This document shows positions 1 to 34,588 of a DNA stretch of 34,588 nucleotides, piece by piece. Origin of the DNA: Oscillospiraceae bacterium (GTDB lineage Bacteria > Bacillota > Clostridia > Oscillospirales > Ruminococcaceae); contig JAFLUD010000005.1 in NCBI GenBank assembly GCA_022508965.1, forward strand, positions 1 through 34,588, in the 5' to 3' direction. Under the pieces are notes generated by a model. It saw only the letters and a program-made list of their open reading frames with translations. It did no database searches and was not told the DNA's origin. Each line of letters opens with the position of its first letter. The first letter of the stretch is position 1. A program made the position numbers and the translations under genes.

Positions 1-2
1 TG

Positions 3-143
3 TCATTTTTGGTCATAAAAGTTCTGTTAGCTATGAAGAAACAAGACCTTGATCTTAAAGGGGCTTTGAGAGATAATATTGTTTTAGTTTTGTTTACGGG
101 GTTATTCGTTTTTTTGGCAATTTTAAATATTGTTGATAAATGA
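3..143 (+). CDS. C-terminal fragment of a small membrane protein (5' end outside window)
   Basis: An open frame enters from the left edge and ends at a TGA at 141-143, giving the last 46 residues of a protein. The fragment contains a hydrophobic stretch near its C-terminus (from about residue 26 to 43 of the fragment, rich in Leu, Val, Phe and Ile) consistent with a membrane helix, preceded by a charged Lys/Asp segment (MKKQDLDLKG). The family is not recognisable from this piece. It is followed by the hairpin at 185-221, which would serve as its terminator. The alternative is that the frame is open by chance, but the hydrophobic helix and the correctly placed terminator favour a real gene end. 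Confidence 0.5.
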   Translation, partial: SFLVIKVLLAMKKQDLDLKGALRDNIVLVLFTGLFVFLAILNIVDK

Positions 144-184
144 TTGTACCTGCAAATTCTGATTTATCACACAACCGCATATAA

Positions 185-221
185 AAAGCCGCCGCTGTGC
201 CAACAGTACAACGGCGGCTTT
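185..221. terminator. Bidirectional intrinsic terminator between convergent genes
   Basis: A perfect 10-bp GC-rich stem (AAAGCCGCCG at 185-194 with CGGCGGCTTT at 212-221) encloses a 17-nt loop. On the minus strand the stem runs into CTTTTTAT, ending the MATE gene; on the plus strand it runs into CTTTGTTATTT, ending the fragment at 3-143. Confidence 0.85.
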
Positions 222-222
222 G

Positions 223-1593
223 TTATTTCTCCCCAACAATATTGCTTATCCAAACGCCCTTGCGTATCAGCGTATACCCCACGGTAACCTTAATGAAATC
301 AAGCGCCTGAATAACGGCGTAGATGACAAGGATGGGTAGCGTTGTCAGGTTGCAGAGCAGCAGCGCCGCCGGAACTGATACCACCCACGAAAACACGCTG
401 TCGAACAGAAACGTAACCAGCGTTTTTCCGCCGCTGCGAAGCGTGAAATAAAGCGCGTTCAAAAATCCCTGAAGCGGGAAAAACAGAGCGGTGATGACGA
501 TAAAGTTCTTCGCGTACCCGCGAACTAGCTCGCTTGTATCATAAAGATTCGGAAACGCTCCCGAAACGCACACCAGAATAACCGTAAGCGCCGCGGAGAT
601 ACCTCCCGTAAACCACATCAGCCTGAACGCGTCGGACTTCGCCTGCTCATACCGCGACGCTCCCAGCGTCTGCCCGATGAGGATCCCCACAGCGTTTCCG
701 AGGGCAATGAACACGACGTTCAGCAGGTTACACAAAGCGTTCGAGATGTTAAGCCCCGCGATGATATCCAGCCCGCGCAGCGAGTAGCATTGCGTCAGCG
801 CGGCGATGCCTCCCGCCCATAAAAACTCGTTCAGGAATATCGGCACACTTTTTTTGAGAATTTCCCCCGCCGTTTTTTTGGGAATAAGCATGGTTTTGTA
901 AATCCCGATGAGGAAGGTGTGCTTTTTTCTCGCAGCAAACGCCCACGCGATAACGATAACCGCCTCGATAACTCTCGCGATAACGGTAGCAATCGCCGCG
1001 CCCCTAACTCCCAGCCTCGGGAACCCGAGCTTACCGTAGATCAGTAAATTGTTCCCCACAACATCCGCCGCCACCGAGATCACTCCCGCGATCATAGGCT
1101 TGAATGAAGCTCCCGTCTCTCTCAGACTTCCCGCGTAAACCTGAGTAATGACGAACGGAGGAAGCCCCCAGAGCATAATGTTCAGATATTGCTTTGCAAG
1201 CTCCATTGTAAGCGCGGGATCGATTTCGCTGCTCTCGCCCTTGAGATACAGTCCGATGAGGAATTCCTTCCCGACGATAAATAAAACCAGCCCTAAAACC
1301 AGCACCGAGAATCCTATCCAGTGCTTAATTCTCACGGTGCTCTGAAAGCCCTTGGTGTTCTTTTGCCCATAGTATTGCGCACCGTAGATCCCCGGACCCG
1401 ACAGTCCTCCGAAAACAGCCAGATTAAACACAAAAATAAGCTGCCCGACGATCGACACCGCGGTAATAGCCTCCGTCCCCTGGCTCCCCACCATAACGTT
1501 GTCCACAAGCCCCACGGCGTTAGTGATGCCGTTTTGTATCATCATCGGCACTGCCAGGATCAGCGCGCGCTTAAAAATATCGTTTTTATTCAA
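223..1593 (-). CDS. MATE family multidrug/cation efflux transporter
   Basis: The product is a 456-residue polytopic membrane protein of the MATE (MOP superfamily) type, which exports cationic drugs or metabolites using a Na+ or H+ gradient. The sequence shows about twelve hydrophobic segments and MATE-like N-terminal features (PMMIQNGI, then GLVDNVMVGSQG near the first helices). I choose a TTG start at 1593: it has GGAG 9 nt upstream, gives the normal family length, and lies downstream of a perfect promoter at 1628-1656. The in-frame upstream ATG codons at 1656 and 1629 sit inside that promoter and would add residues that cannot be on the transcript. The substrate cannot be told from sequence. 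It is a single-gene unit between a terminator at each side. Confidence 0.88.
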   Translation of the reverse strand: MNKNDIFKRALILAVPMMIQNGITNAVGLVDNVMVGSQGTEAITAVSIVGQLIFVFNLAVFGGLSGPGIYGAQYYGQKNTKGFQSTVRIKHWIGFSVLVLGLVLFIVGKEFLIGLYLKGESSEIDPALTMELAKQYLNIMLWGLPPFVITQVYAGSLRETGASFKPMIAGVISVAADVVGNNLLIYGKLGFPRLGVRGAAIATVIARVIEAVIVIAWAFAARKKHTFLIGIYKTMLIPKKTAGEILKKSVPIFLNEFLWAGGIAALTQCYSLRGLDIIAGLNISNALCNLLNVVFIALGNAVGILIGQTLGASRYEQAKSDAFRLMWFTGGISAALTVILVCVSGAFPNLYDTSELVRGYAKNFIVITALFFPLQGFLNALYFTLRSGGKTLVTFLFDSVFSWVVSVPAALLLCNLTTLPILVIYAVIQALDFIKVTVGYTLIRKGVWISNIVGEK

Positions 1594-1627
1594 GAATATC
1601 AGCTCCGTAAAAAAACAGTCTTTGAAC

Positions 1628-1656
1628 ATTATAATACATTTTCCCGCATTTGTCAA
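1628..1656 (-). promoter_or_regulatory. Sigma-A promoter of the MATE gene
   Basis: On the minus strand TTGACA (1656-1651) and TATAAT (1633-1628) are separated by exactly 17 nt. Both hexamers are perfect matches. The start codon lies about 35 nt downstream of the -10. Confidence 0.9.
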
Positions 1657-1687
1657 CCATAATTTTTATTCTCAAACCGAAACCGAA

Positions 1688-1731
1688 AAACCGCACCGAG
1701 TAAGGCGCAAAGCCCGACAACGGCGCGGTTT
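1688..1731 (-). terminator. Terminator of the dockerin protein gene
   Basis: On the minus strand an 11-bp stem with one G-T wobble (CGGCGCGGTTT at 1721-1731 and AAACCGCACCG at 1688-1698 on the plus strand) is followed by a run of T. It starts 30 nt past the stop codon at 1761. Confidence 0.8.
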
Positions 1732-1760
1732 GATTATTAATATGGGGAATATCGGCAGTC

Positions 1761-3896
1761 TTAATTAGAAGCCAGCCATATCAGCAATGCAGTAACATCC
1801 TTGACGTTGATCTTTCCGTCCTTGTTGAAATCGTATGTCGGGAACTCCTGCACGCTCAGCGGCTCGGTGGCATACGCCAGCGCGACCAGAAGCGCGGTAG
1901 CGTCCTTGACGTTAATCTTGCAGTCGCTGTTGCAGTCGCCCGGCATCTTGGTAACCTTGTCGATAACGACCGCGTATTTGCCGTTCTTCTCGATATGAAG
2001 AACCGCCTCGGCGTTACCGTCAACCTCTGCGCAGGAGACGAATTCCAGCTCGCCGTTAGTGTTGTAGAGGAACAGATTCGCAAAGGTTTTCGTGCCCTTC
2101 GCAAAAGAGGAAGAAGCGTTGACCTTTATCGAAGCGCCGCTTCCCAGATTCTTCGCCGAAACGTTGAACGACCGTCCCTTTTCGCCGCCCACCTGCTCCA
2201 GCAGAACAAACGGAATGACCGCCGAGGTGATGTTGAGATCGAGCGCCGCGCGGTCAGACATCTTCGCCGTATCAACGATCCAGGTGTAGTTGCCGTTGAG
2301 CTTCATCTCAATGACGAGCTTCTTTTCGGCGGCGGCGCTTACCAGCTCCGCGGGAACCGTCCGCATACCCTCCGCTTTTATTGAGGAACCCTCCGCCGCG
2401 TTTGCGATCATTTGCGCAAGCTCCTCGGCAGTCGTGATCTTTTCCGGCTGCTGATCTTCGGGGAGTATCGGCTCCCCGACTTTTATCGAACATTCCGCAA
2501 TGCAGGGCGCGTAATGCTCGTTCCCCCCAAACTCCGCGGTAAAGGTATACAAAGCGTCTCTTATGGGGAATTGCACTTCAAATTCCCGAACGTTGCTCTT
2601 GCTGCTTTTGATCTCGGTGATGGAGAAAAACATCTCTCCCATGCCGCTGCTCGAAACGGTAATAGAACCGCCCACGCCCTCGGGGATCCCCTTAACGGAC
2701 AGATAGCCAAAATCGCCGATCGCAATATTCTCCCGCCTCGGAGTAATGGAGAAATTACCGAGCTTGATCTTCGAGATCGTCACAACCGCGACCCCGTCCA
2801 CCGTCTCGTATTTTTCGTCATCGGGAACAAACGTGACCGCGAAAGATTTTTTCTCGCAAGGCTCCGTCGGGAGCTTGTCCCAAAAATACCATGTGCCCGA
2901 AATTTTTTCGCCGCCGACTTCAGCGTAGCTTCCGTTTTCGTAGAGAATATTCTCCGAAACCGCCTTACCGTCGTATTCTTTTGTGATCGGCTTTACGGTG
3001 AGTTTGGGAATTTCTTTTTCAGCGGGAACAACATAGAAATACAGATCATAGTCCGCATAGTTTTTCATATTCGTCACGGGGATAGTGATGACCGCCCCGC
3101 CTCTGTTATTGGGATTCAGCGCGAATTTCAGCTCGTTAAAAGCGATCTTAGGCCTGTTGTCCGCGGTAAATTCCTCCGGAGAATACCGGGGCGCTCCGAA
3201 AACCGCGTCGGCGGGCTTCATTGCCGACAGATCAAGCACAAAGCTCTTTCCGGGATTGACCTTAAGCTCCAGCTCAAAATCCTCCGAGGGAGCCTTTTCA
3301 ATGTTGAACAAAACCGTTCTCTTGCCGGAAAAATTCCCCGAAAAAACGATATCGCAAGCCGCCTTTTCCGAGGAGGAAGCGTTAACGTTATTGCGAAAAG
3401 AGAGCGTGTAATCAATATCTTTTTTAAGCGTAAGCGCGCCCGCCGTTACGGTGATATCGGGAGTTATCGCCGCCCCGCTGTAAACGCACTTCGGAACCGT
3501 CACGCGAACGTTCGTGTTCTTGTCCGAACAGTCCAGCGGCTCGATTTTGTATGTAACAAAAACCTCTCCCGTATAGCTTCCGATGCCCTTTATTTTAACG
3601 GTTTTCTCGCCCGCGTTCACACAGTCCTCCGGGAACGTCACGATAAAATCGGTGTTTTCGGAGAGCGCCGCGCCGTTTGCCGAAACTAAAACAGTCGGCT
3701 TGTTTACGTTGCCGTTGTAGCTCACGTTTTTGTATTCGAGAGAAACGTTTTTGCCCGTGATCTCAGTTGAATTCGGGGAATTCACAGGCTCGTCCGCCGA
3801 AGCCGCAAAAGCGTCCGCCGCGCCTGCCGAATAAGCCGGAATTGAAAGGGAAGCTGCAAGAATGATTGCTAAAGCAGATTTAAGAAATTTGTTCAT
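1761..3896 (-). CDS. Secreted dockerin-containing protein with Ig-like/MBG repeats
   Basis: A 711-residue exported protein. Residues 1 to about 27 form a signal peptide (KFLK, then a Leu/Ala/Ile core and AYSAGAADA). Two repeats of about 75 residues follow (about 48-120 and 127-200) with the pattern YxG...P.v.v..g..L....DYtv......naG....v.f.G.yxG, typical of bacterial Ig-like surface repeats. A YDG/MBG-type module lies at about 305-378 (EYDGKAV). The last 60 residues are a type I dockerin with two EF-hand-like calcium loops, GDCNSDCKINVKD and DFNKDGKINVKD. No catalytic domain is recognisable. By family knowledge the dockerin would dock it on a cohesin scaffoldin. GGAGG lies 8 nt before the ATG. 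It is a single-gene unit with its own promoter and terminator. Confidence 0.85.
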   Translation of the reverse strand: MNKFLKSALAIILAASLSIPAYSAGAADAFAASADEPVNSPNSTEITGKNVSLEYKNVSYNGNVNKPTVLVSANGAALSENTDFIVTFPEDCVNAGEKTVKIKGIGSYTGEVFVTYKIEPLDCSDKNTNVRVTVPKCVYSGAAITPDITVTAGALTLKKDIDYTLSFRNNVNASSSEKAACDIVFSGNFSGKRTVLFNIEKAPSEDFELELKVNPGKSFVLDLSAMKPADAVFGAPRYSPEEFTADNRPKIAFNELKFALNPNNRGGAVITIPVTNMKNYADYDLYFYVVPAEKEIPKLTVKPITKEYDGKAVSENILYENGSYAEVGGEKISGTWYFWDKLPTEPCEKKSFAVTFVPDDEKYETVDGVAVVTISKIKLGNFSITPRRENIAIGDFGYLSVKGIPEGVGGSITVSSSGMGEMFFSITEIKSSKSNVREFEVQFPIRDALYTFTAEFGGNEHYAPCIAECSIKVGEPILPEDQQPEKITTAEELAQMIANAAEGSSIKAEGMRTVPAELVSAAAEKKLVIEMKLNGNYTWIVDTAKMSDRAALDLNITSAVIPFVLLEQVGGEKGRSFNVSAKNLGSGASIKVNASSSFAKGTKTFANLFLYNTNGELEFVSCAEVDGNAEAVLHIEKNGKYAVVIDKVTKMPGDCNSDCKINVKDATALLVALAYATEPLSVQEFPTYDFNKDGKINVKDVTALLIWLASN

Positions 3897-3937
3897 TGAA
3901 GATATCCTCCGAAAAATATTGCATAATTATCAATTCA

Positions 3938-3946
3938 ATTATATCA
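3938..3946 (-). promoter_or_regulatory. Extended -10 promoter of the dockerin protein gene
   Basis: The minus strand reads TGATATAAT, a TGn-extended perfect -10 element, about 40 nt before the start codon. No good -35 hexamer is seen at 16-18 nt, which is usual for extended -10 promoters. Confidence 0.65.
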
Positions 3947-4037
3947 CAAACAGATTAAGAAAGTAACCCGTATTTTGCATATTTTTATACACGTTTTTTT
4001 GTGCAACTTAACGACTTCGTTCCGTTATTTTTGAGAA

Positions 4038-4709
4038 TTATTGAGAATTTTTGTTCATCGCCAGAAGCTCGGTTATACGTTTTGAGAACTCCTCAAGCGA
4101 CTCGGCGTAAACGTCGGCGCACCGTTTTAGGTCCTCCTGATTTTTCTCGCTGATATCCTTTACAGCCGCGGTAAAAAATCCCGCCTTTTTTGCCGTCTGA
4201 ACAGCCCGCAGCGAATCCTCAAAAACGATCGTCTCCTCGGGAATTGCGTATATAAGATCGGCAGCCGCGAGGAACACCTCCGGAGAGGTTTTCGCCCCAA
4301 ATTCGTTGCAGCTCACCGCCCCCGCGAAGAAGTCGGCGACGCCCAGCTTTGAGAGTGTCGACATCGCTAGCGCGGAATCCCCCGCGGTCGCGATGCTCAT
4401 TCGTATACACCGCGAATGAAGCGCCGACAACAGTTTAGTAGCACCCTGCTTAAAGGCAGCCTGCTCTTGATAATACTCCTCGGTCATACGCGTAAGATGC
4501 CTTAGAATTTCCTCGGATGAGTAGGGGATGTTGTAGGTTTTGTGAAGATACCTCGCCCCCTCAAGCATGGACATTTCGCTCAGCCTGTCCGATAGGCCCT
4601 CCTCGGGAGTTTTTCCAAGCAGCGAGACATAACGCGCCCCCAGATTCAGCCACATCGCCGACGAATCGAGAATAGTCCCGTCCAGATCAAATATAGCGGA
4701 TTTTATCAT
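4038..4709 (-). CDS. HAD-superfamily hydrolase, subfamily IA (phosphoglycolate phosphatase/beta-phosphoglucomutase-like)
   Basis: A 223-residue cytosolic phosphatase or phosphomutase-like enzyme. HAD motifs are visible: motif I DLDGT near the N-terminus (residues 8-12, with the two catalytic Asp), motif II within SIATAG, motif III the Lys of AKTSPEVF, and motif IV FEDS. The cap between motif I and II is helical, fitting subfamily IA. I choose the ATG at 4709 because GAGG lies 8 nt upstream; the in-frame GTG at 4718 would sit 14 nt from the nearest ribosome site. It follows mntP by 16 nt and is probably cotranscribed. The substrate cannot be assigned from sequence. Confidence 0.85.
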   Translation of the reverse strand: MIKSAIFDLDGTILDSSAMWLNLGARYVSLLGKTPEEGLSDRLSEMSMLEGARYLHKTYNIPYSSEEILRHLTRMTEEYYQEQAAFKQGATKLLSALHSRCIRMSIATAGDSALAMSTLSKLGVADFFAGAVSCNEFGAKTSPEVFLAAADLIYAIPEETIVFEDSLRAVQTAKKAGFFTAAVKDISEKNQEDLKRCADVYAESLEEFSKRITELLAMNKNSQ

Positions 4710-4725
4710 TTGCCACACCTCATTT

Positions 4726-5301
4726 TTAAATTCCTCCGCTCAAATGCTCCAAAAATGTTTTTATTCCAATTATAGCGAGAACGATACCCCCCGCAAGCTC
4801 CGCCCGTGCGCCCAGCCTCAGCCCCAGCTTTCTTCCGCCAAGCGCTCCCAGAAGCGACAATACAAACGTCACCGCGCCGATAAACACAGCCGCGGGAGCG
4901 ATAGCCACCCGAATAGCCGCAAAGCTCACGCCCACCATAAGCGCGTCAACAGCGGTAGCCGCCGCCTGCATAAGAACCGCGCCGAAGCTCAGCTCTTTTG
5001 TTTGGGGAACAAACTCATCGTCCTTGTCGAACAGTTCTCTCAAACTTTCGACGATCATCTTTCCGCCGATGAAGCCCAGCACTCCCAGCGCCAGAAAATG
5101 ATCGAATGCGCTGATATACTTCGCAAGCCCCGAGCCGAGCGTAAACCCGATAATAGGCATAATCGCCTGAAACAGCCCGAACATAAAAGCGATAAGCACC
5201 GCTCGCCGACGTTTTTGCAGATTCAGCCCGTCGGCGAGCGCCACCGCGAACGCGTCCGCCGAAAGCCCCACCGCCACAAAAAACAGTTCCACAACAGACA
5301 T
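4726..5301 (-). CDS. mntP: Putative manganese exporter MntP
   Basis: A 191-residue, six-helix membrane protein of the MntP (YebN, DUF204) family, which exports Mn2+ and protects against manganese toxicity. Two internally related halves are visible, each with the conserved Asp-bearing helix: SADAFAVALADG near residue 14 and TAVDALMVGVSFA in the second half. A charged loop (FDKDDEFVPQTK) separates them. The ATG at 5301 is preferred over a GTG at 5310 because GAGGTGA lies directly upstream of it. Family length is about 190 residues, so the protein is complete. It has no yybP-ykoY-type manganese riboswitch in the 59-nt gap before it, and it is followed closely by the HAD gene. Confidence 0.92.
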   Translation of the reverse strand: MSVVELFFVAVGLSADAFAVALADGLNLQKRRRAVLIAFMFGLFQAIMPIIGFTLGSGLAKYISAFDHFLALGVLGFIGGKMIVESLRELFDKDDEFVPQTKELSFGAVLMQAAATAVDALMVGVSFAAIRVAIAPAAVFIGAVTFVLSLLGALGGRKLGLRLGARAELAGGIVLAIIGIKTFLEHLSGGI

Positions 5302-5360
5302 AAAGATCACCTCATTGATTAGTTGAAGTTTTTTACGTCCGTTTTTTAAGGAGTCAAAAG

Positions 5361-5828
5361 TCAGCGAAACTTTTCCAATCTATATAATAGCTCATCGTCA
5401 ACCGTATTGATTCCGTTTTTATAATCGTAACCCATTTTTCTGTAAAACTCTACCGCAGTGATAGAAGCCGGAACTTCGACGCGTTTTGCTCTTAAAAAAT
5501 ATTCATCCTGTTCGAGCGTTTGAATAATTTTCCTGCCAATTCCTTTTCCCTGATATTCCGGCAGCACAAAAATCGTTAATAAAACGCTTTCCGTTGTACT
5601 TCCCCAATATCCCGCAACAGCCCCGCACCCGATGATTTGCGAATCCTCGCAAACAACATACATATGTCCCTCTTTTGATCTTTCGATCAAAATCTCCGCC
5701 GAGTGGGAAGCGATATTGGCTTCGATGTATTCTTTTGAATAGTTTTTGCTGTTGCTGATTTTCAGCGTTCGGGCAATCAGCTGTGCCGTTTTTGGCGCGT
5801 CTTCCCGTCGAAATCTCCGTATTTCCAT
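5361..5828 (-). CDS. GNAT family N-acetyltransferase
   Basis: A 155-residue cytosolic acetyl-CoA-dependent N-acetyltransferase. The acetyl-CoA binding signature is present as VLPEYQGKGIGRKII (the Q/RxxGxG/A loop), preceded by the beta-strand LLTIFV and followed by AVEFYRKMGY, the typical motif B segment. The N-terminus (EIRRFRREDAPKTAQLI) is the usual first strand and helix. The substrate is unknown. The start ATG has only a weak site (AGGTAAA) about 5-10 nt upstream. It lies 31 nt downstream of tgt on the same strand and may be read from the EAL-tgt promoter. Confidence 0.87.
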   Translation of the reverse strand: MEIRRFRREDAPKTAQLIARTLKISNSKNYSKEYIEANIASHSAEILIERSKEGHMYVVCEDSQIIGCGAVAGYWGSTTESVLLTIFVLPEYQGKGIGRKIIQTLEQDEYFLRAKRVEVPASITAVEFYRKMGYDYKNGINTVDDELLYRLEKFR

Positions 5829-5859
5829 TTTGATTTACCTAAACGATAATAGCATTGTA

Positions 5860-6996
5860 CTAGTCCTCTGCCTTCTGCGCCAAAAGCGGGGAATACTTGT
5901 TCCGAAATTCCGTAAACGTCCCGTTATCCAGCTCCTCGCATATCCTATCCATAAGCGAGTTGTAGAAATAAAGATTATGCAGGACCGCAAGCCTTCCCGC
6001 AAGCTGTTCTCCCGCCTTGAAAAGGTGGCGGATATACGCGCGCGAGAAATTGCGGCAGGCAGGGCAGCCGCAGCCGGGGTCAAGCGGACGCGGATCGGTC
6101 TTATACTGCTCGTTGGTCGCGTGGAGAATTCCGTTCCAGGTGAATATCGTCGCGTGGCGGGCGTTTCGGCTGGGCATTACGCAGTCGAACATATCCACGC
6201 CGCGATAGACCGCCTCGATAATGTTGGAGGGAGTCCCCACCCCCATAAGATACCGCGGCTTGTCAACCGGCGCGTAGGGGATAACCTCGTCGAGAATGTG
6301 ATACATGACCTCCGTAGGCTCACCTACGGCAAGCCCCCCGACAGCGTATCCGTCGAGGTTCATCTCGCGGATAACTTTCATGTGTTCGATGCGGATGTGG
6401 TCGTAGGTGCCGCCCTGATTTATCGCGAAAAGCAGCTGTTTTTTGTTGAGAGTTTCCGGCAGGGAATTAAGCCTCGCCATTTCCTTTTGACAGCGCTCCA
6501 GCCAGCGCGTGGTGCGCTCTACCGACTTTTGAACATAGTCCTCCGGCGCGGGATTTTCCACGCACTCATCGAACGCCATAGCGATCGTCGAACCGAGCGC
6601 CGACTGGATCTGCATACTCTCCTCGGGACCGATGAATAGGCGTCTGCCGTCGATATGCGAGGAAAAGTACACGCCCTCCTCCTTAATCTTACGCAGCTTG
6701 GCTAAAGAAAATACCTGAAACCCGCCGCTGTCGGTGAGAATGGGCTTGTCCCAGTTCATAAACCCGTGCAGCCCGCCCATTTTGTAAACGATATCCTCTC
6801 CAGGGCGCAGATGAAGATGATAGGTGTTGCAAAGCGCGACGCGCGTCTTAAGCTCCCGCAGATCGACGCAGGAGACGCCGCCCTTGATTGCGGCGGCGGT
6901 AGCGACGTTCATGAAGAACGGGGTCTCAATATCCCCGTGCGGAGTTTGGAAAACCCCGCGTCGGGCGTTTCCTTCTGTTTTTTTGAGTGTGAACAT
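5860..6996 (-). CDS. tgt: tRNA-guanine transglycosylase (queuine tRNA-ribosyltransferase)
   Basis: A 378-residue enzyme that exchanges guanine-34 in GUN anticodons for preQ1 or queuine. Visible family residues: TDSGGFQ at 88-94 with the Asp89 base, GINQGG-like AINQGG near 191, GGLAVGE near 220, the nucleophile Asp271 in FDCVMPSR, and the zinc site Cys309, Cys311, Cys314 and His340. Full family length. AAGGAG lies 5 nt before the ATG. It starts only 9 nt after the EAL gene stop, so the two are almost certainly cotranscribed. No preQ1 synthesis genes (queC, D, E, F) or queA are in the window, so whether it uses preQ1 or salvaged queuine cannot be decided here. Confidence 0.95.
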   Translation of the reverse strand: MFTLKKTEGNARRGVFQTPHGDIETPFFMNVATAAAIKGGVSCVDLRELKTRVALCNTYHLHLRPGEDIVYKMGGLHGFMNWDKPILTDSGGFQVFSLAKLRKIKEEGVYFSSHIDGRRLFIGPEESMQIQSALGSTIAMAFDECVENPAPEDYVQKSVERTTRWLERCQKEMARLNSLPETLNKKQLLFAINQGGTYDHIRIEHMKVIREMNLDGYAVGGLAVGEPTEVMYHILDEVIPYAPVDKPRYLMGVGTPSNIIEAVYRGVDMFDCVMPSRNARHATIFTWNGILHATNEQYKTDPRPLDPGCGCPACRNFSRAYIRHLFKAGEQLAGRLAVLHNLYFYNSLMDRICEELDNGTFTEFRNKYSPLLAQKAED

Positions 6997-7005
6997 TTGC
7001 TCTCC

Positions 7006-8214
7006 TTATTCGATCGCCCTAGACAGCGTTATAGCCAGAATATCGTCGGACGCGGGATTTTTCATGTAATAGTTTGTGGTCTCAACTTTACGGTAAACAC
7101 CGTCGTCTCCGAGCTGGCGCGTGATGACCGAGCGCACGCGCTGACCGTCTTCGTAAGCCGCTATCTGGTCGTTCACGTCAAACGTGTCGGAAAACAGCTT
7201 CTGATCGTCCGGGTGCATAGTAGAAGCGCCGTGAACGATAAGCTCGTCGTAAACCCCCGTAGACGGACACGAACGCGTCGAGAAGTTCTCGTAAGCCATC
7301 ATATAAAAGCTGTTCCTGCTTAGATTGCTGAGAATAACCAGCGGAAAATGCTTGAACACGGCGTTCAGCAGCAGTTGAGTTGCCGAAGCCGGCGGAAGCG
7401 TCAGCAGTATATCCTCCGTCTCGGGAACCGAATCCGCCGCCTTAAGCGCCTCGCGGAACTCCTCCTCGGGCAGCGGTTTTGAGAATAAAAAGCCCTGAAT
7501 AAGCTCGCAGCCGCAGGTGCGCAAAAAGCCCAATTGTTCTTTTGTCTCAACGCCCTCCGCGACGGTGGAAAGCCCCAGCCTGTTCGCGAAGCCGAAGATG
7601 CTCTCCAGAACGATGCGTTCCTTTTCGTTCTCGCAGTTGCCGCTCAGCAGCGACTTGTCGATCTTGAGGACCGACGCCGGAACGTCCTTAACGAAATTCA
7701 GCGAAGAAAGCCCGCTGCCGAAGTCGTCGATGGAGATATCGAAGCCCGCGTCCTTGATGCTCCGCACAAAGTCGATGATATCCGCGCCGTCAAACGCCAG
7801 CGCCGATTCGGTGATCTCGATCTCGAGCAGCTTTCGCGGTATTTTGAATTCATCCGCCATCTCGCTTAATTTTTCCGAGAACTTCGGCTCCTTCGAGTGC
7901 AGCCTCGAAAAGTTCACCGACACGGGAACAACGTGCCGCCCCGCCTTTATTTCCTCGCTGAGGAACAGACAGGTCTCTTTCATCATATACCAGTCAAGCT
8001 GAATGATAAGCCCCAGCTCCTCCAGCAGCGGAATAAACATCGCTGGCGATATCATGATCCCGTCCGACATCCGCCAGCGCGCCAGAGCCTCCGCCCCCTG
8101 AATTTTTCCGTTCACGGCATTGTACTTCGGCTGATAATAAACCTTGATCTCCTTGTTTTCAAAAGCCTTTTCGATAAGCTCGCCGATATTTTCTGTGCTG
8201 ATCTCTATTTCCAT
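7006..8214 (-). CDS. Cyclic di-GMP phosphodiesterase (EAL domain) with C-terminal PAS-like domain
   Basis: A 402-residue cytosolic protein. The EAL domain occupies about residues 1-255 and keeps the catalytic signature: EALARW near 42, VNFSR, EITES near 134, DDFGSG at 163-168, the Lys of LKIDKS, AEGVET and the Gln of QGFLFSKP. By family knowledge these ligate metals and hydrolyse c-di-GMP, so it is predicted active. The remaining 130 residues resemble a PAS-type sensor found after GGDEF/EAL domains in Clostridia (HPDD near 310, then a VYRKVET strand); the ligand is unknown. I take the ATG at 8214 with GGAG 8 nt upstream over the GTG at 8220. There is no signal or membrane segment. It leads a unit with tgt. 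Confidence 0.92.
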   Translation of the reverse strand: MEIEISTENIGELIEKAFENKEIKVYYQPKYNAVNGKIQGAEALARWRMSDGIMISPAMFIPLLEELGLIIQLDWYMMKETCLFLSEEIKAGRHVVPVSVNFSRLHSKEPKFSEKLSEMADEFKIPRKLLEIEITESALAFDGADIIDFVRSIKDAGFDISIDDFGSGLSSLNFVKDVPASVLKIDKSLLSGNCENEKERIVLESIFGFANRLGLSTVAEGVETKEQLGFLRTCGCELIQGFLFSKPLPEEEFREALKAADSVPETEDILLTLPPASATQLLLNAVFKHFPLVILSNLSRNSFYMMAYENFSTRSCPSTGVYDELIVHGASTMHPDDQKLFSDTFDVNDQIAAYEDGQRVRSVITRQLGDDGVYRKVETTNYYMKNPASDDILAITLSRAIE

Positions 8215-8275
8215 AACCACCGCTCCAAACCAAATTGATTCACGGCAAGCACAACGCGAGCCGCCCGTTATTTAA

Positions 8276-8284
8276 ATTATATCA
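8276..8284 (-). promoter_or_regulatory. Extended -10 promoter of the EAL-tgt unit
   Basis: The minus strand reads TGATATAAT (8284-8276), a TGn-extended perfect -10, with only a weak -35 (TTACAA at 18 nt). The leader to the ATG at 8214 is about 55 nt. Confidence 0.6.
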
Positions 8285-8399
8285 TAAAATACTCCGGGAT
8301 TGTAATGTTTTTTTACAAAAAATTACTTTTCGTCAAAATTACCATAAAACGCCTTAAAAATTTGTTGCAAATATATTTTTAAATTAGCCGTTTTCGCTC

Positions 8400-8428
8400 T
8401 TGTAATTTTTGCCCATTTGTTGTATACT
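8400..8428 (+). promoter_or_regulatory. Promoter of the cellobiose phosphorylase gene
   Basis: TTGTAA (8400-8405) and TATACT (8423-8428) are separated by 17 nt, about 55 nt before the start codon at 8484. The region between this and the divergent EAL promoter (8285-8399) is AT-rich; I see no clear operator in it. Confidence 0.6.
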
Positions 8429-8483
8429 TTATGGTAAGGGATTATTATGCCCCGAAAAAGGAAATGGAAGGACGGTATTTCTA

Positions 8484-11006
8484 ATGAAATTCGGCTATTT
8501 TGACGACCAGGCCAAAGAGTATGTCATCACCTCTCCCCGCACGCCCTACCCGTGGATCAATTACCTCGGAACGCAGGGCTTTTTCTCGCTGATCTCCAAC
8601 ACAGCGGGAGGCTACAGCTTCTACAAGGACGCGCGCCTGCGCAGGATCACGCGTTACCGCTACAACAACGTTCCCGTTGATATGGGAGGAAGATACTTCT
8701 ACATCAAGGACGGAGACACCGTCTGGAATCCCGGCTGGAGCCCCGTAAAGACGGAGCTTGACGAGTACGAGTGCCGCCACGGTTTGGGCTACACCGTAAT
8801 TTCCGGCAAGAAGAACGGCGTTAAAGCGACCGTAAAATTCTTCGTTCCGCAGGACTTTAACGGCGAGATCCAGAAGGTCACCGTCGCAAACGAAAGCGGC
8901 GAGAAGAAGTCGCTCAAGCTCACTTCATTCTTGGAGTGGTGCCTGTGGGACGCGAATGACGACACCACAAATTTCCAGAGAAACTACAACACCGGCGAGG
9001 TGGAGATAATGGGCTCCACCATCTTCCACAAGACCGAGTATAAAGAACGCCGCGACCATTTCGCGTTCTATACGGTAAACGTTCCCGTTCAGGGCTTCGA
9101 TACCGACCGCGAGAGCTTTTTGGGACTGTACAACGGCTTCGAGCACCCCGACACAGTGTTCGCGGGCAAGCCGGGCAACTCCGTTGCCGAGGGCTGGAGC
9201 CCCATCGCTTCGCATTACATAGAGCTGGAGCTTGCTCCCGGCGAATCCAAGGAGCTGGTATTCTGCTTAGGCTATGTAGAAATGCCGCTCGACGATAAAT
9301 TCGACACCAGCGGAAACTACGGCGACCTCATCGCTTCTTACACCGTTGACGGCGTAGGCGGCAAAAAGCCCCTGTGCAACGTTATCAACAAGAAGAAAGC
9401 GCTCGAAATGATCGACCGCTGCAATTCCCCCGAAAAGGCTGACAAGCTGTTCGAAAGCCTGAAGAACTACTGGGATAAGCTGCTTACCCAGTATAAAGTC
9501 GATTCTCCCGACGAAAAGGTCAACCGCATGGTCAACATCTGGAATCAGTACCAGTGCATGGTAACCTTCAATATGTCGCGCTCGGCGTCCTATTTCGAGA
9601 GCGGAATAGGAAGAGGAATGGGCTTCCGCGATTCCAACCAGGATCTTTTGGGATTTGTTCACCAGATACCCGAGAGAGCGCGCGAGCGTCTTATCGACCT
9701 TGCCGCTACAATGCTCGAGGACGGCGGCGCATACCACCAGTATCAGCCGCTTACCAAGATGGGCAACCACGAGCTCGGCTCCAACTTCAACGACGACCCG
9801 CTGTGGATGATCCTCGCGGTAGCACAGTATATCAAAGAGACCGGCGACGTTTCCATTCTCGATGAAAAGGTTCCTTACGAGAACAAGGCAGAGCTTGCCG
9901 ATACGATGCTCGATCACTGCAAGCGCGCGTTCAATCACGTTTGCACCAAGATCGGACCGCACGGTCTGCCGCTTAGCGGACGTGCCGACTGGAACGACTG
10001 CCTGAACCTCTCCTGCTTCTCCGACAAGCCCGGCGAGAGCTTCCAGACCTACAATAACAAGGAGATCTTCCCGAATCCTCCGTTCTACAGCCAGACCGCC
10101 GAGTCGGTAATGATCGCCGGAATGTTCTGCTTTATCGGCCCGGAGTATCCTGCGATGTGCAGACTCAAGGGCGACGAAGCCGAGGCAAAGCGCGCCGAGG
10201 CAGAGATCGAGAAAATGCGTCAGAACACCATCGAAAAGGGATATGACGGCGAGTGGTTCCTCAGAGCATACGACCACCACGGCGGAAAGGTCGGCTCTCA
10301 CGAATGCGAAGAGGGCAAGATCTTCATCGAGCCGCAGGGCTGGTGCGTTCTTGCGGGACTTGGCAAGGACAAGGGCTATGACCTCAAGACGCTTGAGAGC
10401 GTAGATAAGTACTTAAATTCCCAGCACGGACTGGTGCTGAATAATCCCGCATTTACGAAGTACATCGTAAAGTACGGCGAGATCTCCACCTATCCGGGCG
10501 GTTATAAAGAGAACGCAGGCGTGTTCTGTCATAACAACGCGTGGATAATCTGCGCGGAGGCTGCTGTCGGACACGGCGACAAGGCGTTCGAGTATTACAG
10601 CAAAATAGCTCCCGCATTCCGCGAGGAGATGAGCGATCTCCACCGCACCGAACCGTATGTATACGCTCAGATGATCGCGGGTAAGGACGGCAAGCGCCAC
10701 GGCGAGGCAAAGAACTCCTGGCTTACGGGAACGGCGGCGTGGAACTTCGTTGCTATCTCGCAGTATATTCTGGGAGTAAAGCCGCAGTACGAGGGACTGA
10801 AGATCGACCCGTCCATTCCTCACGAGTGGGACGGCTTCAAGATCTCCCGCCAGTTCAGAGGAGCGACCTACAACATCAGCGTTGCGAACCCGAACCACGT
10901 TTGCGCGGGCGTAAAGAGCCTGACGGTAGACGGCAAGGCGGTAGACGGAAATGTCATCCCCGCATTCGACAGCGGCGAGCACACCGTAGAAGTAGTTCTC
11001 GGTTAA
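8484..11006 (+). CDS. Cellobiose phosphorylase (GH94)
   Basis: An 840-residue cytosolic glycoside phosphorylase that converts cellobiose and phosphate to glucose 1-phosphate and glucose, saving ATP for cellulose degraders. The N-terminus (MKFGYFDD, then [13 protein letters not shown]) and RYRYNNVP are characteristic of the cellobiose-specific clade. An N-terminal beta-sandwich is followed by an (alpha/alpha)6 barrel; DWND at residues 502-505 holds the catalytic Asp, in the GRADWNDCL motif. I start at the ATG at 8484, with GGAAGGA 11-12 nt upstream; the frame is open further up but that part overlaps the promoter. There is no signal peptide. Lysine is almost always AAG and glutamate mostly GAG, unlike the cobamide genes, suggesting high expression. 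It stands alone between promoter and terminator; no transporter gene is adjacent. Confidence 0.95.
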
Positions 11007-11029
11007 TTTAAATGGAATAACAAAACTAA

Positions 11030-11057
11030 GGAGCGGCTTAAAAACCGCTCCTTTTTT
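11030..11057 (+). terminator. Terminator of the cellobiose phosphorylase gene
   Basis: GGAGCGG (11030-11036) pairs with CCGCTCC (11045-11051), followed directly by six T. It begins 23 nt past the stop codon. Confidence 0.93.
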
Positions 11058-11093
11058 GTGTAAAATACTCCCGTTTAGAGAGTAAGTTTCCGA

Positions 11094-11615
11094 TTATTCG
11101 CTGTCAACCAGAATAAAATCGCCGAACCAAGATAAATTAAGCGTATCTACACCGTTGAACCAGTAGCCGCTGCCTGTGTAGGTGGAAGCATCGGTTCCGT
11201 TCCAATGGATTAAAACCGCGTAGGGAACTTCTTCAATGCCTGTGACTGAAATGACATAAGGGTTTTTCGGGGAATATTCCTTTGCGTATTCTTCCGCAGA
11301 GCTGTTTATTTTCTCCTCGCCAATATCCTCATACCCTTTTTCTTCCCATTCTGCCAGTATCACCTTCTTAAACTCGGCGACAAGGTCGGCGCTTTTAAGA
11401 GAGATATGATCCTCCGTTACCTCAAGATACAGATCTCTTTCGATATCTCCGTTAAGGTAGTAGTTTCCGCTTTTCAGTTCGGGAACAATAACCTCAGACT
11501 GCACCCCGTTGTTTTCGATTTCGGAGTTCGCGCCGCGTGAGAGCATAACAGCAGCGATCCCTCCGCCGATTCCCAAAACCACTGCGATTGCAATAGGTAT
11601 AATAAATTTCTTCAT
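11094..11615 (-). CDS. Hypothetical membrane-anchored protein
   Basis: A 173-residue protein that I do not assign to a family. Residues 1 to about 27 form an N-terminal hydrophobic anchor or uncleaved signal (MKKFIIPIAIAVVLGIGGG), with no lipobox Cys. The rest is soluble and acidic: a strand-rich start (SGNYYLNGDIERDLYLEVTEDHISLKS), a helical charged middle (LAEWEEKGYEDIGEEK) and an aromatic C-terminal part (SGYWFNGVDTLNLSWFGDFILV). The pattern resembles small extracytoplasmic domains of Clostridia that occur in many paralogues, but this is impression only. AAGGGATG precedes the ATG. It has its own promoter and stands alone, downstream of the TraX gene on the same strand. Confidence 0.75.
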   Translation of the reverse strand: MKKFIIPIAIAVVLGIGGGIAAVMLSRGANSEIENNGVQSEVIVPELKSGNYYLNGDIERDLYLEVTEDHISLKSADLVAEFKKVILAEWEEKGYEDIGEEKINSSAEEYAKEYSPKNPYVISVTGIEEVPYAVLIHWNGTDASTYTGSGYWFNGVDTLNLSWFGDFILVDSE

Positions 11616-11638
11616 AAGAACACATCCCTTCTAAATTT

Positions 11639-11647
11639 ATTATAACA
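11639..11647 (-). promoter_or_regulatory. Extended -10 promoter of the hypothetical gene
   Basis: The minus strand reads TGTTATAAT (11647-11639), a TGn-extended perfect -10, about 24 nt before the start codon; no good -35 is seen. Confidence 0.55.
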
Positions 11648-11670
11648 AAGATCAATTACCGTTTTGTAAT

Positions 11671-11705
11671 AAAAGGATTTTTCTTAAATAGGAAAAAACA
11701 AATCC
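11671..11705 (-). terminator. Weak candidate terminator of the TraX-family gene
   Basis: On the minus strand GGATTT (11705-11700) can pair with AAATCC (11680-11675), extended by A-T pairs inside, and is followed by TTTTATT. The stem is AT-rich, so this is a modest candidate. Confidence 0.35.
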
Positions 11706-11714
11706 AAGCAGCGG

Positions 11715-12455
11715 TTACAATATCCTCATAAGTATCGCCAGAACGATCATATGCACAGGATAAAACGCGTAGCACGCGTATTGGAACACCTTGCCGTGCG
11801 GCCCCTGCTTTCCATTGTAAAGCCAAATAGGAATAAGCGCTAAAACCGCAAACCCCTGCTGCGGAATATAGTTTTCAGAACCGTTGATCACCACGATATA
11901 TTCCTTGCCGCCCATCATAAACCAGTTTATGTAGACCATGCAGACCAGCTCGCCTATCCACCCGAACTTCAAGTCGCGGAACAGATAGAACACCAGCACC
12001 ATAAGCACGCCATAGCCGAAATAATCCACCATGGTGATGAATCCCAGCAAAAATCCCCCGACGACGGAGACAACAGCCCTCAGAATAAACTTCCGCTTGG
12101 ATTTCTCGCGCGCGTTCTCCATCCACTTCATAAGCAGCAGCGCGATGCAAAAGGTGAACATAACGTTCTGATGAAACGGATAGATCCACCCGCCCTCTGC
12201 CATGAGATTAAAAGGGATCTCCGAGACCGCGGCAAAAATAAGCATTCTCAGAAAATACTTTTTGAAGCTCTTCGTCTGATGAAACCCCTCAACAATCTGA
12301 AACGCGAAAATCGGAAAAGCGAGCCGCCCGATGTCGTCAAGCCGGTTGCAGCTCGCAGCGCCGATGCTCCAAAGATGCGCGCACAGCATAAGCGCCATAG
12401 CGAGGAGCTTCAGGTGAAACGCGTTGATAAACTGCCATTTTTTATTGCGCTGCAC
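11715..12455 (-). CDS. TraX family membrane protein
   Basis: A 246-residue polytopic membrane protein of the TraX (acyltransferase-like) family. About eight hydrophobic helices are visible. The pattern matches chromosomal TraX proteins of Firmicutes: an N-terminal INAFHLKLLAMALMLCAHL helix, the RLAFPIFAFQIVEGFHQT segment, LRMLIFAAVSEIPFNLM, and a C-terminal YACYAFYPVHMIVL helix. F-plasmid TraX acetylates pilin, but the role of these chromosomal copies is unknown. The start is GTG at 12455 with AAGGGGG about 10 nt upstream. It has a strong promoter of its own. There are no conjugation genes nearby, so it is not evidence of a mobile element. Confidence 0.85.
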   Translation of the reverse strand: MQRNKKWQFINAFHLKLLAMALMLCAHLWSIGAASCNRLDDIGRLAFPIFAFQIVEGFHQTKSFKKYFLRMLIFAAVSEIPFNLMAEGGWIYPFHQNVMFTFCIALLLMKWMENAREKSKRKFILRAVVSVVGGFLLGFITMVDYFGYGVLMVLVFYLFRDLKFGWIGELVCMVYINWFMMGGKEYIVVINGSENYIPQQGFAVLALIPIWLYNGKQGPHGKVFQYACYAFYPVHMIVLAILMRIL

Positions 12456-12496
12456 AGTGAGGATGCCCCCTTGTTGTCCCGAATATTTCTAAAATA

Positions 12497-12525
12497 ATTA
12501 TAAAATTATCGCCGCCAAAAGTCAA
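12497..12525 (-). promoter_or_regulatory. Sigma-A promoter of the TraX-family gene
   Basis: On the minus strand TTGACT (12525-12520) and TATAAT (12502-12497) are separated by 17 nt, about 42 nt before the GTG start. Confidence 0.85.
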
Positions 12526-12629
12526 TAATCCCTCCGCTATTCAGCACAACAAACAAACGCAAAAGCTCCGATTTGTGCGTTTTGCATAAAAACAATCTCA
12601 ATATTTTTGGAAAAAACTTTAAAATCCTC

Positions 12630-12658
12630 TTTACAAATCGTTTTTCTTGTGATATAAT
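12630..12658 (+). promoter_or_regulatory. Sigma-A promoter of rpsO-pnp
   Basis: TTTACA (12630-12635) and TATAAT (12653-12658) are separated by 17 nt. Transcription would start near 12665, leaving a leader of about 118 nt before rpsO. Confidence 0.88.
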
Positions 12659-12664
12659 ATATAT

Positions 12665-12782
12665 GTTGCGCAATTTCGCGCAGGAAAGCATACCGTTTTC
12701 ACGGGCAGCGGAGTTTGCTCCAAAGGAGATGCACCGATATCCCTGCACTGTGATCACGGAGAAAATTTAATGAGGTGTTATT
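12665..12782 (+). promoter_or_regulatory. Structured 5' leader of rpsO, possible S15 autoregulatory site
   Basis: The leader holds a small hairpin (TGCGC 12667-12671 with GCGCA 12678-12682). It also holds a switch-like segment at 12710-12728 in which one CTCC (12718-12721) can pair either with GGAG upstream (12710-12713) or with GGAG downstream (12725-12728). Ribosomal protein S15 is known to bind its own mRNA leader in several bacteria through unrelated structures. That this leader does so is inference. Confidence 0.4.
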
Positions 12783-13049
12783 ATGTTAAGAAAAGAAGAA
12801 AAAACCGCAGTGATCGAGGCAAACCGCCTCCACGACAACGACACAGGCTCGCCCGAGGTTCAGATCGCTATCCTCACCAAGAGGATCAACGAGCTCACCG
12901 AGCACACCAAGACCCACAAGAAGGATTACCACTCCACCCGCGGACTTCTGAAAATGGTAGGACACAGAAGAAATCTCTTGAACTACCTCCAGAAGAAGGA
13001 CATCGAGCGTTACCGCGCGATCGTAGCAAAGCTGGGTCTGCGTAAGTAA
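12783..13049 (+). CDS. rpsO: 30S ribosomal protein S15
   Basis: An 88-residue ribosomal protein of normal family length; it binds 16S rRNA in the central domain early in 30S assembly. The family pattern is clear: [31 protein letters not shown] is interrupted here only for brevity as [12 protein letters not shown] and INELTEH, then [17 protein letters not shown] and the C-terminal [13 protein letters not shown] lies 7 nt before the ATG. It is the first gene of the rpsO-pnp unit, an arrangement conserved across most bacteria, and codon use is of the highly expressed type (AAG, CTC, CGC). Confidence 0.97.
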
Positions 13050-13059
13050 AAAATTTGGG

Positions 13060-13088
13060 ATAGTAGTTGGCTTTCGGCTGACTACTAT
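13060..13088 (+). other. rpsO-pnp intergenic stem-loop
   Basis: A 12-bp stem (13060-13071 with 13077-13088, two G-T wobbles) closes a TTTCG loop. It is not followed by a T run, so it is unlikely to be a terminator. In Escherichia coli a stem before pnp is cut by RNase III and mediates pnp autocontrol; a similar processing or stabilising role here is inference. Confidence 0.6.
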
Positions 13089-13094
13089 TCTCTA

Positions 13095-13126
13095 ATGAGA
13101 GGAATTAATTCTTCATGAGAGGAATT
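13095..13126 (+). repeat. Tandem 12-bp direct repeat before pnp
   Basis: ATGAGAGGAATT occurs at 13095-13106 and again at 13115-13126, 20 bp apart. Each copy carries a GAGAGGA ribosome-site-like core. The second copy lies 7 nt before the GTG at 13134. Confidence 0.7.
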
Positions 13127-13142
13127 TATCAAGGTGACCAAA

Positions 13143-15266
13143 ATGTTTGAGAATTACAGAGTATTTAAAACAATGTTCGCCGGCAGAGAGCTTACCGTTG
13201 AAACGGGAAAGGTCTGCGGACTTGCGAACGGCTCCTGCTGGGTAAGATACGGCGAAACGGTGGTAATGGTAAACGTGACCGCGTCTCCCAAGCCCCGCGA
13301 CGGCGTGGATTTCTTCCCGCTTGCCGTTGATTATGAGGAAAAGCTCTATTCGGTAGGAAAGATCCCGGGCGGCTTTTTAAAGCGCGAGGGAAGACCCTCC
13401 GAAAAGGCGATACTCACCTCCCGCGTGGTAGACAGACCCATGCGCCCGCTGTTCCCCAAGGATATGAGGAACGACGTAGCGATTACCATGACGGTGCTGG
13501 CGGTCGACCCCGACTGCTCTCCCGAGATTTTGGGAATGATCGGCGCGTCAATTGCGGTATCCATCTCCGATGTTCCGTGGAACGGACCTATCGGCGGAAT
13601 TTCCGTGGGACTGGTAGACGGCGAGATCGTCCTCATGCCCAATCTCGAGCAGAGAGCCAAGACCGATCTTACGCTGACGGTGGCTTCCTCCGAGAAAAAG
13701 GTAGTAATGATCGAAGCGGGAGCAAACGAGGTTCCCGACGATGTGATGTTTGACGCTATCATGGCGGGACACAACGAGATCGTAAAGTCTCTGATCCCGT
13801 TCATAAAGGATATCCAGGCGCAGATAGGCAAGCCGAAGTTCGCGTTCGAGAGCCAGGAGGTCGATCACGATATGTACGACGCGATCTCCGAGTTCGCGAT
13901 CGAAAAGGTACGCTACGCTATGGACACCGACGACAAGAATATCCGCGAGGAGCGCCTTCAGCCCCTGTACGCGGAGGTTCACGAAAAGTTTGACGAACAG
14001 TATCCCGAAAAGATCGCGATGATCGACGAGTGTATGTACAAGCTCCAGAAGTTTGTAGTACGCCGCTGGCTGCTGGACGACGGAAAGCGCGTGGACGGAC
14101 GTAAGCTCGATCAGATGCGCCCGCTCGCAGCCGAGGTCGGAGTGCTCCCGAGAGTACATGGCTCCGGTATCTTCACCCGCGGTCAGACTCAGGTAATGAC
14201 AATTTGTACGCTCGGACCCGTTTCCGATTCTCAGAAGCTGGACGGACTTGACGAGGAAGAGGGCAAGCGTTATATGCACCACTACAACTTCCCGTCCTAT
14301 TCGGTAGGCGAAACAAAAGCGTCGCGCGGACCCGGCAGACGCGAGATCGGACACGGCGCGCTCGCCGAGAGAGCGTTGGTACCCGTTATCCCGTCGGTTG
14401 AGGAATTCCCCTACGCTATCCGTCTGGTATCCGAGGTACTGTCCTCCAACGGCTCCACCTCGCAAGGCTCGGTATGCGGCTCCACGCTTGCGCTCATGGA
14501 CGCGGGCGTGCCGATAAAGAAGCCCGTTGCGGGAATCTCCTGCGGACTTATCACCGAGGGCGAACGCTGGATGACAATGGTAGACATCCAGGGCGTTGAA
14601 GACTTCTTCGGCGATATGGACTTCAAGGTAGCGGGAACCCACGAGGGAATCACCGCGATCCAGATGGATCTCAAGATCGACGGACTCACCCCCGAGATCA
14701 TCAAGCAGGCGTTCGAGCAGACTCACAAGGCTCGAAATTATATCCTCGACGAGGTAATGCTCAAGGCAATTGACAAGCCGCGTCCCGAGGTAGGAAAGTA
14801 CGCTCCCAAGATGCTCACGATGAAGGTACCCGTTGAGAAGATCAGCGACGTTATCGGCAAGGGCGGAAAGGTTATCCAGAAGCTCTGCGCAGACTTCGAG
14901 TGCAAGATCGACATCGACGACGACGGAAACGTATTCATCTGTGGCGTGGATATGGAAAAGGCGAACGCGTGCGTTCAGGTGATCTCCACGATCGTAAATC
15001 CCCCCGAGATCGGTGCGATCTACAAGGGCAAGGTCGTTCGCATAATGAACTTCGGCGCGTTTGTTGAAATAGCTCCCGGCAAGGACGGCATGGTTCACAT
15101 TTCAAAGTTGGAGAACCGCCGCGTAGAAAAGGTTGAGGACGTAGTCTCCATCGGCGACGAGATTATCGTAAAGGTAATGGAGATCGACAGCCAGGGACGC
15201 ATCAATCTTTCCAGAAAAGACGCGCTTGCCGACATTGAGGCTAAGAAAAAGGCTTCGCAGGAATAA
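13143..15266 (+). CDS. pnp: Polyribonucleotide nucleotidyltransferase (PNPase)
   Basis: A 707-residue 3'-to-5' phosphorolytic exoribonuclease that degrades mRNA and forms a trimer. The order is RNase PH domain 1 (about 5-215), a helical linker, RNase PH domain 2 (about 310-540, with GPGRREIGHGALAERAL and SNGSTSQGSVCGS), a KH domain (about 550-615, VIGKGGKVI) and an S1 domain (about 620-695, IYKGKVVRIMNFGAFVEI). I choose the ATG at 13143 (MFENYRVF, the usual family start), with AAGGTGA a few nt upstream. A GTG at 13134 in the same frame, with GAGAGGA about 10 nt upstream, is possible and would add three residues. Cotranscribed with rpsO and ended by the hairpin at 15323. Confidence 0.96.
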   Translation: MFENYRVFKTMFAGRELTVETGKVCGLANGSCWVRYGETVVMVNVTASPKPRDGVDFFPLAVDYEEKLYSVGKIPGGFLKREGRPSEKAILTSRVVDRPMRPLFPKDMRNDVAITMTVLAVDPDCSPEILGMIGASIAVSISDVPWNGPIGGISVGLVDGEIVLMPNLEQRAKTDLTLTVASSEKKVVMIEAGANEVPDDVMFDAIMAGHNEIVKSLIPFIKDIQAQIGKPKFAFESQEVDHDMYDAISEFAIEKVRYAMDTDDKNIREERLQPLYAEVHEKFDEQYPEKIAMIDECMYKLQKFVVRRWLLDDGKRVDGRKLDQMRPLAAEVGVLPRVHGSGIFTRGQTQVMTICTLGPVSDSQKLDGLDEEEGKRYMHHYNFPSYSVGETKASRGPGRREIGHGALAERALVPVIPSVEEFPYAIRLVSEVLSSNGSTSQGSVCGSTLALMDAGVPIKKPVAGISCGLITEGERWMTMVDIQGVEDFFGDMDFKVAGTHEGITAIQMDLKIDGLTPEIIKQAFEQTHKARNYILDEVMLKAIDKPRPEVGKYAPKMLTMKVPVEKISDVIGKGGKVIQKLCADFECKIDIDDDGNVFICGVDMEKANACVQVISTIVNPPEIGAIYKGKVVRIMNFGAFVEIAPGKDGMVHISKLENRRVEKVEDVVSIGDEIIVKVMEIDSQGRINLSRKDALADIEAKKKASQE

Positions 15267-15322
15267 ACAGCCGTTACGGTTTTGAAAACGCGAGTCCGTA
15301 TTCAGGCGAATTAGTGCAGTAT

Positions 15323-15366
15323 CGCACCGTGAAAGGTCTCGGACTTTTTGCGGTGCGTTTTCTTTT
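15323..15366 (+). terminator. Terminator of rpsO-pnp
   Basis: A long two-part stem: CGCACCG (15323-15329) with CGGTGCG (15351-15357), and inside it AAAGGTC with GACTTTT around a TCG loop. The stem is followed by TTTTCTTTT. It lies about 56 nt past the pnp stop. Confidence 0.88.
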
Positions 15367-15442
15367 CGAGGAAATTTTCGCCGAGAACAAGGAAAAACGG
15401 CGCAGAAATATGCGTATATTTCAAGGCGTTTTGACGCAGTTA

Positions 15443-15459
15443 TCGGCAAAATTTGCCGA
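15443..15459 (+). promoter_or_regulatory. Perfect 17-bp palindrome before cbiD, possible operator or SD-proximal hairpin
   Basis: TCGGCAAA and TTTGCCGA flank a single A, ending 15 nt before the cbiD start and directly before its AAGGA ribosome site (15461-15465). It could be a repressor operator or a small hairpin that affects translation. The 208-nt gap before cbiD holds no B12 box and no convincing sigma-A promoter. Function is unknown. Confidence 0.4.
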
Positions 15460-15474
15460 AAAGGATTTTAGAAT

Positions 15475-16611
15475 ATGTTAGAAGAATACACTTTCAGTTT
15501 GGGGAAAAAACTCCGCTGCGGCTACACGACAGGCTCCTGCGCCGCGGGAGCGGCGAAGGCGGCGGCGCAGATGCTGTTGTCGGGTGAGAACGTCACGTCG
15601 ATAAGCCTTAACACCCCCAAGGGAATAACGCTCGAGCTTGAGATCTTAAACGCCGAGTTTTCCGGGGAACATGCACAATGTGCGGTGCGAAAAGACGGCG
15701 GCGACGATATTGACGCGACTGACGGGATCCTCGTGTACGCAAGCGTGAGCAAGCGCGCCAATGGCGTGGAGATAACAGGCGGCGAGGGTATTGGAAAGGT
15801 AACAAAGCCCGGCTTAGACAGAGCCGTCGGCGATTGGGCGATAAATTCCGCACCTCGCGAAATGATAGCGAAAGCCTTGTCCGAGACAGCCGAAAAGTAC
15901 GGCTATAACGGCGGATTTCACGTTGAAATTTCTGTCCCGAACGGCGCGGAGATCGCGCAAAAAACTTACAATCCGCACATGGGTATCGAAGGCGGCATCT
16001 CGATAATCGGAACCACCGGGATCGTCGAGCCGATGAGCAACACCGCACTCGTGGAAACGATCCGCGCGGAAGCGAAAATGCGCCGCGCCGAGGGCATTGA
16101 GCATCTGCTGATAACGCTCGGAAATTACAGCGAAAGATATGTTACGGAGCAATTTCCGTTTTCGCTCGAAAGCGGAGTGAAATGCTCGAATTTTATAGGA
16201 GAAGCTCTCGACATCGCGCTGGAGCTGGGCTTCAAAAGCGCGCTTATCGTCGGACATATCGGCAAGCTCGTAAAGCTCGGCGCGGGGATCATGAACACCC
16301 ATTCCGCCGTGGCAGACGGGCGAATGGACGTGCTCGTGACCTGCGGACTGCTCGCGGGAGCAGACTCCAAGCTGCTGAAAAAGCTCCCCGAGTGCGTAAC
16401 GGTAGATGCCGCGCTGGAGATCCTAAAGGAAGATAAACTAGAAAAAACGCTTGAAATACTATCGGAGCGCGCCGAACACTACCTCAACGCGCGCGTGCGA
16501 AACACGCTGCCCGTAGGCGCGGTGATGTTCTCGGACAAGCATAACATATCGGTCAGAACAAAGTCGGCAAACGACATTATCCGCAAAATTTCGGAGGAAC
16601 AAAATGGTTGA
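15475..16611 (+). CDS. cbiD: Cobalt-precorrin-5B C1-methyltransferase CbiD
   Basis: A 378-residue SAM-dependent C1-methyltransferase specific to the anaerobic cobalamin route; it works on cobalt-precorrin-5B made by CbiG. The family signature is clear: RCGYTTGSCAAGAAKAA near the N-terminus, GGEGIGKVTKPGL near 105, NPHMGIEGGISIIGTTGIVEPMS near 165, and GHIGKLVKLGAGIMNTHS near 260. Normal length is about 365-380. The start ATG has AAGGA about 9 nt upstream. It is the first gene of the 15-gene cobamide operon and overlaps cbiF by 8 nt. Its presence indicates early cobalt insertion rather than the aerobic CobG/CobN route. Confidence 0.96.
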   Translation: MLEEYTFSLGKKLRCGYTTGSCAAGAAKAAAQMLLSGENVTSISLNTPKGITLELEILNAEFSGEHAQCAVRKDGGDDIDATDGILVYASVSKRANGVEITGGEGIGKVTKPGLDRAVGDWAINSAPREMIAKALSETAEKYGYNGGFHVEISVPNGAEIAQKTYNPHMGIEGGISIIGTTGIVEPMSNTALVETIRAEAKMRRAEGIEHLLITLGNYSERYVTEQFPFSLESGVKCSNFIGEALDIALELGFKSALIVGHIGKLVKLGAGIMNTHSAVADGRMDVLVTCGLLAGADSKLLKKLPECVTVDAALEILKEDKLEKTLEILSERAEHYLNARVRNTLPVGAVMFSDKHNISVRTKSANDIIRKISEEQNG

Positions 16612-17359
16612 TTTCGTGGGCGCGGGAAGCGGCGCGGCGGACTTGATAACGCTCCGCGGCAAAACGCTTTTAGAGAACGCGGACGTGATAATATACGCAG
16701 GCTCGCTGGTAAATCCCGAGCTGCTGAAATACGCGCGCGATGATTGCGAGATACACAACAGCGCGAAAATGACGCTAAACGAAGTGATCTCCGTAATGGA
16801 ATCCGCCGAAAAACGGGGGAAAAACACGGTGCGCCTCCACACAGGCGATCCGTCGCTGTACGGCGCGATCCGCGAGCAGATGGACAGGCTCGCGGCGCTC
16901 GGAATACCGTATGAGATCTGCCCGGGAGTAAGCTCGTTCTGCGGCGCGGCGGCGGCTCTCAAAGCGGAATACACTCTGCCAGAGGTGTCGCAGACGGTGA
17001 TAATCACGCGCATGGCGGGGCGCACGGCGGTGCCCGAATCGGAGTCGATCGAAAGCCTCGCGCAACACAATTCGACGATGGTGATTTTTTTGAGTGCGGG
17101 AATGACAGGCGAACTGTCCGAGCGTCTCATCCGCGGCGGCATCGCTCCCGAAACCCCCGCCGCTATCGTCTATAAAGCGACCTGGGAGGACGAGAAGATC
17201 GTCCGCTGCACAGTGGGAACGCTCGAAAGCTCCGCGCGTGAAAACGGCATCTCCAAAACCGCGCTGATAACCGTCGGCAATTTTCTGGGGAACGATTACG
17301 CGCTCTCCAGGTTGTACGACGAGAGCTTCGAGACCGAGTTCAGAAAGGCGAAGAAATGA
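16604..17359 (+). CDS. cbiF: Cobalt-precorrin-4 C11-methyltransferase CbiF
   Basis: A 251-residue SAM-dependent methyltransferase that methylates C11 of cobalt-precorrin-4. It has the class III uroporphyrin/corrin methylase fold: the N-terminal GAGSGAADLITLRG loop, YAGSLV near residue 37, RLHTGDPSLYGAI near 85, and the PGVSSFCGAAA motif near 108. MAGRTAVPESESI is typical of the CbiF/CobM branch. Length matches the family (about 250). It overlaps cbiD by 8 nt and cbiG by 4 nt (ATGA), implying translational coupling. The start has GGAGG-like GGAGGAAC just upstream inside cbiD. Confidence 0.95.
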   Translation: MVDFVGAGSGAADLITLRGKTLLENADVIIYAGSLVNPELLKYARDDCEIHNSAKMTLNEVISVMESAEKRGKNTVRLHTGDPSLYGAIREQMDRLAALGIPYEICPGVSSFCGAAAALKAEYTLPEVSQTVIITRMAGRTAVPESESIESLAQHNSTMVIFLSAGMTGELSERLIRGGIAPETPAAIVYKATWEDEKIVRCTVGTLESSARENGISKTALITVGNFLGNDYALSRLYDESFETEFRKAKK

Positions 17360-18390
17360 ACATCTCAGTGATTTCGGTAACCGAAAAAGGCCGCCTGCTG
17401 TCGGAAAAGATCGCGGAACATCTTGGCGGAGAATTTGATATCAAGCGCTATTGCTTCAGAAAATATTGCGACGCATCAGCGGAGAAATTCTCGAAATTAA
17501 GCGAGCTTATGCCGAGTATTTTCGGGGAATACAACGCGCTTATATTCGTTTGCTCATGCGGTATCGCAACGCGCGCGATAGCGCCGTTCGTAAACTCCAA
17601 AGCGCACGACCCCGCCGTGATCGTGGTAGACGATTCGGGAAAATTCGCGATCCCGATCCTCTCGGGACACCTCGGCGGAGCCAACCGAATGTCGGAAATA
17701 ATCGCCGATAAAATCGGCGCGGCTGCGGTGATCACAACCGCCACGGACGTTGGCGGAAGGTTCTCTCCCGACTCGTTCGCCCGCGCGAACAATCTTCTTT
17801 TTTCAGACTTTTCTGCGGCGAAGGAAATAGCCGCCGCTGTTTTAAACGACGAAAAAATCGGCTTGAAAAGCGATTACCCGTATAAAAATCCCCCGTTCGA
17901 AATAACCGAGAGCTCCCCCTGCCGAACCGGAATATATATCAGCGCAAACCCGCTCCCAAAGCCGTTTGAGGTGACGTTAAACCTTATCCCGAAGAACATA
18001 GTCATCGGCATAGGCTGCCGAAAAAACACCCCCTGCACGGACATTGAAAAGCACGTTTTGCTGACGCTGAAAAAAGAGGGAATAAACGAGCGGCGCGTCA
18101 CCGCGGCAGCGTCGATAAACATAAAATCCGAGGAACGGGGACTGGTGGAGTTTTGCGAGAAATTCAGTCTCCCGCTGATAACCTTCACCGCCGAAGAGCT
18201 GATGGCGCAGCGCGGCGACTTCGGATCGTCGAGCTTCGTGCTAGAGACCACCGGCGCCGACAACGTTTGCGAACGCAGCGCGGTCGCGTGCGGAGGAACA
18301 TTGCTGTTCCGCAAAAGATCCTGCGAAAACGTCACGTTAGCAGCGGCGGAGCTGCCCGTAGAAATAGATTTTGAAAGGAAATTCCCATGA
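17356..18390 (+). CDS. cbiG: Cobalt-precorrin-5A hydrolase CbiG
   Basis: A 344-residue enzyme that opens the delta-lactone of cobalt-precorrin-5A and releases acetaldehyde, the ring-contraction step of the anaerobic route. The N-terminal domain shows FVCSCGIATRAIAPF near 58 and SGKFAIPILSGHLGGAN near 90, both conserved in CbiG. The C-terminal domain shows GIGCRKNTPC near 215 and ends in the usual ERSAVACGG segment. Length matches stand-alone CbiG. It overlaps cbiF and cbiH by 4 nt (ATGA) each. It is a separate gene here, not fused to CbiH or CbiF as in some species. Confidence 0.94.
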   Translation: MNISVISVTEKGRLLSEKIAEHLGGEFDIKRYCFRKYCDASAEKFSKLSELMPSIFGEYNALIFVCSCGIATRAIAPFVNSKAHDPAVIVVDDSGKFAIPILSGHLGGANRMSEIIADKIGAAAVITTATDVGGRFSPDSFARANNLLFSDFSAAKEIAAAVLNDEKIGLKSDYPYKNPPFEITESSPCRTGIYISANPLPKPFEVTLNLIPKNIVIGIGCRKNTPCTDIEKHVLLTLKKEGINERRVTAAASINIKSEERGLVEFCEKFSLPLITFTAEELMAQRGDFGSSSFVLETTGADNVCERSAVACGGTLLFRKRSCENVTLAAAELPVEIDFERKFP

Positions 18391-19112
18391 AATTGTACAT
18401 AGTCGGGTTTGGCGGCGGTTCGCGCGACGGAATGACGTTTGCGGCGGAAAAAGCGATCCAAAAAAGCGATCTGATAGTCGGCTACACGGTGTACGCCGAG
18501 CTGATGAAAAAGCTGTTTCCCGACAAGGAATTTTACAGCACCGAGATGCGCCGCGAAAAAGAACGCGTTTTGTACGCGCTTCGCAAGGCGGAGAATAAAA
18601 CCGTCGCACTGGTCTGCAGCGGCGACGCGGAGGTTTACGGAATGGCGGGTCTGGCGTACGAGCTTTCCTGGGAATTCCCCACGGTCGAGCTGGAAACCGT
18701 CGCGGGAGTGACCGCCGCGCTGTCCGGGGGAGCGCTCTTAGGCGCGCCGTTGACGCACGATTTCGCGGTGATAAGCCTCTCCGACCTGCTGACCCCGTTC
18801 GATAAGATAGAGAACAGGCTCCGCGCGGCGGCGATGGCGGACTTCACGATCGTGCTGTACAATCCGTCCTCGAAAAAACGCGCCGATCATCTGAAAAAAG
18901 CCTGCGGAATTCTCCTCGAATACCGCTCGCCCGACACCGTCTGCGGAGCCGTGAGGAACATAGGCAGAGAGGGCGAAAACGGCACCGTTATGACGCTCGC
19001 GGAGCTTCGCGATTACAGCGCCGATATGTTCACAACGATTTTTGTTGGGAATTCCGAGACCAAAATTATCCGAGGAAAAATGGTAACGCCGAGGGGCTAC
19101 AAAGATGTTTAA
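18387..19112 (+). CDS. cbiH: Cobalt-precorrin-3 C17-methyltransferase CbiH
   Basis: A 241-residue SAM-dependent class III methylase that methylates C17 and drives ring contraction. Visible features: N-terminal VGFGGGSRDGMTFAAEKAI, VGYTVYAELM near 32, ALVCSGDAEVYGMAG near 72, ETVAGVTAALSGGALLGAPLTHDF written in part as VAGVTAALSGGALLG and the HDFAVISLSDLLTP segment, which is diagnostic of CbiH/CobJ. IVLYNPSSKKR follows near 152. The canonical GxGPG is GFGGG here, a minor variation. It overlaps cbiG by 4 nt and cbiJ by 8 nt. Confidence 0.94.
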   Translation: MKLYIVGFGGGSRDGMTFAAEKAIQKSDLIVGYTVYAELMKKLFPDKEFYSTEMRREKERVLYALRKAENKTVALVCSGDAEVYGMAGLAYELSWEFPTVELETVAGVTAALSGGALLGAPLTHDFAVISLSDLLTPFDKIENRLRAAAMADFTIVLYNPSSKKRADHLKKACGILLEYRSPDTVCGAVRNIGREGENGTVMTLAELRDYSADMFTTIFVGNSETKIIRGKMVTPRGYKDV

Positions 19113-19851
19113 GGCACTGATTTTCGGAGGAACAACCGAGGGCAGAGAGCTTGTGGTTTTCTGCGCGGAAAACGCAATAAGCGCCGATATATCGGTCACC
19201 ACCGAGCTTGGCGCGCAGCTTCTCCCGAAAAAAAGCGGCGTAAAGATCCTCATTGGAAAGCTCGATCATGAGGGAATAAAGTCGCAGATTTTGCGGGAGG
19301 AATACTCCCTCGTCATAGACGCAACGCACCCGTTCGCACAAAACGCCACCGAAAACATCCGCGCCGCGTGCCAAGATCTGAACAGAGAATATTACCGCAT
19401 AGTCCGCGAGAATTCCGATGGGTTATTCGGGGAATTCGCCGAGAACACAGACGAATTGATAGCGCTCTTAAACCGCACCAATAAGCGAATTTTAAGCACT
19501 CTCGGAAGCAAGGAGCTGCAAGCTCTGACGCAAATTTCCGACTATGAGAATCGCGTGTTTTTGAGAGTGTTGAACGACGAGAAAATCATTGAGCAATGCA
19601 AAAAACTTGGCTTCAAAGGCAGACAGATCATACCGGGTCGCGGACCGTTTTCGGAGGAAGAAAACATCGCGCATATCCGGCAGAGCGGTGCGGAAATTCT
19701 CGTCACAAAGGACAGCGGAAAAGCGGGCGGCTATCCCGAAAAAATCGCCGCCGCAAAGCACTGCAAAATAGAATTGATAACGCTCAAACGCCCCGAGGAA
19801 AGCGGAATAACGCTTTCGGAAATTCAAAAAATAATGCTTGAAAAGAGATGA
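19105..19851 (+). CDS. cbiJ: Cobalt-precorrin-6A reductase CbiJ
   Basis: A 248-residue NAD(P)H-dependent reductase of the corrin macrocycle (CobK/CbiJ family). The N-terminal IFGGTTEGREL loop is the family's nucleotide-binding motif; VIDATHPFAQNATENI near 70 is the most diagnostic segment. LSTLGSKEL, RVLNDEKIIEQC, IIPGRGPFSEEEN and the KDSGKAGGYPEKI segment follow in the expected order. Length fits the family (about 250). It overlaps cbiH by 8 nt and cbiET by 4 nt. Compared with pnp or cellobiose phosphorylase, codon use is less biased (AAA and GAA common), as in the rest of this operon. Confidence 0.94.
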   Translation: MFKALIFGGTTEGRELVVFCAENAISADISVTTELGAQLLPKKSGVKILIGKLDHEGIKSQILREEYSLVIDATHPFAQNATENIRAACQDLNREYYRIVRENSDGLFGEFAENTDELIALLNRTNKRILSTLGSKELQALTQISDYENRVFLRVLNDEKIIEQCKKLGFKGRQIIPGRGPFSEEENIAHIRQSGAEILVTKDSGKAGGYPEKIAAAKHCKIELITLKRPEESGITLSEIQKIMLEKR

Positions 19852-21050
19852 TAAAAGTGAAGATAAAAATAGTAGGAATAGGAATGGACGGCGATAAAAC
19901 GCTCACAAACGAGGCGAAAACCGCGATTGAAAACGCCGAGGTTCTGATTGGCGCAAACCGCGTCCTGGAGCCGTTTTCCGAGCTTCACAAGAGAACCTTT
20001 TTAAGCTGGAGACCCGAAGAGATTTACGATTTTTTATACGGGAATAAATTTGAAAACGTAGCGATATTAGTGTCCGGCGACTGCGGTTTTTTCAGCGCGG
20101 CGCAAACGCTCTCGGAGCTTTTCCCGAACGCTGAAACCGAGATCATAAGCGGAATTTCGACCCCCGTTTACTTTTGCGCGAAAATAAAAAAACCGTGGCA
20201 AAGCATGAAATTCGTGAGCCTCCACGGCGCCGAGGCGAACGTCGTGCGCCATGTTTTCGAAAATGAACACTGTTTTTTCCTGCTCGGAGGGAGCGCCACC
20301 CCCTCGGAAATTTGCCGTAAATTATGCGAATACAATATGGGAAAAACGCGGGTATATATAGGCGAGAATTTGGCTTATCCAAGCGAAAAGATTTATATTG
20401 GAGTAGCCGCGGAATTTACGAAAATCGAGTGCGGAAGCCTCTGCGTTTTAGTGACGGAAAACAAAAACTTCGAGCGCGCAAAACCCATCGGTATACCCGA
20501 CGAAAAATTCCTTCGCGGCAAAGTCCCGATGACGAAATCCGAGGTGCGCGCGGCAGTGATCTCCAAGCTCGAAATATCCGAGAACAGCACCTGCTGGGAC
20601 GTAGGCAGCGGCACCGGCTCGGTAAGCGTGGAAATGGCTTTGCAGTGCGCCTCGGGAACCGTCTGCGCAATTGAAAAAAAACCCGAAGCCGCCGAGCTAA
20701 CGCGCCAAAATTGCAAGAAATTCGGTTGCGATAATGCGCGAATTTACACGGGGACCGCCCCCGAGATTTTAGAGGAACTCCCCGCTCCCGACCGCGCGTT
20801 CATCGGCGGTTCGGGTGGAAAAATCAGTGAGATAATCGGCGTTATTTTCCGAAAGAACCCGCGCTGCAAAATAGTCGCAACAGCAGTCTCTCTCGAAACA
20901 CTCGAGCAGTGCATAATCGCCCTGAACGCGCATGGAATAAGCGCTCCCGAGATCACGCAGATCGCTGTAACGCGAACCGAACGCGTCGGAGATCACACCA
21001 TGCTCCGCGCCGAAAATCCCGTTTTCATAATTAAAGGAGCGCCGAAATGA
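19848..21050 (+). CDS. cbiET: Fused CbiE-CbiT: cobalt-precorrin-7 C5-methyltransferase / cobalt-precorrin-6B C15-methyltransferase (decarboxylating)
   Basis: A 400-residue fusion equal in layout to aerobic CobL. Residues 1 to about 195 are the CbiE class III methylase (IVGIGMDGDKTLT at the start, IGANRVLEPF, LVSGDCGFFSAAQTL, EIISGISTPVYF). Residues about 205-400 are CbiT, a Rossmann-type SAM methyltransferase that also decarboxylates the C12 acetate: DEKFLRGKVPMTKSEVRA, then WDVGSGTGSVSVEMAL (SAM motif I), IEKKPEA, and FIGGSGGKISEII. It overlaps cbiJ and cbiA by 4 nt each. The two halves supply two consecutive late ring methylations. Confidence 0.94.
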   Translation: MIKVKIKIVGIGMDGDKTLTNEAKTAIENAEVLIGANRVLEPFSELHKRTFLSWRPEEIYDFLYGNKFENVAILVSGDCGFFSAAQTLSELFPNAETEIISGISTPVYFCAKIKKPWQSMKFVSLHGAEANVVRHVFENEHCFFLLGGSATPSEICRKLCEYNMGKTRVYIGENLAYPSEKIYIGVAAEFTKIECGSLCVLVTENKNFERAKPIGIPDEKFLRGKVPMTKSEVRAAVISKLEISENSTCWDVGSGTGSVSVEMALQCASGTVCAIEKKPEAAELTRQNCKKFGCDNARIYTGTAPEILEELPAPDRAFIGGSGGKISEIIGVIFRKNPRCKIVATAVSLETLEQCIIALNAHGISAPEITQIAVTRTERVGDHTMLRAENPVFIIKGAPK

Positions 21051-22387
21051 ACCGAATTCTGATTGGAGGAACGCACAGCGGATGCGGCAAAACGACCGTT
21101 ACCTGCGCGCTGCTCAAAGCGCTCAGCAATAGGGGTTTGCGGGTCTCCTCATTCAAATGCGGCCCCGATTACATCGACCCGATGTTCCACAAAAAAATCA
21201 TCGGCATCGACGCGCACAACCTCGACAGCTTTTTTTGCAGCGACAACACGCTCAAATTTCTGCTGCACGAATACGCGTCGGAAATCTCCGTGATCGAAGG
21301 CGTGATGGGCTTTTACGATGGCGCGAACGGCAGAGGCTCGGCGCATTCCGTGTCGAAAATAACCGAAACCCCCGCCGCGATCGTCGTTGACTGCAAGGGA
21401 ATGAGCGACTCGATAGGCGCGGTGTTAAGCGGATTTCTCGCGTTCCAAAAACCCAACAACATCAGAGGCTTCATCTTCAACCGCCTCCCCGAAAGGCTTC
21501 GCGGTCTCGCCGAAGAGTTGTGCGAGCGTTTTGATGTGGAATATCTCGGCTGCTTTCCGACCTGTGATTTTTCGTTGGAATCACGCCACCTCGGACTTGT
21601 CACCGCCGATGAGATCCCGAACATAAAAGAACGCCTGAAACGGCTCGGGGAGCTGGCTGAGAATAATCTGAGAATCGACAGGATAATAGAAATTTCAAAC
21701 GCCCCCGCTCCGAAATTCACACCGATAAAATTCCCCGAGAACCGCTTTTCAAAGCCCGTAAAAATAGCGGTTGCGCGCGATAAAGCGTTCTGCTTTTTGT
21801 ACTCTGAGAACCTCGACCTGCTGAAAAAATTAGGCTGCGAGCTCGAGTGTTTTTCGCCGCTTTCCGACGAAAAACTCCCGCAGGGAATAAGCGGCCTGAT
21901 CCTTTGCGGCGGCTACCCCGAGCTGTACGCGCGCGAGCTGTCCGAGAACAAAGAAATGCTCTGCGAGATACAAAATGCGATATCAAAAAATCTCCCGACC
22001 ATCGCCGAGTGCGGCGGATTTATGTACCTTCACAAATCGCTTTACAATTCCGAGAACGAGGAGTCCAACCTAGTCGGAACGATCGACGCCGCAGCGCAAA
22101 AAACTGACAAATTACAGCGCTTCGGCTATGCGAATTTACGCGCGAAACGCGATAATCTGCTGTGCAATGCGGGCGAATCCTTCCCCGCGCACGAGTTCCA
22201 TTATTGGAACAGCACCGACTGCGGTGAAGATTTCATCGCTGAAAAACCCGACGGACGCTCGTGGGAATGCGTTCACGCAGCCGAAAATTTGTACGCGGGA
22301 TTTCCGCATTTGTACTTTTATTCCGACATAAAAATCGCAGAAAACTTCGTGAAAAAATGTGCGGAGTTCGGAGGAATTTATGGATAG
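21047..22387 (+). CDS. cbiA: Cobyrinate a,c-diamide synthase CbiA
   Basis: A 446-residue glutamine- and ATP-dependent amidotransferase that amidates the a and c carboxylates. The N-terminal synthetase domain has the P-loop GGTHSGCGKTT (residues 7-17), KCGPDYIDPMFH near 37-48 and EGVMGFYDG near 84. The C-terminal class I glutamine amidotransferase domain has LILCGGYPELYA near 284, the nucleophile Cys322 in AECGGFMYL and a His in AHEFHYWNS. Normal length. It overlaps cbiET by 4 nt and cobT by 8 nt. Confidence 0.95.
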   Translation: MNRILIGGTHSGCGKTTVTCALLKALSNRGLRVSSFKCGPDYIDPMFHKKIIGIDAHNLDSFFCSDNTLKFLLHEYASEISVIEGVMGFYDGANGRGSAHSVSKITETPAAIVVDCKGMSDSIGAVLSGFLAFQKPNNIRGFIFNRLPERLRGLAEELCERFDVEYLGCFPTCDFSLESRHLGLVTADEIPNIKERLKRLGELAENNLRIDRIIEISNAPAPKFTPIKFPENRFSKPVKIAVARDKAFCFLYSENLDLLKKLGCELECFSPLSDEKLPQGISGLILCGGYPELYARELSENKEMLCEIQNAISKNLPTIAECGGFMYLHKSLYNSENEESNLVGTIDAAAQKTDKLQRFGYANLRAKRDNLLCNAGESFPAHEFHYWNSTDCGEDFIAEKPDGRSWECVHAAENLYAGFPHLYFYSDIKIAENFVKKCAEFGGIYG

Positions 22388-23429
22388 AATATCGAGAATA
22401 ACCCCCCCGTCCGAGCAAGCGCGCGCGGAGGCGCACGAGCGCTGGAACAGCATAGCAAAGCCGCTTGGAAGCCTCGGCTTGTTGGAATCCCAGATCGAAA
22501 AGATCGCCGCGATCCAAGAGACCCCGAACGTAAGTTTGAGAATGCGCGGCGTTGTTGTAATGTGCGCGGACAACGGCGTAGTCTGCGAGGGAGTGACCCA
22601 GTCGGACAGCAAGGTCACCGCATTGTGCGCGAAAGCGATAGCCGACGGGAAATCGAACGTAAACGTCATGGCGCGGCAGTTCAACGCGGAGGTTTATCCC
22701 GTCGATATGGGGATCAGCCGCGAAATTTCCCACCCGCGCCTGTGGAACAAAAAAATCGCGCTTGGCACCCGCAACATCGCCGAAGAACCCGCGATGACAC
22801 GGGAGCAGGCAGAGCAGGCGATCTGCGCGGGGATAAACACCGTCCGCGACCTGATGGAGGCGGACTACGAGATACTGATAACCGGCGAAATGGGGATCGG
22901 CAACACCACCACAGCCGCCGCGCTCGCAAGCGTGCTGCTGAACAAGCCCCCTCGCGAGCTTACGGGCAGGGGTGCGGGGCTCGACAGCGCCGGTCTCGAG
23001 CGAAAGATCGCCGTGATCGAAAAGGCGATAAAGCTCCACCGCCCCAGCGCGGACAAGCCGATCGACCTGCTCTGCAAGCTCGGCGGCTTCGACATCGCGG
23101 GCATGGTGGGAATGTTTCTTGGCGGCGCGTTTTACGGCGTCCCGATCGTCATCGACGGCGTGGTCTCCGCAGCGGCGGCATGCATCGCGTACAAAATTTG
23201 CGAAATTTCGAGGGAATATATGCTCCCAAGCCACGTTTCAAGCGAGCCGGCGGGCAGGCTGCTGCTGGAGGAGATGGGACTTAAAGCGCCGATAACCGCC
23301 GAGCTGCGATTAGGCGAGGGAACAGGTGGAGTGCTGCTCCTGCCGCTGCTCGACAGCGCTCTGGCGGTGTACGAAAAGGCGCATAAGTTTGATGATCTGG
23401 GAATCGAAAGGTATACAAAATTAAAATGA
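22380..23429 (+). CDS. cobT: Nicotinate-nucleotide--dimethylbenzimidazole phosphoribosyltransferase CobT
   Basis: A 349-residue cytosolic enzyme that activates the lower-ligand base to its alpha-riboside phosphate with NaMN. Conserved segments: WNSIAKPLGSLG near 23, VVMCADNGV near 60, GVTQSDSKVTA, NVMARQF, GEMGIGNTTTAAA near 170, and LRLGEGTGGVLLLPLLD with the catalytic Glu at about 313. I choose the ATG at 22380, which has GGAGG 5 nt upstream; the frame opens 21 nt earlier at a GTG. It overlaps cbiA by 8 nt and cobU by 4 nt. The base used (dimethylbenzimidazole or another) cannot be inferred because no bza or bluB gene is in the window. Confidence 0.96.
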   Translation: MDRISRITPPSEQARAEAHERWNSIAKPLGSLGLLESQIEKIAAIQETPNVSLRMRGVVVMCADNGVVCEGVTQSDSKVTALCAKAIADGKSNVNVMARQFNAEVYPVDMGISREISHPRLWNKKIALGTRNIAEEPAMTREQAEQAICAGINTVRDLMEADYEILITGEMGIGNTTTAAALASVLLNKPPRELTGRGAGLDSAGLERKIAVIEKAIKLHRPSADKPIDLLCKLGGFDIAGMVGMFLGGAFYGVPIVIDGVVSAAAACIAYKICEISREYMLPSHVSSEPAGRLLLEEMGLKAPITAELRLGEGTGGVLLLPLLDSALAVYEKAHKFDDLGIERYTKLK

Positions 23430-23944
23430 TGACACTGGTTATCGGCGGTTCAAAATGCGGAAAATCGAGCTTTGCCGAGGAACTTTTCGCCGATTTTCTC
23501 GGAGAAAAAATTTACATCGCAACCATGCTTCCGTTTGGCGAGGAATCGCACGCGTCAATTGCGGAACACCGAAAAAAGCGCATGGGAAAAGGCTTTGCAA
23601 CGATCGAAAAATACACCGATATCGAGGAACTCTCCCTCCCCGAAAATTGCGGCGTGCTGTTGGAATGCATGGGGAATCTGTGCGCAAACGAGATGTTCCG
23701 TGACGGAAAAATCTCCGTTCCGACCGAGAAAATTATGCGGGGAATAGAACACCTCCGAACCCGCGCAAACCGCATTGTAATAGTATCGAACGACGTTTCA
23801 TCGGACGGGAATTCCTACGGGGATCCCACCGCTGAATACATTAAAATCCTCTCGGAGCTAAACAGAAAAATCGCCGAAATTTCCGACAACGTAATAGAAT
23901 GTGTTTTCGGAATTCCGCTTGTGAGAAAGGGTGCGCTGAAATGA
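23426..23944 (+). CDS. cobU: Adenosylcobinamide kinase/guanylyltransferase CobU
   Basis: A 172-residue CobU: it phosphorylates adenosylcobinamide and transfers GMP to give AdoCbi-GDP. The P-loop GGSKCGKSS is intact (residues 7-15), IATM follows, and EHRKKR at 47-52 places a His (48) where the guanylylated His of enterobacterial CobU lies. LLECMGNLCANEMF is the Walker B-like segment. The C-terminal part differs: the usual VSNEVGxGIVP stretch reads VSNDVSSDGNSYG, and the usual ARxFRD segment is replaced by AEYIKILSELNR. The C-terminus GIPLVRKG is normal. Four-nt overlaps with cobT and cobS. See the short paralogue at 24717, which keeps what this copy lacks. Confidence 0.9.
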   Translation: MMTLVIGGSKCGKSSFAEELFADFLGEKIYIATMLPFGEESHASIAEHRKKRMGKGFATIEKYTDIEELSLPENCGVLLECMGNLCANEMFRDGKISVPTEKIMRGIEHLRTRANRIVIVSNDVSSDGNSYGDPTAEYIKILSELNRKIAEISDNVIECVFGIPLVRKGALK

Positions 23945-24717
23945 TCATACTAAAATCGCTGGCGTCGGCGTTTTTGATGTACTCAAAAATTCCAATGCCG
24001 AAGGTCGAATGGCGCGAAGAAAATCGGCGTTATTCGCTTTGCTTTTTTCCGCTTGTCGGCGCGCTTATCGGCGCGGTTTTTCTGCTGTGGAGAAGCGTCT
24101 GCGCGCTGTGCGAATTCGGGCTTTTTCTAACCGGCGCGGTGTCCGTTCTGATACCGATTTTGATTACAGGAGGAATACACTTAGACGGCTTTTGCGACGT
24201 TGCCGACGCAGTCTCTTCGCGCGCCGAAAGGGAAAAAAAGCTCGCGATAATGAGCGATCCGCACATCGGAGCGTTTGCGGTGATAAGCCTCTGCGCGTAC
24301 CTGATCCTGCAAACCGCGCTGCTTTCGGAAGCGAAAAATATCCGCACGGAGATCGTCATTGCACTTGGATTTGTATTGTCGAGATCGCTCAGCGGACTCA
24401 CCGCGGTGAACTTCAAAAGCGCGAAAAAAGACGGCGCACTCAGCAATTTTACACGCCCCGCCCACAAAAGAATAACGGTAATAACGCTCTCCGTAGTGAT
24501 CGCGATAATCGGCGTTGTTATGCTGATTTCAAGCCCCCTGCCCGGCGGATTCGCCCTCGTCGGAGCTGCGCTCACCGTCGCGTGGTATCGGTATTTTTCC
24601 TACAAGAATTTTGGAGGAATAACCGGCGATCTTGCGGGTTGGTTTCTGCAAGTCTGCGAAATAACGCTGCTGATTTTTGCGGTAGTCGGAGAAAAAATAG
24701 CGGAGGTATTGACGTGA
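23941..24717 (+). CDS. cobS: Adenosylcobinamide-GDP ribazoletransferase CobS (cobalamin synthase)
   Basis: A 258-residue integral membrane enzyme that joins AdoCbi-GDP to alpha-ribazole (phosphate). The diagnostic segment GGIHLDGFCDVADAVSS followed by KLAIMSDPHIGAFAVISL lies near residues 78-120, with the acidic residues that bind metal. The N-terminal FLMYSKIPMP is typical. At least five hydrophobic helices follow. I start at the ATG at 23941 (ATGA overlap with cobU); an upstream in-frame ATG lies inside cobU. The last base of its stop is the first base of the next gene's ATG. Confidence 0.95.
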   Translation: MIILKSLASAFLMYSKIPMPKVEWREENRRYSLCFFPLVGALIGAVFLLWRSVCALCEFGLFLTGAVSVLIPILITGGIHLDGFCDVADAVSSRAEREKKLAIMSDPHIGAFAVISLCAYLILQTALLSEAKNIRTEIVIALGFVLSRSLSGLTAVNFKSAKKDGALSNFTRPAHKRITVITLSVVIAIIGVVMLISSPLPGGFALVGAALTVAWYRYFSYKNFGGITGDLAGWFLQVCEITLLIFAVVGEKIAEVLT

Positions 24718-25109
24718 TGAAAATGATAATCGGCGGCGCGTTTCAAGGAAAAGCCGCGTTCGCAAAAGAACGCTTTGAGCTTTCCGATGAAGAGATAATC
24801 GACGGCGAAATATGCGATCATAATGCGATTTTCGAGGCTAAGTGCGTGAAGAATTTCCACGCGCTCGTGAGAAGAATAGTCGAAGAAAACGGAAGCGTCT
24901 CTGAGTATGTCGAACGCCTCTGCCGCGAGAACCCAAACGCGGTGATCGTCACAAACGAGATCGGAAGCGGAATAATCCCGCTCGAAAAAAGCGAGAGGAT
25001 ATGGCGCGAACAAGCCGGAAAAGCGGGCTGCATTATCGCGAAAAATTCCGAGCTGGTCGTCAGAATTTATTGCGGGATCCCCGAAGTGATCAAGGGGGAA
25101 TTGCGTTGA
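24717..25109 (+). CDS. Short CobU-like protein with degenerate P-loop
   Basis: A 130-residue protein related to CobU but about 45 residues shorter. The P-loop position reads GGAFQGKAAFAKERF: the Lys is kept but the following Ser/Thr is Ala. The HHKxxRP-like guanylylation segment is missing. By contrast the C-terminal half is more canonical than that of the full CobU: VIVTNEIGSGIIPLEKSER, then WREQAGKAGCIIA and GIPEVIKG. It may be a regulatory or structural partner of CobU, or retain part of the reaction; that is inference. The ATG at 24717 overlaps the cobS stop by 1 nt, and its stop overlaps the cobC start by 4 nt, so it is kept in a tightly packed operon. Confidence 0.82.
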   Translation: MKMIIGGAFQGKAAFAKERFELSDEEIIDGEICDHNAIFEAKCVKNFHALVRRIVEENGSVSEYVERLCRENPNAVIVTNEIGSGIIPLEKSERIWREQAGKAGCIIAKNSELVVRIYCGIPEVIKGELR

Positions 25110-25666
25110 AAATAATCCTTATCCGCCACGGAAAAACCGCGGGAAATCTAGAAAAACGCTACATCGGAATAACCGACGAACCGCTTTGCGATGCGGGAAT
25201 AAAAGAGCTTCAAGCAATGGAATACCCCGACTGCGAACGCGTGATCTCAAGCGGAATGAAACGCTGCATCGAGACCGCGAAGCTGATATATCCCGACAAA
25301 AAAATCGAGATCTTCGAGCAACTAAACGAGTGCGATTTCGGCAGCTTCGAGGGGAAAAACTACGCCGAATTATCTGCCGATCCCGACTACCAAAAATGGC
25401 TTGACAGCGCGGGAAAACTTCCTTTTCCAAACGGCGGTGATCCCGAAAAATTCAAAACACGCTGCACCCGCGAATTCGTAAAGATCACGCAAAAATTTTC
25501 GGAAAACAAAACGCTCGCGTTCGTGATCCACGGCGGAACGATAATGTCGGTAATGGAAAAAATCGCGATACCAAAGCGAAATTTTTACGATTATCAGATT
25601 GAAAACGGACACGGCTTTGTCGCCGAATTCGACGGAAAAAACATCACAAAAACGGAGAATTTATGA
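25106..25666 (+). CDS. cobC: Alpha-ribazole phosphatase (histidine phosphatase family), CobC-like
   Basis: A 186-residue histidine phosphatase that by context removes the 5' phosphate from alpha-ribazole phosphate or adenosylcobalamin phosphate. The RHG motif lies at residues 7-9 (IRHGKTAGN), SSGMKRCIETA follows, NECDFGSFEGK holds the conserved Glu/Asp region, and VIHGGTI provides the second catalytic His. The start is TTG at 25106, with AGGGGG 7 nt upstream, and forms a TTGA overlap with the preceding stop; the frame is open earlier but lies inside the CobU-like gene. Family assignment is sure; the substrate is inferred from the operon. Confidence 0.88.
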   Translation: MKIILIRHGKTAGNLEKRYIGITDEPLCDAGIKELQAMEYPDCERVISSGMKRCIETAKLIYPDKKIEIFEQLNECDFGSFEGKNYAELSADPDYQKWLDSAGKLPFPNGGDPEKFKTRCTREFVKITQKFSENKTLAFVIHGGTIMSVMEKIAIPKRNFYDYQIENGHGFVAEFDGKNITKTENL

Positions 25667-26640
25667 GGATATTTTTACCCGCGATCCCGCTGCTTGCAGG
25701 CTTTTTGCTGGATATTATTTTGGGCGATCCGCGGTGGCTTCCGCACCCGATAAGGCTGATAGGAAAGCTGATTTCCGCGCTCGAAAAAGCCGCGCGAAAG
25801 CTGTTTTCAAAGCGCCTTTTTTTAGGAGGAACAATACTTGCTATCACAGTTTTGGTCGTCGTCACGGGAATCACATTCGCGATAATTTTCGCCTGTTACC
25901 GAATAAATATGTGGCTTGGAATTATTGTCGAAAGCATTTTCTGCTTTTACACGTTCGCCGCAAAAAGCCTGAAAACCGAGAGCATGAAGGTGCACAAGGA
26001 ACTGCAAAAAGGCAGCGTCGAGGGCGCGCGCCAAGCCCTCTCGATGATTGTCGGACGCGACACCAAGCCGCTTGACGAGGCGGGAATAATACGCGCCGCC
26101 GTCGAAACCGTGGCGGAAAACACCTCCGACGGAGTGACCGCGCCGCTGATCTTCACGGCGTTTTTCGGAGCCGCGGGCGGATTTTTTTACAAGGCGGCAA
26201 ACACTATGGATTCGATGCTCGGCTACAAAAACGAACGCTATTTTTATCTTGGAAAATTTGCCGCAAAGCTCGATGACGTGCTGAATTTCCTGCCCTCGCG
26301 AATCACCGCGCTGACGATGATCTTAAGCTCGTTTTTGTTGAACCACGATGGGAAAAACGCGTTCAGGATCTGGCGCCGCGACCGCCGAAAACACTCAAGC
26401 CCCAACTCCGCGCAAACGGAATCGGTATGCGCGGGAGCGCTCGGGGTGCGGCTTGCGGGCGACGCGTATTACTTCGGCGAACTCCACAAAAAGGAGTTTA
26501 TCGGCGACGATCTCCGCCCGATAGAAAACGGGGACATCCGCCGCGCAAACCGCCTGATGTACCTCACCTCCGCACTAATTTTAGCGGCGTGCTGCGGGGT
26601 CAGAATTTTGCTTTACGGAGGGATTTTCAATGTTTTCTGA
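25663..26640 (+). CDS. cbiB: Adenosylcobinamide-phosphate synthase CbiB
   Basis: A 325-residue integral membrane enzyme that attaches (R)-1-amino-2-propanol phosphate to adenosylcobyric acid. Conserved features: LDIILGDPRWLPHPIRLIG near residues 16-34, a hydrophobic helix near 55-78, RQALSMIVGRDT near 118, AAVETVAENTSDGVTAPL near 138 and the ANTMDSMLGYKNERY segment near 180, then KLDDVLNFLPSR. Length fits the family. It overlaps cobC by 4 nt and cobD by 11 nt, the longest overlap in the operon. It uses the product of the CobD enzyme encoded next. Confidence 0.95.
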   Translation: MRIFLPAIPLLAGFLLDIILGDPRWLPHPIRLIGKLISALEKAARKLFSKRLFLGGTILAITVLVVVTGITFAIIFACYRINMWLGIIVESIFCFYTFAAKSLKTESMKVHKELQKGSVEGARQALSMIVGRDTKPLDEAGIIRAAVETVAENTSDGVTAPLIFTAFFGAAGGFFYKAANTMDSMLGYKNERYFYLGKFAAKLDDVLNFLPSRITALTMILSSFLLNHDGKNAFRIWRRDRRKHSSPNSAQTESVCAGALGVRLAGDAYYFGELHKKEFIGDDLRPIENGDIRRANRLMYLTSALILAACCGVRILLYGGIFNVF

Positions 26641-27676
26641 ACACGGCGGCGATGCCTTCGGACTGGATATTATGTTCGATTTCTCCGCAAATTTAAATCC
26701 TTTGGGAATGCCCGAAGCCGCAAAAAAAGTGCTCAACAATTCGGTAACGGAATGGGAAAAATACCCCGATCCAAACTGCAGAAAATTGAAGCAAAAACTC
26801 GCGGCGGCGATGAATCTTGAACCCGAGCAAATCGTTTGTGGGAACGGCGCCGCGGACCTTATCTACCGCATCATTTCCACAATAAAACCGAGAAAATGTG
26901 TGCTTTGCTCCCCGACTTTTTCGGAATACGAAAAAGCTCTCCGTGAGAACAATTGCGAAATAGAGTATTTCCCGTTGCTTGAAGAGAACGATTTCCGCCT
27001 GGATGAGCGCATTTTGGAAACGCTCACAAACGGTGCCGAAATGCTGATCCTGTGCAACCCAAACAACCCCGCAGGCGGCGTGATCTCACGGGAATTGCTA
27101 AAAAAAATCTGCGAAAAATGCTCTCAAAAAAACATAACTTTTTTGTGCGACGAGTGTTTTTTGGAATTCACTGAGACCGCCGAAAACCACAGCGCATTGA
27201 ATTTTCTAAACGAAAAAACGATCGTTCTAAAAGCATTCACAAAGATCTTTGCAATGGCAGGGATCCGGCTCGGTTATGCGGTTTTCGGGGACTGCGAAAC
27301 CGCTCGGAAAACCGCGCAAAGCGGTCAGTGCTGGAGCGTTTCCGCGCCCGCGCAAATCGCAGGAACCGCCGTGCTCGACGACGAGATCGGAACAAAAATC
27401 TACCTCGAAAAAACGCTGGAATTGATCAGGACAGAGCGTGAATTCCTGAAAAAAAGCCTGAACGATTTAGGTATCCGCACGTTTGATTCCTCGGCAAATT
27501 TCCTGCTTCTGAAGTCAGATTTGCGGCTTTTTGACACGCTTTTAGAGCAGAGAATACTTATCCGTAACTGCGCGAATTTCCGCGAACTTGACGAGCGTTT
27601 TTTCCGGATCGCGGTGAGAAATCACGAAGAAAATCAAGCGCTTGTCGAAGCGTTAAGGAGGGTAATCGGTGGCTAA
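26630..27676 (+). CDS. cobD: L-threonine-O-3-phosphate decarboxylase-like PLP enzyme CobD
   Basis: A 348-residue fold-type I PLP enzyme of the histidinol-phosphate aminotransferase-like group. By context it decarboxylates threonine phosphate to aminopropanol phosphate for CbiB. Visible: N-terminal EHGGDAF and DFSANLNPLG, the NPNNPAGG loop at 143-150, Asp174 for the pyridine nitrogen, and the PLP Lys205 in AFTKIFAMAGIRLGY. Histidinol-phosphate aminotransferase is the alternative by sequence, but the HGGD start, the SANLNP motif and the operon position favour CobD. It overlaps cbiB by 11 nt and cbiP by 8 nt. Confidence 0.92.
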   Translation: MFSEHGGDAFGLDIMFDFSANLNPLGMPEAAKKVLNNSVTEWEKYPDPNCRKLKQKLAAAMNLEPEQIVCGNGAADLIYRIISTIKPRKCVLCSPTFSEYEKALRENNCEIEYFPLLEENDFRLDERILETLTNGAEMLILCNPNNPAGGVISRELLKKICEKCSQKNITFLCDECFLEFTETAENHSALNFLNEKTIVLKAFTKIFAMAGIRLGYAVFGDCETARKTAQSGQCWSVSAPAQIAGTAVLDDEIGTKIYLEKTLELIRTEREFLKKSLNDLGIRTFDSSANFLLLKSDLRLFDTLLEQRILIRNCANFRELDERFFRIAVRNHEENQALVEALRRVIGG

Positions 27677-29138
27677 AACCATTATGATCCAAGGCACCAT
27701 GTCGAACGTCGGAAAAAGCCTACTAACGGCGGCGCTATGCCGAATTTTTGCCCAAGACGGCTGCAAAGCCGCCCCCTTCAAATCGCAGAACATGGCGCTC
27801 AATTCCCACATCACATCCGACGGTCTGGAGATGGGTCGCGCGCAGGCAATGCAGGCGGAGGCGGCTGGCATCGAGCCGTCCGCGCTGATGAACCCGATCC
27901 TCCTCAAACCCACCTCCGATGCGGGTTCGCAGGTGATCGTAAACGGCGAAGTCCGCGGCAACATGACCGCCTCCGAGTATTTCGCGCGAAAAAAAGAGCT
28001 GATCCCCGAGATAACGCGCGCGTTCCAAACGCTCGCGGCGCAAAACGACATAGTGGTGATCGAAGGCGCAGGAAGCCCTGCCGAACTGAATTTAAAGACC
28101 GACGACATCGTAAATATGGGAATGGCGCGGCTCGCGAAGTCGCCCGTGCTGCTGGTCGGCGACATTGATCGCGGCGGAGTTTTCGCTCAGCTTTTGGGAA
28201 CGCTCGCGCTGTTGGAGGAATCCGAGCGCGCCATGGTAAAGGGACTTGTCGTCAACAAATTCCGCGGCGATAAAAATATTTTTTCCGACGGGATCGACAT
28301 TCTCGAACAACGCGGCAAAATTCCCGTCGCCGGTGTAATTCCGTACATTCATTGCGACATCGAGGACGAAGACAGCCTCTCCGAAAAGCTGGAAAACCGC
28401 GCCGCAGAGGGGATCATAGACATTGCGGTAATACGCTTGCCGAGGATCTCAAACTTCACCGATTTCGACGTTTTCTCACAGTACAGCGGCGTGTCGGTGC
28501 GATATGCCGCAAAGCCCGAGGAGCTGGAAACCGCCGATCTCATCATAATCCCGGGAACCAAAAGCACCATTTCCGACATGAGATTTCTGCGCGAAAGCGG
28601 ACTTGAAGCGGCGGTGAAAAAATGCGCCTCGCGGGGAACCCCGATCTTTGGCATCTGCGGAGGCTACCAGATGCTGTGCGAAGAGATCTCCGATCCGCTC
28701 TGTTCCGAGAACGGCGGAGCTATCCGCGGAATGGGACTGCTCCGCGGAAAAACCGTATTCAGCGCCGAGAAAAAACGCACCCAGACCGAGGGATTTTTCG
28801 AGAATATCGGCGGAGCGTTTTCCGCTCTTTCGGGGAAGAAATTCTCGGGCTACGAGATCCACATGGGGCAAACCGAAACCGAAGGACAGCCGCTTTTAAA
28901 CTGCGGCGGAGCGCACAGCGAAAACGTCTACGGCTGCTATATCCACGGTATTTTCGACAGCGCCGAGATCTCAAAAACCATAGTCGAAACGCTCTATGAC
29001 CGAAGAGGACTTACGTTTGACGGTAAGGCAGTCGACAGAATTGCTTACAAAAACCGCCAGTATGACCTTTTAGCGCAGTCGGTGCGCGAAAATCTGAACA
29101 TGGAGCTGGTTTACAAGATCCTCAACGACGGCTTGTAA
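27669..29138 (+). CDS. cbiP: Cobyric acid synthase CbiP
   Basis: A 489-residue glutamine-dependent amidotransferase that amidates carboxylates b, d, e and g of adenosylcobyrinate diamide. The N-terminal domain has GTMSNVGKSLLTAALCR (residues 9-25) and FKSQNMALNSH; EGAGSPAELNL and GDIDRGGVFAQLLGT follow. The C-terminal class I amidotransferase domain has PGTKSTISDM, the nucleophile Cys330 in FGICGGYQML and the His of GCYIHGIFD. The start is GTG at 27669 with AAGGAGGG upstream inside cobD; overlap is 8 nt. It is the last gene of the operon: the next unit has its own promoter 20 nt after the stop. No terminator is seen in that gap. Confidence 0.96.
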   Translation: MAKTIMIQGTMSNVGKSLLTAALCRIFAQDGCKAAPFKSQNMALNSHITSDGLEMGRAQAMQAEAAGIEPSALMNPILLKPTSDAGSQVIVNGEVRGNMTASEYFARKKELIPEITRAFQTLAAQNDIVVIEGAGSPAELNLKTDDIVNMGMARLAKSPVLLVGDIDRGGVFAQLLGTLALLEESERAMVKGLVVNKFRGDKNIFSDGIDILEQRGKIPVAGVIPYIHCDIEDEDSLSEKLENRAAEGIIDIAVIRLPRISNFTDFDVFSQYSGVSVRYAAKPEELETADLIIIPGTKSTISDMRFLRESGLEAAVKKCASRGTPIFGICGGYQMLCEEISDPLCSENGGAIRGMGLLRGKTVFSAEKKRTQTEGFFENIGGAFSALSGKKFSGYEIHMGQTETEGQPLLNCGGAHSENVYGCYIHGIFDSAEISKTIVETLYDRRGLTFDGKAVDRIAYKNRQYDLLAQSVRENLNMELVYKILNDGL

Positions 29139-29157
29139 AAGTTTGCCGAAAAAGGTA

Positions 29158-29186
29158 TTGACAAAATAGAATTAATTTGCTACAAT
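29158..29186 (+). promoter_or_regulatory. Sigma-A promoter of the riboswitch-controlled uptake operon
   Basis: TTGACA (29158-29163) and TACAAT (29181-29186) are separated by 17 nt. It begins 20 nt after the cbiP stop, so the downstream unit is transcribed independently, starting near 29193. Confidence 0.9.
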
Positions 29187-29204
29187 AAAATAAATTGAAT
29201 AAAT

Positions 29205-29380
29205 GACGTCGGGTGTCGGATGTTTTAAAAACGATCAGATGAAAAGGGAAACAGGTGCAAATCCTGTACGAACTCGTCACCGTAATAGAGGAGCGCGGAA
29301 AGAAAATGTCACTGATTTTTTCGGGAAGACCTTTCCAAGCGATGATCCTTAAGCCGGGAGACCTGCCCGCCGTCGGTACA
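29205..29380 (+). ncRNA. Cobalamin riboswitch (B12 element)
   Basis: The core of the cobalamin riboswitch is visible in order: AAGGGAA followed by GGTGCAAATCC near 29244-29264, the CGTCACCGTAAT segment near 29274-29285, the GTCACTG segment near 29308, and the B12 box AAGCCGGGAGACCTGCC at 29351-29367. By family knowledge the aptamer binds adenosylcobalamin or a related cobamide and shuts expression off. Limits are approximate because I did not fold the P1 stem with software. The terminator at 29445 is the probable expression platform. Confidence 0.93.
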
Positions 29381-29410
29381 AAATGCCACGAGTAATTGGC
29401 AGTACGTCAG

Positions 29411-29433
29411 CGCGTGCGCAAAAAGCGCATGCG
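29411..29433 (+). other. Hairpin between aptamer and terminator
   Basis: CGCGTGCGC (29411-29419) and GCGCATGCG (29425-29433) form a 9-bp stem with one G-T pair around an A5 loop. It is followed by TGTTTTGG, too poor for a terminator. It may be part of the riboswitch expression platform. Confidence 0.55.
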
Positions 29434-29444
29434 TGTTTTGGTGC

Positions 29445-29478
29445 GTCTTTACTTGCGGTAAAGACGTTTTTTATTTTT
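29445..29478 (+). terminator. Intrinsic terminator of the cobalamin riboswitch
   Basis: GTCTTTAC (29445-29452) pairs perfectly with GTAAAGAC (29458-29465), followed by GTTTTTTATTTTT. It lies directly before the GGAGG of the first gene, as expected for a transcription-attenuating riboswitch. Confidence 0.9.
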
Positions 29479-29488
29479 GGAGGAATAT

Positions 29489-29998
29489 ATGGAAAACAGC
29501 TTGCCAAACGGCGATTTCAAAGCGGAGATAACGCTCTCCGGCGGTACGGGAAGAACGACGATACAGTCCCCTGCCGACATACATATAGAAAACGGCACGA
29601 TAACCGCCGAGCTTATCTGGAGCAGTCCGAACTACGATTTTATGGAGATCGGCGGAGTAGGCTATACTCCTGTGAGCAACGACGGCAGCTCGGTATTCTC
29701 GGTAGTGATCCCCGCGCTTGATACAGAGCTTCCGATAAAAGCGGAGACCGTCGCGATGAGCGCCCCGCACATGATCGAATACACACTGCTTGTAAGCTGC
29801 GAAGAGCTTCGCCAAACCGAGCAGCCCGAGGAATCAAGCGAGATTTCGTCCTACACCGAAAGCGTCATTTCGGAAACCCCCTCCGACGCGTCAAACGCTT
29901 CCTCAACGCCCAATTTCCCCGTGTTCGCGGCGATAATAGGCGCGGCAGTTGTCGTTGCCGCGGTCATCGTAATATTGATAAAAAGAAAGAAGAAATAA
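29489..29998 (+). CDS. Predicted membrane-anchored surface domain protein A, candidate corrinoid-binding
   Basis: A 169-residue protein. Residues about 7-105 form one strand-rich domain (ITLSGGTGRTTI, DIHIENGTITAEL, IWSSPNYDFMEI, then MSAPHMIEYTLLV), followed by a Ser/Glu/Thr-rich linker (106-142) and a C-terminal membrane helix (144-164) ending in KRKKK. The same domain type is familiar in Clostridia near FecCD-type importers, and its layout recalls NEAT-like Ig folds; I cannot prove homology to NEAT. It is the first gene after the riboswitch and touches the substrate-binding protein gene (no gap). The start is ATG 29489 with GGAGG 5 nt upstream; an earlier TTG (29477) overlaps that site. 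Odd: no signal peptide is visible, although the tail predicts an outside domain. Confidence 0.8.
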   Translation: MENSLPNGDFKAEITLSGGTGRTTIQSPADIHIENGTITAELIWSSPNYDFMEIGGVGYTPVSNDGSSVFSVVIPALDTELPIKAETVAMSAPHMIEYTLLVSCEELRQTEQPEESSEISSYTESVISETPSDASNASSTPNFPVFAAIIGAAVVVAAVIVILIKRKKK

Positions 29999-31156
29999 AT
30001 GAAAAAACCGACACTTTTTTTAGCGTTTTTTGTGGGAATAACACTGCTCTTTTCCGCTTGTGAGAATCCTCAAATTAACACAGGCTCCGACGACCTCGGC
30101 GGACTTATCTTTGAAGAACGCGCAGAAAGCGAATACGCCGAGCAGTTCGCCATAGACAGATACGAGGGCGGCTATTCGCTGATAACGACGATGCTCGGAG
30201 CGCGCTATCTCGTAGTCCCCGAGGGCAAAGAACCTCCCAAAAAGCTCGCCTCGGAGATCACCGTGATAAGACAGCCCGCCGAGAATTTCTACCTTGCCGC
30301 GACCGCCGCAATGGGGCTTTTCGCCGAGCTTGGCTCAGGCGACGCGGTAAAGTTTTCGAGCATACGAGCCGACGAGTGGTACGTTGAATACGCCCGCGAC
30401 GCGATGAATTCCGGGAAAATACTCTACGCCGGAAAATACCGCGAGCCCGATTACGAGCTGCTGCTGTCGAACGGTTGCACGTTGTCTATACAGTCGACAA
30501 TGATCGAGCATTCCCCCGCGGTCAAGGAAAAGCTGCTAGAGCTTGGGATCCCCGTGTTTATAGACTACGCAAGCTACGAGCCGCACCCGCTGGGACGCGG
30601 CGAGTGGATAAAGGTATACGGCGAGATAGTCGGAAAGCCGGAAGAAGCACAGCGCCTTTTCAACGAACAGTCCGCGAAATTAAAGGCGCTCGAAAACGTC
30701 GAAAGCACGGGAAAAACCGTAGCTTTTTTCTACATAAACACAGCAGGCCAGGCGGTCGCGCGGCGTTCGGGAGACTACATCACAAAGATGATAGAACTCG
30801 GCGGCGGCGAGTATGTTTTCAAGGACTTAGGCGACTCCGAAAGCGCATTTTCTACGGTAGTAATGGAGATGGAAAAATTCTACGCGTCAGCCAAGGACGC
30901 CGACATAATCATATACAACAGCACGATAGGCGGCGAAATAAGCTCGCTTGATTCGATATTGGAGAAGAACTCCCTGCTCCGCGATTTCAAAGCGGTAAAG
31001 GAGGGTAACGTCTGGTGTACAAGGGAAAACCTCTACCAGGAAACGATGAAATTCGGGGACATGATAAACGATTTCCACTCGGTATTCAGCGGGACTGCCG
31101 AAGAAAACACCCCGACGTTCTTATATAGACCCGAAAGCGGTGAAGTGCATGAGTAA
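29999..31156 (+). CDS. ABC transporter substrate-binding lipoprotein, BtuF/FecB-like
   Basis: A 385-residue extracytoplasmic binding protein (class III, TroA/BtuF-like fold, two lobes joined by a helix). Residues 1-20 are a lipoprotein signal with the lipid-modified Cys21 (LLFSAC). The first lobe includes LAATAAMGLFAELG and LLSNGCTLSIQSTM, the second TVAFFYINTAGQAVARRSGDYI and IIYNSTIGGEISSLDSI, matching the usual segment order of corrinoid, siderophore and heme binding proteins. The riboswitch context argues for a cobamide or precursor; iron-siderophore is the alternative by sequence alone. It follows protein A with no intergenic base and overlaps the permease gene by 8 nt. Confidence 0.88.
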   Translation: MKKPTLFLAFFVGITLLFSACENPQINTGSDDLGGLIFEERAESEYAEQFAIDRYEGGYSLITTMLGARYLVVPEGKEPPKKLASEITVIRQPAENFYLAATAAMGLFAELGSGDAVKFSSIRADEWYVEYARDAMNSGKILYAGKYREPDYELLLSNGCTLSIQSTMIEHSPAVKEKLLELGIPVFIDYASYEPHPLGRGEWIKVYGEIVGKPEEAQRLFNEQSAKLKALENVESTGKTVAFFYINTAGQAVARRSGDYITKMIELGGGEYVFKDLGDSESAFSTVVMEMEKFYASAKDADIIIYNSTIGGEISSLDSILEKNSLLRDFKAVKEGNVWCTRENLYQETMKFGDMINDFHSVFSGTAEENTPTFLYRPESGEVHE

Positions 31157-32156
31157 GCCGCGCGCAAGAAATATCACGGTGTTCTCTCTGCTGATTCTGG
31201 GAGTATTCGCGGCGCTGTTATCAAGCGTTTTCATCGGCAGCACAAGCATACCGTTTGCCGAAGCCGTGAGATCCATTTTCGCACACGGAGAATACTCCGA
31301 TATCCTGTGGAAAATAAGGATCCCCCGCGCATTGTCGGCGTTGCTGTTGGGCGGCGCGCTGTCGCTGTCGGGATATCTTTTGCAAACCTTTTTCCACAAT
31401 CCGATAGCAGGTCCCTTCGTGCTGGGAGTATCTTCGGGCGCCAAGCTCACGGTAGCTCTTACAATGATCGCGGCGTTCAGATATGTGCATTCGGTAAGCT
31501 CTGGAATAATGGTCGCCGCAGCGTTTGTCGGCTCGCTTATCTCACTGGGCTTCGTGCTGCTGGTGTCGCGCAGAATGAAGCGAATGTCCATGCTGGTGGT
31601 CTGCGGGATAATGATAGGCTATATCTGTTCCGCGATAACCGATTTCGCCGTGACCTTCGCGCGCGATTCCGACATCGTAAATCTCCACGACTGGTCAAAG
31701 GGGACCTTCTCGGGAATGTCGATGAACGACGTTCTTACGATCGCTGTGATAACAGCCGCGGCGGTACTGGGAACGGTCTTTATCGTAAAACCGATGAGCG
31801 CGTATATGCTCGGCGAAAGCTACGCGCAAAGCGTCGGCGTCAACCTGAAATTCTTGAAGGTAATGCTCGTAGTGCTGTCGGGCTTGCTGTCCGCGTGCGT
31901 AACGGCGTTTGCGGGTCCTGTTTCTTTTGTGGGAATAGCCGTCCCGCATATCGTAAGGCTGCTGCTCAAGACCTCAAAGCCGTCGGTAATGATACCCGCC
32001 TGTTTTCTCGCGGGGAGCATTTTCTGCATGGCGTGCGATATGATAGCCCGAACCGCCCTGTCCCCCACCGAGCTTAGTATCAGCACCGTAACGGCGGTAT
32101 TCGGCGCACCCGTAGTCATTGGGATCCTTGTGAGAAGAAAGCGGGGCGAGATGTGA
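31149..32156 (+). CDS. ABC transporter permease, BtuC/FecCD family
   Basis: A 335-residue membrane protein with about nine or ten hydrophobic helices, the permease of a type II importer. Family signatures: RIPRALSALLLGGALSLSGYLLQ near 57, NPIAGPFVLGVSSGAKL near 85, and the C-terminal TAFAGPVSFVGIAVPHIVRLLL segment that contacts the ATPase. MIARTALSPTELSISTVTAVFGAPVVIGIL is typical, here quoted in part as PTELSISTVTAVFGAP. I prefer the ATG at 31149 (8-nt overlap with the binding-protein gene) to the GTG at 31140. Its stop overlaps the ATPase start by 1 nt. Confidence 0.92.
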   Translation: MSKPRARNITVFSLLILGVFAALLSSVFIGSTSIPFAEAVRSIFAHGEYSDILWKIRIPRALSALLLGGALSLSGYLLQTFFHNPIAGPFVLGVSSGAKLTVALTMIAAFRYVHSVSSGIMVAAAFVGSLISLGFVLLVSRRMKRMSMLVVCGIMIGYICSAITDFAVTFARDSDIVNLHDWSKGTFSGMSMNDVLTIAVITAAAVLGTVFIVKPMSAYMLGESYAQSVGVNLKFLKVMLVVLSGLLSACVTAFAGPVSFVGIAVPHIVRLLLKTSKPSVMIPACFLAGSIFCMACDMIARTALSPTELSISTVTAVFGAPVVIGILVRRKRGEM

Positions 32157-32908
32157 TGGAAACGGCTGTGTCTGTAAAGGATTTGTCCGCGGGCTACGGC
32201 AAAGGAAACGTTATAGAGAACGTTTCCTTTGAAGTGAATTACGGTGAGATCCTCACGCTGATAGGACCCAACGGCGGCGGAAAATCCACCGTGATAAAAG
32301 CGGTCACTGGCTTTCTGGAAAAGAGCGGCGGCGAGGTAACGCTCTGCGGAGAAAACGCGGAAAAGCTCGGCCGCGCGAAGCTGTCCAAGCTGCTTTCGGT
32401 AATGCTCACCGAACGCGTAAAGCCCGACCTGATGACCTGCCGCGACGTAGTCGCCGCGGGAAGATATCCTTACACGGGAATGTTCGGCGCGTTGAGCGCG
32501 GAGGACGGCGAGATCGTCGAAAACGCGCTGAAAACCGTCGAAGCCGAAGCCCTCGCCGACGCGGATTTCAATTCCGTAAGCGACGGGCAGCGGCAGCGCA
32601 TCCTGCTCGCCCGCGCGATCTGCCAGCAGCCGAAAATACTCGTGCTCGACGAGCCTACGTCCTACCTCGATATCCGCCATAAGATCGTGTTTTTCGAGAT
32701 ACTCGAAAAGCTGGTTCGCGAGCGGAACATAGCGGTCATACTGTCGCTCCACGAGCTTGATCTCGCGTCGAAAGTCTCCGACAGGATAGCCTGCATAAAG
32801 GGCGGCAAAATCACGCATACGGGAACCTCGGAAGAGATCTTCACCGAGCAGAATATCCGCGAACTCTATGAGATCCCCGAAGAGCTTTACCGCAAATATT
32901 TCGACTAA
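32156..32908 (+). CDS. ABC transporter ATP-binding protein, BtuD/FecE-like
   Basis: A 250-residue cytosolic ATPase of the importer. Walker A GPNGGGKST lies near residues 36-44, a Q-loop-equivalent region follows (SVMLTERVKPD, where a Thr stands near the usual Gln), the signature reads VSDGQRQR (the usual LSGGQ is SDGQ), Walker B is ILVLDEPTSYLD and the switch His is in LSLHELD. The start ATG at 32156 forms TGATG with the permease stop. Together with the two genes before it this gives a complete BtuFCD-type importer. A possible GTG start three bases earlier would add one residue. Confidence 0.93.
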   Translation: METAVSVKDLSAGYGKGNVIENVSFEVNYGEILTLIGPNGGGKSTVIKAVTGFLEKSGGEVTLCGENAEKLGRAKLSKLLSVMLTERVKPDLMTCRDVVAAGRYPYTGMFGALSAEDGEIVENALKTVEAEALADADFNSVSDGQRQRILLARAICQQPKILVLDEPTSYLDIRHKIVFFEILEKLVRERNIAVILSLHELDLASKVSDRIACIKGGKITHTGTSEEIFTEQNIRELYEIPEELYRKYFD

Positions 32909-32950
32909 ATGTGCATTGCACGTTTAAATAATTTTTTGGAGGAATTTATT

Positions 32951-33508
32951 ATGAAAAGAGTTATAACGTTTATGGTGACGGCAGCGCTGTGCTTTGGCGC
33001 GCTGTGCCTCACCGCCTTCGCGGGAGTAGCCCCCGCCGCGCTGAACAACGGCACCTACAATATCGACGTTGAATCCAACGCCTCGATGTTCAAGGTAGTA
33101 AACTGCGATATTACCGTAGAGAACGGCGTGATGACCGCTCTGGTAACGCTCTCGGGCAAGGGCTACGGCAAGCTGTTCGTCGGGACGGCTGAGCAGGCTC
33201 AGAATGCCCCCGAGTCGCAGTACATCCCGTTTTCCGAGAACGCCGACGGACAGTATGTTTACAGCGTCCCGCTGACCTCGCTCGACGCCGAGATAGCTAT
33301 TGCCGCGTGGAGCACCAAAAACGAACAGTGGTACGACAGAACCCTGACGTTCAAGTCAGACAAGCTCCCCCAAAGCGCGTATAAAACCGCCGTTCCCGAA
33401 GCTCCCGATAAAGAAAACCCCGACACCGGCGCCAACATCGCCATAGCTTTTGCAACGGCAGCCATCGCCGCGTCAGCGGTTGCTGTCAGCCGCCGTCGGT
33501 CGAAATAA
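32951..33508 (+). CDS. Predicted sortase-anchored surface domain protein B, candidate corrinoid-binding
   Basis: A 185-residue exported protein. Residues 1-24 are a signal peptide (KRVITFMVTAALCFGALC, then AFA). Residues about 32-140 form a strand-rich domain related to that of protein A: DITVENGVMTALV here matches DIHIENGTITAEL there, and both end in a Tyr-x-hT-LhF/V strand. The C-terminus has an LPXTG-like sorting signal NPDTG (156-160), a hydrophobic Ala-rich helix and an RRRSK tail, so wall anchoring by a sortase is predicted. GGAGG lies 8 nt before the ATG. Lysine codons are largely AAG in the domain, unlike the neighbouring cobamide genes, hinting at high expression. Ligand is unknown; corrinoid is inferred from the operon. 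Confidence 0.82.
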   Translation: MKRVITFMVTAALCFGALCLTAFAGVAPAALNNGTYNIDVESNASMFKVVNCDITVENGVMTALVTLSGKGYGKLFVGTAEQAQNAPESQYIPFSENADGQYVYSVPLTSLDAEIAIAAWSTKNEQWYDRTLTFKSDKLPQSAYKTAVPEAPDKENPDTGANIAIAFATAAIAASAVAVSRRRSK

Positions 33509-33519
33509 TCGGGATTGAT

Positions 33520-34017
33520 ATGCTCCACATATATTGCGGAAACGGCAAGGGAAAAACCACCGCCGCCATAGGGCTTTGTGTACGCGCGGCGGGCGCGGGA
33601 ATGAAGGTGGCTTTCGTGCAGCTTATGAAAGGGAATGAAACCTCCGAGCTTGCCTCGCTGAGATCAGTCCCGAATATTGAGATAAGCCGCTGCAACAGAG
33701 ATTACGGCTTTTTCAAGAACATGACCGCCGCGGATAAAGCCGAGATAACCGCCTGCCATAATAAGCTGTTAAACGGCGTTTTTTTCGGGGAATTCGACGT
33801 GATCATTCTCGACGAATTCTGCGCCGCCTATAACCATGATCTGCTTGACAGAACGCTCGCTGAAAAGCTGATCCTAAGCGCGTCCGCCGAGGTCGTGCTG
33901 ACGGGAAGAGACCCCGCCGAGCCGTTCCTAAACGCCGCGGATTATATCAGTGAGATCCACTGCGAAAAACACCCGTATGAAAAAGGCATAGCCGCAAGGA
34001 GGGGTATCGAGTTTTGA
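33520..34017 (+). CDS. cobO: Cob(I)yrinic acid a,c-diamide adenosyltransferase CobO/BtuR
   Basis: A 165-residue cytosolic enzyme that transfers the 5'-deoxyadenosyl group of ATP to Co(I) corrinoids. The P-loop GNGKGKTTAAIGL (residues 7-19) directly at the N-terminus, VAFVQLMKG near 30, VIILDEFCAA near 95 and TGRDP near 127 match the CobA/CobO/BtuR type. It is slightly shorter than enterobacterial BtuR (about 196) because the N-terminal extension is missing, which is usual in Firmicutes. It lies 11 nt after protein B. It serves both de novo synthesis and salvage of imported corrinoid, which fits its place in the uptake operon. Confidence 0.94.
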   Translation: MLHIYCGNGKGKTTAAIGLCVRAAGAGMKVAFVQLMKGNETSELASLRSVPNIEISRCNRDYGFFKNMTAADKAEITACHNKLLNGVFFGEFDVIILDEFCAAYNHDLLDRTLAEKLILSASAEVVLTGRDPAEPFLNAADYISEIHCEKHPYEKGIAARRGIEF

Positions 34018-34588
34018 AGATGGAATTTGTCCTCCCGAGCGAGATCGAAAAACGCAGCTTCGAGATGATCGAAAGCGAGCTGCCGCGTGAGATACCCTCA
34101 AAGGAAAAGCCGATCGTGATGCGCGTGATCCACGCCACGGCAGACTTCGATTATTGCGAAAGCCTGAAGTTTTCCGAGAACGCCGTCGATCTTGCCCTGG
34201 AGACCATAAGGAACGGCGCGGTGTTCGTAACCGACACCAACATGACAAAGGCGGGGATCAACAAACCCGCGCTGGAAAAGCTCGGCTGCACCGCCGAATG
34301 CTTCATGTCCGATGAAGAGACCGCCCGCGCGGCCTCCGAGCAGGGAATAACACGCGCCACGGCGTCGGTGGACATAGCCTCGCGGATAGAAAAGCCCGTG
34401 ATCTATGCGGTCGGAAACGCCCCCACCGCATTGGTGAGGATCTGCGAGCTTGCCGAACGCGGGAGCTTCACCCCCGCGATGGTGATAGGCGTTCCGGTGG
34501 GCTTTGTAAACGTGGAATATTCCAAGGAACTTCTGACCCGCTCGGGACTGCCGTACATAGCCACAATGGGCAGAAAAGGCGGCAGCAC
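34014..34588 (+). CDS. cbiC: Cobalt-precorrin-8 methylmutase CbiC (3' end outside window)
   Basis: The first 191 codons of CbiC, which moves the C11 methyl to C12 to give cobyrinic acid, the last ring step. RVIHATADFDY with His40 (the catalytic His of the family, usually near 43), FVTDTNMTKAGI near 74, AVGNAPTAL near 137 and IGVPVGFVNVEYSKE near 160 are diagnostic. The start is probably TTG at 34014 (TTGA overlap with cobO, AAGGAGGGG upstream); ATG at 34020 is possible but further from the ribosome site. The frame is still open at the window end; about 20 residues are missing by family length. Confidence 0.93.
   Translation, partial: MKMEFVLPSEIEKRSFEMIESELPREIPSKEKPIVMRVIHATADFDYCESLKFSENAVDLALETIRNGAVFVTDTNMTKAGINKPALEKLGCTAECFMSDEETARAASEQGITRATASVDIASRIEKPVIYAVGNAPTALVRICELAERGSFTPAMVIGVPVGFVNVEYSKELLTRSGLPYIATMGRKGGS

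Follow-up and report, generated by a model that had tools for sequence, protein, structure and literature searches.

The window analysed here, a stretch of 34,588 nucleotides from an Oscillospiraceae bacterium (contig JAFLUD010000005.1), carries corrin biosynthesis genes from 15.5 to 34.6 kb, and among these lies a unit composed of a cobalamin riboswitch, a gene for a protein that we term A, genes resembling btuFCD and a gene for a second protein, B. Loci and genomes are referred to by L and G numbers, respectively. The features are:

15475..29138, + strand: upstream corrin biosynthesis cluster (Pfam for ten genes, remainder from ORF sequence)
29158..29186, + strand: promoter-like site TTGACA-17-TACAAT, 11/12 consensus matches, TG before the second hexamer
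29194..29384, + strand: cobalamin riboswitch aptamer RF00174, 108.2 bits (cut-off 31.5)
29443..29467, + strand: hairpin ahead of a T tract, resembling an intrinsic terminator (segment 29430-29480: -13.1 kcal/mol, z -2.98)
29489..29998, + strand: protein A, predicted N-terminal NEAT-fold domain (type d2, HxxxY), linker, C-terminal membrane segment
29999..31156, + strand: BtuF-like substrate-binding protein, lipoprotein-type leader (by reading), Peripla_BP_2 E 3e-29
31149..32156, + strand: BtuC-like FecCD permease, Pfam E 1e-73
32153..32908, + strand: BtuD-like ATPase, ABC_tran E 2.6e-28
32906..32926, + strand: small hairpin ending in a T-rich stretch, in the junction of btuD and B
32951..33508, + strand: protein B, signal peptide (by reading), predicted NEAT-fold domain (type d1, WYD motif), NPDTG wall-sorting signal
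33520..34017, + strand: CobO/BtuR corrinoid adenosyltransferase, 11 bases after B, Pfam E 2.6e-47
34014..34586, + strand: CbiC-like gene running off the window, named by reading of the ORF

A sequence-only reading of this locus had proposed that B at the wall and A at the membrane hand a corrinoid to the BtuF-like lipoprotein. The promoter, riboswitch and terminator that it placed ahead of A were all located, the promoter by consensus match: it is the quality of this match, and not the number of such sites (3 observed versus 2.9 expected from shuffles), that supports it. Terminator-like sites in the region amount to nine as compared with 6.2 in shuffles. The RF00174 match is the sole cobalamin riboswitch detected in the whole 2.0-Mb assembly (rated 90% complete); as several corrinoids are reported to be able to act on cobalamin riboswitches (PMC9600662), it leaves the identity of the corrinoid that is meant unfixed. 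In the upstream cluster, Pfam identifies CbiD, CbiG, CbiJ, three tetrapyrrole methylases, CobU, a histidine phosphatase, a CobB/CbiA-type amidotransferase and a CobT-type phosphoribosyltransferase, and cbiB, cobD and cobQ were named by reading of the ORFs. With so large a corrin cluster of its own the organism has no obvious need for import, a point against a corrinoid relay. The announced set of binding lipoprotein, permease and ATPase is indeed complete, a Peripla_BP_2 protein, a FecCD permease and an ABC ATPase being encoded in one operon. The best NCBIfam match of the permease is BtuC NF003001 with 205.6 bits, below the cut-off of 334, and that of the BtuF-like protein is the heme protein IsdE, weak with 23.5 bits; both values speak against a corrinoid relay. 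A single-sequence search retrieved no PDB relative of the BtuF-like protein at E 1e-5.

Protein B possesses the predicted leader and sorting signal: the former is apparent by reading, and the latter matches the NPXTG anchor model NF033846 with 28.7 bits, above the cut-off of 23.5. The assembly contains three sortase matches above cut-off on contig C160. The wall-sorting signal of B is not general among relatives, which again counts against the relay. In the five B-position proteins that were scanned, NF033846 comes near the cut-off in L024 (21.4 versus 23.5) and gives no match at E 0.001 in L025, L080, L081 and L086; the proteins of L080, L081 and L086 instead terminate with a membrane segment plus basic tail.

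That A and B share a domain is borne out by BLASTP (E 2e-7 in a single comparison, 31% identity) and by a profile built from A alone that retrieves B. Structure prediction, which the sequence-only reading had named as a check against NEAT, yields a NEAT immunoglobulin-like fold for the domain models of both proteins. The NPXTG anchor of B is the sole Pfam or NCBIfam match over a cut-off in either protein; PF05031 (Pfam cut-off 32.8 bits) was not matched by either domain at E up to 10 with the HMMER filters on, nor by the source genome at E 0.001, and the best relative, L033, reaches 29.1 bits, still below the cut-off. When compared with PDB sequences, the B-type profile weakly finds IsdX2-NEAT5 (E 0.008). 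With A-type profiles, one PDB search up to E 10 contained no NEAT chain, and another listed IsdX1 among unrelated chains (E 0.08-0.09).

In the YXXXY motif of heme-binding NEAT domains the first tyrosine binds iron and the second forms a hydrogen bond (PMC7815599). When the B-type profile is aligned with IsdX2-NEAT5 (4h8q), the tyrosine of the WYD motif corresponds to the second tyrosine, and the primary position is not tyrosine. The A type features HxxxY in 39 of the 44 matched copies, YxxxY in three, and R and V at the first position in one each, with a pattern that required the second tyrosine and with 44 copies resulting from 45 rows minus one unrelated ORF of L038. Histidine was read by eye in 11 further short A-type proteins, and two G463 proteins differ. 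The second tyrosine is invariant in all 29 rows of the A-type alignment A5, and the mapping of the ligand position is supported by the three copies with YxxxY. Judged from these alignments, both domain types differ from heme-binding NEAT domains at the position of the iron-binding tyrosine. In corrinoid proteins histidine is known to ligate cobalt, and the apparent exchange of tyrosine for histidine would be compatible with a corrinoid as ligand. In the region of the lip motif (SXXXXY, 3-10 helix) the A type seems shorter than IsdX1, as far as a weak alignment (E 0.08-0.09) can tell; B keeps Ser-Met-Phe nearby.

The A domain occurs in 17 of 245 genomes sampled from the order (E 0.01), and its profile finds 22 of 391 genomes from the class and 17 of 398 from the phylum (E 0.001); the draws are even samples of larger groups, and the source genome is counted in each of the three. 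Pooled, these are 52 different genomes with 22 family labels, the false match G167 included. Eight extra loci (L024-L031) were taken from GTDB contigs and include two Clostridia MAGs with exactly the gene order of the window and two Butyrivibrio strains. The closest pair is 93% identical in a copy check that covered the GTDB-contig loci against the sampled-genome loci and the latter among themselves, and not the eight against each other.

In total, 62 neighbourhoods (L024-L048, L078-L097, L118-L134) were annotated with the proteins of the window and its relatives. The A-type domain d2 is present in 60 of them and in 54 is situated directly before BtuF or fused to it, the latter in nine cases; in L130 it forms the C-terminal part of a fusion with CbiK and d1, and this fusion directly precedes BtuF. 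The eight exceptions comprise two loci that end at a contig edge (L027, L128), the false match L047, two second loci with CbiK and without BtuF (L085, L122), two divergent loci (L131, L134) and one with d1 only (L132). Both domain types occur in 49 neighbourhoods, in 19 of which d1 is followed by d2 in one protein. The A-BtuFCD-B order of the window recurs in L024 and L025; L080, L081, L083, L086 and L089 have it with an additional CbiK gene ahead of B. Since the A domain was the sole criterion for collecting the loci, the association with BtuFCD does not stem from the search itself. Counted by genome, d2 lies next to or is fused to BtuF in 47 of the 52 (19 family labels), and 38 of those 47 also feature a cobalamin riboswitch upstream (17 family labels).

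The 52 genomes contain 153 matches to RF00174. For 43 out of 55 A-domain loci (28/38 and 14/16 in two sets, plus the window's own locus), a riboswitch is located on the same strand no more than 5 kb upstream, compared with a random expectation of 0.19 for one place per genome. This count was made at E 0.001 and includes two matches below the Rfam cut-off, in G109 (26.1 bits) and at G245:C7 (30.8 bits), the latter locus being absent from the 62 annotated neighbourhoods. Each locus is represented by one row, leaving out second domains (G201, G339, G485, G657, G972, G719, G900, G896, G958), the B genes of G000, G390 and G432 and repeat rows of G330, G355 and G000. When 10 kb are allowed, the set of 38 rises to 30 by two riboswitches 9.2 and 9.6 kb away. 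Four of the 12 misses are cut by contig ends (G051, G107, G657, G964), G346:C86 and G463 have a riboswitch more than 9 kb away, and G167 (E 0.008, no context) is the false match, entered as a miss. The real misses, with upstream sequence at hand and no riboswitch at E 0.001, are G053, G083, G220, G071 and G330. Among the GTDB-contig loci, five of eight (L024, L025, L027, L028, L029) have a riboswitch in the fetched stretch; several kb upstream of L026 and L030 contained none at the Rfam gathering score, and little upstream sequence was available for L031. Loci devoid of the riboswitch are a further observation against a corrinoid relay. A contrast is provided by the 17 matches above the Pfam NEAT cut-off in the same 52 genomes, which fall into ten ORFs of four genomes: one of the 17 (in G463) has a riboswitch within 5 kb, in a contrast set that is small, that shares G463:C55:10400 with the 55 loci, and that is compared with loci related by descent. 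Judged by the cobalamin riboswitch and by the ligand residues, homologues of the shared domain do not reside mostly in heme or iron loci with conserved heme ligands.

These observations suggest that the design of a heme relay has been re-used for the capture of B12-type molecules. We regard it as probable that the locus encodes a NEAT-domain relay adapted to corrinoids, i.e. the architecture of the Isd heme relay with another cargo and another regulator. When cellular cobalamin is low, the riboswitch would permit transcription of the operon. B on the cell wall would bind corrinoid outside, and A, with its C-terminal segment embedded in the membrane and its NEAT domain outside, would receive it from B and pass it to the BtuF-like lipoprotein for import by BtuCD. 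The CobO protein encoded next door may then adenosylate the imported corrinoid. That the ligand is a corrinoid, that it is handed over in this order and that A faces outward are inferences from the evidence described here. Of the NEAT-like relay at a B12-regulated FecCD importer proposed earlier, fold, gene order and riboswitch have held up; the wall signal of B is not general, and A has no signal peptide.

Another tetrapyrrole (heme, cobalt-porphyrin or cobalt-sirohydrochlorin) may be the cargo, under cobalamin control because it supplies cobalt or a corrin precursor; in the relatives, an exported CbiK-like protein would load or strip the metal and the NEAT domains would carry the ring. A CbiK-like protein is indeed encoded in 46 of the 62 neighbourhoods, is fused to a NEAT domain in five cases and has a lipoprotein-type leader in most of those read, L085 being one without leader. 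For the CbiK-like protein of L032, the best PDB match is FetB (9b86, E 4e-51), titled a heme-binding protein, followed by the Salmonella-type CbiK 1qgo (3e-49). This closest solved relative makes heme or another tetrapyrrole possible and as such speaks against a corrinoid relay; it is the relative of a lipoprotein for which the window has no gene. An IsdA NEAT domain has been crystallised with cobalt-protoporphyrin (3qzp). In the source assembly, the corrin cluster is present and searches at E 0.001 detected no CbiK and no CbiX, so that a route via a pre-metallated ring would be sensible, but at 90% completeness the assembly may simply not include the chelatases. Furthermore, the window locus and its two nearest relatives lack the CbiK gene and have kept all remaining genes, and the position of the iron-binding tyrosine appears altered in both domain types. 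We therefore consider a cargo other than a corrinoid unlikely, albeit with an appreciable chance of being correct.

The corrinoid relay requires A to be exposed outside. The description of A as a surface protein with a C-terminal membrane anchor stands with respect to the membrane segment and the KRKKK tail that follows it and fails with respect to a signal peptide. Protein A starts with an ATG after GGAGGAATAT, and in-frame stops occur upstream of the start in a stretch taken up by riboswitch and terminator. A hidden signal peptide upstream of A in L024 and L025 was considered and rejected, the stretch being riboswitch and terminator there as well. A proteins devoid of a signal peptide, an observation against a corrinoid relay, are encoded in the window and in ten relatives (L024, L025, L078, L080, L081, L083, L086-L089) that represent four family labels and two GTDB MAGs; for L025, L081, L086, L087 and L089, in which the listed ORF starts further upstream, the internal methionine adjacent to the domain was taken as start by reading. 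Each of the eleven has a C-terminal membrane segment followed by a basic tail, and the same ending is found in homologues with a signal peptide (L042, L085, L119, L124-L128). It is conceivable that A acts inside, with its NEAT domain cytoplasmic and tethered to the membrane, and obtains corrinoid from BtuCD for CobO, B alone being outside. The eleven proteins without signal peptide fit this arrangement, as do ribosome-binding sites that are sound, by reading, where the listed start adjoins the domain. In many other neighbourhoods, however, the same domain carries a lipoprotein or signal-peptide leader or is fused to BtuF, and the basic residues around the A-type membrane segment (3-6 K/R in the tail, 0-3 in the 20 residues before) fit a domain outside and are distributed likewise in the homologues with signal peptide. 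An internal A is thus improbable, and A is predicted to be oriented with the tail inside and the NEAT domain outside. Escherichia coli ProW is a precedent for the export of a long N-tail.

A conventional uptake system for heme or iron, located in the corrin cluster by chance, would account for the classic heme set of NEAT fold and FecCD-type importer, but is highly improbable in view of the riboswitch at 43/55 loci versus 1/17 Pfam-grade NEAT matches, and no Fur-type box was found in the window with up to three mismatches to one consensus, which may not fit the organism. Going beyond the single locus, we lean slightly towards a second, corrinoid-devoted branch of NEAT proteins: a phylum-wide, riboswitch-controlled relay made up of two NEAT types, an exported CbiK-like protein and BtuFCD, in which cobalt may be ligated by the histidine that replaces the iron-binding tyrosine; one branch of it would bring its membrane NEAT protein to the outside with no signal peptide.

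The proposed corrinoid relay shares with the Isd/IsdX/Hbp heme relays (PF05031) the fold, wall and membrane anchors and NEAT proteins adjoining a FecCD-type importer. It differs by the cobalamin riboswitch, by domains below the Pfam cut-off, by the CbiK-like partner in most relatives and, as aligned, by histidine at the position of the iron-binding tyrosine in A and the absence of tyrosine there in B. Binding lipoprotein, FecCD permease, ATPase and an upstream cobalamin riboswitch are common to the BtuFCD cobalamin importer, whereas NEAT-fold proteins are added here, the permease stays below the NCBIfam BtuC cut-off and cobalamin transport is putative. BtuG and BtuH, B12-binding surface lipoproteins of Bacteroidetes, resemble the system proposed here in surface capture of corrinoid ahead of an importer; BtuG is a beta-propeller working with BtuB (PMC6977713), in contrast to the NEAT fold in the domain models of A and B. 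Many Gram-positive gut bacteria have btuFCD homologues and no btuB, and variations of the known machinery have been suggested (PMC6977713). In Desulfovibrio, cbiK and btuCDF under one B12-element were noted in 2004 (PMC545781); importer and cbiK under one cobalamin riboswitch are thus shared, but the organism is Gram-negative and the available part of that text contains no NEAT protein.

A 2014 survey of NEAT domains described a group from clostridia that is devoid of YXXXY and left room for a different, as yet unidentified function; cobalamin, B12 and cobalt do not occur in its main text (PMC4143258). No description of NEAT proteins in corrinoid uptake was found in the accessible parts of the open-access literature, a search that did not extend to preprints and subscription papers. 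Two articles holding both 'NEAT domain' and 'cobalamin' (PMC7299338, PMC5736727) draw no link between them, 'NEAT domain' and 'corrinoid' meet in a text on S-layer proteins (PMC10327494), and a paper on corrinoid starvation in Dehalobacter presents riboswitch-led BtuFCD operons without mention of NEAT. If our reading is true, a wall-to-membrane corrinoid relay would be the Gram-positive counterpart of the Bacteroidetes surface system and one chaperone fold would serve two metal tetrapyrroles, a warning against labelling every NEAT protein of anaerobes a heme protein. As a minor point, the small hairpin at 32906-32926 could act as an attenuator of B, and it is this btuD-B junction that harbours the CbiK gene in L080, L081, L083, L086 and L089.

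The operon lies in a large corrin cluster that spans positions 15475-34586 of the window. Neither CbiK nor CbiX was matched at E 0.001 in the window's own, 90%-complete assembly (G000), which leaves the cobalt insertion step unaccounted for. Between btuD and the gene for protein B we noted a hairpin that could make B less strongly expressed than the importer:

window 32906-32926, hairpin with a T-rich tail

Beyond the window's downstream end, the contig encodes a protein with a PocR-type sensor domain followed by an iron-type alcohol dehydrogenase (L048:9645-11880), both recognized by reading only, and on this basis the pair may point at a tie between propanediol use and corrinoid supply.

Some relatives feature deviating arrangements. 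A tandem pair of BtuF-type proteins precedes a single BtuCD in four loci (L035, L036, L037 and L039), all of which fall under one genus label, g37. In the second loci of two genomes a CbiK-like gene adjoins a NEAT protein, and BtuF is absent from both loci; the CbiK-like gene in the G346 locus is devoid of a leader. Large proteins with NEAT-like stretches occur within or adjoining the operon in family label f27. In the L043 neighbourhood, a NiCo riboswitch and the gene for a putative cation transporter, assigned by reading, reside immediately upstream of the operon, and no cobalamin riboswitch was detected in that genome.

L085:7242-8608, second locus of G346
L122:7824-9715, second locus of G923
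L095:6990-9404, L096:10507-16628 and L131:8065-9963, large f27 proteins
L043:11450-11521, NiCo riboswitch preceding the transporter gene

Further NEAT matches, two over and two under Pfam's cut-off, lie near cobalamin riboswitches:

L134:14214-14954 and L134:5200-5811 (G463), two proteins over Pfam's cut-off, with FecCD-type genes in between
G330:C4:8479-8637 and G617:C1:21291-21569, matches under the cut-off in other proteins

In G463, a cobalamin riboswitch is situated 381 bases upstream of the NEAT domain of the L134:14214-14954 protein, with two further riboswitches in the vicinity. Both matches under the cut-off have a cobalamin riboswitch about 1.3 kb upstream.
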